Shown here one piece after another: positions 1 to 64,000 of a stretch of DNA of 64,000 bases. Position 1 is the first letter of the stretch. Every line of letters starts with the position of its first letter. A model generated the notes under the pieces. That model was not told the origin of the DNA. It searched no databases and saw nothing but the letters and a program-made list of their open reading frames with translations. A program made the position numbers and the translations under genes. Source of the DNA: Nitratireductor sp. XY-223. Its GTDB lineage: Bacteria; Pseudomonadota; Alphaproteobacteria; Rhizobiales; Rhizobiaceae. The stretch lies in contig NZ_SPNT01000003.1 in the NCBI RefSeq assembly GCF_004959855.1, forward strand, positions 434,001 to 498,000, read 5' to 3'.

Positions 1-343
1 TGATATCGGCCCAGCCTTCCTTTTCGGCAAGTTCGGTCAGGTCCGTCATCAGACCCGCCTTGACGAGATCCTCGGCGTCGCGTCCGGTGTTGAGCTGCGT
101 TGCGCCCATGGGGTCGCCGCCGGAAATGCGGCTGATGATGATCGGCCGCGCATTTCCGCCGCCGGCGATGGCGCCGTCGACCCAGGTGTTGCCGGATTCG
201 TTGAAGGCGTCGGCGAAGACTTTCACGGCGGCGGCTTCACCGCCCGAAGTCCACCAATGCGTCACTTCCAGTTCCGTCGCAGAGGCTGCGACCGAACCGG
301 CAAGGATTGTCGTTGCTGCTAGAGCGGTCCTGATACGATCCAT
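1..343 (-). CDS. Sugar ABC transporter substrate-binding protein, N-terminal part only
   Basis: Reading leftward from an ATG at 343, the protein begins with a short Sec signal peptide (hydrophobic core ending in an Ala-rich ASA-type site near residue 22). It continues with ELEVTHWWTSGGEAAAVKVF, the usual mature start of family-1 extracellular carbohydrate-binding proteins. The motif around GGNARPIIISRISGGDPMGA fits glucose/mannose-type binding proteins. About 114 codons are visible before the window edge cuts the gene. It should deliver a sugar to a periplasmic-facing ABC permease encoded further left. Two LacI-type palindromes lie directly upstream. The exact sugar cannot be read from this fragment. 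Confidence 0.85.
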   Translation of the reverse strand, partial: MDRIRTALAATTILAGSVAASATELEVTHWWTSGGEAAAVKVFADAFNESGNTWVDGAIAGGGNARPIIISRISGGDPMGATQLNTGRDAEDLVKAGLMTDLTELAEKEGWADI

Positions 344-408
344 TTGATCCTCCCATTGGGGCGCAGTTCTCCCGGTGCGCCCGGCTCGTCTGATTAGACT
401 GATGCACA

Positions 409-422
409 AGTAATCGATTACA
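409..422. promoter_or_regulatory. LacI-family operator, copy 1
   Basis: The 14 bases AGTAATCGATTACA contain the perfect palindrome GTAATCGATTAC with a central CG, the hallmark of LacI-family operators. It lies 66 bases upstream of the sugar-binding protein start and 32 bases (three helical turns) from a second copy. A LacI-type repressor of the sugar operon is inferred; its gene is not in the window. Confidence 0.8.
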
Positions 423-440
423 TTTTGCGGTATTGCGCTT

Positions 441-454
441 TGTAATCGATTACA
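441..454. promoter_or_regulatory. LacI-family operator, copy 2
   Basis: TGTAATCGATTACA is a perfect 14-base palindrome with the central CG typical of LacI-family sites and the same core as the copy at 409-422. Two in-phase copies suggest cooperative binding or a repressor tetramer. The remaining bases from 455 to 644 hold no gene I can support. Confidence 0.8.
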
Positions 455-644
455 TTCACTAGGATGCGCATTACGCTTGTCCCTGTCAAGTGATTAATGC
501 CGACGCCGCTGGTTTCTCGGGCACACGCCGCTGCCGCCGGTTCACGGACGCGATTGCGGCGTTGCCGCCGTCAGCCAAAACCGCTCAGATAAATCAAGGG
601 CTTCGAACCGTTGGATGATCGGCCCGACCGAACCGTTCGGGGCC

Positions 645-1295
645 TCAGCGGCTGTGGACGGCCGCGTCCGCCGATTGGATGGTGACATCCGCCGGTCGGG
701 AACGGGCGAGCACGCGCTCCGCGTTCGGGATGTCGTTTCCCCCGGCCTTTTCTTCCGCCGTGCGGCGGTCGTATCCGTGTTCGAGCCAGCGCGCCACCAG
801 CCGTTCGCGCAGGTCCGCGATCGGCGCGGTCAGGAATACAGTCAGGTCAAAGAACGGTTCAAGTCTGCACCAAGGTTCTTCTTCAAGCAGCAGGTAATTG
901 CCCTCGATGAGGACGAAACGGCAGCTTTTTTGGACGACATCCCCGTTGCCGCGAACACGGTCGTTTGTGCGGTCGAACTCAGGCACGGGCACATCGTCCG
1001 CATTCCGTTTCAGCTTTTCGACAAGCTCCAGGAACCCTGTCGCGTCGAAGGTTTCCGGGGCGCCCTTGCGATGCCGCAGTTCCAGCCTGTCCAGCGTCTC
1101 ATTGTCGAGATGAAAGCCGTCCATGGGAACCACTGACGCGCTTTGGCCGGCTGCTGCAAGCTGCCTGCAGAGGCTGGAGGAAAGGGTGGATTTCCCGGCG
1201 CCCGGCGGGCCTGCAATGGCAACAAGGACACGCTCCCGCCTGTCTGCGGCCGCAAGGACGGTTTCCAGCAGATCCTGCGGATTGGGTGGGCTCAT
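645..1295 (-). CDS. frcK: FrcK-like P-loop kinase of the fructose ABC operon
   Basis: A 216-residue P-loop protein of the uridine kinase/phosphoribulokinase type. Walker A is AGPPGAGKST at about residues 28-37, followed by VVPMDGFHLDN, a typical substrate-binding segment of this family, and FVLIEGNYLLL, a Walker B-like strand. I start it at the ATG whose 5' end is 1295, because this overlaps the frcA stop by four bases (ATGA). In Sinorhizobium meliloti the equivalent last gene of frcBCAK is a kinase-like protein whose role in fructose uptake is unclear. It is cytosolic and presumably phosphorylates a sugar or nucleoside. The substrate cannot be told from sequence. Confidence 0.85.
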   Translation of the reverse strand: MSPPNPQDLLETVLAAADRRERVLVAIAGPPGAGKSTLSSSLCRQLAAAGQSASVVPMDGFHLDNETLDRLELRHRKGAPETFDATGFLELVEKLKRNADDVPVPEFDRTNDRVRGNGDVVQKSCRFVLIEGNYLLLEEEPWCRLEPFFDLTVFLTAPIADLRERLVARWLEHGYDRRTAEEKAGGNDIPNAERVLARSRPADVTIQSADAAVHSR

Positions 1296-2068
1296 GCGGC
1301 TTCCATCTGCTCCGGCAGTTTCGCGCCCGTCATATAGGCGACCGCGTCCGACATCGAATGTTCCTTCGGATCGATCACGCACAGCCTGCGGCCAAGCCGG
1401 TGGACGTGGATCCGGTCGGCGACCTCGAAGACATGCGGCATGTTGTGCGAGATGAGCACGATCGGCAGGCCGCGCGACTTGACGTCGAGGATGAGGTCGA
1501 GCACGCGCCGGGATTCCTTCACGCCAAGTGCCGCGGTCGGCTCGTCCATGATGATGACCTTGGACCCGAAGGCGGCGGCCCTTGCCACGGCGACGCCCTG
1601 GCGCTGACCGCCGGAGAGCGTCTCCACAGCCTGGCCGATGTTCTGGATGGTCAGAAGGCCGAGTTCGCTCAGCTTGTCGCGCGCGAATTTTTCCATGGCA
1701 GGCCGGTCGAGCTGGCGGAACAGCCTGCCGGCGATGCCGGGTTTGCGCCACTCGCGGCCGAGGAACATGTTGTCGGCGATCGACAGGGCAGGGGACAGGG
1801 CCAGGTTCTGGTACACGGTCTCGACGCCGGCCTGCTGCGCCTCCAGCGGATTGTGGAAATGGATCGGCTTTCCTTCCAGCGCGATCTCGCCCTCATCGGG
1901 CACCACCGCGCCCGAAATCGCCTTGATCATGGTCGATTTCCCGGCGCCGTTGTCGCCGATGACGGCAAGGATCTCGCCGGGATAAAGATCGAAATCCGCA
2001 TGGTCCAGCGCGACCACCCGCCCGTAGCGTTTGACCAGGTTGCGCGCCGTCAGGATTGGCTCGGTCAT
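1292..2068 (-). CDS. frcA: Fructose import ABC transporter ATP-binding protein
   Basis: A 258-residue single ABC domain. Walker A is GDNGAGKST (near residue 40), the signature motif is LSGGQRQGVAVARA, and Walker B is VIIMDEPTAALG, followed by the H-loop LISHNM. Most carbohridate-type CUT2 transporters use a double-domain ATPase of about 500 residues. FrcA is a known exception with one domain, so the length itself supports the assignment. It overlaps frcC upstream and frcK downstream by four bases each, so the three are translationally coupled. It powers uptake through the FrcC permease at the inner membrane. Confidence 0.92.
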   Translation of the reverse strand: MTEPILTARNLVKRYGRVVALDHADFDLYPGEILAVIGDNGAGKSTMIKAISGAVVPDEGEIALEGKPIHFHNPLEAQQAGVETVYQNLALSPALSIADNMFLGREWRKPGIAGRLFRQLDRPAMEKFARDKLSELGLLTIQNIGQAVETLSGGQRQGVAVARAAAFGSKVIIMDEPTAALGVKESRRVLDLILDVKSRGLPIVLISHNMPHVFEVADRIHVHRLGRRLCVIDPKEHSMSDAVAYMTGAKLPEQMEAA

Positions 2069-3141
2069 ACTGAAATCTTCCTTATCCACTGGTCGATCGC
2101 GACCGCCGAGATGATGAGCACGCCGATCAGCAGGTAGGTCCATTGCGGATCTGTGCCGATCATACGCAGGCCGAGCGAAAAGACGCCGACGATCAGCGCG
2201 CCGAACATCATGCCGAGGATCGATCCGCGGCCGCCGAACAGCGATATGCCGCCGATCACCACCGCAGTGATGGATTCGATATTGGCGAATTGCCCGGCCG
2301 TGGGCGACACGGATCCGATGCGTCCGATCAGCACCCAGCCGGCGAGGGCGCAGATGAGGCCGGCGCAGACATAGACCGAGATCAGGGTGCGCTTGACCCT
2401 GACGCCGGCAAGCTCCGCCGCGTCCGGATCATCGCCGATGGCATAGACATGGCGGCCCCAGGAGGTGTGGTTGAGGATGTAGTTGAGCACCAGCACCAGC
2501 AGCACCATGGTGATGACGCCGAAGGTCAGGACCGCGCCGCCGATGTTGATCTTGTTGCCGAAGAACTGCAGCAGCGGCGCAGACTTGGAAATATCCTGGC
2601 TGCGGATCGTCTCGTTGGCCGAATAAAGGAAGTTCGACGCCAGGATGATCTGCCACATGCCGAGCGTGACGATGAAGGGCGGCAGCCGCACCAGCGCCAC
2701 CAGCGCGCCGTTGATGAAGCCGCAAAGGCCGCCGACGGCGAAACCGCACAATATGGCAAGCTCCGGCGGCAAACCGTAGCGGAAGGTGAACTGACCCATG
2801 ACGACGGAGGACAGCACCATGATGGCGCCGACCGAAAGGTCGATGCCGGCGGTCAGGATCACAAGCGTCTGCGCCGCGCCGACGAAACCGACAATCGCCA
2901 CCTGCTGCAGGATCAGCGTCATCGCAAAGGGCGAGAAGAATTTCGATCCGATAATGACGCCGAATATTATCAGCGACAGGACGAGCACGATCAGCGGCAC
3001 GGCGGCCGGGTTGGAGTGCAGTATGTGCTGCACCCGTTCCATCGGCGAACGGTCCCGGTGATCGAACGAAGCGACATCGGTCGCGCTCTGATCCAGAACC
3101 TGCTCGAAGTCCTGCCCCGTCTTTTGGGTGGTCTCGGGCAT
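2065..3141 (-). CDS. frcC: Fructose ABC transporter permease
   Basis: A 358-residue CUT2-family permease with about nine or ten hydrophobic segments. The family signature is AGIDLSVGAIMVLSSVV, and the EAA-like loop region is followed by AVVIGGISLFGGRGSI, both typical of RbsC/FrcC proteins. I begin at the ATG at 3141 (MPETTQKTG); an upstream ATG at 3183 would add 14 residues with no family resemblance. The N-terminal 55 residues are polar and cytosolic. It forms the membrane channel of the FrcABC importer. It is separated from frcB by a strong hairpin. Confidence 0.92.
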   Translation of the reverse strand: MPETTQKTGQDFEQVLDQSATDVASFDHRDRSPMERVQHILHSNPAAVPLIVLVLSLIIFGVIIGSKFFSPFAMTLILQQVAIVGFVGAAQTLVILTAGIDLSVGAIMVLSSVVMGQFTFRYGLPPELAILCGFAVGGLCGFINGALVALVRLPPFIVTLGMWQIILASNFLYSANETIRSQDISKSAPLLQFFGNKINIGGAVLTFGVITMVLLVLVLNYILNHTSWGRHVYAIGDDPDAAELAGVRVKRTLISVYVCAGLICALAGWVLIGRIGSVSPTAGQFANIESITAVVIGGISLFGGRGSILGMMFGALIVGVFSLGLRMIGTDPQWTYLLIGVLIISAVAIDQWIRKISV

Positions 3142-3266
3142 GTTGGTTTCCCCGCTTGTCGGGGCGGCGCAGTTCGACCGCATCCGCGTTCACGGATTGC
3201 AGATTTTGGCACCGCCGGGTTCAAGCATTGTTGTGGACGTGCGCGGCTTTGTAAATGTCGGCCGCG

Positions 3267-3290
3267 GCCCGGGCGGCAGGCCGCCCGGGC
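3267..3290 (-). other. Intercistronic hairpin between frcB and frcC
   Basis: GCCCGGGCGG at 3267-3276 and CCGCCCGGGC at 3281-3290 form a perfect 10-bp stem with a 4-base loop. There is no T-run on the minus strand, so it is unlikely to be a full terminator. Its place just after the binding-protein gene fits an mRNA-stabilising or partial-stop element that leaves frcB more abundant than frcCAK (inference). Confidence 0.7.
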
Positions 3291-3311
3291 GTTTTGGCTG
3301 TCAGGCCGGGA

Positions 3312-4337
3312 TCAGCCCCAGCACTTGTCCATGCCTTCTTTCGTATCGATGGAGGGCACGCCGTCGGCCGGCTGGTCGGTGACCAGCGAAACGCCCGTGT
3401 CGTAGAAGTCCTTGCCTGCGGTGTTCGCCGGCTTGGTGCCGTCCTTGGCCCAGGCGGCGATCGCCTCGATGCCGAGCGACGCCATGAGCAGCGGATACTG
3501 CTGGGAGGTCGCGCCGATGACGCCGTCGACGATGTTCTGAACGCCCGGGCATCCGCCGTCGACGGAAACGATCAGAACGTCATTCTCGCGACCGACGGCC
3601 TTCAGGGCCTCGTAGGCGCCCGCGGCGGCCGGTTCGTTGATCGTGTAGACGACGTTGATGAAGGGATCCTTCTGGAGGAGGTTTTCCATGGCCGTGCGGC
3701 CGCCTTCCTCGTTGCCCGCAGTTACGTCGTTGCCGACGATACGCGGATCGTCCTCATCGCCCCACTTGCCCGGGTCTTTCACGTCGATGCCGAAGCCCGT
3801 CAGGAAGCCCTGGTCGCGCAAAACGCCGACCGACGGCTGGCTGACAGCAAGGTCGAGCATGCCGATCTTGGCATTCTTGGCCTCGTCGCCAAGCGAGGCG
3901 GCCGCCCACTGGCCGATCAGTTCGCCGGCGCGGAAATTGTCCGTCGCGAATGTGGCGTCGGCCGCATCGATGGGCTCGAGCGGCGTGTCGAGCGCGATCA
4001 CCAACAGGCCCGCGTCGCGCGCCTGGGTGACGGCCGGAACGATGCCCTTCGTGTCCGAAGCGGTCAGCAGGATACCCTTGGCGCCGTCGGCGATGCAGGT
4101 TTCGATTGCCGCAACCTGGCTTTCGGAATCGCCATCGATCCGGCCGGCGTAGGACTTGAGTTCGATGCCCAGTTCATTGGCCTTTGCGGTCGCGCCTTCC
4201 TTCATTTTCACGAAGAACGGGTTGGTATCCGTTTTGGTTATGAGGCAGGCGCCGATGGTCTCGGCCTGTGCCGTGCTGACCCCCGCGACACTGAGTGCAA
4301 GTGCGCCAAGGGCTGCAGAAATGAGTGAACGCTTCAT
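3312..4337 (-). CDS. frcB: Fructose ABC transporter periplasmic binding protein
   Basis: A 341-residue periplasmic binding protein with a clear Sec signal peptide (cleavage after VSTAQA, residue 25). The mature start [20 protein letters not shown] and the later [20 protein letters not shown] and [10 protein letters not shown] segments are characteristic of the FrcB/RbsB-like peripheral binding protein 4 family. It captures fructose and probably related ketoses or aldoses for FrcC/FrcA. It is the first gene of frcBCAK and reads away from frcR. The 386-base divergent region holds an AT-rich inverted repeat likely bound by FrcR. Confidence 0.93.
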
Positions 4338-4479
4338 GATGATCCTCCCGTTTCATCCATGTACGGCCGCCGGACGCCCGGGTTCGCGGGCGCTGCGACA
4401 TCATTGACGCTGAGACCACCGGATGGTGGGCACTTTCGGATACGCATCCGCCGCGTCACAGTGGCTTACAAAGACCACA

Positions 4480-4495
4480 TGGCCGGATCCGGCCA
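4480..4495. repeat. Perfect 16-bp palindrome in the frcB leader region
   Basis: TGGCCGGATCCGGCCA is a perfect palindrome flanked by a direct repeat CCACATGG at 4475-4482 and 4493-4500. It lies between the AT-rich operator and frcB, so if the frcB promoter is at the operator it would be transcribed as a 5'-UTR hairpin. Function is unknown. Confidence 0.5.
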
Positions 4496-4609
4496 CATGG
4501 TCCGTTTCGGTTGAAGCGGAACCGCGCCCGAGGTGTCCGGTAACGAACCCCGCAGGCGCGGGCGACCACCGCTTCATATGCAATCACACACCCAAAAAGC
4601 GTGCTTGTC

Positions 4610-4638
4610 AATAAATAAATCCACTTGATTTATTTATT
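4610..4638. promoter_or_regulatory. Probable FrcR (ROK-type) operator
   Basis: AATAAATAAATC (4610-4621) and GATTTATTTATT (4627-4638) are perfect 12-base inverted arms around the 5-base spacer CACTT. AT-rich inverted repeats with TTATTT half-sites are what ROK-family repressors such as NagC and Mlc bind. The site lies between frcB and frcR, so it can control both. Confidence 0.75.
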
Positions 4639-4723
4639 TTCTGTGTCAAATTCGAACCGGTGCAAGAAATCGTATTCTTGCGCGGCTATCATGATGCGGG
4701 CGGGTTCATGAACACCCTGGAGG

Positions 4724-5962
4724 ATGTCCTTGAATATACAGCCGGACAACGCGGCGCAGGATGACGGTCCCCGGATCAAGGATCCGAGCGGCGGATCGAA
4801 CCAGACGCGTGTGCGGGCTCACAATGAGCGGCTGGTCATGTCCCTGGTGCGCCGCCACGGCAGCCTGGCCAAGGCTGAGATTGCGCGCCGGACGGGTCTT
4901 TCGCCGCAGACCGTTTCGGTCATCATGCGGGCGCTCGAAAAGGATTCGCTCCTCATACGGGGCGATCCGGTACGCGGCCGCGTCGGACAGCCCTCGATCC
5001 CCATGGCGCTCAACCCGGATGCCGTCTTTTCGGTCGGCCTGAAGATCGGCCGCCGCAGTGCCGATCTGGTGCTGATGGATTTCGTCGGCGGCGTGCGGCG
5101 CCAGTTGCGCGAGACATTCGCCTATCCGCTGCCTCAGCAGATCATGCAGTTTGCCGATGACGGCCTGAAACTGTTCCGCTCCGAACTCGACGAGGCGGCC
5201 CGCAGCCGCATTACCGGGATCGGTGTCGCTTCGCCCTTCGAGTTGTGGAACTGGCTCGACCAGGTCGGTGCGCCGTCGGAGGAAATGGATGCATGGCGCG
5301 GTTTCGACTTTACCGAGGCCTTCGCGCGCATCACCGATCTTCCGGTAATCGTGCAGAATGACGCGACCGCCGCCTGCGGCGCAGAACTCGTTTTCGGCCG
5401 CGGTCGCGAATTCGCCGATTTCGCCTATTTCTTCGTCGGCTCCTTCATCGGCGGCGGCCTGGTATTGAACCACTCGGTCTTCACGGGCCGGACCGGCAAT
5501 GCCGGCGCATTCGGCCCGATACCGGTGCCGGGGCCGGACGGCAATCCGCGACAACTGCTCAACCAGGCATCCATCTTTGTGCTCGAAAACCGTCTCAAGG
5601 AGGCGGGGCTCGATCCGTCCCCGCTGTGGCTCAACCCGGACAACTGGCCGGATTTCGGCGATCTTCTATCGGAATGGATCGTCGAGACCGCCCGCAATAT
5701 TGCCATCGCCTCGCTGGCGATCGCGGCAATCATCGACACGGAAGCCGTGCTGATCGACGGTGGTTTTCCGAGGAACGTCCGCCGGCGGCTGGTGAATGCG
5801 GTGAAATCCGAGTTCGAAAAGCTCGACCGCCAGGGTATCGAGGAGCCGCGCATCGTCGAGGCCGAGGTTGGCGCCGAGGCCCGCGGGATCGGCGGAGCAA
5901 GCCTGCCCATTTTCAGCCGCTTCATGATCGACCAGAACGTCCTGATCAAGGAGCCGGTCTGA
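4724..5962 (+). CDS. frcR: ROK-family transcriptional regulator of the fructose operon
   Basis: A 412-residue ROK repressor. A winged helix-turn-helix occupies about residues 40-75 (SLAKAEIARRTGLSPQTVSV) and is followed by the ROK sugar-kinase-like fold. The kinase phosphate motif and the CxCGxxGC zinc motif of active ROK kinases are missing (GNAGAFGPIPVPGPDG takes its place), so it is a regulator and not an enzyme. It is divergent from frcBCAK and presumably represses it until fructose or a phosphate derivative binds. The GGAGG at 4719-4723 directly abuts the ATG. TTG at 4730 has better spacing and may be the true start. Confidence 0.88.
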   Translation: MSLNIQPDNAAQDDGPRIKDPSGGSNQTRVRAHNERLVMSLVRRHGSLAKAEIARRTGLSPQTVSVIMRALEKDSLLIRGDPVRGRVGQPSIPMALNPDAVFSVGLKIGRRSADLVLMDFVGGVRRQLRETFAYPLPQQIMQFADDGLKLFRSELDEAARSRITGIGVASPFELWNWLDQVGAPSEEMDAWRGFDFTEAFARITDLPVIVQNDATAACGAELVFGRGREFADFAYFFVGSFIGGGLVLNHSVFTGRTGNAGAFGPIPVPGPDGNPRQLLNQASIFVLENRLKEAGLDPSPLWLNPDNWPDFGDLLSEWIVETARNIAIASLAIAAIIDTEAVLIDGGFPRNVRRRLVNAVKSEFEKLDRQGIEEPRIVEAEVGAEARGIGGASLPIFSRFMIDQNVLIKEPV

Positions 5963-5982
5963 CGGCCGAACGGGCGGCGCAC

Positions 5983-6013
5983 AAAAAGGGCCGGCAGCGA
6001 GCCGGCCCCTTTT
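5983..6013. terminator. Bidirectional rho-independent terminator
   Basis: AAAAAGGGCCGGC, loop AGCGA, then GCCGGCCCCTTTT gives an 8-bp GC stem (5988-5995 with 6001-6008) with A-run upstream and T-run downstream. It lies between convergent frcR and the EF-hand gene and can serve both. Confidence 0.85.
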
Positions 6014-6042
6014 GACGGAAGTTTGTCCCTTGGCGGTGGAAC

Positions 6043-7038
6043 CTAGCTTTTCTGTTCCGGCTGGATCGGCTGCACCGGCTTGAGCTGCTTCGGTGCCGAT
6101 GCACGGTCGCCGCCCTTCCTGTGCTTGCGGTGTTCGGAACGCTTGCCGTGATGTTTGCCGCGTTTGGAGTCCGCCTTGGTGACGACGCCGTCGCCGTTGC
6201 GGTCGTGCCGCTTGACGAAATCGATGTTTCCGGCGGTGTATTCCTCGAGCGTGATGCTGAGGTCGCCATTCGTGTCGTAGCGCTGGAAGCCGCGGACGAT
6301 GCGGTCATTGTTCATGTCCTGCCAGACGGTGGCGAACTCCTCCAGCGAGACCGACTGGTTGTTGTCGGCGTCGGCATTGCCGAACAGCGCCGTGCGGATC
6401 TGGTCGAATTCGGCGCGGGTGATCTTGCCGTCCTTGTCGGCATCGAAGCGCTCCATCAACCGATCGGCGCCGCGGCCGCCGTGGCGCGGTCCGCTGCGCT
6501 TTGCCATCTTGCCGTGGCCGCGCTGTTTGGATCCGGCCTTGTCCTTGTCGGCGCCGGCCCGCTCGCCGCGCGCCGGGCGGGTCAACTCGCCATTGCCGTC
6601 GCGGTCGAGGCGGTTGAACATGCGGTCGGACACGGTGTTGAATTCTTCGGCCGTTACAGCGCCGTCGCCGTCGCGGTCGAGCCGCTGGAAGGCGCGCACC
6701 ATCGGATTGCGGGAGTTCTCGACCCACGCGGCGCGGAAGTCGTCGAGGGTGATCACGCCGTCCTCACCGGCATAGTTGTTGAAACGCTCGACAATCACCG
6801 CCTCGACCTCTTCCTGGGTGATAACGCCGTCCTTGTTGACATCGTAGCGCTCGAATGCGCGTTTCATGCCGCGGTCACCGCGTTTTGCGCGCTGGCCTTG
6901 CTTCCCGGCATGGGCCATCCGCTTTTCGGCGACCGGCTTGCTGCCGCTCGAGACCGACTGGGCCAGCGCCGGCAAGACACTGGCTCCAAGGAATGTCGTG
7001 GCCAGCAGGGATACGGCGATTTTCTTGGTTCTGCTCAT
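6043..7038 (-). CDS. Secreted EF-hand calcium-binding protein
   Basis: A 331-residue protein with a Sec signal peptide (cleavage near ALAQS, residue 27). It has at least seven EF-hand loops: DVNKDGVITQEE, DRDGDGAVTAEE, DRDGNGELT, DADKDGKITRAE, DADNNQSVSLEE, DTNGDLSITLEE and DRNGDGVVTKAD, plus one degenerate loop ending GEDGVITLDD. Basic linkers rich in Lys/Arg/His separate the loops, and the tail is basic and Pro/Gln-rich. The start at 7038 is chosen because it gives the signal peptide; an earlier ATG would add 71 residues without one. It probably binds Ca2+ in the periplasm. It is divergent from a two-component system, which may control it. Confidence 0.85.
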   Translation of the reverse strand: MSRTKKIAVSLLATTFLGASVLPALAQSVSSGSKPVAEKRMAHAGKQGQRAKRGDRGMKRAFERYDVNKDGVITQEEVEAVIVERFNNYAGEDGVITLDDFRAAWVENSRNPMVRAFQRLDRDGDGAVTAEEFNTVSDRMFNRLDRDGNGELTRPARGERAGADKDKAGSKQRGHGKMAKRSGPRHGGRGADRLMERFDADKDGKITRAEFDQIRTALFGNADADNNQSVSLEEFATVWQDMNNDRIVRGFQRYDTNGDLSITLEEYTAGNIDFVKRHDRNGDGVVTKADSKRGKHHGKRSEHRKHRKGGDRASAPKQLKPVQPIQPEQKS

Positions 7039-7123
7039 CGCTCCTGTCCTTTCGGTTTTTTGCTGCGATGACAGGAAGCTAGTTCGCACTTGTCGCAAAA
7101 CTACGGTTGAAAGCGCACGAATG

Positions 7124-7171
7124 TGTCGCCAACTGTCACCAGGGTCCGGCCTGATACAAATTGATACAATT
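7124..7171. promoter_or_regulatory. Two sets of 10-bp direct repeats, likely response-regulator sites
   Basis: TGTCGCCAAC/TGTCACCAGG (7124-7143) and TGATACAAAT/TGATACAATT (7152-7171) are tandem 10-bp direct repeats in the divergent region between the EF-hand gene and the OmpR-type regulator. OmpR/PhoB-family regulators bind as dimers to direct repeats of about 10-11 bp. Binding by the adjacent regulator is inferred. Confidence 0.55.
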
Positions 7172-7250
7172 TCAATTTCCGCAATGGACAATGAGCCGCT
7201 AACTCTTTGATTATCGGAGCATCGGTTCCGCCTTATCCGGGTCCCTCGCA

Positions 7251-7979
7251 ATGAACGAAACCAGTGCGCATATTCTTGTTGTCGACGATCATCGCGATAT
7301 TCGCGAGACGCTTGCCCGCTATCTCGTCAAGAACGGACTGCGGGCGAGCGTCGCCGATGGCGCAGCGCAGGCGCGCAAGATCCTGGCCGCATCGTCCATC
7401 GATCTGGTCGTGCTGGATGTCATGATGCCCGGCGAGGACGGGCTGTCGCTATGCCGCCATCTCGTGGAGAAGGGCGGAGCGCCCGTCATCCTTCTGACCG
7501 CGATGGCCGAGGACACCGACCGCGTCGTCGGTCTGGAGATCGGCGCGGACGACTATGTGACAAAACCGTTCAATCCACGCGAATTGCTCGCGCGCATCCG
7601 CGCCGTGTTGCGGCGAACGTCGCTGGTCCCGAAAGAACGCGATCCTGTTTCCAGCGAGCGCCTTGCCTTCGACCGTTGGGTGCTGGACCTGTCCCAGCGC
7701 CATCTCGTCGGGCCGGACGATGTGATCGTGCCGCTCTCGACGGGTGAATTCCAGCTGCTGGTGGCCTTCCTGAAGCGACCCAGGATGGTGCTGTCGCGCG
7801 ACCAGCTTCTCGACCTGACAACCGGCCGAACGCCCAATGTCTTCGACCGCTCCATTGACAACCAGGTCAGCCGGCTGCGCCGCAAGATCGAACCGGATCC
7901 GAAGAAGCCGGAGCTGATCAAGACGGTTTGGGGCGGCGGATACACGTTCACGGCGCAGGTCAAGGATCCGGACGCATGA
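7251..7979 (+). CDS. OmpR-family response regulator
   Basis: A 242-residue two-domain regulator. The receiver domain (about 1-120) has the acidic pair D12/D13, phosphoacceptor D56 in VVLDVMMP, T-loop LLTAM and the conserved Lys in DDYVTKPFNP. The C-terminal winged-helix Trans_reg_C domain includes LSTGEFQLL and SRLRRKIEPDPKKPELIKTV followed by WGGGYTF. The stop overlaps the start of the histidine kinase gene by four bases. It acts as a transcription factor in the cytosol; the divergent EF-hand gene is a plausible target. The signal sensed is not evident. Confidence 0.93.
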   Translation: MNETSAHILVVDDHRDIRETLARYLVKNGLRASVADGAAQARKILAASSIDLVVLDVMMPGEDGLSLCRHLVEKGGAPVILLTAMAEDTDRVVGLEIGADDYVTKPFNPRELLARIRAVLRRTSLVPKERDPVSSERLAFDRWVLDLSQRHLVGPDDVIVPLSTGEFQLLVAFLKRPRMVLSRDQLLDLTTGRTPNVFDRSIDNQVSRLRRKIEPDPKKPELIKTVWGGGYTFTAQVKDPDA

Positions 7980-9382
7980 ACTGGAAGCGCCTAAGCCTGC
8001 TGCCGCGCAGCCTTGGCGGGCAGCTCATCGGGCTGATCCTCATCGCCGTCGTGGTGTCGCAGGTCTTTACCCTTTGGCTGTTCACCGACGAGCGGCGCGG
8101 CGCATTGCTCGAGCTTGCCGGCGGCCGCGTCGTCTCACGCACCGCGGCGCTTGTCGATCTGCTCGACGACACACCGAGCGAACTGCACGAACAGATCCGC
8201 AGGGCGGCATCCAGCCCGGTCTCCTACTACTGGATTTCAGATCGCCCGGCGCTGTCAAAGAGCGGAACGAGCCGCACCGATCTGCGGATCCGCCGGGCCA
8301 TAGCGGAGGAAATCGGAGAAGAGCGTGCCGTGCGCACGCAGGTGGGACGCAACATCGAGGTGCCGCGCTACCGCCATGTGCGCCAGCGCGCCGATCGCTC
8401 CAAGCAGAAAGCGGCCACGCGGCTCGTGCCGCTGGTGGTCGCCATGTCGGTCCAGCTGGACAATGGCCGCTGGCTCAACATGGCCGCCAGCCTCGACATG
8501 CAGCGCAGTTCTTTGGCGCGCCTCTTCGTGTCGATCGCCCTGATGGCCGTTGCCGTGATCGTGATCGTCGGCTTCACGGTTCGCCGCCTGACGCGACCGT
8601 TGAGCAATCTGGCGGAGGCCGCGGACCAGCTTGGGCGCGGCGCCGAGGGGCTCAGCGTGGAGGAAGCCGGACCGCAGGAGGTCAGGAGCGCCATCCATGC
8701 CTTCAACGTCATGCAGGAGCGGCTGACACGTTACGTCCAGGACAGGACACGCATGCTGGCGGCGATCAGCCACGACCTGCGCACCCCGATCACCTCGCTG
8801 CGCATCCGCGCTGAGTTCATCGAGGATGAGGAAAACCGCAACCGCATCATCCTGACGCTCGACGAGATGCAGCGCATGGTGGAGGCGACCCTGGCCTTCG
8901 CGCGTGACGAGGCGCGGCGCGAGGAGCAGAGTCGTGTCGATCTCGGCGAGTTCCTCGACGCGATCGTGACCGACTACCAGGACATGGACCAGCCGGTGCG
9001 GCTGGAGGCCGGGCCGGGCGAGGGCGCGGCCAGGATCGTCATTGCCTGCCGGCCCATCGCCATGAAACGGGCTCTGCGCAATCTGATCGACAACGCGGTC
9101 CGCTACGGCAACGAGGCCGCCATCGGTTATACGGCCGACGACGGGTTCGTATCGATCACCATCTCCGACAATGGCCCCGGCATTCCCGACGGGCAGCTGG
9201 ACGAGGTGTTCGAGCCGTTCCTGCGGCTCGAGGATTCGCGCAGCGAGGAGACCGGCGGCATCGGCCTGGGGCTGGCCATCGCCCGATCCAACATCCACGC
9301 CCACGGCGGCACGCTCAAGCTTGAAAACCGGGATGAAGGCGGACTGAGAGCAACGGTGACGCTGCCGCGCGAGGCCGGGTGA
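7976..9382 (+). CDS. Sensor histidine kinase, EnvZ type
   Basis: A 468-residue membrane kinase. The first transmembrane segment is at about residues 14-34, a periplasmic loop of roughly 140 residues follows, and the second segment is near 178-198. Then come HAMP, the H-box AAISHDLRTPITSLR, the N-box LRNLIDNAVRYG, G1 DNGPGIP, the F-box and G2 GGIGLGLAIA. I start at the ATG at 7976 (four-base overlap with the regulator) because it gives MNWKRLSLLPRSLGGQLIGL, a normal kinase N-terminus. The periplasmic domain is basic and has no recognised ligand fold. It partners the regulator encoded just upstream. Confidence 0.93.
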   Translation: MNWKRLSLLPRSLGGQLIGLILIAVVVSQVFTLWLFTDERRGALLELAGGRVVSRTAALVDLLDDTPSELHEQIRRAASSPVSYYWISDRPALSKSGTSRTDLRIRRAIAEEIGEERAVRTQVGRNIEVPRYRHVRQRADRSKQKAATRLVPLVVAMSVQLDNGRWLNMAASLDMQRSSLARLFVSIALMAVAVIVIVGFTVRRLTRPLSNLAEAADQLGRGAEGLSVEEAGPQEVRSAIHAFNVMQERLTRYVQDRTRMLAAISHDLRTPITSLRIRAEFIEDEENRNRIILTLDEMQRMVEATLAFARDEARREEQSRVDLGEFLDAIVTDYQDMDQPVRLEAGPGEGAARIVIACRPIAMKRALRNLIDNAVRYGNEAAIGYTADDGFVSITISDNGPGIPDGQLDEVFEPFLRLEDSRSEETGGIGLGLAIARSNIHAHGGTLKLENRDEGGLRATVTLPREAG

Positions 9383-9645
9383 GCGGCGGTTGCCCGGGTG
9401 ACAGGCATTCCTCGACCGGCGCCGCGATCACCCGATGTTGCAAAATGCAGCGGCTTCAAATCGGCAGAACCTGGCCGTGCCCAATGGTTACCGGCATCAA
9501 TCGACTGTAAAAATGCTCTTGCTCCGTCATGCGGGGTTGGACTACGTGCGGCGTTGGATTAGGGGTACATCTGATATTACCGGTCAATCCGGGCCCGGGG
9601 CTCTGGACTGGCCACATTGCCCGTTGACGACTGGAGTGCACGATT

Positions 9646-11484
9646 TTGTGCGGAATTCTCGGAGTAGTAGGTTCCCTCCCATCCAAACAGGTTGGCAAGG
9701 CTGAAATTACCACGGCGCGTGACCTGATGCTCCCGCGGGGCCCGGACGCGGACGGTCTGTCGGAGTACCCCGATGGAAACGGCGGCAACTGCTATCTGGC
9801 TCACCGCCGCCTTTCGATTCAGGATCTGACGGCCAGCGGCAATCAGCCGATGCAATCGGCCGATGGCCGATACGCGATTGTTTACAACGGCGAGGTCTAC
9901 AATACCCTGCAATTGCGCGAGCAACTGGAACAAAAGGGGGTCCGCTTCCGCTCGCGTTCCGATACCGAAGTGATCCTGGAAGGCTATGCGGTCTGGGGCG
10001 AAGCCGTTATCGAAAAACTCAACGGCATGTTCGCGATCGCGATTTGGGATCGGGTTGAACATCGCATGTTCCTTGCCCGCGACCGGGTGGGCATCAAGCC
10101 CCTTTATGTCTCGGTCTCGGAACAGCACATCGCTTTTGCCTCGGACGTTCGTGCGCTGCGGTCCCTGGGACTTTGCGAAGCCGTTGATCCGCAGTCCCTT
10201 TCCCTTTATCTGGCGCTCGGCTACGTGCCGGCACCACGATCGATTTGGGTCGGAATTCAAAAGCTTGAGGCTGGCAGCTTCATGCACTGGCGTGCCGGTG
10301 CGACGCCGCACCAACACAGCTACTGGAGCGCTCCCGATGACACGGACTACGAAGGCAGCGCGGAAACACTCGAGAATTTGGTCGATACCGTGGTGGAAGA
10401 GCAACTGCTCTCGGATGTTCCGGTAGGACTGTTCTTGTCCGGCGGTCTCGATTCGAGTTTGGTCGCATCATCGGTAGCGGCGCTCCGGGAAAGGGCGACG
10501 GAAATAACGACCATGGCCGTCGGTTTTCCGGGCAACAGCCAGTGGGACGAAGCGCCAATAGCCAAGCGCACAGCGGCACAGTTGGGGTTTCGCCTGAACC
10601 GGCTGGAGATGACGGGAGACACGCAGTCATCGGTTGATGCGGCGGTCGCAGCCATGGATGAGCCGATCGCATACAACGCCATCGTCACCCAAGCCGGGAT
10701 ATCGCGACTGGCCGCCGACGCGGGCTTCAAGGTCGTGCTCACTGGAGACGGCGGCGACGAGGTATTTGGCGGCTATAGATGGCATTACCCGGCCCAGGGA
10801 ACTGCGGCGGGTTTGCATCGGCCGAAGCGGAGGTTCGTGCTCAGCTTGAAGGAGCGTGCCAGGCAGATTAGTGCCGAACTGGCCCGCGAGTTTCACGCCA
10901 AATCGCCTTACTTTGCGTATATGCGGCGGGTGTTTGCGGCGCTTCGGTCGGACGAAATAGTTGCACTGGTCCCTAATATGAGCCAGGCACACGTTGAGGA
11001 GCTTCTAGTTGGCGCGCTGGCCCGCTACGACGCGCCCCGGTTGCCGGAAAAACGTCGATTGCAGCGTATCGATCTTTACACATTCTGCCAGGACAGCGTG
11101 CTCCCCAAGGTGGACCGCACGGGCATGGCCTTCGGGGTCGAGGCCCGACCGCCGTTGCTCGATCATCGGATTGTTGATTGGGGATTGTCACGTCCGATAA
11201 CCGATCTTGACGACAGTTTTCCGAAGAACGCGGTTCGCCGCATTCTTCAGAAGCGGGGACTTGATTTCCTGCTGCAGGAACCGAAGCGTGGGTTCAGCTT
11301 GCGCAACCCCTCGATCTCCGGTCGGCAGATGAGGGAACTTGTAAGTCAAAACTCAGCCGGACTCGGGATAAGTCGACGTTGGCATCGCACGGTTCATCGC
11401 CGATCAGAGTCCTATCCTCTCAAGCTGGAGACTTTGTACTGGCTGTCGCGGTGGTACCAGGCGCATGGAGTGGGTTCCGCATGA
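9646..11484 (+). CDS. asnB: Asparagine synthetase (glutamine-hydrolysing)-like amidotransferase
   Basis: A 612-residue class II glutamine amidotransferase. It starts at TTG so that Cys2 of MCGILGVVG is the N-terminal nucleophile. The glutaminase domain includes RGPDADG, HRRLSIQD and YNGEVYN; the synthetase domain has the PP-loop LFLSGGLDSSLVA and TGDGGDEVFGGY. Housekeeping enzymes make asparagine, but AsnB homologues inside polysaccharide clusters often amidate sugar carboxylates or other acids. This one is the first of four genes joined by 4-base overlaps (asnB, glycosyltransferase, HTTM-like, DCC), which argues for a dedicated biosynthetic role. The substrate is not determinable here. Confidence 0.88.
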   Translation: MCGILGVVGSLPSKQVGKAEITTARDLMLPRGPDADGLSEYPDGNGGNCYLAHRRLSIQDLTASGNQPMQSADGRYAIVYNGEVYNTLQLREQLEQKGVRFRSRSDTEVILEGYAVWGEAVIEKLNGMFAIAIWDRVEHRMFLARDRVGIKPLYVSVSEQHIAFASDVRALRSLGLCEAVDPQSLSLYLALGYVPAPRSIWVGIQKLEAGSFMHWRAGATPHQHSYWSAPDDTDYEGSAETLENLVDTVVEEQLLSDVPVGLFLSGGLDSSLVASSVAALRERATEITTMAVGFPGNSQWDEAPIAKRTAAQLGFRLNRLEMTGDTQSSVDAAVAAMDEPIAYNAIVTQAGISRLAADAGFKVVLTGDGGDEVFGGYRWHYPAQGTAAGLHRPKRRFVLSLKERARQISAELAREFHAKSPYFAYMRRVFAALRSDEIVALVPNMSQAHVEELLVGALARYDAPRLPEKRRLQRIDLYTFCQDSVLPKVDRTGMAFGVEARPPLLDHRIVDWGLSRPITDLDDSFPKNAVRRILQKRGLDFLLQEPKRGFSLRNPSISGRQMRELVSQNSAGLGISRRWHRTVHRRSESYPLKLETLYWLSRWYQAHGVGSA

Positions 11485-12566
11485 GTTCGATGATCAGTGC
11501 CGACAAGATAAAAAAAGAGACATCGGCCCTTTATGCACTGGACGACCTGCGCATCGTTTCGCGCCCCCTGCTGGATACAGGCAAGTTCACACTGTGTGCG
11601 GTTCTTCGCAACGAACTCTATTTTCTACCTGCGTTTCTCAGCCACTATCGCAAGCTTGGGATTGAGCGTTTCATCTTTCTCGACGATCATTCCGACGACG
11701 GCACCCGGGAACTGCTGCTTGAGCAACCAGATGTCATGGTGCTGGAAAGCGGCCATCGTTATGGCGACCAGGTCGACCTTCCCGAACCTCTTGGTGCAAG
11801 AATCGCGAACCGCCGGATTCTTTACATCTGGAGGGCTCTGCTTCTGGACAAGTTTTGCAAGAACCAGTGGGCGCTGCAGGTCGACCTCGACGAGTTCGTT
11901 CACTTGCCCGATACTGCAAGATTTCAGGATCTGGTTCCCAGACTGGACGACGAAGGAGCGTTGTCGGTCTGGGGGGTAATGCTGGATATGTATCCGAGGG
12001 ACCTGGCCGATCTTGCGGCAGAAAAAGACAGCGATACATTGAACCCGGATGCGGATTGGTATTTTGACGGCCAGCGACACCTACAACTGAATTCAAACAC
12101 TACACCCCGGACGCTCTATCCCGGGGCACGTGCTCGTCTGTTTCAGAACTTCGGTATATCGAAGCACTATCACGAATACGGTTTTGGGACGGAGCACAGC
12201 TATTTGACCCGCTTGAGAAAAACCCGTTTCGGGACGAAGGTCCTCAGCTACAATTGCATCCACAAACCGATATTGACGAAGTGGCAGGATGGCAGTCTGT
12301 TCCTGAATTCGCACGAAACGACATTGCCGACGTCGCGCCGCGTTCTCCTTCCGATGCAGCATTTCCGCTTCACGGGATCGCTCTACAGCAGGGTCGAAAG
12401 GGCCTTGAGGGAGAGATCGTACAGCGGACAGTCCCGTGACTACGTTTTCCTTTCAATGCTGCTTGAAAAGATGGGTGAGGGCGGCCATTCATTCCTCTAC
12501 CGACATTCCCGCCGGTTCGAGGGGTTCAAGGATTTTGAAGCGACTCGGAATACGAAAGGTTTTTGA
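11481..12566 (+). CDS. GT-A glycosyltransferase, family 2/92-like
   Basis: A 361-residue protein. LCAVLRNELYFLPAFLSHYR followed by FIFLDDHSDDGTRELL is the signature of the Glyco_tranf_2_4 family, and WALQVDLDEFVHLP supplies the DxD-type metal/nucleotide-sugar motif. The start at 11481 overlaps the asnB stop (ATGA). No transmembrane helix is visible, so it should act on the cytosolic face of the membrane. A conserved HYHEYGFGTEHSY segment lies in the acceptor half. Neither the donor nor the acceptor sugar can be read from sequence. Co-translation with asnB suggests both act on the same product. Confidence 0.82.
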   Translation: MSSMISADKIKKETSALYALDDLRIVSRPLLDTGKFTLCAVLRNELYFLPAFLSHYRKLGIERFIFLDDHSDDGTRELLLEQPDVMVLESGHRYGDQVDLPEPLGARIANRRILYIWRALLLDKFCKNQWALQVDLDEFVHLPDTARFQDLVPRLDDEGALSVWGVMLDMYPRDLADLAAEKDSDTLNPDADWYFDGQRHLQLNSNTTPRTLYPGARARLFQNFGISKHYHEYGFGTEHSYLTRLRKTRFGTKVLSYNCIHKPILTKWQDGSLFLNSHETTLPTSRRVLLPMQHFRFTGSLYSRVERALRERSYSGQSRDYVFLSMLLEKMGEGGHSFLYRHSRRFEGFKDFEATRNTKGF

Positions 12567-14311
12567 CAAGGACAGACGAGCAACTATGGCCGTTCAACCG
12601 CATCGATAAGCGCAAGTTTAACTTAGCAATTCAGAATTTGGAAATGTCAGGAAATCTGGTGGAGGGCACCCGATTGAACGGGGAAACCTGCAAGGACAAC
12701 GGCACCGGTCAAAGTTTCTCAAACGAGCTTGCCGCTGTCGCCTGCAGTCTTTTGGTTTTCACAGTGGTCAACCGGTCCGTAAGCGTAATTCGCTCGGACT
12801 GGGGGTGGCCGTATATCATTATGTTTGCTGGCTTTGTCCTGGCCTGTCTCGTTTTCAGGGGGCCGCGAACAAGTCAGGTCTCGCTGCCGACCAGCATTAT
12901 ACTGCGGCTTATAGCCTTGCTTTTGGGGGCCTACGCCCTGTTGTCGGGCATTACCTATCCGGCCGGCGTTTCGACCCACACGGACAGCCTTTTGTTTGCA
13001 ACGAACATCGTGATGCTCGTCGGGGCGATCGGAGCAGTCGCGGTATTCTGGTACCCGGCTTTCGTCCTCCTGCCGTGCGCTGCGGTTCTTGCGCAGAAGA
13101 TGCTTGCGTCGCAGTTGTTCGGTATTTCGATCTCTCGCACAGATTATATTCCGGTTGTCGAGATGGGGTTATTCCTCGGGATCAGCCTGTGCGTGCTCGC
13201 GCCATCGAGATCGTACTTGCCGTTCAGGCTCGGCCGGATGATTGCGGCCGCAGATATCAAGGTAACCACCACACTGCTATTCCTGGTTGCGGTTGGTGCT
13301 CATTTCGCCAACTACTTCTACTCCGGACTTGAAAAACTCGCCTTGGGTGGAGGTCCGTTTCTGTGGGTGACGACGAACCCGACGGAAGTCCTGAGCCTCG
13401 TTTCGTGGCACAGCGGGTTCCTTCCCACAGGACATTTGGCCGGCGTGTCGCTGATCAGCATTGAGGCCGCCGGATTTCTGAGGCCGTTCATCAATGTGTC
13501 GATCCTTCTGGCGCAGCTGGGATCCGTGGTTTTCATCCTGCGCCGCAGGAGCATGATACTTGCCACCCTGTTTTACGACCTTACGCATGTCGTCATCTAT
13601 CTGGTAAGCGGCATCTTCTTCTGGAAGTGGATCCTGCTGAATCTCGGCCTGGTTGCCGCAATGCGCAAATTACCGCGATGGGTCGAAACGCCCAGACCGA
13701 TGTTGTTGGCTGCGACAATGGTACTGTTGGCGCCAATCGCATTTCAGATCGCCCGCCTAGGATGGTACGACACGCCCGCGCTGACGCGTTCCGATCTCTA
13801 CGCGGTTACCAAGGACGGGCGGGAACTCCAGGTTCCATCGAACTACTTCGGTACCGTTTCGGTAACGGCCGCGCAGCACAGGCTGGGACGAATCGCCGAA
13901 GGACATTACCCAACCATAACGTGGGGATCGACGCAGTCGGGAAAGGTGTTTCTTGACGCGCTCGATGATTGTTCGTTCGGCTCCGATGAACCGGTTCAGT
14001 TTGGTTCCGATCCTGACCGGGTGATCCGAATCGTTCAACTGACGCATGCATATGCGCTGCAGCGGGCTGCGTCCGATGGACACTACCGTTACGACCGGTT
14101 TCCCCACCATATCTGGTCCAATCCGTGGCTTTTTGATGAATTTGCCGCGCTTGCACCTGATGAGATATCGCACTACCTATACCGCACCGTTTCCGGCTGC
14201 GTTCGACCGGGTCCGGAAGGACCGGTAATGGAAGTGCAGTTTCGTGATGAGATTGAAATTCCGGTTGCCACAGCGTTCGAACTGAGCAGATCGAAAGACA
14301 GGTCTGAATGA
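12563..14311 (+). CDS. Polytopic HTTM-like membrane protein
   Basis: A 582-residue integral membrane protein with roughly ten to twelve hydrophobic segments between residues 55 and 410. A soluble C-terminal domain of about 170 residues contains RFPHHIWSNPWLFDEFAALA. The segment VGAHFANYFYSGLEKLALGG resembles the HTTM (vitamin K-dependent carboxylase-like) core, and the next gene is a DCC/DUF393 protein, a partner HTTM proteins often have. The TTG start overlaps the previous stop (TTGA), matching the 4-base overlaps on both sides; ATG at 12644 is the alternative. The assignment to HTTM is inference from pattern and context. The catalytic role is unknown. Confidence 0.6.
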   Translation: MTRTDEQLWPFNRIDKRKFNLAIQNLEMSGNLVEGTRLNGETCKDNGTGQSFSNELAAVACSLLVFTVVNRSVSVIRSDWGWPYIIMFAGFVLACLVFRGPRTSQVSLPTSIILRLIALLLGAYALLSGITYPAGVSTHTDSLLFATNIVMLVGAIGAVAVFWYPAFVLLPCAAVLAQKMLASQLFGISISRTDYIPVVEMGLFLGISLCVLAPSRSYLPFRLGRMIAAADIKVTTTLLFLVAVGAHFANYFYSGLEKLALGGGPFLWVTTNPTEVLSLVSWHSGFLPTGHLAGVSLISIEAAGFLRPFINVSILLAQLGSVVFILRRRSMILATLFYDLTHVVIYLVSGIFFWKWILLNLGLVAAMRKLPRWVETPRPMLLAATMVLLAPIAFQIARLGWYDTPALTRSDLYAVTKDGRELQVPSNYFGTVSVTAAQHRLGRIAEGHYPTITWGSTQSGKVFLDALDDCSFGSDEPVQFGSDPDRVIRIVQLTHAYALQRAASDGHYRYDRFPHHIWSNPWLFDEFAALAPDEISHYLYRTVSGCVRPGPEGPVMEVQFRDEIEIPVATAFELSRSKDRSE

Positions 14312-14679
14312 GCCACTTGCAGATTGTCTATGACGGTGAATGTCCGTTCTGCTCCAGATACGTCACAATGTCGCGATTGAGGGATTCGGTCGGGGCGGTG
14401 GAACTTATCGACGCCCGTTCCTCTCACCCACTGATTGAAGAACTGAAGCAACTCGGGTTCGATCTAAACATGGGCATGGTCGCCCGCTACAACAGTGTCG
14501 ACTACTTTGGAGCCGACTGTCTCCACCTGTTGTCAATGCTTTCCAGTCGTGTCGGCTGGTTGAACCGTATCGCAAGCGGGGCGTTTGCAAACAAGAGCAT
14601 TGCGAGGCTGAGCTATCCGATTTTGCGCACCGGACGAAATTTGACATTGGCAGCCATGGGGCGGGCGCGGATCACCTAG
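14308..14679 (+). CDS. DCC-family (DUF393) thiol-disulfide oxidoreductase-like protein
   Basis: A 123-residue protein with the family-defining N-terminus IVYDGECPFCSRYV: a D-x-x-C-P-F-C motif whose CxxC is thought to be redox active. The usual length is 120-140 residues, so it is complete. The start overlaps the stop of the membrane protein (ATGA), making it the last of the four coupled genes. DCC proteins are commonly found fused or adjacent to HTTM membrane proteins, which supports a joint function. Its electron partner and substrate are unknown. Confidence 0.85.
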   Translation: MSHLQIVYDGECPFCSRYVTMSRLRDSVGAVELIDARSSHPLIEELKQLGFDLNMGMVARYNSVDYFGADCLHLLSMLSSRVGWLNRIASGAFANKSIARLSYPILRTGRNLTLAAMGRARIT

Positions 14680-14759
14680 GCGGGAGTCCCCTTCACTCCA
14701 CCGCAGAGCGACAACCGGTTGCCGATGAAAAGGGTTCAATGCCGCATTCGGTGTTCATG

Positions 14760-15533
14760 TCAATCAACGAATGGGACTGTCCGACGCCTTGTTGTCAATC
14801 GAAGGTATTTGGACTTCAGGTATGCCATCCCCCGGGGTTTTTCCCGCTGCTTGACTGAGTCGATTTTCTTGCGTCGTTCAGGTCTGACCAGGCTGGCAAG
14901 TCCTTCGGTGTGGCCGTCGCCGTAAAGCAACATGTCCTGAGCGCATATTGCCGGATACAACTGGTAGATGCGCAGCTTGTCCGATATGCCCATTTCCGGA
15001 TTGAACAAGGTTTCATCGGTCGGTTCCGAGTAGTTCTCGGTCAGGGTATAGAGTCGGCTCGCGGTCTCCCTCCGGATGAAATAGCCGGCCGAGCCGGCAT
15101 GATTTGTGTAGAGACGTGCAGCACGCCACCGGCGTCCCACTTTGCGAGACATCCAGGACGTTCTAATTTTCTGGAACGCGGTCTCTGCCTTGACGATATC
15201 CGCATCCTGCGGAATCCAATCCTCGGAAACAAAGAGCTCCGCGCAGCTGGAGTCGAGGTGAATGTCATCCTCGGCGACGAACACCCAGCCGTCTTCAGAT
15301 TCCGCAATATGTTTCCACAGCGATCGCTGGCTCATGAAAACGCCGATTTGAGGCCGTGTGCGTTGATGATATCCACTCATGAAAGAGAGATGGCGATCGA
15401 TCTCGTCCTGTGGCAGTTCATTGCCGTCGATCCCCTTGTGTCGATGGACGGTCACACCGACCGATCTGAATTGGTCCGAGACATGTCGCATTCGCTGGGG
15501 GCTGCGATCCAAATTGATAACGTATACTTTCAC
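14760..15533 (-). CDS. GT25-family glycosyltransferase (copy 1)
   Basis: A 257-residue LPS glycosyltransferase of family 25 (LgtB/LpsA type). The N-terminus VYVINLDRSPQRM and the metal site VFVAEDDIHLD are diagnostic, and HAGSAGYFIRRETASRL is the usual mid-protein motif. I start at GTG 15533, since family members begin a few residues before the INLDRS motif; an ATG at 15647 would add 38 unrelated residues. The C-terminal 30 residues are strongly basic. It probably adds galactose or a related hexose to surface glycan on the cytosolic side. It converges with the DCC gene and is divergent from GT25 copy 2. Confidence 0.85.
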   Translation of the reverse strand: MKVYVINLDRSPQRMRHVSDQFRSVGVTVHRHKGIDGNELPQDEIDRHLSFMSGYHQRTRPQIGVFMSQRSLWKHIAESEDGWVFVAEDDIHLDSSCAELFVSEDWIPQDADIVKAETAFQKIRTSWMSRKVGRRWRAARLYTNHAGSAGYFIRRETASRLYTLTENYSEPTDETLFNPEMGISDKLRIYQLYPAICAQDMLLYGDGHTEGLASLVRPERRKKIDSVKQREKPRGMAYLKSKYLRLTTRRRTVPFVD

Positions 15534-15786
15534 AAAAACATTCCGTGGCGGGGTTTCGGTGAGGCTGCATGAGGCCTGCCGCGTTTCGGTGTCTAATACG
15601 AAGCAGGGTAAAGGCGTCGATGCTATCACCTGAAACACAGGTTGCAATTTGCCGATATTCGAATATGAAGCGGGTTTTAATGCATGGCAGCTGCTGCCCT
15701 CGATAAGCCTGCTTGTAACGTTTCAGTTGGCCGGGTCAACATTCGAAGTCAATCACGGCCGACAATAATATTGTAGAACACCGGCT

Positions 15787-16611
15787 GTGGTGCCCACATT
15801 GAAATGCTATCTCATCAACCTCGACAGGTCGCCCGATCGGCGCAGATCGTTTCTTGAAGCGGCTTCGCGCATGAATCTGGATGTCCAGCGCATCGCGGCA
15901 GTGGACGGAGTGACCATCGGCGAGGATGAAAGGGACCAACTAAAGGCGCGCAGTTCGGGAACGTATCCGATCGGGTACGGCGAGATGGGTTGCTATTTAA
16001 GTCACCGGAAGGCGTGGTCCGAAATCGCGCGTGCCGGCAACGATTGGGCCTTCGTGGCGGAAGACGACATACGATTTTCGCCGTCGGCGGAACTTTTTTT
16101 TGAGAGCGCAAAATGGTGTCCTGCGGACGCCGATATCATCAAGGCCGAAACGCATAATCAAAAGACGGAGGTCAGTTATAATCCTGTGGCCGAAGCGTTC
16201 GGCCATGGCATTCGTTTGCTGCTGTCCAATCACAGGGGAAGCGCCGGCTATTTTGTGAGTGGATCAGCGGCACAAAGACTGTTGAAATTGACCGACGACA
16301 TATGCGATCCGCTGGATGAGGTGCTGTTCAATCCAGAACTGGGCGTGGCCGCAAAGCTGAGGATATATCAACTCGACCCGGCGATCTGCATTCAGGATTT
16401 TCTGCTGGCGAAGGCCGCGGGTGGGCAAGGATTCGAAAGCACGATAGAAGACGACCGCTCGCGTCTCGTCGAGGTGCGAAAGCGACGAAAACCAAGAGGC
16501 TTAGCAAAGGTCAAACGCGAACTTTTGAGGATTGTCCGAAAAATGCGCCTTTTGGGGCAAACGGCAACGGGCAGACTGAGGTTCAAGGTTATTCCATTTC
16601 TGCAAAATTGA
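15787..16611 (+). CDS. GT25-family glycosyltransferase (copy 2)
   Basis: A 274-residue family-25 enzyme with KCYLINLDRSPDRRR at the N-terminus, GEMGCYLSHRKAW, FVAEDDIRFS and NHRGSAGYFVSGSAA. It is clearly paralogous to the enzyme encoded divergently at 14760-15533: both share PxDEVLFNPE-like and LRIYQLxPAIC segments and a basic C-terminal tail. Two consecutive GTG codons (15787 and 15790) can start it. It is followed 62 bases later by a sulfotransferase gene on the same strand, and both probably decorate the same surface polysaccharide or LPS core. Confidence 0.87.
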   Translation: MVPTLKCYLINLDRSPDRRRSFLEAASRMNLDVQRIAAVDGVTIGEDERDQLKARSSGTYPIGYGEMGCYLSHRKAWSEIARAGNDWAFVAEDDIRFSPSAELFFESAKWCPADADIIKAETHNQKTEVSYNPVAEAFGHGIRLLLSNHRGSAGYFVSGSAAQRLLKLTDDICDPLDEVLFNPELGVAAKLRIYQLDPAICIQDFLLAKAAGGQGFESTIEDDRSRLVEVRKRRKPRGLAKVKRELLRIVRKMRLLGQTATGRLRFKVIPFLQN

Positions 16612-16673
16612 TGAACACCGGATCCATTCCGATATAAGCATGCTGGACTCCAGGATCCTGATAAGGCACTGTT

Positions 16674-17426
16674 ATGAAAGATCTAATTGGACTGGCGAAG
16701 CGTGTATACCATATAAAGAACGCGCTCAACACCAAGGTGCAGGACGAGGGTTCGCTGTACCGAGATCGATTCGTGACCGCGTTCACACGCAACCCGGACA
16801 ATCCGTTCATTGTCAGTTTCCCCAGGACCGGCAGTCACTGGTTGCGGCTGCTGATGGAGCTGTATTTTGAACGCCCGTCTCTGGTCCGGACATTCTATTA
16901 TCCCGAACGTTCCGATTTTCTTGCTCGCCATGTGCACGATGTGGACCTCGATATCGAGCGCAAGAACGTGATCTATCTCTTTCGCGAGCCGGTGGCCACC
17001 GTGTTCTCACAGATGTCGTATCACGGCGACGAGGTTGATGACCGCGCACGGATCATGCACTGGTCGGACCTTTATGCCCATCATCTGGATAAGTGGCTGA
17101 TCAGCGAGACATTCACAAAACGCAAGACGTTATTGTGCTACGACCGGCTGCGCAGCGATATGGAGTCCGAGTTTTCCAGGCTTTGTGCCCATTTCGGAGA
17201 GGCACTGGATACGGAAAGGTTGCAACGGGCCGTTCAGGCGGCATCGAAAGGCGAGGTCAAAAGCCTGACGAAGCATGACAACCGGGTCGTCTCGGACCGA
17301 CCGGATTATCGCGACGCGCGCAAGCGCTTCAAGGAAAAACACGCCGAGATCGTCTGGGCGGCAATGGACCGGCAAAACACCGAACTCGAGCCTCTTTTCG
17401 GCGTTGAACCGGGCGGCAAGATGTAG
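16674..17426 (+). CDS. PAPS-dependent sulfotransferase
   Basis: A 250-residue sulfotransferase. IVSFPRTGSHWLRLLME (about residues 45-61) is the 5'-phosphosulfate-binding loop, and VIYLFREPVATVFSQMSYHG is the 3'-phosphate-binding strand and helix, with the Arg and Ser that contact PAPS. The length matches compact bacterial carbohydrate sulfotransferases. It has no signal peptide or membrane helix, so it is cytosolic. Lying between a GT25 and a fucosyltransferase gene, it likely adds sulfate to a glycan intermediate; rhizobial NodH-like and LPS sulfotransferases are precedents. The acceptor is unknown. Confidence 0.85.
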   Translation: MKDLIGLAKRVYHIKNALNTKVQDEGSLYRDRFVTAFTRNPDNPFIVSFPRTGSHWLRLLMELYFERPSLVRTFYYPERSDFLARHVHDVDLDIERKNVIYLFREPVATVFSQMSYHGDEVDDRARIMHWSDLYAHHLDKWLISETFTKRKTLLCYDRLRSDMESEFSRLCAHFGEALDTERLQRAVQAASKGEVKSLTKHDNRVVSDRPDYRDARKRFKEKHAEIVWAAMDRQNTELEPLFGVEPGGKM

Positions 17427-17518
17427 CGCGGCACCGCAAATCAGATGAAGGGTCCTTTTGATATCGGTTACAAACCGGCGGATGCACTGAACTATCGATT
17501 TCATGTGCGGTGGACCGC

Positions 17519-18382
17519 ATGATCATTACGCACATCTTTGGCGGGCTGGGCAACCAGATGTTCCAGTATGCCTGCGGCCGGGCGCTGGCGCTCCGGACCG
17601 GCACTGATCTGGTCCTCGACACGCGCGACTTCTTCGCCGGGCCGGGGCAGCAACCCGGCCTGCACCATCTGAATGTCGTGTCACTTGATGGAGAGAATCT
17701 GAAACTGCCGCCGCGCCGCAAGCAGAGGCTGCGCTACTTTCTGTGGCGGTCGCTCAAGCGCCCGCCGAAGCTGGTGCGGCAACAGGGGGATGCCTTCGAT
17801 CCGCAGATAACCGGTCTGACAGGAAGTGTCTGGCTGCACGGCTACTGGCAGTCCGAGCGCTATTTTGCCGATTTTGCGGGGAACATCCGTAGAGAGCTTT
17901 CGGTGAAGACTCCGCCTGACGACAGGAACGCGGACGTCCTGGCTGAAATCGCCGCTTCTCCGGCCGTTTCGCTGCATGTAAGGCGCGGAGATTATATCAG
18001 CAATCCGAAGGCGCTTGCGGTGCACGGCACCTGTTCGCTGGAATACTACGCACGGGCGGCGGAACTGATTGCCGAAAGAGCGGATATCGACCCCGTGATC
18101 TACGTGTTTTCCGACGAACCCGAATGGGCGCTGGACAATCTTAAGCTGCCTTTCAGGACGCAGGTGATGGATCACAATGACGGCAGCCGCAACTACGAGG
18201 ACCTTCGCCTGATGGCGGCGTGCAAACACCACATTATCGCCAACAGCTCGTTTTCGTGGTGGGGCGCGTGGCTCAACGGATCGAGCGAGAAGATTGTTGT
18301 GGCACCGGCGAAATGGTTTGCGGATCCGGAAAAGAGCAATCCCGATATCATCCCGCACGACTGGACGTGCGTCGACGCCTAG
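17519..18382 (+). CDS. Alpha-1,2-fucosyltransferase-like GT11 enzyme
   Basis: A 287-residue GT11 enzyme. IFGGLGNQMFQYACGRALA is the N-terminal family motif, SLHVRRGDY is the GDP-fucose-binding HxRRxDY motif, and NSSFSWWGAWL is the conserved C-terminal block. The chosen ATG at 17519 gives the standard MIITHIFGGLGNQ start; GTG at 17510 would add three residues. It should transfer L-fucose (or a rhamnose-like donor) from the GDP-sugar to galactose. No GDP-fucose synthesis genes (gmd, fcl) are present in the window, so donor supply must come from elsewhere. Confidence 0.88.
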   Translation: MIITHIFGGLGNQMFQYACGRALALRTGTDLVLDTRDFFAGPGQQPGLHHLNVVSLDGENLKLPPRRKQRLRYFLWRSLKRPPKLVRQQGDAFDPQITGLTGSVWLHGYWQSERYFADFAGNIRRELSVKTPPDDRNADVLAEIAASPAVSLHVRRGDYISNPKALAVHGTCSLEYYARAAELIAERADIDPVIYVFSDEPEWALDNLKLPFRTQVMDHNDGSRNYEDLRLMAACKHHIIANSSFSWWGAWLNGSSEKIVVAPAKWFADPEKSNPDIIPHDWTCVDA

Positions 18383-18397
18383 CGTCTTTACGGAATT

Positions 18398-19249
18398 CTA
18401 GACTGTCGGCGCGTAGAGGCGTTCGTCCGAGCCGGACGCGTTGCCGTAGTAGGGCACGCGCGTTAGAAAGGACTGACCGCTTCGAACGCGCTTGTATTGC
18501 GCCGATCGACTGGCAATCTGCTTGAAGGGCCGCCTGATCTCGCGCAGCAGTTTGCGGGCCTTGAGTGGCAATTCCGGTGTCGGTATCCAATCTGTCCGTG
18601 TGATCTCGGACAGGGCGTCGACATGATTGTCGACCATGCTCTTGTACACGGTCTCCTGGAGAACGGGGGCCGGGCAGACCTGGTATATTTTGAGCGCCTT
18701 GCACGATGGTTCCTGAAAGTCGAACAGGGCACTGTCGAGTGTCGTCCGCAACATCTGTTCGTTGCCCAGCAGGAAGTTCGCCGCCTTTTGGGTAAGAATA
18801 TAGGCGCCGGCTCCGTGGTGGAGCGCAAGCAATTCATGGATTTCGTGGCGGTTCGTGACCTTTGTTTTCTCGCAGCTGATTTCCGTGCGCCAGAACGTCG
18901 TCTCCAGCCGCACGACATCGGCGTCACCCGGAATCCAGTCCGGAGAGGAAAGGAGGCCGCTCAGTCCAGATGACAGATATGCGTCATCTTCAAAGAACGC
19001 GGCATGCGCATCGCCGGAATCGGCGAAAGTGCGCCACGCTTTCAGGTGGCTCAGAAAGCAGCCGACTTCACCGTAGTTCCAGCGACGGTTGCGGCGCTTT
19101 GACAAAAACCTTTCGACGGCCGAGGAGTCAAGCAGCCGGCCATCGATGGCAGGTACACGCTTAAAGGGAACATTGATGCGATCGAACCTGCTTTTCATGC
19201 GGGCCAAGCGGTCCGAGCTGCGTTCCAGATTGATCAGATAGGTATCCAC
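18398..19249 (-). CDS. GT25-family glycosyltransferase (copy 3)
   Basis: A 283-residue family-25 enzyme: TYLINLERSSDRLARM, GEVGCFLSHLKAW, AAFFEDDAYL and HHGAGAYILTQKAA. It is more diverged than copies 1 and 2: FEDDAYL replaces AEDDIHL/AEDDIRF, and the C-terminus ends in RVPYYGNASGSDERLYAPTV, which the others lack. It converges on the fucosyltransferase gene with a 15-base gap. It closes the glycan island; the next gene upstream on the strand is an unrelated hydrolase. It probably acts on a different acceptor step from the other two. Confidence 0.85.
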   Translation of the reverse strand: MDTYLINLERSSDRLARMKSRFDRINVPFKRVPAIDGRLLDSSAVERFLSKRRNRRWNYGEVGCFLSHLKAWRTFADSGDAHAAFFEDDAYLSSGLSGLLSSPDWIPGDADVVRLETTFWRTEISCEKTKVTNRHEIHELLALHHGAGAYILTQKAANFLLGNEQMLRTTLDSALFDFQEPSCKALKIYQVCPAPVLQETVYKSMVDNHVDALSEITRTDWIPTPELPLKARKLLREIRRPFKQIASRSAQYKRVRSGQSFLTRVPYYGNASGSDERLYAPTV

Positions 19250-19438
19250 GGAACTCCGGAAATCCTGCGGTTTCGGTTCGATTCATCTCCTGACGCTTGC
19301 TTTATAAGACAGATGATCACGCAAGCACAGAGGCTAGTCGGGCGTGAGCAAAAAATGTTCTTTTCGAACACGCTAAGGTTTTATCGCGTTCACCGCGGGC
19401 GCCAACCGCTGGTTGGCTTGAACAAAATGCGCGGTGCG

Positions 19439-20701
19439 TCAGTCCCGGGACGCGATATTGTCCGGCTCCACACTGTCCCAAGCTGCGTAAAGCGTTGAAT
19501 GCAGCAGCGGAATGCGATCGCCGAACCGCACCACCACGAGGTCGCGTTGCGGCATCATATAGGCGGTCTGACCGCTGCGCCCGATCATATAGGTAAACGG
19601 GCCCTGCAGCCGCTCGCCCGGCCGGTCGAGCAGATTGTGGAAAACCTGCGTGCCGTAATGGCCGTGCAGACGTTGCTGCTCGCTCACCGCTTGACCGAAG
19701 TAGCGTCGCCAAAGACGGGGTGGCAGGAATCGATCGCCCGGCGCGCCGTTGCGGGAAAGATAGACCGCGACCCGCACCCAGTCGCGCGCCGTCGCGAACA
19801 GGCAGCAATAGGCCGATACCGGCTTGTCGCGGCCGGCAAGGCGCCAGAGGGCGTCGCCGGCACCGCTCGGCCGCCAGATCTTTTCCGCAAGGATCTCTTC
19901 GAGCGGTCGGTTGTAGACCGCCGATACCAGCTTTCCGAGAATTGCGGTGTTCACGTTCTGATAGTCGAATTGGCCGATGCGGTCGGTATCGGACCGCAGG
20001 CCGGGGGCCAGTGCGCCGAGACCCAGCATGTGCAATCGCGCGATCGGACTGAACGGATTGAAGGTGCCGGCATCGACCGGTTTTGTTTCGAGGCCGGACA
20101 TGGCTTTGACACCGCCGTTTTCGAAAACCACACCGCTGCGCATGGTCAGGAACTGCTCAACGGTAACCCGGCGGAAATCCGTATCGCCGATATCATCCAG
20201 ATAGTCGCCGAGCGGATCGGAAAGATCGGCAATGTAGCCCTCGGCATGCGCGCGCAACACCAGTGCGCCGACCAAGGACTTGACCATTGAAAAGGAATTG
20301 AAACGCGTCTGGGGCCCGGCATCAGACGCGTAGTGTTCCGCCCTCAACATGCCGCCCTGCCAGACCAGCATCGCCGTGCCGCCGTTCTGGTTGAACAGGG
20401 CCTGCGCTCTTGCGCTGATCCGAAGCGAAGCCGCGGATGGCATGGGCGGCGGCTCGTATGAACTGCCGACGGCCGTATAGGAACCCGGCGCCGGCCACCG
20501 TTGCGTCGGATAGCCCTCATAAAGAAGCCGGGGCAGATAGGGGGCCGACAGGTAAATGAGGAGCGCAATGGCAATGACGGCGAGCGGGGCCGGAACAAGC
20601 ATCCAGCCGACAATTGACCGCCTTATTTTGCTTCTTTTTCCGTGTTCAGGCACGCGCACCGCAGCTCCGTCCGCTTCAGCAAATCCACTCACGCTGTTCA
20701 T
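19439..20701 (-). CDS. Membrane-anchored serine hydrolase, class C beta-lactamase family
   Basis: A 420-residue protein. One N-terminal transmembrane helix (about residues 31-54, LVPAPLAVIAIALLIYLSAP) anchors a periplasmic beta-lactamase/penicillin-binding-like domain. The nucleophile motif is FNSFSMVKSLVG (SxxK), the second motif is FDYQNVN (YxN type), and HSTL lies near the C-terminus. I start at the ATG at 20701 because the upstream ATG at 20809 adds 36 residues without pattern. Such proteins are esterases, D-amino acid amidases or transpeptidase-like enzymes, not resistance enzymes. The substrate is unknown. Confidence 0.82.
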   Translation of the reverse strand: MNSVSGFAEADGAAVRVPEHGKRSKIRRSIVGWMLVPAPLAVIAIALLIYLSAPYLPRLLYEGYPTQRWPAPGSYTAVGSSYEPPPMPSAASLRISARAQALFNQNGGTAMLVWQGGMLRAEHYASDAGPQTRFNSFSMVKSLVGALVLRAHAEGYIADLSDPLGDYLDDIGDTDFRRVTVEQFLTMRSGVVFENGGVKAMSGLETKPVDAGTFNPFSPIARLHMLGLGALAPGLRSDTDRIGQFDYQNVNTAILGKLVSAVYNRPLEEILAEKIWRPSGAGDALWRLAGRDKPVSAYCCLFATARDWVRVAVYLSRNGAPGDRFLPPRLWRRYFGQAVSEQQRLHGHYGTQVFHNLLDRPGERLQGPFTYMIGRSGQTAYMMPQRDLVVVRFGDRIPLLHSTLYAAWDSVEPDNIASRD

Positions 20702-20832
20702 CGCACGCCATCGGGTCAAAAAAACGGCGCTGATCCTGAACGGAAGCGCCGCTTGGTTTGTGCGTGTGTTATCAGGCGATTGTCCGAAAGGCTTGAATCT
20801 GTTTAGCAATTGCCCGTGGTGTTGCCGTTCGG

Positions 20833-21606
20833 CTACTTTTCCACAAAAGCCTTTTCAATGAGGTAGCTGCCGAGTTGCGCGCGGGTGCCCTCAGTAAAGC
20901 CGCGGCTTTCGAAGAAGCTCCGCGTGTCGTCCAGCATCTGCGGTCCGCCGCAGAGGATCACGCGGTCGTTTTCCTTGTCGATCGGCGGCAGGCCGATATC
21001 TTCGAACAGCTTGCCGCTTTCCATGAGTTCGGTAATGCGGCCATTGTTGCGGAACGGCTCGCGCGTCACGGTCGGATAGTAGATCAGCTGATCGCTCACC
21101 ATGTCGCCGAGATACTCGTGACCGGGAAGCTGGCGCGTAATGTAGTCCTGGTAAGCGAGATCCTTGATGAAGCGGACGCCGTGCACCAGCACGATTTTCT
21201 CGAAGGAATCGTAGACGGCGGGGTCCTTAATGAGGCTGAGGAATGGGGCAAGGCCCGTTCCCGTGCCCAGCAGGTACAGGTTCTTTCCGGGCAACAGATG
21301 ATCCGTGACCAGTGTTCCAGTCGGCTTGGTGCCGATCAAAACCGACTCGCCTTCCTTCAGGTGCTGCAGCCGCGAGGTCAGCGGGCCGTCAGGAACCTTG
21401 ATGCTGAAGAACTCAAGGGTTTCCTCGTGATTGGCGCTGGCCATGGAATAGGCCCGCATCAGCGGCCGGCCTTCCACCTGCAGCCCGACCATGGTGAATT
21501 CACCGTTGCGGAACCGGAAGCCCGCATCACGGGTGGTCTTGAAACTGAAAAGCGTGTCGTTCCAGTGGTGAACCGACAGCACGGTTTCTTCGTTAAAGCC
21601 CTTCAT
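20833..21606 (-). CDS. fpr: Ferredoxin-NADP+ reductase
   Basis: A 257-residue FAD flavoenzyme of the bacterial FPR class. The FAD motif is PLMRAYSMAS (RxYS), and the NADP domain begins with LYLLGTGTGLAPFLSLIKD and ends with ILCGGPQMLDDT. The C-terminus terminates shortly after LGSYLIEKAFVEK, as expected for the FPR-I type with an aromatic near the end. It shuttles electrons between NADPH and ferredoxin or flavodoxin, supporting iron-sulfur enzymes and oxidative stress defence. It is divergent from the riboswitch-controlled thi operon. Confidence 0.92.
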   Translation of the reverse strand: MKGFNEETVLSVHHWNDTLFSFKTTRDAGFRFRNGEFTMVGLQVEGRPLMRAYSMASANHEETLEFFSIKVPDGPLTSRLQHLKEGESVLIGTKPTGTLVTDHLLPGKNLYLLGTGTGLAPFLSLIKDPAVYDSFEKIVLVHGVRFIKDLAYQDYITRQLPGHEYLGDMVSDQLIYYPTVTREPFRNNGRITELMESGKLFEDIGLPPIDKENDRVILCGGPQMLDDTRSFFESRGFTEGTRAQLGSYLIEKAFVEK

Positions 21607-21838
21607 AAATGCTCCATCCGAACTTGCGGGCGATACATGCGGAAGCGGAAACTATCAGGCGTGCCTTTGAATGAAAGCGTCAAAAGTTCCAAAATTGCCG
21701 CTTTTTGGAGATTGCGATTCTATGCCGCAGGGCAGGTGGTGGTGCGCCGCAGCAATCAAAGCGAATGACGATCGCTCGCTTTGCCGCCCCGGACCGCCTT
21801 GACAAAGCACGGTCATCTTGTTCTTCTTTTCGTCATTC

Positions 21839-21934
21839 ACCAGGGGAGTCCCGGCAAGGGGCTGAGATACTGCTGGCGCAAGCGGCGCAGTGACCCGTAG
21901 AACCTGATCCAGTTCATACTGGCGTAGGGATGGT
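21839..21934 (+). ncRNA. TPP riboswitch (THI element)
   Basis: The conserved THI-box blocks are present in order: GGGGCTGAGATACTG, TGACCCGTAGAACCTGATCC, AGTTCATACTGGCGTAGGGA. Terminal ACCA (21839-21842) pairs with TGGT (21931-21934) to form P1. A TTGACA at 21799-21804 may be the promoter -35. It should switch off thiOSGE when thiamine pyrophosphate is plentiful. The aptamer ends about 170 bases before thiO, so control may be by transcription termination or long-range pairing. Confidence 0.95.
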
Positions 21935-22027
21935 GCAGGCGTTGCGGGACCAATTCGGTCTGCGATCAAGGGCAGCGCAAATCCCATTCCTGTTTCGGTC
22001 AATTCTGGATCCGCGTCGGTCAGGACG

Positions 22028-22111
22028 ATGGAGGTTGAATTGCTTGGAGTCTTTCCGGTCTTGCAGTCGGTTGCTGCCAACGTGTTGTCGGACGCTGGAG
22101 GCGGGCGATGA
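22028..22111 (+). other. Possible 27-residue leader ORF coupled to thiO
   Basis: An ATG at 22028 opens 27 codons whose TGA (22109-22111) overlaps the thiO ATG, the same ATGA overlap used for coupled genes elsewhere in this window. The peptide has no recognised motif and its own ribosome site is weak. It could be a translational-coupling leader or chance. Confidence 0.25.
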
Positions 22112-23076
22112 AGGTGCTGGTCATGGGCGCCGGGGTCGCCGGGCTTGCCGCGGCCTGGGAACTGCGCAGGCGTGGCGCGCACGTGACGGTTGTCGACCGG
22201 CAGGACAGGGTCGGCGGCACGGCCTCATGGTTCGCCGGGGGCATGCTGGCGCCCTGGTGTGAGCGCGAGAGCGCTGATGAAAAGGTGACCGAAATTGGAG
22301 CGGCGGCCACCGATTGGTGGGCGGACATCCTGCCCGATCGTGTCGAAAGAAACGGAACGCTTGTCGTTGCCCCGGCACGTGACGGTTCCGAGCTTGACCG
22401 CTTTGCCCGCCGGACCGCCGGTCACAGGACGGTAGACGAAACCGAACTGGGCGAGCTGGAACCCGTGCTGTCCGGCCGCTTTCGCCGTGGCCTGTTCTTC
22501 GAGGCGGAAGCGCACCTGGATCCGCGTGCGGCCATGCGGTCTTTGCAAATGCTGCTGGCGCGCAGCGGCTGTATCTTCCGCCTTGGCGAGGACGTGGCAG
22601 AAACCGACAGCTTTGACGCTGTGGTCGACTGCACCGGCATGGCCAGTCCGGTGGACGGATTGCGCGGCGTACGCGGGGAGATGCTGTTGCTGCGAACCTC
22701 TGGTATCCGCCTGTCGCGGCCCATCCGACTGCTGCACCCGCGGATTCCGGTCTACGTCGTCCCGCGTGGCGAGGGCCTTTTCATGGTCGGCGCCACGATG
22801 ATCGAAAGCGCCGCCGACAGTAGCGCGAGCGCACGATCAGTCATGGAACTGCTCAACGCGGCCTACGCGTTGCACCCGGCGTTCGGCGATGCGGAGATCG
22901 TCGAGATCGGTGTCGGTGTGCGCCCCGCATTTGCCGACAACTTTCCGCGTGTGTCACGCCATGGCGATACGATCAGCCTTAACGGCCTTTACCGCCATGG
23001 ATTTCTGCTGGCGCCGGCTCTGGCCGCCGATGCCGCTGCCATGGCGATGGGGATCAGGGAGGCGGCACATGGCTGA
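22108..23076 (+). CDS. thiO: Glycine oxidase ThiO (thiamine biosynthesis)
   Basis: A 322-residue FAD-dependent amine oxidase. [20 protein letters not shown] is the dinucleotide-binding motif, followed by [17 protein letters not shown], which is typical of ThiO. Late in the chain [18 protein letters not shown] closes the FAD site. It oxidises glycine to iminoglycine for the thiazole moiety of thiamine. A good ribosome site GGAGG sits six bases before the ATG. It is the first gene after the TPP riboswitch; thiC, which often comes first in rhizobial thi operons, is not here. Confidence 0.92.
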
Positions 23077-23275
23077 ACTCACCCTGGTCGTCAACGGTCG
23101 GAGAGCCGCCGTTTCTTCGCGCAGCCTGGGCGCCTTGCTTTCGGAGCTCTCCTACGAGGGCGAGTGGTTGGCCACAGCGGTCAATGGCGTTGTCGTGCAT
23201 CGCGACGACCGGGCCACACATGTGCTGTGCGAGGGCGACCGCATTGAAATCCTGTCGCCGATGCAAGGAGGCTGA
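23069..23275 (+). CDS. thiS: Sulfur carrier protein ThiS
   Basis: A 68-residue ubiquitin-fold protein starting at the ATG at 23069 ([11 protein letters not shown]), overlapping the thiO stop by eight bases. It contains [11 protein letters not shown] and [11 protein letters not shown], ending in the essential Gly-Gly that is adenylated by ThiF and carries the thiocarboxylate sulfur. The length is normal for ThiS. It donates sulfur to ThiG for thiazole phosphate formation. Confidence 0.93.
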
Positions 23276-23276
23276 G

Positions 23277-24062
23277 ATGCTCGAGATTTACGGGGCAAAA
23301 CTTCCGTCGCGGTTGATTCTTGGAACCGCGCAATATCCTTCGCCAGACACAATTGGCGAAGCCGTTCGGGCCGGAGGCGCGTCTGCTGTAACCGTATCGC
23401 TGAGGCGCGAGAGCGCACAGGATGCTGCAGCGACCGGCCCGGGCGGGAAGTTCTGGTCGATTGTCCGGTCGCTGGGGGTGCCGGTGTTGCCGAACACGGC
23501 CGGTTGCCACACCGCGCGCGAGGCAATCACGACGGCGCAAATGGCGCGCGAGGTCTTCGACACGAACTGGATCAAGCTGGAAGTTATCGGCAATCACGAC
23601 ACGCTGCAGCCGGACGTGTTTGAGCTTGTCGAGGCAGCGCGCATCCTGTGCGACGAGGGTTTCGAGGTGTTCCCGTACACCACTGATGATCTCGTCGTCG
23701 CCGAGCGGCTGCTCGAGGCCGGCTGCGGTATTCTGATGCCCTGGTGCGCGCCGATCGGCTCCGCGCGGGGGCCGGTGAATCTCGATGCGCTGCGTTCGCT
23801 GCGCAGCCATTTTCCCGATGTGCCCCTGATCGTCGACGCCGGCATCGGGCGCCCGTCCCATGCGGCGACCGTCATGGAACTCGGCTATGATGCGGTGCTG
23901 TTGAATACCGCCGTCGCGCGTGCGGGCGCCCCGGTCTATATGGCCCGCGCCTTTTCGGCCGCGATCAAGGCCGGAAGGACGGCCTGGCACGCGGGCCTGC
24001 TCGAGCCCCGCGACATTGCCGTTCCCTCGACACCGGTAATCGGAATGGCGACGTTCACGTGA
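23277..24062 (+). CDS. thiG: Thiazole synthase ThiG
   Basis: A 261-residue TIM-barrel enzyme. [38 protein letters not shown], the catalytic Lys in [11 protein letters not shown] and [20 protein letters not shown] are all ThiG landmarks. It condenses 1-deoxy-xylulose-5-phosphate, iminoglycine from ThiO and ThiS thiocarboxylate into thiazole phosphate. It starts two bases after the thiS stop and overlaps thiE by four bases, so the operon is translationally coupled. Confidence 0.95.
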
Positions 24063-24694
24063 CACTCGATCCATTCTATCTGATCGTCGACAGCGCCGCC
24101 TGGATACGCCGTCTCGTGCCGATTGGCGTGCGCCTCGTGCAGTTGCGCATGAAGGGTCGGGACGAGGCGGCCATGCGACAGGAGATCAGCGTCGCGAAAG
24201 CGATCTGTGACGCCCATGGCTGCCAGCTTGTCCTTAATGATTACTGGGAACTCGCGATCAAGGAGGATTGCGACTTCGTGCACCTGGGTCAGGAGGATCT
24301 GGCCGCGGCCGATCTTCGCGCCATCAGGGCCGCCGGTATCCGCCTCGGCGTCAGCACCCACGATGATGCCGAGCTTGTGACCGCGCTGGAAGCGGAGCCG
24401 GATTACGTCGCGCTCGGTCCGGTCTATGAAACACGGCTGAAGAAGATGCGCTGGGCGCCGCAGGGCCTCGACCGCATCGCCGATTGGAAGGCGCGGATAG
24501 TGCCGCTGCCGCTCGTCGCCATCGGCGGGCTCAATCCGGAGCGGCTTTCGGGCGTTTTCGCGTCGGGCGCCGACAGTGCGGCCGTTGTCACCGATATTAC
24601 GCTGAACGAAGATCCGGAGGCGCGCACGCTGGAGTGGATCGAAGCAACCCGCCGGCTGAGCTCCGGCAGGCGCGTGTCACCGGTCGCCCAGTAG
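24059..24694 (+). CDS. thiE: Thiamine phosphate synthase ThiE
   Basis: A 211-residue TIM-barrel protein beginning at GTG 24059 (overlap GTGA with thiG). [55 protein letters not shown] and [10 protein letters not shown] are the expected ThiE/TenI strands. It joins thiazole phosphate with HMP-pyrophosphate to make thiamine phosphate. The 3' end overlaps the convergent dehydratase gene by 18 bases. Confidence 0.9.
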
Positions 24695-25657
24695 CGCGGT
24701 GTACCGCTGCGCCCCGATATTGGAGCCGCAGGCGAGCACACAGACATTCTTTCCGGCGAGATCCACCTTTAGCGGCCCGGTGGCGGCAGCGAGTGCCGCG
24801 GCGCATGCCGGTTCGGCCACCAGTTTCAACGCATCGCGCATGGTTGCCATGGCGTTGAGCATGGCACTGTCTTCGATACGGACAAGTCGGCTGACGTTGC
24901 GCCGGGCGACCGCGTAGGAGAAGGGCAGGGCGGCCGGCGATCCGAGACTGTCGGCAATCGTATCCACCTTGCCTATGCGTACCGCTTCGCCCTGCTCGAA
25001 ACTGCGGGACATGCTGTCCGCGCCGAAAGGCTCGACGCCGATGATCTCGCATTCGGGCCTTGCCTGCCGGATCGCCGCTGCGACCCCGCCGATGAGGCCG
25101 CCGCCGCCCACCGCGACGACCATGCAGTCGATGTCTGGAAGATCCGCGACGATTTCCGCCCCCAAGGTCGCTGCACCGAGCGTCATATGAGCCCCCTCGA
25201 AGGGATGCATGATCGTCATTCCCTCGGCTTCCGCTGTTCCGTTCATCTCATCGAAAGCGGCGGCGATGTCGTCCACAAGCCGCACATCCGCGCCCGCTTC
25301 ACGGCAGCCTTCGATGTGCAGCGGATCGGTTGCCTTCGGCATAACGAGGGTGGCGCAGACATTCTGCCGCGCGGCGGCCCATGAAACGGCGAGCGCGTGA
25401 TTGCCGCCACTCGCCGCGATGACCCCGGCGTCCCTTTCCGCTGAGCTCAGCCGGTCGATGCCCAGAAGGTTGCCACGCGCCTTGAATGAGCCGGCATGCT
25501 GGAACAGCTCCAGTTTCATGGAAACGGATCGCGCATCGCCGAACCGCCCAGCGAACGCATCCTGTTTCAGCGCCAGCATCGGCGTTCGGATGATCTTGCC
25601 TTCGATTGCGTCTCGGGCGCTGCGAATCTGGTCAGGCGTCGGGAAGGTCTCTTGCAT
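24677..25657 (-). CDS. PLP-dependent threonine/serine dehydratase family protein
   Basis: A 326-residue fold-type II PLP enzyme. The Schiff-base lysine lies in HAGSFKARGN, the substrate loop is AASGGNHALAVSWAA, the phosphate-binding glycine loop is VAVGGGGLIGGVAAA, and the C-terminal LACGSN supplies the conserved Ser near the pyridine nitrogen. This pattern fits catabolic threonine or serine dehydratases and serine racemase-like enzymes. No ACT domain is present, so it is not the feedback-controlled IlvA type. It converges on thiE with an 18-base overlap. Confidence 0.88.
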   Translation of the reverse strand: MQETFPTPDQIRSARDAIEGKIIRTPMLALKQDAFAGRFGDARSVSMKLELFQHAGSFKARGNLLGIDRLSSAERDAGVIAASGGNHALAVSWAAARQNVCATLVMPKATDPLHIEGCREAGADVRLVDDIAAAFDEMNGTAEAEGMTIMHPFEGAHMTLGAATLGAEIVADLPDIDCMVVAVGGGGLIGGVAAAIRQARPECEIIGVEPFGADSMSRSFEQGEAVRIGKVDTIADSLGSPAALPFSYAVARRNVSRLVRIEDSAMLNAMATMRDALKLVAEPACAAALAAATGPLKVDLAGKNVCVLACGSNIGAQRYTALLGDR

Positions 25658-25732
25658 GGGCAGTCAAGGAAGCGCGATGGGAAACAGGATCGGCAAAGCT
25701 ACAGCACGTTCGCCAGGGCCGCGCAATGAAAT

Positions 25733-26626
25733 TCAGGCGATTGACCGCAGCTCATCGATACAGGTGTCAAGGAAAAGGCGTGACAGGCGCGACATGTTGC
25801 GCCGTCCCGAATGGACAGCCTGCAGGCTTATTTCCTGAAACCGCCATTCGGGAAGCACCTGGACAAGCGCGCCTGTTGCAAGGGACGCCGAGCACAAAAT
25901 CGACGGCAACTCCGCTATGCCGCGACCGACAAGCGCCGCCTTCTCGACGGCCGCGTAGTCATTGACGCAAAGGGTAGGGCGGATTTCGACTGTTTCGGTC
26001 CTGTCGCCCTTGTGAAGGGTCCAGCGCTGACCGGCCCCGGGCGTGAAACCGAATGTGACGAACCGGTGCGACGCCAGATCGGCAAGCGACTTGGGCGCGC
26101 CGCATTCCGCCAAGTAGTCCGGATTTGCCACCATGACGTGGCGGTAACGGACAAGCTTGCGGGCGACGAGGCTGCTGTCGCGCAACAGGCCGACCCGGAA
26201 GGACAGGTCGATACCGTCCTCGACCAGATCGACGATGCGCTCCGCGACCAGAACGGCGACGGTCGCCTGCGGGTAGCGCCGCTGGAAGCGATCGATGATC
26301 GGCACGAAGACCGTGTCCGCGAGGTTGGGCGGCAACGAAATACGCAGAAGACCGGTGACCTCGTCCTGCTTGTCGAGTAAGGCAAGGTCCGCGGCTTCGA
26401 ATTCCTCCAGGCCCCTACGGCAATGCTCCAGGTAGACCGCGCCGAGATAGGTCAGGCGCAGACTGCGTGTCGAACGCTCCAGCAGTTTGGCACCGAGGCT
26501 GTTTTCGAGATCCGAGACCTTCCGGCTGACCGTCGAGAGCGGCATCGACAGGTTGCGGGCCGCCGCCGAGAAACTGCCGGACTGGGCCACCTGGACAAAC
26601 ACCGCGACCGCATTGAGATCATGCAT
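25733..26626 (-). CDS. LysR-family transcriptional regulator
   Basis: A 297-residue LTTR. The helix-turn-helix (GSFSAAARNLSMPLSTVSRK) is at residues 17-36, followed by the LGAKLLERSTRSLRLTYLG wing and a substrate-binding domain. I start at the ATG at 26626 (MHDLNAVAVF); the preceding TTG adds one residue. It is divergent from an NmrA-like reductase plus VOC gene pair, its probable targets, with a 109-base AT-rich promoter region between. The inducer is unknown. Confidence 0.9.
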   Translation of the reverse strand: MHDLNAVAVFVQVAQSGSFSAAARNLSMPLSTVSRKVSDLENSLGAKLLERSTRSLRLTYLGAVYLEHCRRGLEEFEAADLALLDKQDEVTGLLRISLPPNLADTVFVPIIDRFQRRYPQATVAVLVAERIVDLVEDGIDLSFRVGLLRDSSLVARKLVRYRHVMVANPDYLAECGAPKSLADLASHRFVTFGFTPGAGQRWTLHKGDRTETVEIRPTLCVNDYAAVEKAALVGRGIAELPSILCSASLATGALVQVLPEWRFQEISLQAVHSGRRNMSRLSRLFLDTCIDELRSIA

Positions 26627-26735
26627 CAATTATTCCACCACATAGATAGTGCCTCTCAATTTCATCATATTATATCGAAACTGGAAATATCGTAGGACTT
26701 CTCTCCGCTGAAAATCATGTCCAACGGGAGGCACC

Positions 26736-27614
26736 ATGTCCGAAACAATCCTCGTCACCGGCGCCACCGGCACAATCGGCCGTCCTCTTGCCCGAATGCT
26801 GGCGCGTGACGGCTGCACGGTTCGCGCCATGAGCCGGGGTCCGCTACCAACAGCCGATCGGAAGGACGAATTGATACAGCCGGTCGCAGCGCATTTCGAT
26901 GATCCCGCCGCGCTGGCGGCAGCGCTCGAGGGCGCCGATGCAGCGGTGCTGATCACACCCGCCGATGGAGCAGCCGGTCGCTATGCCCGCAATTTCATAG
27001 AGGCGGCACGCGCCGGGAACCTGAAACGGCTGGTCCGCGTCTCGGCGCTCAAGGCCGCCCGTGACGGACCGACCGAAAACACCCGGCTGCACGCGGAAAC
27101 GGAGGACCACATCGCATCCAGCGGGCTGCCGCATGTCGTTCTCCGGCCGCAACTCTTTATGCAGAATCTGTGCTTCGAAGTGCCGTCCATAAGGGACGGG
27201 GCGACATTCAGTTTTTCGACCGGGGACGGGCATATGGGCATGATCGACACGCGCGACATCGCGGCCTGCGCAGCCAAGTGTGTTCAGAGCGACGATTTTC
27301 TCGGCAGGACACTGGAATTGACCGGCCCCGAGACATTGTCATGGCATGACGCCGCGTCGATCCTGTCAGAATTGTCAGGACGGCGCATTTCCTTTGTACC
27401 GGTCGCGCCCCAAAGGCAGTATGAAACAATGGTCGCCGCAGGGATCGATCCCTGGATGGCGGCGGTGTTGCGCGACTACGGCGCTGCCTATGGTGGTGGA
27501 TGGGGCGACTATGTCACAGACGACGTCGAACAGATAACCGGCCGTCCGGCAACAGACTTTAGGCGCTTTGCCGCCGACATGATCATGCCCGGAATCAGCC
27601 AAGCGGGAGAATAG
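26736..27614 (+). CDS. NmrA-like NAD(P)-binding protein (SDR a5 type)
   Basis: A 292-residue Rossmann protein with the nucleotide motif ILVTGATGTIGRPLARML at the N-terminus. VRVSALKAARDGPTENTRLH and LRPQLFMQNLCFEVPSIRDG are typical of NmrA/azoreductase/QOR2-like proteins. These lack the canonical SDR YxxxK and often act as quinone reductases or redox sensors. It starts 109 bases from the divergent LysR gene and is followed three bases later by a VOC gene, so the two form an operon. Confidence 0.85.
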   Translation: MSETILVTGATGTIGRPLARMLARDGCTVRAMSRGPLPTADRKDELIQPVAAHFDDPAALAAALEGADAAVLITPADGAAGRYARNFIEAARAGNLKRLVRVSALKAARDGPTENTRLHAETEDHIASSGLPHVVLRPQLFMQNLCFEVPSIRDGATFSFSTGDGHMGMIDTRDIAACAAKCVQSDDFLGRTLELTGPETLSWHDAASILSELSGRRISFVPVAPQRQYETMVAAGIDPWMAAVLRDYGAAYGGGWGDYVTDDVEQITGRPATDFRRFAADMIMPGISQAGE

Positions 27615-27617
27615 GCG

Positions 27618-27992
27618 ATGTCCCTCAAAATCCTCGGTCTCAGGACAACGATCTACAAGGTTGCCGACCTTGAAAAGGCGAAGAGCTGGTACACCGACGC
27701 CTTCGGCCCCAAGCCCTATTTCGACGAGCCGTTTTATGTCGGCTTCAACATCGCCGGTTATGAACTCGGTCTGATGCCGGATGAAACGCCAGCGGACGAA
27801 AAGACCGGCACAGTCCTGACCTATTGGGGCGTGGAAGACGTCGAAAAGGCCGTCGCGCATTTCGAGGCGCTGGGCGCGACCGTCGTCGAGAAACCGACCA
27901 ATGTCGGCGGCGAAATCGTGGTGGCCGGTGTCGCCGACCCTTGGGGGAACGTTGTCGGCCTGATCTACAATCCGGAATTCAAGCTGCCCTAG
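27618..27992 (+). CDS. VOC-family (glyoxalase/dioxygenase-fold) protein
   Basis: A 124-residue single-domain protein with two beta-alpha-beta-beta-beta repeats: TTIYKVADLEKAKSWYTDAF in the first half and YWGVEDVEKAVAHFEALG in the second, ending PWGNVVGLIYNPEF. It resembles small metal-dependent or metal-free VOC enzymes. Its operon with the NmrA-like protein and the divergent LysR suggests detoxification of an electrophile or small carbonyl compound; that is inference. Its stop overlaps the convergent glycosyltransferase gene by four bases. Confidence 0.85.
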   Translation: MSLKILGLRTTIYKVADLEKAKSWYTDAFGPKPYFDEPFYVGFNIAGYELGLMPDETPADEKTGTVLTYWGVEDVEKAVAHFEALGATVVEKPTNVGGEIVVAGVADPWGNVVGLIYNPEFKLP

Positions 27993-29281
27993 GCGTGATC
28001 CGCGTTGGCGGCGGCGACCTTTTCAATAACGGCGACCGCCGTGGCGACGCCGTCTTCCGCCCGCAGCTTTTCGCCGATGGCCTTTGCCCGCGCGCGCATT
28101 CGGCCATTGTGGATAAGCTGGTCGAACGCGTCGGCGAGATTGTCAGTCGTGACCTTTTTCTGCTGGATCGGTTCCGGTCCCGCGCCCAGTCGCCGGACGG
28201 TCTTGCCCCAGAAAGGCTGGTCGGCAAAGAACGGGCAGATCAGCGTCGGCTTGCCGGCGCGTAGCCCGGCGGCGGTGCTGCCGGCGCCACCGTGATGGAC
28301 GACGGCTGCGACCTTCGGGAAAAGCCAGTCATGCGGCGCCTGGTCGATCATGAGGATGCTGTCGGGAAGATCGCGGGCCTCCAGGCCGCCCCAGCCGCTG
28401 GCGAGGATACCGCGCTGGCCGGTCTTGCGGAGCGCTTCGACAACCGCCGCGGCAAGCCGCTTCGGATTGCGCCCTGACATGGAGCCGAAGCCGATATAGA
28501 TCGGCGGCGGCCCGTCTGAGAGGAAACGCTCAAGTGCCTCCGGCGGCTGCCAGTCGTCTTGCGCTTCGAGGAACCAGTATCCGGACATGATCGCGGTCTG
28601 CGGCCAGTCGGCAGGGCGGGGCAGGACGTGCTCGCTGATCGCGTGGAGCGCCGGCAACGGTAGGCCCTCCTGATCGGCCAGGTAATCGAGATTGACGCGT
28701 TTGACCGGCGTATTCGTGGCCTCGCGCCAGGCGCGCACGTCCTTTCCCGCCGACGCCTTGATGAAGAAATTGACAACCCTGTAGCCGAGCCGGTTGTACC
28801 AGCCGCCGAGTCCAAGATCGGCGAAGCCGACGCACGGAAACTGGCCGGTCGGTACGATCATCGGAATAGGTGTTGCCAGGACGCAAGGAACCCCGAGCTT
28901 CTCGCCGATAACCGGGCCGAGCACGGCCTTGGGATGAAACAGGACAAGGTCCGGCATAACGGTCTCGGCAACTGCCCAGCTATCCGCGATCGCCTGCCGC
29001 TGCAGCGGCGCGACCTGGCGCCGCATCCGGATCATCGCGGACACGGTCCGCACGATATTGGTCGTGTCCTCCATCAGCGCCTTGCCTTCGTCGGAATCGA
29101 CGATCTTCATGAGGTCGTCGCTGATGAAGCCATAGGTTATGCCGTGGTTTTCGATGAAATCGCGAAAGCGTTCGCAGGTCGCAAGGGTGACAGCGTGCCC
29201 TGCCTTCTTCAGCCCCTTCGCCAGCGCCAGATAGGGCTGGACATCGCCGCGGGAGCCGATCGTCAGTATCAGGATTTTCAT
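27989..29281 (-). CDS. GT1-family glycosyltransferase (UGT/sterol glucosyltransferase-like)
   Basis: A 430-residue GT-B enzyme. The N-terminus MKILILTIGSRGDVQPYLAL is the classic start of UGT/sterol-glucosyltransferase proteins, and VVHHGGAGSTAAGLRAGKP with ICPFFADQPFWG forms the donor-binding C-terminal motif. It should move a sugar from UDP- or TDP-sugar to a lipophilic or phenolic acceptor in the cytosol. It is not adjacent to a polyketide or carotenoid gene set, so the acceptor is unknown. It converges with the VOC gene. Confidence 0.87.
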   Translation of the reverse strand: MKILILTIGSRGDVQPYLALAKGLKKAGHAVTLATCERFRDFIENHGITYGFISDDLMKIVDSDEGKALMEDTTNIVRTVSAMIRMRRQVAPLQRQAIADSWAVAETVMPDLVLFHPKAVLGPVIGEKLGVPCVLATPIPMIVPTGQFPCVGFADLGLGGWYNRLGYRVVNFFIKASAGKDVRAWREATNTPVKRVNLDYLADQEGLPLPALHAISEHVLPRPADWPQTAIMSGYWFLEAQDDWQPPEALERFLSDGPPPIYIGFGSMSGRNPKRLAAAVVEALRKTGQRGILASGWGGLEARDLPDSILMIDQAPHDWLFPKVAAVVHHGGAGSTAAGLRAGKPTLICPFFADQPFWGKTVRRLGAGPEPIQQKKVTTDNLADAFDQLIHNGRMRARAKAIGEKLRAEDGVATAVAVIEKVAAANADHA

Positions 29282-29451
29282 GAAGCCTCCGAGGTCACGT
29301 ACTTGCAGTTATGTATTGGGCACAACCGGTTCAAGCGCAAAATATGAGGAACTTTCACGTTCCGACAACGCTCGCGCCCTTGACATTCATGCACCGCATC
29401 GCCATCTAGCGGGCCTTGGCTTGAGGCGCCTGCCGCTCGCTGGTGAAAACC

Positions 29452-29550
29452 ATGGTGAAGACCTCAGCACGATATTCGACGCCAATTCAGAGCATCTGGA
29501 TCGATGGCAACGCGAGCACCTTCATTTACCGTGATGCGCAAATCGAATGA
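29452..29550 (+). pseudogene. Short ORF resembling an alpha/beta-hydrolase N-terminus
   Basis: Thirty-two codons from the ATG at 29452 read STPIQSIWIDGNASTFIYRD, similar to the first strand pair of alpha/beta hydrolases (TxxxxVDGTxFAYRxxG). The frame then stops (TGA at 29548) and no nucleophile elbow follows in any frame. A truncated remnant is possible; chance similarity is not excluded. Confidence 0.25.
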
Positions 29551-29558
29551 GGCGAAGA

Positions 29559-29993
29559 ATGACCGACGCATTACCGACGATTGAGACATTGAAAGACCAG
29601 GCCCGCCGACTGCGTAAGTCGCTGGAGCAGCAAGGTCAGTCGATGAGCCACGCCAAGGCGCTTGAAGCCATTGCCCACCAGCATGGTTTCAAGGACTGGA
29701 ACACGATCAGCGCGCGGGCGTCCAACACGCCGCCGTTGGCCCCGGTCTATGTGGGCGAGGCGGTCACCGGCATCTATCTCGGCCAGCCCTTTTCGGGGCG
29801 GGTCCTGGGGATCTATGCGCTGCCGGCGCACGACCGCTACCGGATCACCTTGCACTTCGACGAACCCGTCGACGTGGTGACCTTCGACAGCTTCTCCGCT
29901 TACCGCCAGAGGGTGAAAGCGGTTATCGACTCGCGTGGGACCACGCAGCAGAAGACGTCCAACGGAAACCCGCATCTGCAATTGCATTTGTAG
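29559..29993 (+). CDS. Glyoxalase-superfamily-like small protein (Glyoxalase_8 type)
   Basis: A 144-residue protein. LPTIETLKDQARRLRKSLEQ followed by SHAKALEAIAHQHGFKDWNT is the conserved helical domain found in proteins annotated as Glyoxalase_8. The C-terminal half is a beta-rich segment with YRITLHFDEPVDVVTFDSF. ATG 29559 is preferred over ATG 29547 because GAGG at 29549-29552 has the right spacing only for the later codon. Function is unestablished. It sits alone between divergent and convergent neighbours. Confidence 0.75.
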   Translation: MTDALPTIETLKDQARRLRKSLEQQGQSMSHAKALEAIAHQHGFKDWNTISARASNTPPLAPVYVGEAVTGIYLGQPFSGRVLGIYALPAHDRYRITLHFDEPVDVVTFDSFSAYRQRVKAVIDSRGTTQQKTSNGNPHLQLHL

Positions 29994-30001
29994 GAAAAAC
30001 C

Positions 30002-30027
30002 GCCTGCCGCATTCCGGTGCGGCAGGC
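30002..30027 (-). terminator. Rho-independent terminator of the fadH-like gene
   Basis: GCCTGCCGCA (30002-30011) and TGCGGCAGGC (30018-30027) pair perfectly over 10 bp around a 6-base loop. On the minus strand the stem is followed by GGTTTTTCC, a T-run, eight bases after the fadH-like stop. Confidence 0.88.
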
Positions 30028-30035
30028 AACGCGCT

Positions 30036-32562
<2,527 letters not shown>

Positions 32563-32598
32563 CAGCGTCCTCCCGTCACGTTGCGTGATGGCCAGTTC

Positions 32599-32618
32599 AT
32601 ATGTGCATTGACACATAT
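32599..32618. promoter_or_regulatory. PadR-type operator
   Basis: ATATGTG (32599-32605) and CACATAT (32612-32618) are perfect inverted arms around CATTGA, giving ATGT-N8-ACAT, the consensus of PadR-family operators. It lies between the SnoaL-like gene and the padR gene, and covers an in-frame ATG of padR, so it can repress both directions. Confidence 0.88.
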
Positions 32619-32636
32619 ATGCAAAGTTCAATAAAA

Positions 32637-33200
32637 ATGACAAGGAAAAATGGAGTCGTTCTGAAATTGGCCCTCTCGCACGCCATCCTCGTCTGCCTGA
32701 CCGAGCGTCCGATGTCGGGGTATGACCTCGCCAAGTTCTTCGACACGTCCATCGCGTTCTTCTGGAAGGCGACCCATCCGCAGATCTATCGCGAACTGAA
32801 GAAGCTCGAGGAGCAGGGCTGCGTGACCTCCAACGAGGAGGTCCAGTCGGGAAAGCCCAACCGCAAGGTCTACAGCATCACAGATGCGGGCCGCGATGCC
32901 CTCAAGGCATGGTCGCGCGAGCCGGTGGCATTGCCGCTGATAAAGGACGATCTTCTGGTGCGGCTGCAGGCCATCGAACATGTCGACAAGGATGCCCTGC
33001 GGGCACAGGTCCGCGCGCGCCTTGCCGCGCATCGCGAACAGCTGGAGCAGTATCACCACATCCGCGACATGCGCTTCAGCGGCGGCGCGGCGGTGCCGGA
33101 GGATCTCGGCAAGCTCATGGGGCTGGAACTCGGAATCCAGTACGAGCAGGGCTGGATCGCCTGGTGCGAAAGCGTGTTGGAGCGGCTGGAGCGCGCCTGA
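32637..33200 (+). CDS. PadR-family transcriptional regulator
   Basis: A regulator of about 187 residues. The winged helix (LALSHAILVCLTERPMSGYD, then YRELKKLEEQGCVTSNEE) fits PadR-s2 proteins, and a C-terminal helical region from about residue 100 provides the Vir_act_alpha_C-like dimer domain. ATGs at 32601, 32619 and 32637 are in frame. The first is inside the operator, so a start at 32619 or 32637 is more likely; I use 32637. It is divergent from the SnoaL-like/fadH unit and very probably controls it in response to a phenolic or enoate compound (inference). Confidence 0.88.
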   Translation: MTRKNGVVLKLALSHAILVCLTERPMSGYDLAKFFDTSIAFFWKATHPQIYRELKKLEEQGCVTSNEEVQSGKPNRKVYSITDAGRDALKAWSREPVALPLIKDDLLVRLQAIEHVDKDALRAQVRARLAAHREQLEQYHHIRDMRFSGGAAVPEDLGKLMGLELGIQYEQGWIAWCESVLERLERA

Positions 33201-33277
33201 GCTGCGCCAACAATTGAGATATCCCATCTCGAGTCCAGTGACCGCCGAATTGAGGATAGCCGTTGTATCTGCACCGC

Positions 33278-33294
33278 GTTCCCATTACGGGTAA
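33278..33294. promoter_or_regulatory. higBA operator, imperfect copy
   Basis: GTTCCCATTACGGGTAA is a one-mismatch-per-arm relative of the perfect palindrome at 33314-33332; their centres are 37 bases apart. It probably binds HigA or the HigBA complex. Confidence 0.65.
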
Positions 33295-33313
33295 TTTTGT
33301 TGCTCTCGCCTCT

Positions 33314-33332
33314 TGTTCCCATTATGGGAACA
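33314..33332. promoter_or_regulatory. higBA operator, perfect copy
   Basis: TGTTCCCATTATGGGAACA is a perfect 9-1-9 palindrome directly before TACTAT (33333-33338), a likely -10 box of the toxin-antitoxin promoter, and 17 bases before the higB start. Autorepression by HigA is the family norm. Confidence 0.75.
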
Positions 33333-33348
33333 TACTATATTCTGCCCC

Positions 33349-33645
33349 ATGCAGGTGATAGCGAAACGTACCCTTAGGGAGTTCTGGCAAAAGCATCCCA
33401 AAGCAGAGACTCCCTTGAAGGTCTGGCACAGTATCGCCAGCAGAGCCTTGTGGGAGAATTCGCAGGATATCAGAGGTCAATTCGGCAATACCGTTGACTT
33501 TGTCGCTGACAACCGCGTGATTTTCGATATCGGAGGCAACAAGTACCGCCTCATCGTGCATGTTTCATACACCTACAAGAGAGTGCTCGTTAAGTTCGTC
33601 GGAACCCATAGGGAGTACGATAAGATCGACCCGGAGACAGTGTGA
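33349..33645 (+). CDS. higB: HigB-type mRNA interferase toxin
   Basis: A 98-residue RelE-superfamily toxin of the HigB (PF09907-like) branch: VIAKRTLREFWQKHPKAETP at the N-terminus, then GNKYRLIVHVSYTYKRVLVK and FVGTHREYDKID at the C-terminus, all diagnostic. ATG 33349 is chosen because earlier codons lie in the promoter. It would cleave mRNA on the ribosome until neutralised by HigA. Gene order is toxin first, the inverse of most type II systems but normal for hig. The toxin stop overlaps the antitoxin start. Confidence 0.9.
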   Translation: MQVIAKRTLREFWQKHPKAETPLKVWHSIASRALWENSQDIRGQFGNTVDFVADNRVIFDIGGNKYRLIVHVSYTYKRVLVKFVGTHREYDKIDPETV

Positions 33646-34040
33646 TGGAAAACATTCGCGCAATTCGAACTGAAGATGACTACGAATGGGCGCTTGCCGA
33701 AATCGAAGCGTACTTCGAGAAGGAACCGGCTCCGGGAACTCCGGATGCTGATCGTTTTGATGTGCTCTCCGATCTCATTGCCGTCTACGAAGATAAGCAT
33801 TGGGCTATCGATGACCCGGACCCTATAGAGGCTATCAAGTACGTGCTTGACCAAACTGACGCCGGGCAGGCTTACCTTGCCGAAGTGCTCGGTTCGCGTT
33901 CCCGTGCGTCTGAAGTTCTGAACCGTAAGCGCGCCCTTTCGCTGGCTATGATCCAGAAGATCCACAACCGGCTAAACATCCCCTCGGATGTGCTTATTCA
34001 ACCCTATCATCTTGCTCGATCAGAGCTTGACCGACCGTAA
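33645..34040 (+). CDS. higA: HigA-type antitoxin
   Basis: A 131-residue antitoxin. An acidic N-terminal half with RTEDDYEWALAEIEAYFEKE is followed by a C-terminal Cro/XRE helix-turn-helix (YLAEVLGSRSRASEVLNRKR and ALSLAMIQKIHNRLNIPSDV). ATG 33645 overlaps the higB stop (TGATG); GTG 33642 is an in-frame alternative. It binds HigB and the palindromic sites upstream. The last 21 bases overlap the 3' end of the convergent copper ATPase gene. Confidence 0.9.
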   Translation: MENIRAIRTEDDYEWALAEIEAYFEKEPAPGTPDADRFDVLSDLIAVYEDKHWAIDDPDPIEAIKYVLDQTDAGQAYLAEVLGSRSRASEVLNRKRALSLAMIQKIHNRLNIPSDVLIQPYHLARSELDRP

Positions 34041-36419
34041 TCTCAGCGCATTGGAAATGACGGAGACCGAAGACAGGCTCATCGCCGCCGCCGCGATCAT
34101 CGGTGACAGAAGGCTGCCGGTCAGCGGATAGAGCACGCCGGCGGCAATCGGAATGCCGGCGGTGTTGTAGGCGAATGCGAAGAACAGGTTCTGCTTGATG
34201 TTGCGCAGCGTCGCGTGCGCCAGCCGGCGCGCCCGCACGATGCCGGTCAGATCGCCCTTCAAAAGCGTGATGCCGGCACTCTCGACAGCGACATCGGCGC
34301 CGGTTCCCATGGCGATGCCGACATCGGCGGCGGCGAGCGCCGGCGCATCGTTGACGCCGTCGCCGGCCATGGCAACGCGTTTGCCCTGCGCCTTCAGATC
34401 GTCGACGAGCCGCTTCTTGTCCGCCGGCAGGACGCCGGCATTGACCTGATCGATGCCGAGCTGGGCGGCTACCGCATTGGCCGTAGTCTCGTTGTCACCG
34501 GTCGCCATGACGACGGTGAGACCCTCGTCGTGCAGGGCACGAATGGCTTCGGCCGCGTTGGCCTTGATCGGATCGGCGACCGCAACGATGCCGGCGAGTT
34601 CGTTCTCGATAGCGACGAACATCGCGGTCTTGCCCTCGCGTCTCAGTCCGTCTGCCGCGGATTTTGCCGCAGACAGATCGATCTGCAGTGTCTCCATCAG
34701 CGCGTCGTTGCCGAGCGCCACATCGCGCCCGGTGACCTTGCCGATCACGCCTTTGCCGGTGACCGCCTCGAAATTGATCATCGTCTCCAGCGTGAGCTTC
34801 GCGTCCTCTGCTCCCTCGACGATGGCCTCGGCCAGCGGATGCTCCGAACCCTTCTCGAGCGTGGCGGCGAGTTTCAGGATCGTGTTCTTGCTGTGCCGCG
34901 ACAGGCCCACCACGTCCGTCAATTTGGGCCGGCCCTCGGTGAGGGTTCCGGTCTTGTCGACGACCAGGACGTCTACGCCGCCGAGACTTTCCAGGGCCCG
35001 CGCGTCCTTGACGAGGACGCCGGCCTGCGCACCGCGCCCGGTGGCGGTCATGATCGACATGGGCGTCGCCAGTCCCAGCGCGCAGGGGCACGCGATGATC
35101 AGCACGGAGACGGCCGAGATCATGGCGAATATGAAGGCCGGGGAGGGACCGACCGCCAGCCAGACGATGAACGCGATCACTGCGACGGCGATGACGGCGG
35201 GCACGAAATAGGATGCGACCTTGTCGGCAAGGCCCTGGATCGATGCCTTAGAGCGCTGGGCGCTCGACACCATTTCGACGATCTGCGCCAGCGTTGTCTC
35301 GCTGCCGACGCGCTTTGCCGCCATGACGAGGCTGCCATTCCTGTTGAGCGTTCCGCCGGTCAGCGGATCGCCGGCGGTTTTCTCGACCGCCACCGGCTCG
35401 CCCGTGATCATGCTTTCGTCGACCGCGCTGCGGCCGTCAATGACGACACCATCCACTGGAACCCGGTCGCCCGGCCGCACGCGCAGCCGGTCGCCCTCTA
35501 GGATGTTTTCCAGCGGCGCGTCATATTCGGTGCCGTCGTCGAGGATGCGCCGCGCCGTTTTCGGCGCCAGGTCGAGCAACGCGCGGATCGCGTCACCCGT
35601 GCGCTCTCGCGCCCGCAGCTCCAGCACCTGACCGGCGAATATCAGCGCGATGATGACCGCCGCGGCCTCGAAATAGACGGGCACATGCCCGCCGTCCGCC
35701 TGGAACTGGGCGGGAAACAGGCCCGGAAGGAATGTGGCGATGACGCTGTAGCCATAGGCCGCGCAGACACCGATCGTGATCAGCGTCCACATGTTGAAGC
35801 TAAGCGAGCGGATCGATTGCACGCCGCGCTCAAAAAACGGCAGGGCGGCCCAGAGGACGACCGGGCTTGCCAGCACGAATTCGATGAAGATCGACAAGCG
35901 TTCGCCGAAGAGCGAGCGAACCGGAAGGCCGACCATCGGTCCCATGGTAAGCACAAGAAGCGGCACCGCGCAGACGAGGCTGATGATCAGCCGCCGGGTG
36001 AAGTCGACCAGCTCTTCATTGGGTCCGTCGGGCGCGGCCCCGACCGCCTCGAGCGCCATGCCGCAGATCGGGCAACTGCCCGGCGCGTCGCGGATGATTT
36101 CCGGGTGCATAGGGCAGGTATAGGTGACATCGCCCTGAACCGGTATTTCGACGCGTCCGGCGTTTCCGGTGGCATAGAAGTAGGGATCCTTTTCAAAGGA
36201 CTCCCGGCATTTTTCAGAACAGAAGACATACTCCGAGCCGCCGAACTTCGCGCGCGGCGTGGCGTCACCGACTTCGACCCGCATCCCGCAGACCGGATCG
36301 GCCGGCAGAGCGCAGTCCGCTGGCGGCTCCTTCACGGAAGCCGGTTGTTCGTTCTTGTCAATGCCGGACACGCCCCCCGGTTCGGCGGGTGCCGGTGCCG
36401 CATCTGTTTTTTCACGCAT
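34020..36419 (-). CDS. Copper-type P1B ATPase with YHS and HMBD domains
   Basis: A 799-residue heavy-metal ATPase. The N-terminus lacks the usual HMA fold and instead has a YHS domain (DPVCGMRVEV and YVFCSEKCRESFEKDPYFY) and the heavy-metal-binding motif YTCPMHPEI...SCPICGMALE. Then come eight membrane helices with the CPC metal motif (IIACPCALGLATPMS), the phosphorylation site DKTGTLTEG, SEHPLAEAIV and GDGVNDAPAL. CPC plus this N-terminal pair points to Cu(I) export (CopA/CopB-like) or to metal loading. The start at 36419 excludes 37 spurious residues. No copper regulator or chaperone gene adjoins it. Confidence 0.92.
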   Translation of the reverse strand: MREKTDAAPAPAEPGGVSGIDKNEQPASVKEPPADCALPADPVCGMRVEVGDATPRAKFGGSEYVFCSEKCRESFEKDPYFYATGNAGRVEIPVQGDVTYTCPMHPEIIRDAPGSCPICGMALEAVGAAPDGPNEELVDFTRRLIISLVCAVPLLVLTMGPMVGLPVRSLFGERLSIFIEFVLASPVVLWAALPFFERGVQSIRSLSFNMWTLITIGVCAAYGYSVIATFLPGLFPAQFQADGGHVPVYFEAAAVIIALIFAGQVLELRARERTGDAIRALLDLAPKTARRILDDGTEYDAPLENILEGDRLRVRPGDRVPVDGVVIDGRSAVDESMITGEPVAVEKTAGDPLTGGTLNRNGSLVMAAKRVGSETTLAQIVEMVSSAQRSKASIQGLADKVASYFVPAVIAVAVIAFIVWLAVGPSPAFIFAMISAVSVLIIACPCALGLATPMSIMTATGRGAQAGVLVKDARALESLGGVDVLVVDKTGTLTEGRPKLTDVVGLSRHSKNTILKLAATLEKGSEHPLAEAIVEGAEDAKLTLETMINFEAVTGKGVIGKVTGRDVALGNDALMETLQIDLSAAKSAADGLRREGKTAMFVAIENELAGIVAVADPIKANAAEAIRALHDEGLTVVMATGDNETTANAVAAQLGIDQVNAGVLPADKKRLVDDLKAQGKRVAMAGDGVNDAPALAAADVGIAMGTGADVAVESAGITLLKGDLTGIVRARRLAHATLRNIKQNLFFAFAYNTAGIPIAAGVLYPLTGSLLSPMIAAAAMSLSSVSVISNALRLRSVKL

Positions 36420-36531
36420 CAATGGCTCCGATGGCTCGCGCAAATGCAGCTTATAATATGTAATCTTTCGTGAAAAAACCCAGAGAAATGAAACCCGGTC
36501 GCCAACATTCGGCGACCGGACGGGACACATT

Positions 36532-37074
36532 TCAGCGTGAGGCCGCGGCGCTCGAAAGCGTCAGTGCGCCGATGCCGGCGGACGCGTTCAGGCCGATGTT
36601 GCCGCTGACGCTGACGGGAACGAGATTGAGGTTGTTCTTCAGATTGCCGACCAGCACGTTCGCGCCGACGCCGATGCCAAGGCCCGCTGCGGCCGAGACA
36701 CCGACGTAAGTGCCGTCAAGCCGGCCCTGCGGGACCTGGTAGCTCGGCGCGTAGACGGCCCACAGGAGTCTTTCGCTGCGCTTGAAGCCGATATCCGGGC
36801 CGACCTTGGTGATCGATCCATTGTAATGTTCAAAGGCTTGGCCGGCATGACGGTTCTTGAAGGTGCAGGAAAGGTCGCTGGACGATCCGATGACGTAGCC
36901 AAAGCCGCCCTGGCTGGTACAGCTCAGCATTCCGATCTTCGTGAAGTGACGCTTCGGCGCGGCCGCCTGCGGGATCTCCACCGGCGGTGTATCGGCCGCC
37001 AGGATGGGTGCCGTGGCCATAACCACCGCCACTGCGGCGGCTCCAATCGTGGTTGCCGGTTTTCCTGCTTTCAT
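36532..37074 (-). CDS. DUF992 family secreted protein
   Basis: A 180-residue protein with a signal peptide (cleavage near ILAAD, residue 27). The DUF992 pattern is IGMLSCTSQGGFGYVIGSSS followed by DLSCTFKN and DGTYVGVSAAAGLGIGVGAN, ending in a glycine/alanine-rich beta segment. Such proteins are common and conserved in Hyphomicrobiales and are likely periplasmic or outer-membrane associated. Function is unknown. It has its own promoter region, 321 bases divergent from the glutamate synthase-like gene, in which I see nothing else. Confidence 0.87.
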   Translation of the reverse strand: MKAGKPATTIGAAAVAVVMATAPILAADTPPVEIPQAAAPKRHFTKIGMLSCTSQGGFGYVIGSSSDLSCTFKNRHAGQAFEHYNGSITKVGPDIGFKRSERLLWAVYAPSYQVPQGRLDGTYVGVSAAAGLGIGVGANVLVGNLKNNLNLVPVSVSGNIGLNASAGIGALTLSSAAASR

Positions 37075-37395
37075 CCGTTCTCTCCTGCTCGAAAATTGGG
37101 GGCGATTGTCGCCGGCCGTCCGCGCCCGAACAGCGCCCTTCCAGGCGCCAATACAAACGCGGAATTCGCGGCCAAATTTGGCCGAGATTGTGTTGCTTGT
37201 CGGGTAATCCTGTGCCGCTTTTCCATCTGCCGGCGATAGGCGGCAAGAATGCCCGATGCCGGCTACGTCGCGAATTTTTCACAATAATTCTTGATCGTGC
37301 AATTAACCGAAAGCTAGAGTCATTCTTAAGCGGCTAAACTCGGCGATCAGATGCGGTCGCCACGGGGCCGCGCTTGATCGTGGAGGATGCGGGTA

Positions 37396-38973
37396 ATGAT
37401 GCGAACAGTCTTTTATGTAGTCTCGGTGGTTGCGCTGCTCGCCGTCTGGCTCATCGCATTGGCCTGGCCGCCCTTTGTCTGGGCGCTGGTGATCGTCATC
37501 CCGCTTATTCTTGTCGGCTTCTATGACATTCACTGGTCGGATCACAACGTCCTGCGAAACTACCCGGTGATCGGCCACCTGCGTTACGCCTTCGAATTCA
37601 TCAGCCCCGAAATCAGGCAGTATTTCGTCGAGAACAACGAGGACGGCAAACCCTACAACAGGATTCACCGCAACCTGGTCTACGCGCGTGCGGCCGGAAC
37701 GGTCGATACCCAGCCCTTCGGCACCCAGCGGGACATCATGGAGGTGGGTTTCACGCGGGGCAGCCATTCGCTCGCCCCCAAGGAGGTTTCGCGCGACGAG
37801 GCCCGGGTCACCGTCGGCGGTCCGGAATGCAAGCAGCCTTACTCGGCCTCGCGCCTCAACATCTCCGCCATGAGTTTCGGCGCGCTCAGCCCGACCGCGA
37901 TCCACGCCCTGAACGCCGGTGCGAAACGCGGAAATTTCGCCCACAATACAGGTGAGGGCGGGCTGAGCCCGTACCATCTTGCCGGCGGCGGCGACATCAT
38001 CTTCCAGATCGGCACGGGCTATTTCAGTTGCCGCACGCCCGAGGGAACGTTCGACGAGGACAAGTTCATCGAGATCGCCAATCGCGATGTGGTCAAGATG
38101 ATCGAGATCAAGCTGTCCCAGGGTGCGAAGCCGGCCCATGGCGGCGTTCTGCCTGCCGCGAAGGTCGACGCGGAGATCGCGCGAATCCGCGGCGTGCCCG
38201 TGGGCAAGGATGTCATCTCACCGCCGGCGCACACGACCTTCTCTTCGCCCGAGGGATTGCTGGAATGGGTCGCGCGTTTGCGCGAGGTCAGCAACGGCAA
38301 GCCGATCGGTTTCAAGCTGTGCATCGGCAGGCGCCACGAATTCATGGGCATCGTCAAGGCCATGGTGAAGACGAAGATCCTGCCGGACTTCATAACGGTC
38401 GACGGAGCGGAGGGCGGCACCGGTGCGGCGCCACTGGAGTTCACCGACCGCCTCGGCGTGCCGATCAACGAGGGCCTGTCCTTCGCGCATTCATGTCTCG
38501 TCGGCGCGTCGCTGCGCGACAAGCTGCGGGTGATCGCCAGCGCCAAGGTGGTGACCGGTTTTCACATGGTGGAGAAAATGGCGCTCGGTGCGGATATGTG
38601 CAATATGGCGCGGCCCATGCTGTTCGCGCTCGGCTGTATCCAGGCTGTGCGCTGCAATACCAACACGTGTCCCACCGGCATTGCGACGCAGGACCGCCAG
38701 CGCGCCAAGGCGGTGGACATCGACTCGCGTCAGGTCCGGGTGGCGAATTTTCACGACGCAACGGTTGAAAGCTTCCTGGACCTCGTCGGCGCAATGGGCA
38801 TTGAATCGCCGGACCAGTTGACGCCCGACCTGATCTACCAGCGGGTCGCCGATGAAACCGAGCGCACCTATGATGAAATCTACGCGTTCCTGAAGCCGGG
38901 CGAACTGCTCGGAAAGGACATCAACCCCGCTTTCGCGCATCACTGGGCAAAGGCCAGCGCCGAAGCGTTTTGA
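37396..38973 (+). CDS. FMN-binding glutamate synthase domain protein, membrane anchored
   Basis: A 525-residue protein with two N-terminal hydrophobic helices (about residues 2-45) and a GltS FMN TIM barrel. YSASRLNISAMSFGALSPTA, GGISPYHL-like GEGGLSPYHLAGGGDIIFQI, TVDGAEGGTGAAPLEF and CNTNTCPTGIATQD are the hallmark segments; the last is the cluster-binding cysteine motif. It lacks the glutaminase domain of true GltB. Such stand-alone proteins are of uncertain role. ATG 37396 has GGAGG at 37382-37386 at proper distance; ATG 37387 is too close. It converges with the first permease gene, five bases away. Confidence 0.85.
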   Translation: MMRTVFYVVSVVALLAVWLIALAWPPFVWALVIVIPLILVGFYDIHWSDHNVLRNYPVIGHLRYAFEFISPEIRQYFVENNEDGKPYNRIHRNLVYARAAGTVDTQPFGTQRDIMEVGFTRGSHSLAPKEVSRDEARVTVGGPECKQPYSASRLNISAMSFGALSPTAIHALNAGAKRGNFAHNTGEGGLSPYHLAGGGDIIFQIGTGYFSCRTPEGTFDEDKFIEIANRDVVKMIEIKLSQGAKPAHGGVLPAAKVDAEIARIRGVPVGKDVISPPAHTTFSSPEGLLEWVARLREVSNGKPIGFKLCIGRRHEFMGIVKAMVKTKILPDFITVDGAEGGTGAAPLEFTDRLGVPINEGLSFAHSCLVGASLRDKLRVIASAKVVTGFHMVEKMALGADMCNMARPMLFALGCIQAVRCNTNTCPTGIATQDRQRAKAVDIDSRQVRVANFHDATVESFLDLVGAMGIESPDQLTPDLIYQRVADETERTYDEIYAFLKPGELLGKDINPAFAHHWAKASAEAF

Positions 38974-38978
38974 CCCGT

Positions 38979-40268
38979 TCAGGACGGCTGGCCGTTGGTC
39001 TCCGGCCTTACCGCGGCGCGATAGGTGAGCAGCGCCGTCGTGGCATTGATGAGCGCGAGCGCCAGGATCGCCCAGATGACATGCTGGAGATGCGCCACCG
39101 CGGCCATTGCGAACGACAACCCGATTCCGACCGTGCGAACCGCGACCTTGGAAACGCCGATACCGATGACCGCATACTCCTCTGGTGCGACGTCCATGAA
39201 GTAGAGGTAACGCGCCGTAGAGACGCCGCGCACCGCGACCGTGACGATGAACAGCGCGATCGCGTGGATATAGGGCGAATCGACCACCGGATAAAAGAAG
39301 TTCGCGACCAGCATGAACCCGGCCAGGGCGGCCAGGCACGCGCCTGCCGTCATCACGGTTCGCGTCGACTTTGTGCCGACCAGGCCCCACAGCGGACCGG
39401 AAACGATCAGCGCGGTCGCCGACGAGATGATCAGCGCGCTCAGCCCCTTCGGCGAGGTATGATGCGCCAGGGCGGCAAGGATCGCGTAGAAGGGAATGGA
39501 AAGTTCGACCGTAAGCAATGCCAGCCTGACGCGCAGGTAGCGTTGGAACCAGGGCATGCCGATCAGCAGACGGAAGTTGTCAATGGCCTCGCGTACCTGT
39601 TCGGCGACGGAGAATTTCCGGGCTTCTTCCGGTGAGGCTTCCTCTCGCTGGGAGCCGCCTTCGAACTCGCGGACCATCAGGATGACCGCACTCGCAACCA
39701 CAAAACAAACCACACCGATTGTCACCAGCACCACATGGCGGTCGAAGGGTGGATCGTCGAAGAAGGCCCGGTGCGCGGACCACGCCAATATGCCGGTCGC
39801 GATGCCGCCCAGGGTCATGACCGAGTACATCAGCAGCGTCCGCGATCGCGAATTGAGCACCTCTCCGTAGAAACCGGCGGTCATGATGGCCTGGTATTCG
39901 GATGTCGCGCCGACCAGCAGGATGACCAGGACGAAACAGATCCCGACCACGAGCGGCGTTCCGAAGGTGGCGGCAGCCAGCGCCGTCATGAAAGCGATCG
40001 CCAACACTATGTCTGTGGCGGCAAGGTCCCTTTTCTTTTGCTGCCGGCGCGCCGCAATCGGCGTGGCGAATGTCGCCGTGAACAGGCAGGCCGTCTGACC
40101 GAATGTCACCAGCATGCCCGCAAGCAGCACGGGCAAATCCAGGGAAATCGCAAGATAGGTCAGCACGACCGACGGGTTCGCCATCGTCCAGGCCGTGGTG
40201 GAAAAAGTCCCCTGTCCGAAAAGGACGGACAGGTTGCGTTTCTCACTGGAAGACTGCGTGTTGTTCAT
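38979..40268 (-). CDS. MFS-like permease, tandem copy A
   Basis: A 429-residue membrane protein with about twelve hydrophobic segments in two halves, separated by an acidic cytosolic loop (EGGSQREEASPEEARKFSVA). The motif SIPFYAILAALAHHTSPKG and the start NLSVLFGQGTFSTTAWTMAN recur almost unchanged in the neighbouring copy, so the two are tandem paralogues. Classical MFS signature motifs are weak, so the family call is tentative. Located in the leftward unit opposite marR-rdhA, it is a candidate transporter for a halogenated aromatic acid or its product. Confidence 0.7.
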   Translation of the reverse strand: MNNTQSSSEKRNLSVLFGQGTFSTTAWTMANPSVVLTYLAISLDLPVLLAGMLVTFGQTACLFTATFATPIAARRQQKKRDLAATDIVLAIAFMTALAAATFGTPLVVGICFVLVILLVGATSEYQAIMTAGFYGEVLNSRSRTLLMYSVMTLGGIATGILAWSAHRAFFDDPPFDRHVVLVTIGVVCFVVASAVILMVREFEGGSQREEASPEEARKFSVAEQVREAIDNFRLLIGMPWFQRYLRVRLALLTVELSIPFYAILAALAHHTSPKGLSALIISSATALIVSGPLWGLVGTKSTRTVMTAGACLAALAGFMLVANFFYPVVDSPYIHAIALFIVTVAVRGVSTARYLYFMDVAPEEYAVIGIGVSKVAVRTVGIGLSFAMAAVAHLQHVIWAILALALINATTALLTYRAAVRPETNGQPS

Positions 40269-40298
40269 GCGTATGCTGTGCCATCAAACAATCATGAT

Positions 40299-41588
40299 CT
40301 ATGCGGTCACCGGTTTCGGGCGGCTTGAGACCGACAGCACCAATATTGCCGTGCAGATGTTAAGAAAAGACACAAAGGTGATTGCCCAGGCAATATGTTG
40401 TGTGTGGGCAAGGAATGCCATGAATGCCGCCACCGCGATGCTCCACACCTTGACGACGCTCTTGGAGACGGCGAGGCCGGCGACCCGGTGCTCTTTCGGG
40501 GCGTTGTCGAGATAGTAGAGCGCCCTGGCATTGGTAACGCCCTGAACCCCGACCGTGGCGACAAACAGGGTAGCCGAGTGAATAATCGTCTTGTCGACGA
40601 CCGGTACGAAGTGGTTGAGAACCAGCGCCACACCGCTGACAGCCGCAAGCAGGGAACCGCAGGCCATGACGCTGCCGTTGGAGAGCCGTCCGACGGAACG
40701 CCATATAGGTCCGCCCAGCATCAGGGCGGCCGCCGACGATATAATGAGTGCGGTCAATCCCTTGTGAGAGCCGCTATGCGCAATGGCCGCCAGGATGGCA
40801 AAGAACGGAATGGACAGTTCGACGGTCTGCAACGCCAGCCGGATCAGAAGGAAACGGCGGAACCACGGCATCGTCAGGAGCTCGCGCAGTTTGGAAGCGA
40901 AACCCGCGATGGCGAGACGGGCCGCCTGATAGACGCCTTGCTGGTCCTTCCCGGTGTGACCGTCCTGCACGTCGCGTTTCAAATCACGAACCAGCAAAAC
41001 GGAAAGGGCGGCGATGCAGAAGCTGACGACCGCGATGGCGACAACCGCGGAGTGCCGCGCGAAGGCAGGATACTCCTGGGTAACAACGTGCGCCGTCCAG
41101 GTAAACGCGATCGTGCACATGCCGCCGATCCCCATGGCTGCATAGATCAGCCGCTGGCGGCTGTCGGACTGCAGCACGTCGGCGAGAAAATCCCAGTTGA
41201 TGAGGTTTTGATATTCCTCGACCATGCCGATCAGCAGGACGACAACGATAAAGGCGGCCGTGACGACCGCAGTGGACGCGGTCAGGACGGAGGCGACCGC
41301 CAGCAGGCAACAGACGGCAAGAATGAAGTCGGTCCCGGCGATGACGGCCTTCTTGTTGACAAGGCGGGCCGCCGTATCGGAGCCGAACACGGCTACACCG
41401 ACATTGCCGGAGCGCCTGATACTGACGAGCAGGCCGGCCAGCAAAACGGGCATATCCATCGATATCGCAAGATAGGACAGGACAACCGCAGGGTTGGACA
41501 TGGTCCACCCGACCGTCTGGAGAGCCCGTTGGCCGGACAGGATCGACAGGTTTCTTGTCTCGTGCGGATTGACCTGCGGCGCGTTCAT
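40299..41588 (-). CDS. MFS-like permease, tandem copy B
   Basis: A 429-residue polytopic protein paralogous to copy A: NLSILSGQRALQTVGWTMSN, SIPFFAILAAIAHSGSHKG and ARALYYLDNAPKEHRVAG align with the same places in A. The start is set at ATG 41588 (MNAPQVNPHE), giving the same length as A. It lies 30 bases upstream of copy A and 43 bases downstream of a hydroxyacid dehydrogenase, so the three are probably one operon controlled from the marR intergenic palindrome. Two similar transporters side by side may form a heterodimer or import and export partners (inference). Confidence 0.7.
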   Translation of the reverse strand: MNAPQVNPHETRNLSILSGQRALQTVGWTMSNPAVVLSYLAISMDMPVLLAGLLVSIRRSGNVGVAVFGSDTAARLVNKKAVIAGTDFILAVCCLLAVASVLTASTAVVTAAFIVVVLLIGMVEEYQNLINWDFLADVLQSDSRQRLIYAAMGIGGMCTIAFTWTAHVVTQEYPAFARHSAVVAIAVVSFCIAALSVLLVRDLKRDVQDGHTGKDQQGVYQAARLAIAGFASKLRELLTMPWFRRFLLIRLALQTVELSIPFFAILAAIAHSGSHKGLTALIISSAAALMLGGPIWRSVGRLSNGSVMACGSLLAAVSGVALVLNHFVPVVDKTIIHSATLFVATVGVQGVTNARALYYLDNAPKEHRVAGLAVSKSVVKVWSIAVAAFMAFLAHTQHIAWAITFVSFLNICTAILVLSVSSRPKPVTA

Positions 41589-41631
41589 GTCCCGTTCGTT
41601 CTGCTTCAAAACCTCGGTATCGGCTTGTTGG

Positions 41632-42594
41632 TCATTTTCGCGGCCAGGGCGTTTCAGCGACCGGCGTGAGCGGTGCGCCGTTTTCGAACCAGCCGATCAG
41701 GTTGTCGACCAGCAACTGCGCCATCGCGTTGCGCGTGTGGACCGACGCCGAAGCCATGTGCGGAAGCAGAACCACATGGTCCATGTCCATAAGTTCCTGC
41801 GGCACATGTGGTTCGTTTTCGAAGACATCGAGCCCGGCGGCCATGATTGTCCGGTCCTGCAGGGCCGCCACGAGTGCCGGCTCGTCGACGGTGGTTCCGC
41901 GCCCGATATTGATGAATATACCCTCGGCGCCGAGCGCCTGAAAGATCTCGGCGTTGATCAGGCCGCGGGTGGCTTCGCCGCCGGGCGCCGCGCACAGCAG
42001 GACATCGCAGTGGGACGCAAGTTCGCGCAGGCTCGAGCAATAGGGGTAAGGCACGTCGCGCACACGGGTACGGTTGTGATAGCAAATCTCCATCCCCATC
42101 GCCTGCGCGCGCACCGCGATCGCCCTGCCGATGCGCCCCAATCCAAAAATTCCGAGCCGCTTGCCGCGCAGCGTGCCACGGGTGAGGGGATATCCCTTCT
42201 TCCATTTCCCGGCGCGCAGCCAGCGCTCGGCCGCCGACAGTTCACGCGCCGTCATGATCATCAGGCCGATGGCGGCATCGGCGACTTCTTCCGAAAGCAC
42301 GTCCGGCGTATTGGTCACGATGATGTTCCTGGCGGCGGCGTGCGGCACGTCGATATTGTCATAGCCAACGCCGTAGTTGGCGATGATCTCCAGTCGCGGG
42401 AGTCGATCCATCAGATTGGCCCCGATGCCGCGGGCCGGGCTGCCGGCGATGCCGCGGATTTCGTCGGCGACCGCGTTCAGCACGTCATCGGCGGCATCGC
42501 CGGCAGGAAGCGAATGGGTTGTATAGGCCGCGGACAGCTGTTCGTGCACAAGCGGCATCAGGCTTCCGGTAATCAGGATTTCTGGTTTCGGCAT
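41632..42594 (-). CDS. D-2-hydroxyacid dehydrogenase (NAD(P)-dependent)
   Basis: A 320-residue dehydrogenase. The Rossmann motif GKRLGIFGLGRIGRAIAVRA, NYGVGYDNIDVPHAAARNII, INIGRGTTVDEPALVAALQD and the catalytic His segment VVLLPHMASASVHTR are those of the GhrB/hydroxypyruvate-glyoxylate reductase group. I start at ATG 42594; ATG 42618 is a second option with an AAGGA directly against it. It is the first gene leftward from the MarR intergenic region. Its role in dehalogenation, if any, might be handling a hydroxy- or oxo-acid from ring or side-chain breakdown (inference). Confidence 0.87.
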   Translation of the reverse strand: MPKPEILITGSLMPLVHEQLSAAYTTHSLPAGDAADDVLNAVADEIRGIAGSPARGIGANLMDRLPRLEIIANYGVGYDNIDVPHAAARNIIVTNTPDVLSEEVADAAIGLMIMTARELSAAERWLRAGKWKKGYPLTRGTLRGKRLGIFGLGRIGRAIAVRAQAMGMEICYHNRTRVRDVPYPYCSSLRELASHCDVLLCAAPGGEATRGLINAEIFQALGAEGIFINIGRGTTVDEPALVAALQDRTIMAAGLDVFENEPHVPQELMDMDHVVLLPHMASASVHTRNAMAQLLVDNLIGWFENGAPLTPVAETPWPRK

Positions 42595-42708
42595 TGGCGC
42601 TTTCCGTTTGGTGGACATTCCTTTTAGATCGCTTCGGCCGAACCTTGAAGTGTGAGAATGAATTTGCCGCATGAATGTCAACGGGCACGATATGCAGATA
42701 ATTGACAT

Positions 42709-42720
42709 TGTTAATTAACA
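42709..42720. promoter_or_regulatory. Probable MarR operator
   Basis: TGTTAATTAACA is a perfect 12-base palindrome in an AT-rich stretch midway between the divergent dehydrogenase and marR genes (47 bases before marR). MarR proteins bind such AT-rich palindromes, so this is a likely shared operator. Confidence 0.7.
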
Positions 42721-42766
42721 TTGATAATCATATTGGCGTGAGGCGGGGATAGCGGAGAAAAAGGCG

Positions 42767-43216
42767 ATGGACCGCGGCTACAGACTGCACACCAGGCTTG
42801 GATACAAGGTTTCCCGGCTTGCCCGGCTGATGGAAGCGCAACTCGACGAGATGATCAGCCCCTTCGGGGTCACGCGGCTGATGTGGTGCATCCTCAGCGG
42901 TGTCGGACTTGAGGATGTCAGGACGCCGTCGGCCCTTGCGGATTACGTTGGCATCGCCCGCTCGGCGGTTTCGCGTGCGTTGCGAACCATGGAGGACATG
43001 GGGCTCATCAGCCGTTGCGGCGCCGACGGTGACGGCCGCGGCGTCGAGATCAGGCTGACAGAAAGAGGCAGGTCCGTGATGGAACAATGCCGTCCTCTTG
43101 TCGAACAACTCAACGACCATTTTACCGACAAGATCGCGCAGGACGAGCTTGCAGCGGTGCTGCGCCTCGTCGACGCGTTGTCGGCCGGCGAAACTCGGGA
43201 GCTGGCACGTCTGTAA
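42767..43216 (+). CDS. MarR-family transcriptional regulator
   Basis: A 149-residue winged-helix regulator. PSALADYVGIARSAVSRALR is the recognition region, followed by LISRCGADGDGRGVEIRLTE, the wing. The N- and C-terminal helices form the dimer. It precedes the reductive dehalogenase by four bases and is divergent from the dehydrogenase/permease unit, so it probably controls both in response to an aromatic acid, the usual MarR ligand class. Reductive dehalogenase loci of organohalide-respiring bacteria often carry MarR-type regulators too. Confidence 0.92.
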   Translation: MDRGYRLHTRLGYKVSRLARLMEAQLDEMISPFGVTRLMWCILSGVGLEDVRTPSALADYVGIARSAVSRALRTMEDMGLISRCGADGDGRGVEIRLTERGRSVMEQCRPLVEQLNDHFTDKIAQDELAAVLRLVDALSAGETRELARL

Positions 43217-43220
43217 CGCC

Positions 43221-46200
43221 ATGAACGTCAATCTCTTCTCGACCAGAAAGCGTCCCTTCCACCTCGGTCCCTTTCCGCTTGAAAGGCTGAAGCGCACATC
43301 GCACGGCCCGGATCTTGGCGCGGTAGAGCCGATGCGGCCGCTCGATTTCAGCCGTCACCCGCAGGAGTCCCTGGCCCATGCCATGGCCCGGTTCCTCGCC
43401 ATGATGGATACCGTGCGTGATGGAAAGATCGTCCACGGCGAGGCCGAGATTCCCGACGACTTAAAGGAACGCGCCCATCATCTGAAGGCGGCCGGATACT
43501 ATTTCGATGCCTCCATGGTCGGCATTGCCCGTCTGGAAGCGGGGCATTTTCTGGCCGATCCGTTCCGCAATCCGATGATCGATTACATCAAGGACGAGCT
43601 TGAAGCGGGCCAGCCGAAGAGCTTCGCCTCGGGCATCGATGCCATCTATGCCGACGTGCTGGAATCGACGCGGGTGGAACTCGGACCGGTCAACCACCAC
43701 AAATATGCGCTGGTCTTTCTCGTCGAACATACGCGCGATCCGCGCCCCGAGGAGCCCGGCACGGAGTGGTTCGTCGACACCCAGGCCGAGCGCGCGGCGT
43801 TGTTGACCTCCAATGTCGCGGTGGTGATCGCCAATTACCTGCGCATGCTCGGGCACGAGGCCCGCGCCCACACGGCCACCACTTCGGACGTCGATATCAA
43901 CAGGCTCGGCGTGTCTTCGGGCCTGTGTTCGATCGAGACCGTGGAAGGCGTTCCGGCGCTGGTCAATCCGTTTGTCGGCACGCGCCTCGGGCTTGCCGCC
44001 GTCACGACGACGCTCGAAATGATCCCGGACGAGCCGCTTGGCGCCGATGCCGGCCGTGCCGGCTGGCATTCCCACGGGCCCGACTGGTGGATGGGCCGCG
44101 GTACGGCGCGCCGCGCATCGACCGCCGTCCCCTATCGCGACCGCGACTTCCGGATGGGACCGCATCCCTTCGAGACGATCAAGCGCTGCGACGAGCCGAC
44201 GACCTTTATCGACGAGGAACGGGTGCCGCGTTTCCCCAAGCGGGCGGATTTCTTTGCGCGCGCGCTGTTCGGCGACATGGGCAAACAGGTTCAGGAGGGC
44301 GCCAAGGGCGGCATGTATGTCATGAAAAGCCCGATCGGCGCCTGCGCCCGCCGTGCGCTCGGCGCGCTTCTGCTGCTCCAGTTCGGCGAAGCGCGCGGAC
44401 CGGTCTCGCCGCAGACCATGGATCCGGTGCGCAATGCCGACAACCTCAAGGCGGCGTCCTACTACCTGTCCGCCGATGCCGTGGGTCTCAGCCGCGTGCC
44501 CGACTGGGCCTATTACTCCCACGATGCCGGCGGCAATCCAATCGAGCCCTACCATGACAGCGGGGTATCGCTGCTGCTCGATCAGGGTTTCGAAACCATG
44601 GAGGGCGCCAGCGGCGACGACTGGATTTCGGTCGCCCAGTCGATGCGCGCCTATTTGCGCTTCTCGCTGCTCGGCGGCGTCATCGGCGAGCAGATCCGCC
44701 GGCTCGGCTATTCCGCCCGCGTCCATTCGGTGCTCGACGGGGATGTCCTGCAACCGCCGCTTCTTCTGCTTTCCGGCCTCGGCGAGGTCAGCCGCATCGG
44801 CGAGGTCATCCTCAACCCGTTTCTCGGGCCGCGGCTGAAATCCGGCGTCGTCACCACGTCGATGCCGATGACCCACGACAAGCCGATCGACTTCGGCCTT
44901 CAGCAATTCTGCAATTCCTGCAACAAATGCGCGCGGGAGTGTCCGTCCGGCGCCATCACCGCCGGTCCCAAGCTGATGTATAACGGCTACGAGATCTGGA
45001 AGTCCGACGCCGAGAAATGCGCCCGTTATCGCATAACCAACACGGCCGGCGGCATGTGCGGACGCTGCATGAAGACATGTCCCTGGAACCTTGAGGGCCT
45101 GTTCGCCGATGAAGCCTTCCGCTGGCTTGCCATCAACGCGCCGCACAGCGCCCGCACGCTTGCTGCACTCGACGATGCGCTGGGCCGCGGCGAGATCAAC
45201 CCGGTCAAGACCTGGTGGTGGGACGTCGAACTCGATACCGAAAAAGGCCGCTATGTCAGGGCGGAGGCGTCCAACAGGCGCGGGCTTTCGAAGAAACTCG
45301 ACGTCAAATACGAGGATCAGACGCTTGCCGTTTATCCGGCCGACGTGATGCCGTTGCCCTATCCGGTCACGCACCCGCTCAACCGGGAAGAAGGCATCGC
45401 GCGTTACCGGTCCTTGCTGACCCCGCAGGCTTATCGCGACAAACTCGGCCGTGGCGACGCAGAGGGACTGGCGCCGAAGGCGCGGCCGCTCGACGGGCCG
45501 CCGCCGGTCTTCCCCGTCATCGTTTCGAAACGCGAGGACCTCGCCGACGATATCGTGCGCTTCGAATTGACCCGGGCGGACGGCAAACCCTTGCCGCAGG
45601 TCGAGGCGGGCGCCCATGTCGACGTGGTGGTCGCGCCCGAATACCAGCGCCAGTATTCGCTGGCCGGCGATCCGTCGGACAACAGCAAATATGTCCTCGG
45701 TGTCCAGAAGGAAACCAACGGGCGCGGCGGCTCTTTGCTGATGTACCGGGTCTTCAAGGAGGGCAGGCGGGTCTTCATCAGTGAGCCGCGCAACCATTTC
45801 CCGCTGGACGAGGAGGCGCCCCTTTCAATTCTGATGGCGGGCGGCATCGGCGTGACACCGCTGATCACAATGGCGCACCGGCTGCACGCGCTCGGCCGTG
45901 AATTCATCTTCCACTACAGCGCAAAATCTGAGCAACAGTCCGGTTTCGCCGGCGAGCTGAAGGCGATGCCCTGGTCCGATCGCGTCTTCTTCCACTTTTC
46001 CGCCGACGGCAGGCGCGCCAATCTGCCGGAGCTCGTTCCCGCATACCGGCAGGGCTTCCGGCTCTACACCTGCGGTGCGGACCGCTACATGGACGGCGTC
46101 TTCGAGGCCGCCGCGGCCAAGGACTGGCCGGAGGAGGCGCTGCTCAAGGAGTATTTCTCCGTTCCCGAGGCGCCCGACTATGTCAATCACGACTTCGTCC

Positions 46201-46454
46201 TCGAACTGGCAAAGTCGGGGCGCACCGTCAAGGTTCCGGCCGAAGAGACCGCGGCCGATGCACTCAACGCCGCGGGCATCGCCGTCGACGTCAAATGCAC
46301 CGACGGCCTGTGCGGCGTCTGCGCCGCCCCGTTACTCGGCGGCGACGTTGAACACCGCGATCACGTACTTTCCGCCAAGGAGCGGGAGCACAGGATCATC
46401 CTGTGCTGCTCACGGGCGCAGGACGAGGACGGCGTCGTCAAGGTGGATCTTTAG
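43221..46454 (+). CDS. rdhA: Self-sufficient catabolic reductive dehalogenase (RdhA fused to reductase)
   Basis: A 1077-residue fusion. Residues 1-560 carry the RdhA corrinoid fold, with a possible catalytic Tyr in WAYYSHDAGG (Y431/Y432). Two [4Fe-4S] sites follow: C564, C567, C570, C574 (CNSCNKCARECPSG) and C600, C613, C616, C620 (CGRCMKTCPWN). From about 755, a phthalate dioxygenase reductase-like module has the flavin motif RQYSLAGDP and the nucleotide motif MAGGIGVTPL; a plant-type [2Fe-2S] domain has C1026, C1031 and C1034. No Tat signal and no RdhB anchor are present, so it is cytosolic. This matches BhbA of Comamonas and NpRdhA of Nitratireductor, which dehalogenate ortho-halophenols using NADPH. 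It begins four bases after marR. Confidence 0.93.
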   Translation: MNVNLFSTRKRPFHLGPFPLERLKRTSHGPDLGAVEPMRPLDFSRHPQESLAHAMARFLAMMDTVRDGKIVHGEAEIPDDLKERAHHLKAAGYYFDASMVGIARLEAGHFLADPFRNPMIDYIKDELEAGQPKSFASGIDAIYADVLESTRVELGPVNHHKYALVFLVEHTRDPRPEEPGTEWFVDTQAERAALLTSNVAVVIANYLRMLGHEARAHTATTSDVDINRLGVSSGLCSIETVEGVPALVNPFVGTRLGLAAVTTTLEMIPDEPLGADAGRAGWHSHGPDWWMGRGTARRASTAVPYRDRDFRMGPHPFETIKRCDEPTTFIDEERVPRFPKRADFFARALFGDMGKQVQEGAKGGMYVMKSPIGACARRALGALLLLQFGEARGPVSPQTMDPVRNADNLKAASYYLSADAVGLSRVPDWAYYSHDAGGNPIEPYHDSGVSLLLDQGFETMEGASGDDWISVAQSMRAYLRFSLLGGVIGEQIRRLGYSARVHSVLDGDVLQPPLLLLSGLGEVSRIGEVILNPFLGPRLKSGVVTTSMPMTHDKPIDFGLQQFCNSCNKCARECPSGAITAGPKLMYNGYEIWKSDAEKCARYRITNTAGGMCGRCMKTCPWNLEGLFADEAFRWLAINAPHSARTLAALDDALGRGEINPVKTWWWDVELDTEKGRYVRAEASNRRGLSKKLDVKYEDQTLAVYPADVMPLPYPVTHPLNREEGIARYRSLLTPQAYRDKLGRGDAEGLAPKARPLDGPPPVFPVIVSKREDLADDIVRFELTRADGKPLPQVEAGAHVDVVVAPEYQRQYSLAGDPSDNSKYVLGVQKETNGRGGSLLMYRVFKEGRRVFISEPRNHFPLDEEAPLSILMAGGIGVTPLITMAHRLHALGREFIFHYSAKSEQQSGFAGELKAMPWSDRVFFHFSADGRRANLPELVPAYRQGFRLYTCGADRYMDGVFEAAAAKDWPEEALLKEYFSVPEAPDYVNHDFVLELAKSGRTVKVPAEETAADALNAAGIAVDVKCTDGLCGVCAAPLLGGDVEHRDHVLSAKEREHRIILCCSRAQDEDGVVKVDL

Positions 46455-46607
46455 CCGCCGCAGTTCAGATGCGCGGTTACCCGTGGGCGCCACCCGGGCT
46501 GCCCAATATTCATGCACAACCGCATCTTCCTGATTGCAAAGAGTTTTGCTAGGCTTCCCGAATACGCACGGAAAAAGTGCGGAGGGGAAACAGTAAAAAG
46601 GCTCGGC

Positions 46608-48014
46608 GTGCCCTTTAACGAGATGGAAGAAAAGGACGGTGTACGCGCCCCTTACAGGCGCATCGCCGACTGGATTGAAGAAACGGGCACCGAGTTACTT
46701 GGCCGCCGCAACGACGAGGCGGAGGCGATCTTCCGGAAAATCGGCATCACCTTCGCGGTCTATGGCGAGGGCGGCGATCCCGAGCGGCTGATCCCGTTCG
46801 ATCTTATCCCGCGCGCTTTCTCCGCCGCCGAGTGGGGGCAGCTCGACCGCGGCATCCGCCAGCGGGCACGGGCGCTGAACGCGTTCCTGTACGACATCTA
46901 CCACCGGGGCGAGATCATCAAGGCCGGTATCATTCCCGCCAGGCTGGTTTACTGCAACTCCGCCTTCCTGCCGCAGATGGTGGGCTTCGCACCGCCGGGC
47001 CGCGTCTACAGCCACATTGTCGGCATCGATATCGTGCGCACCGGACCCGGCAGCTTCCAGGTTCTTGAAGACAACTGCCGAACGCCCTCCGGGGTCAGCT
47101 ACATGCTGGAAAACCGCGAAATCATGGCGCGCATGTTTCCCGACGTCTTCAGCGGTGGGCCGGTGCAGCCGGTCGACCACTACCCCGACGAGTTGCTGCG
47201 CACGCTGAAGGAAGTCGCGCCGGCCTCTGGAACCGGTGATCCGACGGTGGTGCTGTTGACGCCGGGCTCGCTGAACTCGGCCTATTACGAGCATTCCTTT
47301 CTCGCCGATCTGATGGGCATCGAACTCGTCGAGCCGCAGGACCTTTTCGTCGATGACGCGAAGGTGTGGATGCGCACCACGCGCGGCCCGCAAAAGGTGG
47401 ATGTCATCTACCGGCGCATTGACGACGACTATATCGATCCGCTGACCTTCCGGCCCGACAGCATGCTCGGCATCGCCGGCCTGTTCGATGCCTACCGGGC
47501 CGGCAACGTCAATATCTGCTCGGCGCCAGGGGCCGGTGTTGCCGACGACAAGGCGATCTACATCTACGTTCCGGAGATGATCCGCTTTTATCTCGGCGAG
47601 GAGCCGGTGCTGGAAAACATCCCGACCTACCAGTGCGGCCGGGAGGACGAACTCGCCCATGTCCTGGACAATCTGGAGGAACTCGTCGTCAAGGAGGTTC
47701 ACGGCTCAGGCGGCTACGGCATGCTGATCGGACCGAAGAGCACCAAACAGGAGGTCGCCGAATACCGCAAACGCATTGTCGCAGATCCGTCCGAGTTCAT
47801 CGCCCAGCCGACGCTCGACCTTTCGACCGCGCCGACGCTTCAAAACAACCGGGTGGACGGTCGGCACGTTGATTTCAGGCCGTTCTGCCTGGTCGGGAAG
47901 AACATCCGGCTGGTTCCGGGCGGCCTGACCCGCGTGGCGCTGAAAGCCGGCTCGCTCGTCGTCAATTCCAGCCAGGGCGGCGGCGTCAAGGACACCTGGG
48001 TGCTGCGGGAATGA
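46608..48014 (+). CDS. Circularly permuted ATP-grasp protein (type 2)
   Basis: A protein of about 468 residues from GTG 46608 (VPFNEMEEKDGVRAPYRRIA), the usual length and start for this family; ATG 46512 would add 32 unrelated residues. AAGG lies six bases before the GTG. Family blocks include ITFAVYGEGGDPERLIPFDL, FQVLEDNCRTPSGVSYMLEN and VKEVHGSGGYGMLIGP. It should activate a carboxylate with ATP to form an amide or peptide bond. It is the first gene of a conserved four-gene set with alpha-E, transglutaminase-like and Anbu proteins. Confidence 0.92.
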   Translation: MPFNEMEEKDGVRAPYRRIADWIEETGTELLGRRNDEAEAIFRKIGITFAVYGEGGDPERLIPFDLIPRAFSAAEWGQLDRGIRQRARALNAFLYDIYHRGEIIKAGIIPARLVYCNSAFLPQMVGFAPPGRVYSHIVGIDIVRTGPGSFQVLEDNCRTPSGVSYMLENREIMARMFPDVFSGGPVQPVDHYPDELLRTLKEVAPASGTGDPTVVLLTPGSLNSAYYEHSFLADLMGIELVEPQDLFVDDAKVWMRTTRGPQKVDVIYRRIDDDYIDPLTFRPDSMLGIAGLFDAYRAGNVNICSAPGAGVADDKAIYIYVPEMIRFYLGEEPVLENIPTYQCGREDELAHVLDNLEELVVKEVHGSGGYGMLIGPKSTKQEVAEYRKRIVADPSEFIAQPTLDLSTAPTLQNNRVDGRHVDFRPFCLVGKNIRLVPGGLTRVALKAGSLVVNSSQGGGVKDTWVLRE

Positions 48015-48018
48015 CGCC

Positions 48019-48942
48019 ATGCTGAGCCGCGCCGCTGAAAACCTGTTCTGGCTGGGCCGCTACATGGAGCGCGCCGAGGCCACCGCCCGCATGATTTCGA
48101 TGGGGCAGCGCATGGCGACCCTTCCGGGTAGCCAGGGGCAATCGGAATGGACATCCCTCATGCAGGCGACGGGCGCCCCGATGCCGGACGGCAGACCGGT
48201 CACCGAGGTCGATATCGTCGCCGAACTCATACTCGACCCGGTCAGTCCGTCGGCGGTCCAGGCCTGCTTCGCCAAGGCAAGGGAGAACGGCAGGGCGGTG
48301 CGCACGGCGCTGACGCAGGAAATGTGGGAGAGCCTCAACGAGGACTGGCGCTACCTTGAATCGATAGACACGCAGGCGGCCCGCCGGCAGCTCGACCATC
48401 TGCTCGAATGGATCCGCAAGCGCGCGGCGATCTTCCGCGGCGCCGTCGAAACCGCGATGCTGCGCACCGAGGGTTACTTCTTCCTGAGGCTCGGCAGCAA
48501 TATCGAACGCGCCGACATGACGTTGCGGCTGTTGAACGTGAAGTATTTTCTGCTGCTCCCCGAGACGGAGGTGGTCGGCGGCGGCCGTGACCATCACCAG
48601 TGGATGTCTATGCTGCACGCGGTGTCGGGCCTGCGCGCCTACCACCACCACTATGGCGGCGACTACGCGCCCTGGAACATTGCCGATTTCCTGCTGCTCA
48701 ACCAGACTTTCCCGCGCTCCGTCGCATTCAGCTACAGCCAGATCCACGGCTGTCTCGACAAGCTCGACAAGAATTACGGCGGCGCGCATAACTGCCAGCG
48801 CACCGCGAAGACCGAGCTCAACCGTCTGTCCCGTCTCGATATCAACGCGGTCTTCAGCGATGGCCTGCACGAATTCATCAACGACCAGATCGCCAAGACG
48901 GCGCGCATCAGCAAGGAGGTGTCGGATGCCTACCACTTCTGA
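48019..48942 (+). CDS. Alpha-E domain protein (DUF403)
   Basis: A 307-residue helical protein. It opens with LSRAAENLFWLGRYMERAEA, the alpha-E signature, and continues with ETAMLRTEGYFFLRLGSNIE and FLLLNQTFPRSVAFSYSQIH. The family is always linked to the circularly permuted ATP-grasp enzyme and is believed to act with it in making a short peptide or peptide-like modification. It starts four bases after the previous stop. The biochemical role is not established. Confidence 0.92.
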   Translation: MLSRAAENLFWLGRYMERAEATARMISMGQRMATLPGSQGQSEWTSLMQATGAPMPDGRPVTEVDIVAELILDPVSPSAVQACFAKARENGRAVRTALTQEMWESLNEDWRYLESIDTQAARRQLDHLLEWIRKRAAIFRGAVETAMLRTEGYFFLRLGSNIERADMTLRLLNVKYFLLLPETEVVGGGRDHHQWMSMLHAVSGLRAYHHHYGGDYAPWNIADFLLLNQTFPRSVAFSYSQIHGCLDKLDKNYGGAHNCQRTAKTELNRLSRLDINAVFSDGLHEFINDQIAKTARISKEVSDAYHF

Positions 48943-48954
48943 CGGCAAGGGTTG

Positions 48955-49764
48955 ATGCGGCTGAACGTGCGTCATCGCTCCGAGTACGGTTACGAGCCCG
49001 CCGCGGCACGGGTCTCGTTGCGGCTCAAGCTGTTTCCATCGGTCTATGACGGGCAGTCGGTCGAAGGCTGGACCGTGACGGTCAACGGCGATCCGGTCGA
49101 GCCGATCTACATCACCGGCTATGGGGACGAAATCGCGCTTTGGCAAAGCGACGGCGCTGTCTCCAGTGTCGAGGTCTTGGCGCACGGCATCATCGCGACC
49201 GAGGACAAGGCCGGGGTCGTGCGCGATCTGCCGAAAAAGCCGCCATCGAGCATCTTCATGCGCGACACCGAATTGACGCGCGCTGATGCCGCGATACAGG
49301 CGCTTGCGGAAGCGGCGCGCAAGGAAGACCAGCTCGAGACGACGCACGCGCTGTCGCTTGCGGTCCGCGAGGCGATTGACTACCGGCCGGAGGCCACGAC
49401 CACGAGCACCACGGCGGCCGAGGCGATGGCAATCGGCGCCGGCGTTTGTCAGGATCACTCCCACGTCCTTATTTCCGCCTGCAAGGCGCTCGGCATTCCG
49501 GCGCGCTATGTCACCGGCTACCTGAAGGCGGCCGATGAAGAGGACGAACTGCTCGAGACCCACGCCTGGGTGGAAGCGCATATCCAGCATTTCGGCTGGG
49601 TGGGGCTGGACCCCTCCAATGGCGTCTCGCCCACCGATCACTACATCAGGATTGCCTGCGGGCTGGACGCCGACGACGCGACTCCGATAAAAGGCCATGT
49701 GGTCGGCGGCTCGCAGATAACGCTCTCGGCGGATGTCGCGGTTTCCGACAGTCAGCAGCAGTAG
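48955..49764 (+). CDS. Transglutaminase-like cysteine peptidase family protein
   Basis: A 269-residue protein. The N-terminal Bact_transglu_N domain (LNVRHRSEYGYEPAAARVSL) is followed by a papain-like core with the triad Cys in AIGAGVCQDHSHVLI, His in LLETHAWVEAHI and Asp in WVGLDPSNGVSPTDHYIRIA. Start at ATG 48955 (an adjacent TTG adds one residue). In this cluster it is thought to cleave or transfer the peptide made by the ATP-grasp/alpha-E pair. It is cytosolic, with no signal peptide. Confidence 0.92.
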   Translation: MRLNVRHRSEYGYEPAAARVSLRLKLFPSVYDGQSVEGWTVTVNGDPVEPIYITGYGDEIALWQSDGAVSSVEVLAHGIIATEDKAGVVRDLPKKPPSSIFMRDTELTRADAAIQALAEAARKEDQLETTHALSLAVREAIDYRPEATTTSTTAAEAMAIGAGVCQDHSHVLISACKALGIPARYVTGYLKAADEEDELLETHAWVEAHIQHFGWVGLDPSNGVSPTDHYIRIACGLDADDATPIKGHVVGGSQITLSADVAVSDSQQQ

Positions 49765-49773
49765 GAAATACCT

Positions 49774-50508
49774 TTGACATATTGTGTTGCCATCAAGCTG
49801 GACGCCGGTCTGGTATTGCTCTCCGACACGCGCACCAATGCGGGCATGGACAACATTTCCCGCTACGGAAAGATGCACTGCTGGGAAGTGGACGAGGAAC
49901 GGGCGATCGTCATGCTCTCGGCCGGCAATCTGTCGATCACCCAGGGTGTTGTCACCCGGCTTGAAAAACAGATCGAAACCTCGGCCATCGATCCCGAGAT
50001 GGAGACGATCCTGAGTGCGGACAGCATCTTCCGGGTCGCGCAGATCGTCGGCGAGACGATGCGACAGGTGCAGGAACGCCACCGCGAGGGCATGGAGGCA
50101 CAGGGCACCGCGTTCGACGCCACAATGCTCGTCGGCGGCCAGAGAAAGGGCGGTTCGCTGCGCCTCTTTCTCGTCTACACCGCCGGAAATTTCATCGAGG
50201 CGACCGCCGACACACCGTTTTTCCAGATCGGCGAGCACAAATACGGAAAGCCCATCCTGGACCGGGTGATCACGCCGCAGACACCGCTGGAAAAGGCGAA
50301 GCTCGCGGCATGCGTGTCGATGGACTCGACGCTGCGCAGCAACCTGTCGGTGGGCATGCCGCTTGACCTGGCGATCATCGAGACGGGCGCGCTGAAGATT
50401 ACGGAGAGACGCCGCATCGAGCCGGATGACAAGGATTTCGGGCGGCTCTCCGATGCCTGGTCGCAGGCGCTCAACTCGGCCTTTCACGACCTTCCGCACG
50501 TTTTCTGA
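49774..50508 (+). CDS. anbu: Anbu proteasome-related peptidase
   Basis: A 244-residue Ntn-hydrolase of the ancestral proteasome-like Anbu family. TTG 49774 places Thr at position 2 (MTYCVAIKL), the expected catalytic Thr after Met removal, and AGGA lies upstream at good distance. Landmarks are GLVLLSDTRTNAGMDNISRY, VMLSAGNLSITQGVV, FDATMLVGGQRKGG and ACVSMDSTLRSNLSVGMPLD. Anbu assembles into open helical or lock-washer oligomers. It is the last gene of the four-gene cluster, whose product or target is still unclear. Confidence 0.94.
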   Translation: MTYCVAIKLDAGLVLLSDTRTNAGMDNISRYGKMHCWEVDEERAIVMLSAGNLSITQGVVTRLEKQIETSAIDPEMETILSADSIFRVAQIVGETMRQVQERHREGMEAQGTAFDATMLVGGQRKGGSLRLFLVYTAGNFIEATADTPFFQIGEHKYGKPILDRVITPQTPLEKAKLAACVSMDSTLRSNLSVGMPLDLAIIETGALKITERRRIEPDDKDFGRLSDAWSQALNSAFHDLPHVF

Positions 50509-50524
50509 CCGATTGCGGATGCGG

Positions 50525-50908
50525 TCAGAACAGGCGCTGCGTCAACGGTGTCGCAAATGTCAGGATGTTGCCGTCGACATCGCACAGGCTCATCTGCCGC
50601 GTTCCGGAAGGCGTGTCCTGGGGCGGTTCATGGATTTCGACGCCGTTTCGCGTGCACTCGGCATGAAACTGGTCGACATCGGCGACATCAAGCATCAGCC
50701 TGACGCCGACCACCCCGTCATCGGCATGTTCCGACAACAGGAGCCTGATGCCGTCACGGCTCACGGCGGCAATTACGGGAAAGGCCGGATCCACCTGTCG
50801 ACGCCACTCCTCGGCAAACCCGATGCTGCGGTAGAACGGCATTGCCAGTTTGTAGCTTGCGATGCGGACAATCGGTGTGCAGCGTTCGATGCGGGTCGAA
50901 AAATCCAT
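50525..50908 (-). CDS. VOC-family protein (bleomycin resistance/glyoxalase-like)
   Basis: A 127-residue VOC protein with CTPIVRIASYKLAMPFYRSI and VRLMLDVADVDQFHAECTRN as the two repeats and QMSLCDVDGNILTFATP at the C-terminus. It lacks strong metal-ligand signatures in the first repeat. Specific ligand or reaction unknown. It converges with the anbu gene, 17 bases away. Confidence 0.82.
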   Translation of the reverse strand: MDFSTRIERCTPIVRIASYKLAMPFYRSIGFAEEWRRQVDPAFPVIAAVSRDGIRLLLSEHADDGVVGVRLMLDVADVDQFHAECTRNGVEIHEPPQDTPSGTRQMSLCDVDGNILTFATPLTQRLF

Positions 50909-51475
50909 TGGGCAGTCAACCTGATTCCATAGTGTTCAGAGGAAACTATAGCCCGGCGCGCCGATTTTGGCATAGCCGGCGTGATGGACAGGGGCAAAAG
51001 GATCAGACAGTTGCGACGGCGGCAAAAAGAAGCGGGCAAGAACTCGCGCTCTCGCCCGCCGGATCCCGCGAGTGATGGGAAGGGTGAAATCTCGCAGGGA
51101 ACCGAGCCTTCCTTTCCGGCCGGTCATGCCGACTTTGAAGGAAGTGCATCGTGTTGCGCTGGAACGCCGCCGCCCGATCCAGGCTGGATGGCCGATATTG
51201 GGGTAACTTTTCCGCGCCTCAGTCTTCTGATCGAGTATTAAGGACAAAAATTCTGGTTGGCGCAATCATTTAAAGTCGGAATTGAAGTTTTCCGGTCGAA
51301 TTTCACAAAAAACCAATTTAAATCATAGCTGATGTACGATTTTACAAGGAGAACGGACAAAAAATGCAAAAAATCGCCGGGGCGGTACAAAAATATATAT
51401 TGACTATTTAGTAAAGATACAGGTGTTTACATCAATAGAACTGCGTAATTAATTTTGTCGGGCACGAAAAAGAAA
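50909..51475. other. Gene-free stretch with an AT-rich segment
   Basis: No supported gene in 567 bases. Bases 51241-51470 are strikingly AT-rich relative to the rest of the window and contain short A/T runs and TTGACT at 51400-51405, which could be a promoter -35. Small ORFs here show no motif and unnatural composition. Confidence 0.6.
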
Positions 51476-51494
51476 GGCCGCCCAGGGGGCGGCC
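51476..51494 (-). terminator. Rho-independent terminator of tpa
   Basis: GGCCGCCC (51476-51483) pairs with GGGCGGCC (51487-51494) around AGG; on the minus strand it is followed by TTTCTTTTTCG. It lies 25 bases beyond the aminotransferase stop. Confidence 0.88.
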
Positions 51495-51519
51495 CATTCA
51501 CTGTCGCGGATGTCGAGGG

Positions 51520-52902
51520 TCACGCCGCGACGCGGGTGAGTGCATTGTCGATGGCATCGACGATGGCATCCAGGTCTTCCCTGGTGCAGATCAGCGCCGG
51601 GCTCAGGCACAGTGTGTTGTTGTACGCGTCGAAGCTGCGGTTTGTGGCGCCGATCAGGACGCCGTTGGCCATGCAGTCGGCCACGACGGCCTGGGCGACG
51701 CTCTCGTCGACCGGTTCCTTCGTTGTCCTGTCCTTGACGAGCTCCAGGCCGCAGAAAAGGCCCTTGCCGCGCACATCGCCGATCAGTGCATGCCGGTCCT
51801 TCAACTCGCCCAGACGGCCCATCAGGTATTCACCCATCGAGGCGGCGTTTTCCAAGAGGTTCTCGTCTTCGATGATGCGCATGTTCTCAAGCGCCGCGGC
51901 CGGACCGGCCGCGCATCCCCCGAACGTGGAGATGTCGCGGAAATAGTTCATCGGATCCGACGGGTCTGACTTGAACTCGTTGAAGACGTCTTCGGTTGTC
52001 ACCGTGCACGAGATCGCCGCGTATCCGGAGGCAACGCCCTTGGCCATCGTCACGATGTCCGGACGGATGCCGTAGTGCTGGTATCCGAACCACTTGCCCG
52101 TGCGCCCGACTCCGCAGACGACTTCATCGATATGCAGCAGGATATCGTATTTGCGGCAGATCTCCTGGACCGTCGGCCAGTATCCTTCGGGCGGCGTAAT
52201 GACCCCGCCGCCTGCGGTGATCGGCTCGAGCACGATCCCGCCCACCGTCTCCGGCCCCTCGCGCAGGATAACGTCTTCGATCGCCCGTGCGGCTTTCACG
52301 CCATAGTCGGCGCAGTCGCCGTATTGAGAGCGGTACTCGAGACAGTGCGGCACTTCCACAAAGCCCGGGGTGAAGGGGCCGTACTGGTCCTTGCGCTGGT
52401 TCTGGCCGGTCGAGCTCAGAGCGGTGATCGTCGTGCCGTGATAGTCCCTCTCACGGTAAAGTATCTTGTGCTTGCGGCCGCCATACTTGTTGTGCGCGAT
52501 CTGACGGACAATCTTGTAGGCCTTCTCGTTCGCCTCCGAACCGGAGTTGGAGAAATAGACCCGGCTCATGCCCGGCATTTTTTCGACCAGTTTCCTGGCA
52601 AAGCGGGCGCCTGGAACGTTGCCGGCGGAGTTGGCGAAATAGTTGAGTTTCACCAGTTGCTCGCGCACGGCGTCCGCGATGGTCTCGCGTCCGTAGCCGA
52701 CATTGACGGTCCACACACCGCCCGAGACCGCGTCCAGATATTCCTGGCCCTTTGCGTCCCAGACGCGCATTCCCTTGCCTTCGATGATGACCAGCGGATC
52801 GCTGTTCTCGTAACGCTTGTGCTGGCTCAGGTGATGCCAGACATGCGTCCGATCGCTCTCGATAACCTCACTGAAATCGTTGCTGCCAAGTGATATGTTC
52901 AT
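51520..52902 (-). CDS. tpa: Taurine-pyruvate aminotransferase
   Basis: A 460-residue class III PLP aminotransferase. DRTHVWHHLSQHKRYENSDP, GKGMRVWDAKGQEYLDAVSG and GVWTVNVGYGRE are the distinctive N-terminal blocks of Tpa; YFSNSGSEANEKAYKIVRQI binds the cofactor phosphate, HIDEVVCGVGRTG contacts the ring, and the Schiff-base Lys is in VTMAKGVASGYAAI. Tpa converts taurine and pyruvate to sulfoacetaldehyde and alanine. The next enzyme, sulfoacetaldehyde acetyltransferase (xsc), is not in the window. A LysR gene lies upstream on the same strand. Confidence 0.9.
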   Translation of the reverse strand: MNISLGSNDFSEVIESDRTHVWHHLSQHKRYENSDPLVIIEGKGMRVWDAKGQEYLDAVSGGVWTVNVGYGRETIADAVREQLVKLNYFANSAGNVPGARFARKLVEKMPGMSRVYFSNSGSEANEKAYKIVRQIAHNKYGGRKHKILYRERDYHGTTITALSSTGQNQRKDQYGPFTPGFVEVPHCLEYRSQYGDCADYGVKAARAIEDVILREGPETVGGIVLEPITAGGGVITPPEGYWPTVQEICRKYDILLHIDEVVCGVGRTGKWFGYQHYGIRPDIVTMAKGVASGYAAISCTVTTEDVFNEFKSDPSDPMNYFRDISTFGGCAAGPAAALENMRIIEDENLLENAASMGEYLMGRLGELKDRHALIGDVRGKGLFCGLELVKDRTTKEPVDESVAQAVVADCMANGVLIGATNRSFDAYNNTLCLSPALICTREDLDAIVDAIDNALTRVAA

Positions 52903-53060
52903 TGTCTTGCTCCAGGGGCCGCCGACCGGTCCATCAAAGCGGACCTGTGGTCAGTACAACACGTTGTTGAGGCGACAATCCCATGCAAGCCGGGCATCGC
53001 GATAGCCCCAGTTCCGAATGCTCGATGACGCCAGATTTTGGCTGGCGCCAGCAGCGACTT

Positions 53061-53981
53061 TCAATGGTGATCCGGGGCGAACCAACCGTCGCCGAAGCGC
53101 CGCTTCAGAAAATCGACGACAGCGCGGACTTTGTAGGGAAGATAGCGGCGGCTTGGATAGACGAGCCACGCCGCGGCCTGTGCGTGGCCTCCGGCCATTT
53201 CGTATCCCGGAAGCACATTGACCAGCTTTCCCGCATTGATATCGGCCTGGACCATCCACTCGGCAAGCAGGGTCGGCCCAAGCCCGTCGCAAGCGCATTG
53301 TTGCAGCGCCTGAACCGACGAAATGATGATGTCTCCGTCAACTGGGATCGCGAACTCGTTGCCGTCAGCGTCCTTTGCAACCCAGTTCTGGTTATAGGCC
53401 GGAGCACGAAACAGCAGGCAGCGGTGCTCGGCGAGATCCATCGGATGCGTAATCGGGCCACGTGACTTCATATAGGCGGGACTGGCACAGACGATATAGC
53501 GCGTGTTGAACAGCTTGGTTGCAATGAGATCCCCCTCGATGCGACGGCTGAGGCGAACGGCAAGATCGACCCGGTTGGCAACCAGATCGACCTGGGAATC
53601 CGTCAGGTGGAGTTCGATTCGAAGATCCGGAAACTCCGCACGCATTTGCGGGAGCAGGGGAGTGAGGCAGATTTGGCCAAAGGCGACGCTCGCCGTGATC
53701 CGCATGCTCCCTGTGGCCCGTGCACTGACCGCCAGGGCCTCTTCGCGGGCATTGTCCAGATATTCAATCAGCGCTTCCATGCGATTGAGATAGATCTCGC
53801 CGGCTTCCGTCAGGGTCATGCTGCGGGTTGTTCGTTGGAAAAGCCTGATTCCCAGTTCAGTTTCAAGATTGGCCACCGCCCTTGAAACTGTCGACGGATC
53901 CTGGTTGTTCTCGCGGGCCACGGCGGCGAAGCTGTTCCGCTTCGCAACGTCCACAAACAGTTTGAGCGCTTCCAGATCCAT
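53061..53981 (-). CDS. LysR-family transcriptional regulator
   Basis: A 306-residue LTTR starting at ATG 53981 (MDLEALKLFVDVAKRNSFAA); the open frame extends 94 codons upstream but without family resemblance. The helix-turn-helix SFAAVARENNQDPSTVSRAV is followed by LGIRLFQRTTRSMTLTEAG and a CrgA-like effector domain with FPDLRIELHLTDSQVDLVAN. It is 158 bases upstream of tpa on the same strand and 116 bases from a divergent degenerate SDR gene. Either could be a target. Confidence 0.88.
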   Translation of the reverse strand: MDLEALKLFVDVAKRNSFAAVARENNQDPSTVSRAVANLETELGIRLFQRTTRSMTLTEAGEIYLNRMEALIEYLDNAREEALAVSARATGSMRITASVAFGQICLTPLLPQMRAEFPDLRIELHLTDSQVDLVANRVDLAVRLSRRIEGDLIATKLFNTRYIVCASPAYMKSRGPITHPMDLAEHRCLLFRAPAYNQNWVAKDADGNEFAIPVDGDIIISSVQALQQCACDGLGPTLLAEWMVQADINAGKLVNVLPGYEMAGGHAQAAAWLVYPSRRYLPYKVRAVVDFLKRRFGDGWFAPDHH

Positions 53982-54097
53982 TGCTGCACAATATGCACGA
54001 ATATCCTGCCGGTCGAGCAATTTATTGTTCCAGGTGGTCCAACTACTCTGACTTTGGGCGGCTGCAATGTTGAGTCTGAGACCAATCAGGATCACTG

Positions 54098-54811
54098 ATG
54101 GAGCTTCGTGACAAATTCGCGATCGATGCCGGCACTGGCAAGGAACCGGGCGAGGCCAAAGTTCGGAAGAATGCAGGGCGATGCGCTTCCGATCTTCTTG
54201 CCACACGTTCCAGCGGTGCCGTTGACCCCGTCGTGCCATCAATCCGCGGCGGAGCGGATGCAAATTTGTTCACAACGGTGCAAATCGGTGATTTTGCTCT
54301 TCTCAACGCTGCAGTTGGCCATCGTTGCGGCTCCTCCGGGCGCAATGACATCAACGCTTATAATGCGGGGTTAATCGAGCCGATTGATCGCATTGCGGGG
54401 CCGAACCCTGTGGCCTGGGGCAGGACAGTCGATGTCATTGAAATGAGCGTCTGGCCCGGCGGTCGTTCCGCGCGCTGCATCACGCCGAAACGGCGTGGTG
54501 AAGCGGGTGCGGGCGACGGTTCGGGAGCGGTGACAAGTCTTGAGGACTCCGGTCCGAGAGGAACGTCCGGCGGTGCATCGGTTTTGCCGACCGCCGGCAG
54601 GGAAAATCGGTGCCGCGGTCGCGAAACCTGCGTTTCCGGCACATATCCCGAAACGGTGGCAACCGGAATGCGGGTCGCCATCACGCCCTCCGGCACAAGT
54701 CCCGACAGCCGCGCGGTCCGCCTGGATCGCAATACGTCAAGCCCGGCGATACGCGCCTTTGCCGGTGCCTGTTCGGAGGCTGTCGCGGATTGTGCCGGAG
54801 GTGACGCCTGA
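54098..54811 (+). pseudogene. Eroded short-chain dehydrogenase/reductase gene, frame intact
   Basis: An open frame of 237 codons with a normal start and AGGA site follows the SDR layout from end to end, but the key residues are gone. MELRDKFAIDAGTGKEPGEA stands where TGxxxGIG is expected, INAYNAGLIEPIDRIAG keeps most of the NNAG block, AWGRTVDVIEMSVWPGG matches the next helix, and ETVATGMRVAITPSG matches the PGxVxT loop. The catalytic YxxxK position reads RGTSG. I read it as a decaying SDR pseudogene that has lost function by substitution before gaining stops. A highly diverged but expressed protein is the alternative. Confidence 0.6.
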
Positions 54812-54999
54812 CACGCAGGGCTCGCTTCTCACTCCACGAAACAACGCGACCGAACGAAGTCCGAAGACCGGACAAAGCCGCGCCGGCGACCGGATTCCCG
54901 GCGGCCCGGGTGAAAGATCGCGTTTCCGGTTAAGTCAAATTTAATCGGTAGCGTCACATCCTTGCCGTGTATTTTCGGTGCAAATGGTGGGCGGACCAT

Positions 55000-55341
55000 A
55001 TGACACAACACAAAGATAGCTACGACTGGAACGAGTCCCAATGCGCGTTCTTTTGGGAATACAAGGTCAAGCCCGGAAACGCTGCAGCCTTTGAGGCTTT
55101 CTACGGCGTACAGGGGAAATGGGCGCAACTGTTCCGGCATGCAGACGGCTATATCAAGACGGAACTGCTGCGCGATCCGGACGATCCGACGCGATATCGT
55201 ACCGGCGACTACTGGAAGTCGCGGGACGCGTTTCTGGCTTTTTTGCGCGATTATTCCGAGCAATATGATGCGCTCGGTGCGAAGTGCACCGACCTTACGG
55301 CGGAACAGTCGAACCTGGGCATGTTCCTGGCTGCGGGTTAG
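55000..55341 (+). CDS. Antibiotic biosynthesis monooxygenase (ABM)-like protein
   Basis: A 113-residue protein with the ferredoxin-like alpha/beta pattern of ABM and heme-degrading dimeric proteins: FFWEYKVKPGNAAAFEAFYG, then HADGYIKTELLRDPDDPTRY, a tryptophan strand DYWKSRDAFLAFLRDYSEQY and a C-terminal helix. Start at ATG 55000; an upstream frame adds 11 doubtful residues. The usual family length is about 100 residues. It lies between the eroded SDR and nsrR; function unproven. Confidence 0.7.
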   Translation: MTQHKDSYDWNESQCAFFWEYKVKPGNAAAFEAFYGVQGKWAQLFRHADGYIKTELLRDPDDPTRYRTGDYWKSRDAFLAFLRDYSEQYDALGAKCTDLTAEQSNLGMFLAAG

Positions 55342-55534
55342 ACCGAAACAAGACGCCCGGCCATCGGCCGGCGCAACGCTGCTAGTCCGGCGCGCAGTGT
55401 CTGGATTCCGCCGGCCGAATAAGCCGTTTCGGCTGACACATCGTCGGCAGGTCCGTCGCCCCAAGATAATTCCATCGAGATCACTTTAGTACGCCGCAGG
55501 CCCGTCTTGCGCACATGCGGCGGCACTACATAAT

Positions 55535-55551
55535 TGGTATTTTAAATACCA
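55535..55551. promoter_or_regulatory. NsrR operator
   Basis: TGGTATTTTAAATACCA is a perfect 8-1-8 palindrome matching the NsrR pattern (ATTT-N-AAAT core with flanking pyrimidine/purine arms). It lies 59 bases before the nsrR start, consistent with nitric-oxide-responsive autoregulation of nsrR-nnrS. Confidence 0.85.
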
Positions 55552-55609
55552 CTTACATCTGATACCCTGCAGGTTGATTGGATCTTGATCAACAGAGTCA
55601 ATTTTTACG

Positions 55610-56044
55610 ATGCGCCTGACCCGATTCACAGACTTTGGCCTGCGTGCACTGATGCGCATGGCTTCCGAACCTGAACGCGCCTATTCGACCGCCGAGATCG
55701 CCGGCGAGTTTGGAATCTCGCGCAATCATCTGACCAAGACGATCGCTGCCCTGGCGGCTGCAGGCATCGTCGAGACCCGACGCGGAACCGGCGGGGGCGC
55801 CGTGCTTGCGCGGCCCCCGGCGAAGCTGCGCCTGGGTGACATTGTCGGCGTACTTGAGCAAAAGTCAGCCATGGTCGAGTGCTTCTCCACGGACGGAGGT
55901 GCCTGTGTCATTACGCCGACCTGCCGGTTGAAGGGTATCTTGTCCGGGGCGCGTTCGAGGTTCCTGAACGACCTGAATGCATACACGCTGGCGGACTGCG
56001 CCCTTCCTCCCAAACCGGAAAGGCGCAATGGCGACGTCCGCTGA
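55610..56044 (+). CDS. nsrR: Rrf2-family nitric oxide sensor NsrR
   Basis: A 144-residue Rrf2 regulator. The winged helix begins RLTRFTDFGLRALMRMAS, with recognition helix EFGISRNHLTKTIAALAAAG. Cluster-ligand cysteines are C91, C99 and C105 in VECFSTDGGACVITPTC, the NsrR arrangement for a [4Fe-4S] or [2Fe-2S] cluster. Nitric oxide destroys the cluster and relieves repression. It overlaps nnrS by 17 bases and carries its own operator upstream. Confidence 0.92.
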   Translation: MRLTRFTDFGLRALMRMASEPERAYSTAEIAGEFGISRNHLTKTIAALAAAGIVETRRGTGGGAVLARPPAKLRLGDIVGVLEQKSAMVECFSTDGGACVITPTCRLKGILSGARSRFLNDLNAYTLADCALPPKPERRNGDVR

Positions 56045-57221
56045 GAAAATACGCGCCTGGACCGGGCCGGCGATTTTGAGCTATGGCTTCCGCCCCTTTT
56101 TCCTGGGCGGCGCCGCCTGGGCAGCGATCGCGATGTCGCTTTGGCTGGCCGCACTCACGGGCGCTATTGAGATTCCGACACGGCTGGATCCGGTTTCCTG
56201 GCACGCCCACGAGTTTCTTTACGGCTATCTCGGCGCGATCATCGCCGGTTTCCTGCTGACCGCGATACCCAATTGGACCGGCAGAATGCCAATTGCCGGC
56301 TGGCAATTGGGCGGCCTGTGGGCGCTTTGGCTGCTTGGTCGCATTGCCGTCGCAACGTCTGCGGCATGGCCCGCGCTTGCGGTGTCGGCGATCGATTTGG
56401 CGTTTCCACTCTTTTTTGCCGGGATAATCGTGCGCGAGATCATTTCCGGCCGAAACTGGCGCAATTTGTCGGTTGTCGCGCTGTTCGGCATCCTCCTTGC
56501 CGGCAACGCAATCTTCCACTGGGAGGCATCGCGGGGCGATTTTGCGGCGCAGGGAATTGGCATCCGGATCGGTCTTGCCACCGCAGTCATGCTGATCGCC
56601 TTGATTGGCGGTCGCATCGTTCCGTCATTCACGCGAAACTGGCTGGCCAAGCGGGGCTCGGACAGCCTGCCGGCGCCGCCCATGGGTGGCATTGACCGCG
56701 CGGCTCTGCTTGTCCTGTTGGCCGCGCTGGCGATTTGGGTGTTGCGGCCCGAAGCCAAGGCAGCCGGCATCGGGCTCGTTCTGGCGGGATTGTGCCATGC
56801 CGTGCGTCTTGCCCGTTGGTCGGGGTTTCGCACCGGCAGCGAGCCGTTGGTCTGGGTGCTGCATGCAGGCTATGCCTTCATTCCCGTTGGTGCGCTTGTT
56901 GTCGGGCTCTCCGTTTTAATGCCCGATATTATTGGTGCCGCGCCCGCGCAGCACGCCTGGATGGCCGGCGGTATCGGCCTGATGACACTTGCTGTGATGA
57001 CGCGTGCAACGCTCGGGCATACCGGACAGGCGCTGACCGCCGGGACCGCAACAACTGCGATCTACGTGCTGCTGATTATCGCCGTTTTCGCACGTCTGCT
57101 GGTCGTTGGATTGCCGCAGTTCTCCGGCGCGCTTCACACAGCATCCGGGCTGGCGTGGCTCGCTGCGTTCAGTGGCTTTGTGATTTTCTACGGCCGGCTT
57201 CTGATTTTACCGCGCAGGTGA
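56028..57221 (+). CDS. nnrS: NnrS family membrane protein
   Basis: A 397-residue protein with about twelve transmembrane helices. It starts at ATG 56028 (MATSAEKIRAWTG) within the 3' end of nsrR. SYGFRPFFLGGAAWAAIAMS, HAHEFLYGYLGAIIAGFLLT, NWTGRMPIAG and ATLGHTGQALTAG are NnrS landmarks. It is a heme- and copper-containing membrane protein induced by nitric oxide and linked to protection from nitrosative stress. No nitrite or NO reductase genes accompany it here. Confidence 0.93.
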   Translation: MATSAEKIRAWTGPAILSYGFRPFFLGGAAWAAIAMSLWLAALTGAIEIPTRLDPVSWHAHEFLYGYLGAIIAGFLLTAIPNWTGRMPIAGWQLGGLWALWLLGRIAVATSAAWPALAVSAIDLAFPLFFAGIIVREIISGRNWRNLSVVALFGILLAGNAIFHWEASRGDFAAQGIGIRIGLATAVMLIALIGGRIVPSFTRNWLAKRGSDSLPAPPMGGIDRAALLVLLAALAIWVLRPEAKAAGIGLVLAGLCHAVRLARWSGFRTGSEPLVWVLHAGYAFIPVGALVVGLSVLMPDIIGAAPAQHAWMAGGIGLMTLAVMTRATLGHTGQALTAGTATTAIYVLLIIAVFARLLVVGLPQFSGALHTASGLAWLAAFSGFVIFYGRLLILPRR

Positions 57222-57530
57222 TCACCTATCGAGGAACTCGACCTCGATAAACGCGCATTCGAAGTCGTTGCCGTTTATGACATCGTGCTCGACGCCGGCT
57301 TCCCGGAAATAGGGAACACCGTTCGACAGGCTGGCGGAAGAGATCTCGCCATTGCCGTTGTCGATTTCCAGCACGCCGTCGAACAGCGGCACGACGACAT
57401 AATCCCACTGGTGCCGGTGCCAGCCGGTGTTGTCGCCCCGCCTGGCGAAACGCCATTCGGTCACGCGCGTGCGCTCATTGTCGACCAGGACGGTGGCCCG
57501 GGCCGTGCCCGGTTTATGGGGATCATTCAT
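57222..57530 (-). CDS. Cupin-domain protein
   Basis: A 102-residue single-domain cupin. TVLVDNERTRVTEWRFARRG, then GWHRHQWDYVVVPLFDGVLE supplies the HxH and acidic metal ligands, and EAGVEHDVINGNDFECAFIE the second motif. It starts at ATG 57530, two bases after the MerR stop on the same strand, so the two are one transcript. It ends one base after convergent nnrS. Metal-dependent enzyme or sensor; specific role unknown. Confidence 0.85.
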   Translation of the reverse strand: MNDPHKPGTARATVLVDNERTRVTEWRFARRGDNTGWHRHQWDYVVVPLFDGVLEIDNGNGEISSASLSNGVPYFREAGVEHDVINGNDFECAFIEVEFLDR

Positions 57531-57531
57531 C

Positions 57532-57945
57532 TCAGTGATCGTCCTCGCACAGGGTGTGGTCCGAAAGGGCGCGAATGACATAGCAGTCCTTGACGGTTCC
57601 TGCCTTGCAGGAACTGGCAATTCGCGAGAGTTCGCTTTCCAGGCGCTGCAGCCGCCTGATCCGGTCGCGCACGCTGGCCAGGTGCTCGTCGGCGATCCTG
57701 TCGGCTTCCGCACACGGGGTTTCCGGGTGCGCGTTCAACCGGATCAGGTCGCGGATCGCGTCGAGGGAAAGGCCGAGATCGCGCGCGTGTTTGATAAATC
57801 CGAGCCGGTCGAGCTCCGTCTTCGTGTACCGCCGCTGGTTGCCCTGCGAGCGTTCGGGCGCCGTCATAAGCCCCATCTGCTCGTAGTAGCGGATTGTGGG
57901 AATCTTGACGCCCGTTCGGCGTGCCATCTGTCCGATCGTAAACAA
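57532..57945 (-). CDS. MerR-family transcriptional regulator
   Basis: A 137-residue MerR protein. FTIGQMARRTGVKIPTIRYY is the DNA-binding start, followed by YTKTELDRLGFIKHARDLGL and the coiled-coil, with Cys in NAHPETPCAEADRI, SSCKAGTVKDC and HTLCEDDH as possible metal ligands. I start at TTG 57945: AGAGGA lies just upstream and the longer ATG 57984 frame would run through the promoter. It is divergent from a CDF metal transporter whose promoter has the MerR-type 19-bp spacer, so it is probably a metal-responsive activator of that gene. Confidence 0.85.
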   Translation of the reverse strand: MFTIGQMARRTGVKIPTIRYYEQMGLMTAPERSQGNQRRYTKTELDRLGFIKHARDLGLSLDAIRDLIRLNAHPETPCAEADRIADEHLASVRDRIRRLQRLESELSRIASSCKAGTVKDCYVIRALSDHTLCEDDH

Positions 57946-57959
57946 TCCGGATTTTCCTC

Positions 57960-57990
57960 TTGAAGCTATAGTCGCTAGAGACATTATCTT
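57960..57990 (+). promoter_or_regulatory. MerR-regulated promoter of the CDF gene
   Basis: TTGAAG (57960-57965) and TATCTT (57985-57990) are separated by 19 bp, longer than the usual 17, and the spacer holds the imperfect dyad CTATAG-TCG-CTAGAG. This is the arrangement MerR-type metal regulators untwist. The CDF start is 29 bases downstream. Confidence 0.8.
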
Positions 57991-58019
57991 TGCCGCAGCG
58001 ATACAACAAGAGGTGAGAA

Positions 58020-58655
58020 ATGGGCGCGTGCTGCGGTAACGAAAACAACGCTTTTGATGGCATGTCGGACGACTACAAGCGCCGGCTTTGGCTGGTGATC
58101 GGGCTGAACGCTGCCATGTTCGTCGTCGAGATCGTTGCCGGCCAGTTGGCGGGCTCCAAGGCGCTGCAGGCCGATGCGCTCGATTTCTTCGGCGATGCGA
58201 TGACCTATGGCATCTCGCTTGCCGTCATCGGGTCATCCGTGGCCGTGCGCACAACGGCGGCGCTTGCGAAGGGTATCAGCCTGCTCTTGATGGGCTTGTG
58301 GGTCTTTGGCTCAACCGCGTGGCACGTGTTTTTCATCGGCGTGCCAGAGGCCCACGTCATGGGCGCGATCGGCGCGCTGGCCCTGGCAACGAATATAGCC
58401 AGCGTTCTGCTGCTTGTGCGTTACAAGGACGGCGACGCCAATGTGCGTTCGGTCTGGCTGTGCTCCCGCAACGATGCGATCGGCAATATCGCCGTCATGT
58501 TCGCCGCGCTCGGTGTCTGGGGCACGCAAACCGGCTGGCCGGACCTCGTGGTCGCCGCGATCATGGCCGGTCTTTTCCTGTCGTCATCCGTGCAGATCGT
58601 GCGGCAGGGGCTGCGCGAGCGTCAGGCGGCGCGGCTCCTGGAAGAGCCGGCGTGA
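58020..58655 (+). CDS. CDF-family cation diffusion facilitator
   Basis: A 211-residue membrane transporter with six transmembrane helices and almost no cytosolic tail. SKALQADALDFFGDAMTYGI carries the first metal-site DxxxD, and SRNDAIGNIAVMFAALGVWG the second. The N-terminus MGACCGNENNAF has a vicinal Cys pair, common in metal exporters. It probably exports a divalent metal such as Zn, Cd or Co in exchange for protons. AGAGGTGAG precedes the ATG; expression is likely driven by the MerR-type promoter upstream. Confidence 0.88.
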   Translation: MGACCGNENNAFDGMSDDYKRRLWLVIGLNAAMFVVEIVAGQLAGSKALQADALDFFGDAMTYGISLAVIGSSVAVRTTAALAKGISLLLMGLWVFGSTAWHVFFIGVPEAHVMGAIGALALATNIASVLLLVRYKDGDANVRSVWLCSRNDAIGNIAVMFAALGVWGTQTGWPDLVVAAIMAGLFLSSSVQIVRQGLRERQAARLLEEPA

Positions 58656-58680
58656 GGGCAGGGGCTCTCGTATGCCCTGA

Positions 58681-58896
58681 TCAATTCGAAGGTGCACCGT
58701 ACTCGTCGATGAACTCGCGAAACACGGCGTCCAGATTTGCCTTGTCCGCGTAGCGGTCAAGGTTCTCGAGCAGGACGACCAGCAGGTAGTTGTTCCCCAG
58801 GCCCCAGTCGGCGTTGAGTTCGCGCAGGCGCGCATAGGCGTCTTCCGTCAGTCCGGCCGAGAAACGCTTGGGCAGCGGCAGCCGTTTTTTTGCCAT
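58681..58896 (-). CDS. Small conserved hypothetical protein
   Basis: A 71-residue protein from ATG 58896: MAKKRLPLPKRFSAGLTEDA, then YARLRELNADWGLGNNYLLV and NLDRYADKANLDAVFREFID. A basic start followed by a short beta strand and two helices could be a ribbon-helix-helix-like DNA-binding fold, but this is a guess. The function is unknown. It converges with the CDF gene, 25 bases away. Confidence 0.65.
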   Translation of the reverse strand: MAKKRLPLPKRFSAGLTEDAYARLRELNADWGLGNNYLLVVLLENLDRYADKANLDAVFREFIDEYGAPSN

Positions 58897-59121
58897 GGCA
58901 TCGCCTTTCGTGTTGAGGGCTCCACGTGTGTGCCAGAGGCGCAATCCGGCCCGCGGACCCACGTCCGGCGGCAAGCCCCGGCGACAGTCGCAATAAGAAC
59001 ATGACCGCCCCATATTGTGTTGATTGTCCGTATCCGTTGGTGTTCACTGATGCAAGCGTGCGGACAAGAAACAGGCATGCACATTTCCGATATTGCCGCA
59101 TCTTTGAAGGGAGATCAGGGT

Positions 59122-59784
59122 ATGACGAATTTGAGAATCGGCGACACGGCACCCGATTTCGAAGCGGAGACAACACAGGGAAAAATCAGGTTTCACGACT
59201 GGCTCGGCGACTCCTGGGGCGTCCTGTTCTCGCATCCGAAGGACTTTACCCCGGTTTGCACGACCGAGTTGGGCTACATGGCCAAGATCAATCCCGAGTT
59301 CGAAAAGCGCAACGTCAAGATCATCGGCCTGAGTGTCGATCCCGTCGACAATCACGCGGAATGGGCCGCAGATATCGAGGAAACGCAAGGTTTCATGCCC
59401 AATTATCCGATGATTGGCGATACCGATCTGAGTGTTGCCAAGCTTTACGGCATGCTGCCGGCCGGTGCGGGCGAAACCTCCGAAGGCCGCACGGCGGTGG
59501 ACAACCAGACGGTTCGCACCGTATTCGTGATCGCGCCCGACAAGTCCATCAAGCTGATGATCTCCTACCCGATGAGCACGGGCCGTAATTTCAACGAGAT
59601 CCTGCGGGTAATCGACTCCATGCAGCTGACGGCCAAGCACCAGGTCGCGACTCCGGTGAACTGGGAAGACGGCGACGACGTCATCATCGTTCCGGCGGTT
59701 TCGAATGAAGATGCCGAAAAGAAGTTCCCGGATGGCTGGAAGACGCTGAAGCCTTACCTGCGGGTCGTGCCGCAACCGAAATAA
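59122..59784 (+). CDS. 1-Cys peroxiredoxin (Prx6 type)
   Basis: A 220-residue peroxiredoxin. The peroxidatic Cys is in FSHPKDFTPVCTTELGYMAK, followed by the Prx6-specific C-terminal extension with TPVNWEDGDDVIIVPAVS. No resolving Cys equivalent is seen. Start at ATG 59122 (MTNLRIGDTAPDF), preceded by GATCAGGG; the upstream frame would add 35 spurious residues. It reduces hydrogen peroxide and alkyl hydroperoxides in the cytosol, with glutathione or another thiol as reductant. Confidence 0.93.
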   Translation: MTNLRIGDTAPDFEAETTQGKIRFHDWLGDSWGVLFSHPKDFTPVCTTELGYMAKINPEFEKRNVKIIGLSVDPVDNHAEWAADIEETQGFMPNYPMIGDTDLSVAKLYGMLPAGAGETSEGRTAVDNQTVRTVFVIAPDKSIKLMISYPMSTGRNFNEILRVIDSMQLTAKHQVATPVNWEDGDDVIIVPAVSNEDAEKKFPDGWKTLKPYLRVVPQPK

Positions 59785-59801
59785 CGTCTACGCGTTGAAA
59801 A

Positions 59802-59828
59802 GACGGCGGCGCCCATCACGCCGCCGTC
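59802..59828 (-). terminator. Rho-independent terminator of the GST gene
   Basis: GACGGCGGCG (59802-59811) and CGCCGCCGTC (59819-59828) pair perfectly around a 7-base loop; on the minus strand a TTTT run follows. It lies between convergent prx and the GST gene. Confidence 0.82.
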
Positions 59829-59863
59829 CCGTCCCGGCGGTTGCCCCCGCCGGAGGGTCCCCG

Positions 59864-60496
59864 TCAGGCGGCGACCGCCTTGGGGGACGTGCCTTGCGCC
59901 GCATGGACTTTCAGCACGGCCGGGTCATTGCTCAACCGCATCATCAGTGCGTGGATGTTGCGGTATTCGCCGGTCGGCTTGGCCAGGCCGTATCCCCATG
60001 AAGCCATGGCGTAAAGAAAAGCGTCGGCGACGGACCGCTCCTCACCCACCAGCCACGTGCGGCCTTCGAGATGATCGTCGATGATCGTGAACGCCTTGGC
60101 GACCAGCTGGTGCGATGCCTCACGGACCGCGTCATGGCCGTTCTCGTCTGTGGTAAAGCGCATCGGCATGAAATGCGGCCAGAAATAGGGGTGCAGCGTG
60201 CCGCTCAGGAACACCAGCCAGCGGTACAGTTCCTGACGGTCGGCGTCGCCCGGCTGCGGACCGAGCCCGGCCTGCGGGAGCTTGTCGGTCAGGTACAAGA
60301 GGATTGCCGCACCCTCGACGATGGGCGTGCCCGCGTCGACGAGCGTCGGCACGACGCCCGCCGGATTGAGCTTCAGGTATTCCGGCGATTTCATACCCTG
60401 AAAGTCGAGATGCTCCACCTCATACGGCGCGCCGGCCCATTCGAGCGCGATATGCATTGCGGTGGCGCAGGTGCCGGGAGCGGAATAGAGTTTCAT
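59864..60496 (-). CDS. Glutathione S-transferase
   Basis: A 210-residue GST. The thioredoxin-like N-terminal domain starts KLYSAPGTCATAMHIALEWA and continues with the glutathione-binding PxIVEGAAILLYL segment (VDAGTPIVEGAAILLYLTD). The helical C-terminal domain includes ERSVADAFLYAMASWGYGLA. S4 or C9 could be the activating residue, as in beta-class enzymes. It is the last gene of a three-gene unit (VOC, YcaC-like hydrolase, GST) divergent from a LysR gene, suggesting detoxification of an electrophile. Confidence 0.9.
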   Translation of the reverse strand: MKLYSAPGTCATAMHIALEWAGAPYEVEHLDFQGMKSPEYLKLNPAGVVPTLVDAGTPIVEGAAILLYLTDKLPQAGLGPQPGDADRQELYRWLVFLSGTLHPYFWPHFMPMRFTTDENGHDAVREASHQLVAKAFTIIDDHLEGRTWLVGEERSVADAFLYAMASWGYGLAKPTGEYRNIHALMMRLSNDPAVLKVHAAQGTSPKAVAA

Positions 60497-60524
60497 CGGT
60501 TGTCTCCTTTGCAAATTGCCGCGG

Positions 60525-61283
60525 CTACCAGGTGGAATCCGGGTCGACCTTGAACAGGTGCTCCATGAACACCCGGGTGACTTCCTTCAGCCTGTCTGTC
60601 CGCGCGTGGTCGCGTTGCAACTCGGCCGGAACGACGTTCCAGGTGATCGGTTCGACACCGGCTTCGATCATCCGGCGCATGCCGTTTTCATGGGACATCT
60701 GCGAAATGCTGCCGACGGTGTCTTCCGGCACGTAGACGTCGTATCCGGCTTTCTCGGCCTCGATCGCCGGATAGGCCAGGCACACGTCAGTCCACAGTCC
60801 GCCCATGATCAGCTTCCTGCGCCCTGTCGCCTCGACGGCCGCGACGAATTCCGGCTCTTCCCAGGCATTGACATTGGTGCGGTCGACAAAGACCGCGTCG
60901 GGGGCAAGCTTGCGCAGTTCCTCGATCATTGGATCGTAACCGTTCAGGCCAACCGCGACGTGCGAGAAGATGATCGGGATGTCGTAGATCACCGCGGTCT
61001 TGATGAGGCCGGTCGTGTTGTTGATCAGCTCTTCATGATCGATGTTGCGCACACCTTGGAGGATCGGTGGCTGGTAGTCGATCAGGATAAGCGCCGAATT
61101 GGACGGCGACAGGAACGGGTCCTCGTCCGCGGCGCGATGCGGTGTGCCCTGGTAACCTTCCGGATAGGTGGCGACACCGTTGACGGTCTTGATCGCGACA
61201 GCGTCCGTTGCAACGGCCGGAAGCGGCGTCAGCGCGGTGGACAATGCCAGCAAGGCGGCGGTGAGCAAGTGTGTGGGTTTCAT
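60525..61283 (-). CDS. Secreted isochorismatase-family (YcaC-like) hydrolase
   Basis: A 252-residue cysteine-hydrolase-fold protein with an N-terminal signal peptide (LLTAALLALSTALTPLPAVA, cleavage about residue 25). The core has ALILIDYQPPI with the catalytic Asp, INAW-type VDRTNVNAWEEPEF, and the nucleophile Cys in GGLWTDVCLAYPAIEAEKAG. Most relatives are cytosolic, so export to the periplasm is unusual. It lies 24 bases downstream of the VOC gene and 28 upstream of the GST gene. The substrate is unknown. Confidence 0.85.
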   Translation of the reverse strand: MKPTHLLTAALLALSTALTPLPAVATDAVAIKTVNGVATYPEGYQGTPHRAADEDPFLSPSNSALILIDYQPPILQGVRNIDHEELINNTTGLIKTAVIYDIPIIFSHVAVGLNGYDPMIEELRKLAPDAVFVDRTNVNAWEEPEFVAAVEATGRRKLIMGGLWTDVCLAYPAIEAEKAGYDVYVPEDTVGSISQMSHENGMRRMIEAGVEPITWNVVPAELQRDHARTDRLKEVTRVFMEHLFKVDPDSTW

Positions 61284-61307
61284 GGTTCTAGCCTTTCAGT
61301 GTGAGGT

Positions 61308-61748
61308 TCAGGAGTTGTTTTCCTCAACGTGCTCCTTGATCAGTTCGGAAACGGCGGGGCCGGGTCCGACGAGTTCGAGCACGTTGCGGTCAGGGTCGCG
61401 GATGAAGATCGTCTTCGTGCCGCGAAAGTCCCGCCTGCCGGTGATCGCGATGCCGTTTTCGGTCACGAACGCCTCGGTCGCCTCAGCGGAGGCAACCTTG
61501 ACGGCGACATGGGTGATGCCCGGATACTTCACGTCCTCGTCCATCAGGACGTTCTCACCCTGGCGTGCGGTGGCCGGTCCGAGGAGATTGAAGTTGATGC
61601 CGCTTGGATGAACCATCACCAGCGGATGGCCGTTTTCGAAGCCGCCATCGGCGATGAGCTCGAACCCGAGCAGCTCGTAGAAGGCGATCGACTTTTCACG
61701 GTCGCTGATGCGGATACCGATGTGGTCGACATTCTTCATCTCAAGCAT
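61308..61748 (-). CDS. VOC-family glyoxalase/dioxygenase-like protein
   Basis: A 146-residue VOC protein. VDHIGIRISDREKSIAFYEL holds the first metal-type His, and YPGITHVAVKVASAEATEAF with TKTIFIRDPDRNVLELVGPG the second His and Glu, so it is probably a metal enzyme of the glyoxalase/dioxygenase type. Start at ATG 61748 with AGGAGCG upstream. First gene of the VOC-hydrolase-GST unit, 119 bases divergent from LysR. It may act with GST on a glutathione adduct (inference). Confidence 0.87.
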   Translation of the reverse strand: MLEMKNVDHIGIRISDREKSIAFYELLGFELIADGGFENGHPLVMVHPSGINFNLLGPATARQGENVLMDEDVKYPGITHVAVKVASAEATEAFVTENGIAITGRRDFRGTKTIFIRDPDRNVLELVGPGPAVSELIKEHVEENNS

Positions 61749-61867
61749 GGTGCGCTCCTGTTTCCGGTTGGGCGGGTGCGGGCAGGGGCTTGCCAACCCG
61801 ACAATCGCCAATCTAAATTGCTGGAAACGGAACTTTAATAGCGCAGATAGAAGCTCATTATTTCCAT

Positions 61868-62791
61868 ATGAAGAATAATAAAGATCTCTTTGACGGCATG
61901 ATCATTTTCTGCGCCGTGGTGGACGCCAACGGCTTTGCAGCGGCCGCGGAGCGCCTCGGGCATTCGGCATCCCATATCAGCAAGGAGATCGCCCGCCTCG
62001 AGGAGCGGCTCGGTGCACGGCTCCTGAACCGCACAACGAGAACGCTCAGCCTGACGGAAGTCGGCCGTGTCTATTACGAGCAGGCGAGCATGATCGTCGA
62101 AGACGCGCGCGAGATCCGCAATCGTATCGTCGCCGCCGGCGACACGCCCACGGGGCTCCTGCGCGTCAGCGTCCCGGTGAGTTTTGCGCGCAACTACCTT
62201 GACGCATGGCTTCCGGATTTCATGGAGACCTTCAAAAACGTCCGCCTTCATGTCGAGGCGAGCGACAGAATGGTGGACGTTGTCGCGGAGGGTTTTGATG
62301 TGGTCGTCAGGGCCGGGCGGCTGGATGACACCGGGCTCATCGCAAGGCGGCTGATGACGTCGCGCCTGCTGACCGTCGCTTCACCGGACTACCTGAGCCG
62401 CCAAGGAACACCGCAGACACCCGCGGAACTGACTGGTCACACGCTCATTGATTTTTCCTATCGCAGGATCGCGACAACCTGGGAATATATGGGTGCCGGT
62501 GACAAAAAAGTGTCGGTTTCCGTGGCGCCAAGGCTGGTGTGCAACAGCGCCGAGACGGAAATGGCCGCCGCGCTTGCCGGCGTGGGCATAACGCGGCTGC
62601 CGAGCATGGCCTGCGAAACGGAAATCGCATCAGGCGCCCTCGTGCCGATCCTTACGCGTTACGAGGAGGATCCAATCGGTGTTTTCGCCCTCTATCCGAG
62701 CCGAGAGCATCTGGCGGCGAAGGTGAGGGCATTCGTCGATTTTCTCGCCGCAAGGTGCGGCGTCATGCCGGCGGAAAACACGTCTGAATGA
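61868..62791 (+). CDS. LysR-family transcriptional regulator
   Basis: A 307-residue LTTR. The helix-turn-helix NGFAAAAERLGHSASHISKE precedes LGARLLNRTTRTLSLTEVGR and an effector domain of the CrgA type (RLHVEASDRMVDVVAEGFDV). It is divergent from the VOC/hydrolase/GST unit, which is its likely regulon; activation by the unit's substrate is the common LTTR pattern. The 119-base intergenic region is AT-rich near the LysR start. Confidence 0.9.
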   Translation: MKNNKDLFDGMIIFCAVVDANGFAAAAERLGHSASHISKEIARLEERLGARLLNRTTRTLSLTEVGRVYYEQASMIVEDAREIRNRIVAAGDTPTGLLRVSVPVSFARNYLDAWLPDFMETFKNVRLHVEASDRMVDVVAEGFDVVVRAGRLDDTGLIARRLMTSRLLTVASPDYLSRQGTPQTPAELTGHTLIDFSYRRIATTWEYMGAGDKKVSVSVAPRLVCNSAETEMAAALAGVGITRLPSMACETEIASGALVPILTRYEEDPIGVFALYPSREHLAAKVRAFVDFLAARCGVMPAENTSE

Positions 62792-63024
62792 GTTGTAAGA
62801 CGATCCGTGGAACTCCAATCAATTCCGCGAAACACACACTATGTTGCTCATGTATTTTTCGTTATACTGACGGTTGTATGTGGGCGGATTAGATCATTCC
62901 GAAATTTAGGAAAGTAAGATAATAATATAAATTAAAATGACTTACTGGCGTTCGCCCAAAAGTAACCGGCTGTATACAAACTAAACGTTGCGCCGGTAAA
63001 CACAGTGTTTGTAAAGGGGCGGCC

Positions 63025-63591
63025 ATGGATAGTGCAATTCAGAGTCTGTTTGAAAACGCCGCGACGATCCTCGGCTTTGGCTTTCTAGGCCTTTCGACGA
63101 TTTTCGTTGTTCTCGGCTATACGAATGTCAAGCAGATCGTCAACCAGCCGGAACCGAACGAGGCCGCGGTCGGGTTGAGCCGGTTTTTCCTGAAAATCGC
63201 ACTGGTGTTCATGTTGTGCGCCGGGCCGCTGCAGTGGATCACGCTGGCACTCGAAAACTACATTTCGGTCAAGGAAGTCGAACTTCATATCACCATGACC
63301 CACCCGGAATGGGAGCACGCCTACGGCGATATTCTGCTCGTTCACAAGGGCAAGACCCATGCGCTGGTCAACAACCCCTACAGCGGCATCTACGGCCAGA
63401 ACGACGAAATCCAGCTAAACGCGGAAAAGGTGGCCGGCGTGATCCGCAAGATCCAGGCGCAGCTCACCGTGATCAATTCCGTGCGTCGCGCCAGCGGGGT
63501 GCCCGTGCTCGGCGAAGACAACGAGCCGGCTGCCGCCCGGCCGGAGCCGCCGCCGCCTGTCGACGCGATCCGGATATTGAGCGGCGGGTGA
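63025..63591 (+). CDS. Hypothetical membrane protein coupled to a TPR gene
   Basis: A 188-residue protein I do not recognise. Two transmembrane helices are visible (about residues 15-32, FGFLGLSTIFVVLGYTNV, and 52-73, FFLKIALVFMLCAGPLQWIT). A soluble C-terminal domain with VELHITMTHPEWEHAYGDIL and a Pro-rich tail follows. GGGGCGG-like ribosome site precedes the ATG. The next gene starts five bases later and encodes an exported TPR protein, so they likely act together at the cell envelope. Confidence 0.6.
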   Translation: MDSAIQSLFENAATILGFGFLGLSTIFVVLGYTNVKQIVNQPEPNEAAVGLSRFFLKIALVFMLCAGPLQWITLALENYISVKEVELHITMTHPEWEHAYGDILLVHKGKTHALVNNPYSGIYGQNDEIQLNAEKVAGVIRKIQAQLTVINSVRRASGVPVLGEDNEPAAARPEPPPPVDAIRILSGG

Positions 63592-63595
63592 TCGG

Positions 63596-64000
63596 ATGAC
63601 AATCAAACTGCACCATGTCGTCGCCCTTGTCCTGACGCTGGCGCTGTGCGGCGCCGCCGCCGCGGCCGACAAGTTCGGCCAGAACGTTCCCGCGCACTTG
63701 GAAAAGAAGGTCCTGCAGGCACGCCTGATGCGGCTGCCTTACCAGAAGGACCGATACGATCCGAAGAAGTCGGCGAAACTGCTGGAGGAGGTCGTCGCGG
63801 CGAAGCCGGATTATTACCGCGCCTATTTCAATCTCGGCCTGACCTATCACGAACTCGGTGATTACGAGAAATCCACGGTGGCCTTTGACAAGGCCCTGCG
63901 CATACGCCGGGAGCAGAAGATCGACGATTTTACACTGATCAACACCGCCGGCTGGGTCAGCCTCAAGAACGGCGACCTCATCAGGGCCGAGCGGCTGCTG
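63596..64000 (+). CDS. Exported TPR-repeat protein, 5' part only
   Basis: At least 135 codons before the window end. The N-terminus has a signal peptide (HHVVALVLTLALCGAAAAAD). Tetratricopeptide repeats follow: YYRAYFNLGLTYHELGDYEK then STVAFDKALRIRRE, and a further repeat with LINTAGWVSLKNGDLIRAER. TPR proteins act as protein-binding scaffolds. The gene continues beyond the window; it is preceded closely by a two-helix membrane protein gene. Confidence 0.8.
   Translation, partial: MTIKLHHVVALVLTLALCGAAAAADKFGQNVPAHLEKKVLQARLMRLPYQKDRYDPKKSAKLLEEVVAAKPDYYRAYFNLGLTYHELGDYEKSTVAFDKALRIRREQKIDDFTLINTAGWVSLKNGDLIRAERLL

Follow-up and report, generated by a model that had tools for sequence, protein, structure and literature searches.

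In the window, by which we mean the whole 64,000-nucleotide stretch analysed, a MarR-family regulator gene precedes a gene for a 1077-residue protein, RdhA. Its sequence marks RdhA as a reductive dehalogenase of the catabolic kind joined to a phthalate-dioxygenase-reductase (PDOR) module, not as a QueG, and it is predicted to carry out NAD(P)H-powered, B12-dependent halogen removal from phenols within a single protein. We lean towards a reading in which MarR controls both the uptake of an ortho-halogenated phenol and its reductive dehalogenation, with the product passing into the breakdown of 4-hydroxybenzoate or homogentisate. The fused RdhA class was already known; what is new is a recurring marR-rdhA unit, here in a variant with twin MFS permeases and a dehydrogenase, a 19-bp site common to marR-rdhA loci, and the separability of the permease–dehydrogenase cassette. 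Self-sufficient catabolic RdhAs are active in air without depending on partner proteins, and their natural substrates and inducers matter for marine halogen cycling and for brominated-phenol clean-up. According to the part of the published description drawn on here, only one had previously been studied in detail (PMC10463259). The companion genes vary from one such enzyme to another (TRAP, MFS plus dehydrogenase, sulfatase, MttB, pobA), which opens substrate differences in this class to direct testing.

Organisation of the locus

Five genes were located by their open reading frames, in the order and at the coordinates given by an initial annotation made from the letters alone. On the reverse strand lie genes for the permease MFS-b (38979..40268, 429 aa; Pfam MFS_1 48.2 bits, cut-off 33.4), the MFS-like permease MFS-a (40299..41588, 429 aa) and a D-2-hydroxyacid dehydrogenase (41632..42594, 320 aa; PF02826 177.9 bits, PF00389 77.3 bits). 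Divergent from these, on the forward strand, are marR (42767..43216, 149 aa; Pfam MarR_2 42.5 bits) and rdhA (43221..46454). The intergenic gaps are 30 nt between the permease genes, 43 between MFS-a and the dehydrogenase, 172 across the divergent region and 4 between marR and rdhA. An antisense frame of 778 aa inside rdhA (43461-45797) is taken as a probable high-GC artefact.

RdhA as a predicted fused catabolic dehalogenase

RdhA scores 186.4 bits against the RDH profile TIGR02486 (cut-off 160.35). Its sequence matches the NpRdhA structure 4ras with E 9e-162 (best stretch 159-742), and its C-terminus matches PDOR 2pia with E 2e-53 over residues 768-1071, with Fer2 at 997-1066. These profile and structure-sequence matches agree on the 1077-residue RdhA-PDOR fusion proposed initially, and homology also bears out its placement in the catabolic class. 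The domain order comprises vestigial and active corrinoid domains (~1-560), a 2x[4Fe-4S] region (~564-623) and a PDOR-like FMN/NAD(P)H/[2Fe-2S] reductase (~766-1071). The corrinoid-domain duplication is visible within the chain (residues 9-273 against 306-556; 25.5%, E 9e-16), Fer4_7 and Fer4_16 both cover 564-623, and cysteines C564, C567, C570, C574, C600, C613, C616 and C620 are invariant in 14/14 sequences. The AlphaFold model, built with 14 aligned sequences, is poor (pLDDT 57.5).

The catalytic Tyr/Lys/Arg of NpRdhA, which the initial annotation had singled out for checking, are all kept in the alignment, where Y478, K540 and R604 correspond to NpRdhA Y426, K488 and R552. Together with F345, S474 and M475 they are identical in 39/39 aligned fused RdhAs. 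Among 12 mapped pocket positions, seven, these three included, are the same as in NpRdhA, and five differ (NpRdhA to window RdhA: K307A, F310Y, P311V, A419V, N452V; A361, Y366, V367, V471 and V504 in window numbering), so the substrates of NpRdhA cannot be assumed for the window protein.

It had been asked whether the protein would align better with QueG than with RdhA. The reverse was found: the QueG profile gives 25.5 bits against a cut-off of 200, and QueG identity was rejected. That RdhA is a QueG relative or a respiratory RdhA is extremely improbable, since the point in favour is this weak profile match, confined to residues 501-623, and it is set against an RDH score above its cut-off, the strong NpRdhA match and the fused reductase. 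Two further 331-aa frames in the genome match RdhA only over residues 473-628 (32-33%) and are, from their sequences, probably the QueG genes. Read by eye only, the RdhA N-terminus has no evident twin-arginine signal and no evident rdhB lies alongside.

Distribution and gene neighbourhoods

The class had been called rare, a description that does not hold at this level: fused RdhA relatives occur in 31/297 sampled family genomes at E <= 1e-150 and in 8/8 genomes of the genus. In the order sample, the source genome aside, all 20 genomes listed from its family lacked an RdhA match, so the distribution within the family is patchy. The tree (47 rows cut at 760 residues, omitting rows <700 aa, namely L081, L082, L090 and L109, and predating the loci added in the last round of sampling) places the window RdhA in a 15-row clade with support 100/99.

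Neighbourhoods were surveyed at 65 fused-type loci, 58 of them with at least 4.5 kb upstream; the survey left out L008 and L009 (contigs equal in length to those of L058 and L060), L158-L160 (contigs equal in length to those of L010, L019 and L011) and the unfused or cut-off L081-L090. In 15/58 loci, window included, marR ends no more than 120 nt from rdhA on the same strand. The proposed synteny search shows the marR-rdhA unit recurring, in 17/58 loci once L015 and L060 are added. TRAP importer genes are divergent from the unit in 9/17. In Hoeflea poritis, a close relative, as in the window, the importer's position is taken by a D-2-hydroxyacid dehydrogenase together with two MFS paralogues, and two subclade members carry an MttB homologue in the cassette's place. 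L078 has a different tandem MFS pair, 2.7 kb downstream of its rdhA; our permease counts refer to relatives of MFS-a and MFS-b only.

A candidate operator shared by marR-rdhA loci

Between the divergent units is a 19-bp imperfect palindrome, TAATTGACATTGTTAATTA (42699..42717), which holds TTGACA at 42702-42707. A weaker second copy of its half-sites, matching the pattern ATTRACANTGTTAAYTA at <=2 mismatches, overlaps it at 42712..42730. The 19-mer recurs with <=5 mismatches at 14/16 other marR-rdhA loci, against 0/46 loci without marR directly upstream, which upholds the idea of a MarR regulator with a conserved site. The window's sequence itself served as the query and near relatives share it through common ancestry, so the argument rests on the distant loci. 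This conserved candidate operator offers a way into the regulation of such loci in Rhizobiaceae as well as in further alphaproteobacterial families.

The operator test added L015, in which an overlong DctP frame hides marR, and L060, whose marR is ~280 nt before rdhA; L060 was scanned at -990..-770 and the others at -650..-430. L144 and L177 were omitted for their short upstream DNA. For the 46 control loci the 220 nt before rdhA were scanned, a different geometry from that of the marR-rdhA loci, and in five of them (L016, L107, L109, L161, L180) a marR-like gene is present but divergent or more distant. One of these five, L107, shows a site with 7 mismatches, equalled by 5/300 shuffles. Both sides contain near-copy rows (L011/L019, L106/L163/L165, L062/L063, L067/L068, L072/L076, L074/L077). 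When the 170 nt before marR were scanned at 13 other loci, L015 was equalled by 6/300 shuffles and L064 by 41/300.

The palindrome first proposed was a 12-mer, TGTTAATTAACA (42709-42720), starting 10 bp after the start of the 19-mer. Its place between the two units and the presence of a conserved site there stand, but the exact 12-mer was dropped as the operator in favour of the 19-mer: H. poritis has the 19-mer exactly and one change in the 12-mer. In the 6.19-Mb genome the 12-mer has a single exact copy and one 1-mismatch place; a backward control pattern occurs 5 times per strand, so the 12-mer count alone shows no enrichment. Allowing <=2 mismatches, ATTRACANTGTTAAYTA has six matches in the genome, four of them within 42699-42730. 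No other operator site was found in this genome at <=1 mismatch, and the only two candidate regulon sites elsewhere, at 2 mismatches each, are at chance level given a control pattern with 0 forward and 2 reverse matches.

The divergent cassette

The dehydrogenase is nearest, among solved structures, to the glyoxylate/hydroxypyruvate reductase 5v72 (325 bits), and also matches the hydroxyphenylpyruvate reductase 3ba1 (249 bits). It contains GLGRIG, GRG, FENEP and PHMAS, which we take to be its catalytic motifs. Its start was set at 42594 because an ATG at 42708 reaches into the operator and the relatives' match begins at 42594. Its 134 plasmid matches are generic, every one <60% identical. MFS-a has no listed Pfam match, even at E 1, and its presumed MFS kinship comes only through its 44.9% identity to MFS-b, a level that fits the two permeases being paralogues. 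For MFS-b, nothing was found in the PDB at E 1, an AlphaFold model from 4 sequences is all-helical but weak (pLDDT 47.9), and seven Vibrio/Salinivibrio plasmid records (23.5-26.8%) give no substrate clue; relatives at E <= 1e-20 occur in 6/297 family genomes, the source genome included.

The pairing of twin permeases and a hydroxyacid dehydrogenase with a fused RdhA is present as claimed, and we found no description of it in the literature searched. The permeases are not unlinked from rdhA in all relatives, as H. poritis keeps the linkage. The pairing is not a fixed unit: the dehydrogenase lies near rdhA in 3/58 loci, and permease relatives within 5 kb in 2/58. It is possible, though we doubt it, that marR-rdhA dehalogenates alone and that the dehydrogenase and permeases form an independent divergent hydroxyacid-uptake cassette for another compound. 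The 55/58 loci without a dehydrogenase near rdhA fit this, as does a dehydrogenase, kinase, response regulator, MFS order that adjoins rdhA in G398 (L059) and lies away from it in G403 (L111). Occurrence of the dehydrogenase-MFS cassette without rdhA in another species of the genus makes it separable and, together with MttB in the two subclade members, means that it may lie outside the pathway. Against independence, the linkage is kept in three species forming one subclade (support 99/98) despite RdhA divergence to 82%, the operator lies between both units, and the same slot so often holds TRAP importers.

The locus had been called self-contained, a description not supported here: no ring-cleavage gene was seen within it, and pobA and HPPD sit elsewhere in the genome. 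The direction of transport admits another reading. MFS paralogues are often exporters, and this and the lack of a ring-cleavage gene in the locus would suit permeases that export halogenated phenols or their products from a detoxification, not a carbon-source, locus. We think this distinctly unlikely, given that the relatives' TRAP importers come with a binding protein, that L070 and L075 have pobA immediately next to a fused rdhA, and that BhbA serves carbon use according to the part of the source drawn on (PMC10463259).

A proposed pathway

For the favoured reading of MarR-controlled uptake and dehalogenation, we infer the substrate, transport direction, dehydrogenase role, inducer and repression. 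Without substrate, MarR would occupy the 19-bp operator, overlapping the TTGACA box in the region that separates marR-rdhA from the cassette. A phenolic compound bearing halogen would free it, the MFS permeases would bring the compound in, and the dehydrogenase would interconvert a 2-hydroxy/2-oxo side chain. If RdhA works like its homologues NpRdhA and JtRdhA, NAD(P)H would deliver a hydride to FMN, and electrons would travel one at a time through [2Fe-2S] and both [4Fe-4S] clusters to cobalamin in its base-off form. RdhA would strip the ortho halogen from the phenol ring, with Tyr478 supplying a proton and Lys540 and Arg604, assisted by Ser474, binding the oxygen of the phenol. The product would then pass to the 4-hydroxybenzoate/protocatechuate or homogentisate pathway, whose genes lie elsewhere in the genome, which has PobA (654 bits) with pcaB and pcaD, HPPD (402 bits) and the B12-synthesis marker CobN (1747 bits).

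The cassette might instead, in a reading we find unlikely, point to another substrate class: halogenated aromatic 2-hydroxy/2-oxo acids derived from marine-animal halotyrosines, such as bromo-/iodo-4-hydroxyphenyllactate and -phenylpyruvate. The permeases would import these, the dehydrogenase would yield the 2-oxo acid, RdhA would dehalogenate it and HPPD would lead to homogentisate. If true, a general uptake cassette joined a conserved marR-rdhA unit to give aerobic halotyrosine catabolism, which we did not find described.

Comparison with known systems

BhbA (Comamonas sp. 7D-2 plasmid pBHB, WP_015585978; 1071 aa) has the same full-length RdhA-PDOR architecture, is 50.5% identical over 100% of the window protein and keeps the catalytic residues. 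NpRdhA positions 307/310/311/419/452 are S/S/V/S/A in BhbA and A/Y/V/V/V in the window protein. The window RdhA lies outside the BhbA subclade in the tree, BhbA standing apart with L108 and L080 (100/100). Annotation around BhbA names a TctC-type binding protein, ligA and the beta subunit of an extradiol dioxygenase. The search near BhbA turned up no relative of marR, the dehydrogenase or the MFS permeases, and the genes beside the window RdhA differ from those of the BhbA bromoxynil cluster.

JtRdhA (Jhaorihella thermophila, WP_104007082) is likened to the window protein through its published description, in the part drawn on: a self-sufficient, NADPH-dependent fusion with Y/K/R kept that works in air on bromo- and iodophenols (PMC10463259). 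NpRdhA (Nitratireductor pacificus; 4ras, 6zxu) shares the RdhA domain. The initial annotation had cited it as a fused example, which was mistaken, as the same part of that source describes NpRdhA without a reductase domain (PMC10463259). In Aminobacter sp. SS-2016, plasmid pANY103b carries marR 33 nt before a fused rdhA, a divergent importer and an operator-like site with 3 mismatches; the importer is of the TRAP type, where the window has the dehydrogenase and two MFS permeases.

Organisation of the locus and identity of RdhA

Checking of open reading frame positions confirmed all five genes of the locus (38979-46454 of the window) as initially annotated. The marR gene (149 aa) ends 4 nt upstream of rdhA (1077 aa), and a D-2-hydroxyacid dehydrogenase gene (320 aa) starts 172 nt away on the opposite strand, followed by two MFS-like permease genes separated by gaps of 43 and 30 nt, whose products share 44.9% identity. 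At 37387-38973, the 5′ flank encodes a glutamate-synthase-domain protein of 528 aa (PF01645 as sole listed family), which is also found in Hoeflea poritis and the same-genus genome G398. The 3′ flank (46512-49764) holds a circularly permuted ATP-grasp gene and then two frames, relatives of which recur with it 3′ of rdhA in related species. An open frame of 778 aa antisense to rdhA (43461-45797, minus strand) is taken as a high-GC artefact.

The assignment of the protein as RdhA rather than QueG was upheld, as the protein reaches 186.4 bits with the RDH profile (cut-off 160.35) against 25.5 bits with that of QueG (cut-off 200). Sequence comparison with solved structures places NpRdhA first (4ras, E 9e-162; residues 159-742 and 4-107); the C-terminus is closest to P450 chains and to phthalate dioxygenase reductase (2pia, E 2e-53 over residues 768-1071). 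Within the chain the corrinoid domain is duplicated (E 9e-16) and the N-terminal copy has decayed, a feature that PMC10463259 describes as a hallmark of catabolic RdhAs. Two 331-aa frames of the same genome, matching at C33:300000-300455 and C11:1316735-1317190 with 32-33% identity to RdhA residues 473-628, are perhaps two QueG genes.

Distribution and phylogeny of the fused RdhA

The initial annotation had called the fused class rare and had named NpRdhA as an example of it. According to PMC10463259, a reductase is present in most catabolic RdhAs, and NpRdhA is without one. At E ≤ 1e-150 the full-length protein has counterparts in 31 of the 297 family genomes (28/273 good genomes; 18/109 genera). 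All eight genomes searched within the genus match as well, with open frames of at least 1074 aa that come from more than one clade; one of these genomes, G400, has two fused-length copies. Given these counts and the prevalence of fusion among catabolic RdhAs, the class is already known and is not rare in these genomes. A search with the RdhA part alone (E ≤ 1e-60) matched 25 of the 397 order genomes, unfused proteins among them, and none of the 20 same-family genomes listed in that sample (own genome aside).

The nearest named relative is H. poritis (current NCBI name Allohoeflea poritis), a species linked by its name to coral. In a maximum-likelihood tree of 47 rows, where the midpoint root serves drawing only, the window protein pairs with that of H. 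poritis (100/99), joined next by G398 (99/98) and then by G399 plus G400 (100/99). This group is nested in a 15-row alpha/betaproteobacterial clade (100/99), and BhbA falls outside the window clade, with loci L108 and L080 (100/100).

Companion genes around rdhA

Neighbourhoods were counted over the 58 of 65 fused-type loci that have at least 4.5 kb of upstream DNA. By a strict rule, 15 loci have a co-directional marR gene directly upstream of rdhA, or 17 when L015 and L060 are added, and in nine of these 17 a TRAP importer occupies the divergent slot that the dehydrogenase and permeases take in the window. Overall, TRAP subunits (DctP or DctM) were matched at 15/58 loci, PobA at five, sulfatase at four and MttB at four (one with just 28% identity). 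The dehydrogenase is near rdhA in only three (the window, H. poritis and G398), and relatives of the window permeases are within 5 kb in two (the window and H. poritis). The 3′ flank with the ATP-grasp gene is common to the window, H. poritis, G398, G399 and G400, whereas next to marR three of these genomes carry the dehydrogenase and the other two an MttB homologue (G400: PF06253, 734 bits). We therefore conclude that companion genes have been exchanged at one locus.

MttB-family (trimethylamine methyltransferase-like) genes adjoin fused rdhA in L060 (-2468 to -858 from rdhA), L061 (8087-9622) and L071 (13404-15245), representing two same-genus species and one more distant, and possibly point to N-methylated halogenated amines. 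Sulfatase-family genes do so in L071 (8018-9568), L072 (8882-10555), L076, L174 and L175, with PF00884 tested in the first two; sulfated bromophenols would fit.

As a unique "twin MFS" the permease pair did not stand: in L078, two tandem MFS genes belonging to a different cluster lie 2.7 kb 3′ of fused rdhA (5903-8424 from the rdhA start, beyond an opposite-strand frame), and the same-genus genome G403 has two window-permease relatives close together without rdhA (L110). Among the papers listed in searches of an open-access library, none describes the arrangement of marR-rdhA with the dehydrogenase and two MFS genes. In the main text of a marine Roseobacter debrominase paper (PMC13101508), the words MarR and TRAP are absent.

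A predicted MarR operator

Between marR and the dehydrogenase gene lies a predicted operator, TAATTGACATTGTTAATTA (42699-42717), with three mismatches against its own reverse complement; it is exact in H. poritis. It recurs before marR with at most five mismatches in 14 of the 16 other marR-rdhA loci, distant TRAP-bearing ones included (L015 has six, L064 seven). Among 46 loci without marR directly upstream, scanned over 220 nt before rdhA and so differing in geometry, none matched at this threshold, the best having six mismatches. For 15 of the 16 loci, 0-2 of 300 shuffled sequences did as well as the actual site; L064 fails this test, with 60/300. TTGACA falls within the predicted operator, and a putative -35 box could thus be blocked by bound MarR. 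For a related 17-mer, the own genome gave four overlapping matches at the locus and two 2-mismatch matches elsewhere. Since the backward control also gave two, the MarR regulon looks local.

The dehydrogenase-MFS cassette and host metabolism

In G398 (L059 9696-15562) the cassette comprises the dehydrogenase, a small ORF, a histidine kinase, a response regulator (opposite strand) and an MFS gene 5.2-6.5 kb from rdhA, the kinase and regulator being named by reading their sequences. G403 (L111 2589-8108) keeps this order and strands minus the small ORF, on a contig other than that of its rdhA, with identities to G398 of 62% (dehydrogenase), 53% (kinase), 71% (regulator) and 43% (MFS). The 15-kb stretch around it, which extends 2.6 kb on the dehydrogenase side, has no marR or rdhA match at E 1e-10. 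The cassette is thus separable from rdhA. The permease family (E ≤ 1e-20) occurs in 6/297 family genomes, own included.

The closest solved relatives of the dehydrogenase are glyoxylate/hydroxypyruvate reductases 5v72, 5j23 and 5uog (325 bits), which we take to be rhizobial, and hydroxyphenylpyruvate reductase 3ba1 (249 bits), presumably from a plant. These allow, but do not show, action on an aromatic 2-oxo acid. A more novel reading, of low probability, takes a halogenated aromatic 2-oxo or 2-hydroxy acid as the substrate of the locus; halotyrosines occur in marine animals. The own genome encodes cobaltochelatase CobN (1747 bits), PobA (654 bits, adjoining pcaB and pcaD) and HPPD (402 bits), single marker genes that suggest a host probably able to make B12 and to use 4-hydroxybenzoate or 4-hydroxyphenylpyruvate. 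In L070 and L075, pobA immediately adjoins fused rdhA.

Active site compared with NpRdhA and JtRdhA

The catalytic Tyr/Lys/Arg of NpRdhA are all present, with Y426, K488 and R552 corresponding to Y478, K540 and R604. Pocket residues S422, M423 and F291 likewise match S474, M475 and F345, and all six are invariant in 39/39 aligned fused proteins. The pocket differs from that of NpRdhA (positions from PMC7565698) at five other mapped positions, K307A, F310Y, P311V, A419V and N452V, the alignment around 307 being less certain. Fifteen of the 39 share the same residue at every one of the twelve mapped positions: ten alpha-/betaproteobacterial loci, four same-genus loci and the window. According to PMC10463259, the self-sufficient fusion JtRdhA catalyses NADPH-dependent debromination and deiodination of ortho-halophenols, in air too, and does not turn over chlorinated analogues. 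By analogy with JtRdhA, we infer that the window RdhA would perform the same NADPH-dependent debromination and deiodination of ortho-halophenols.
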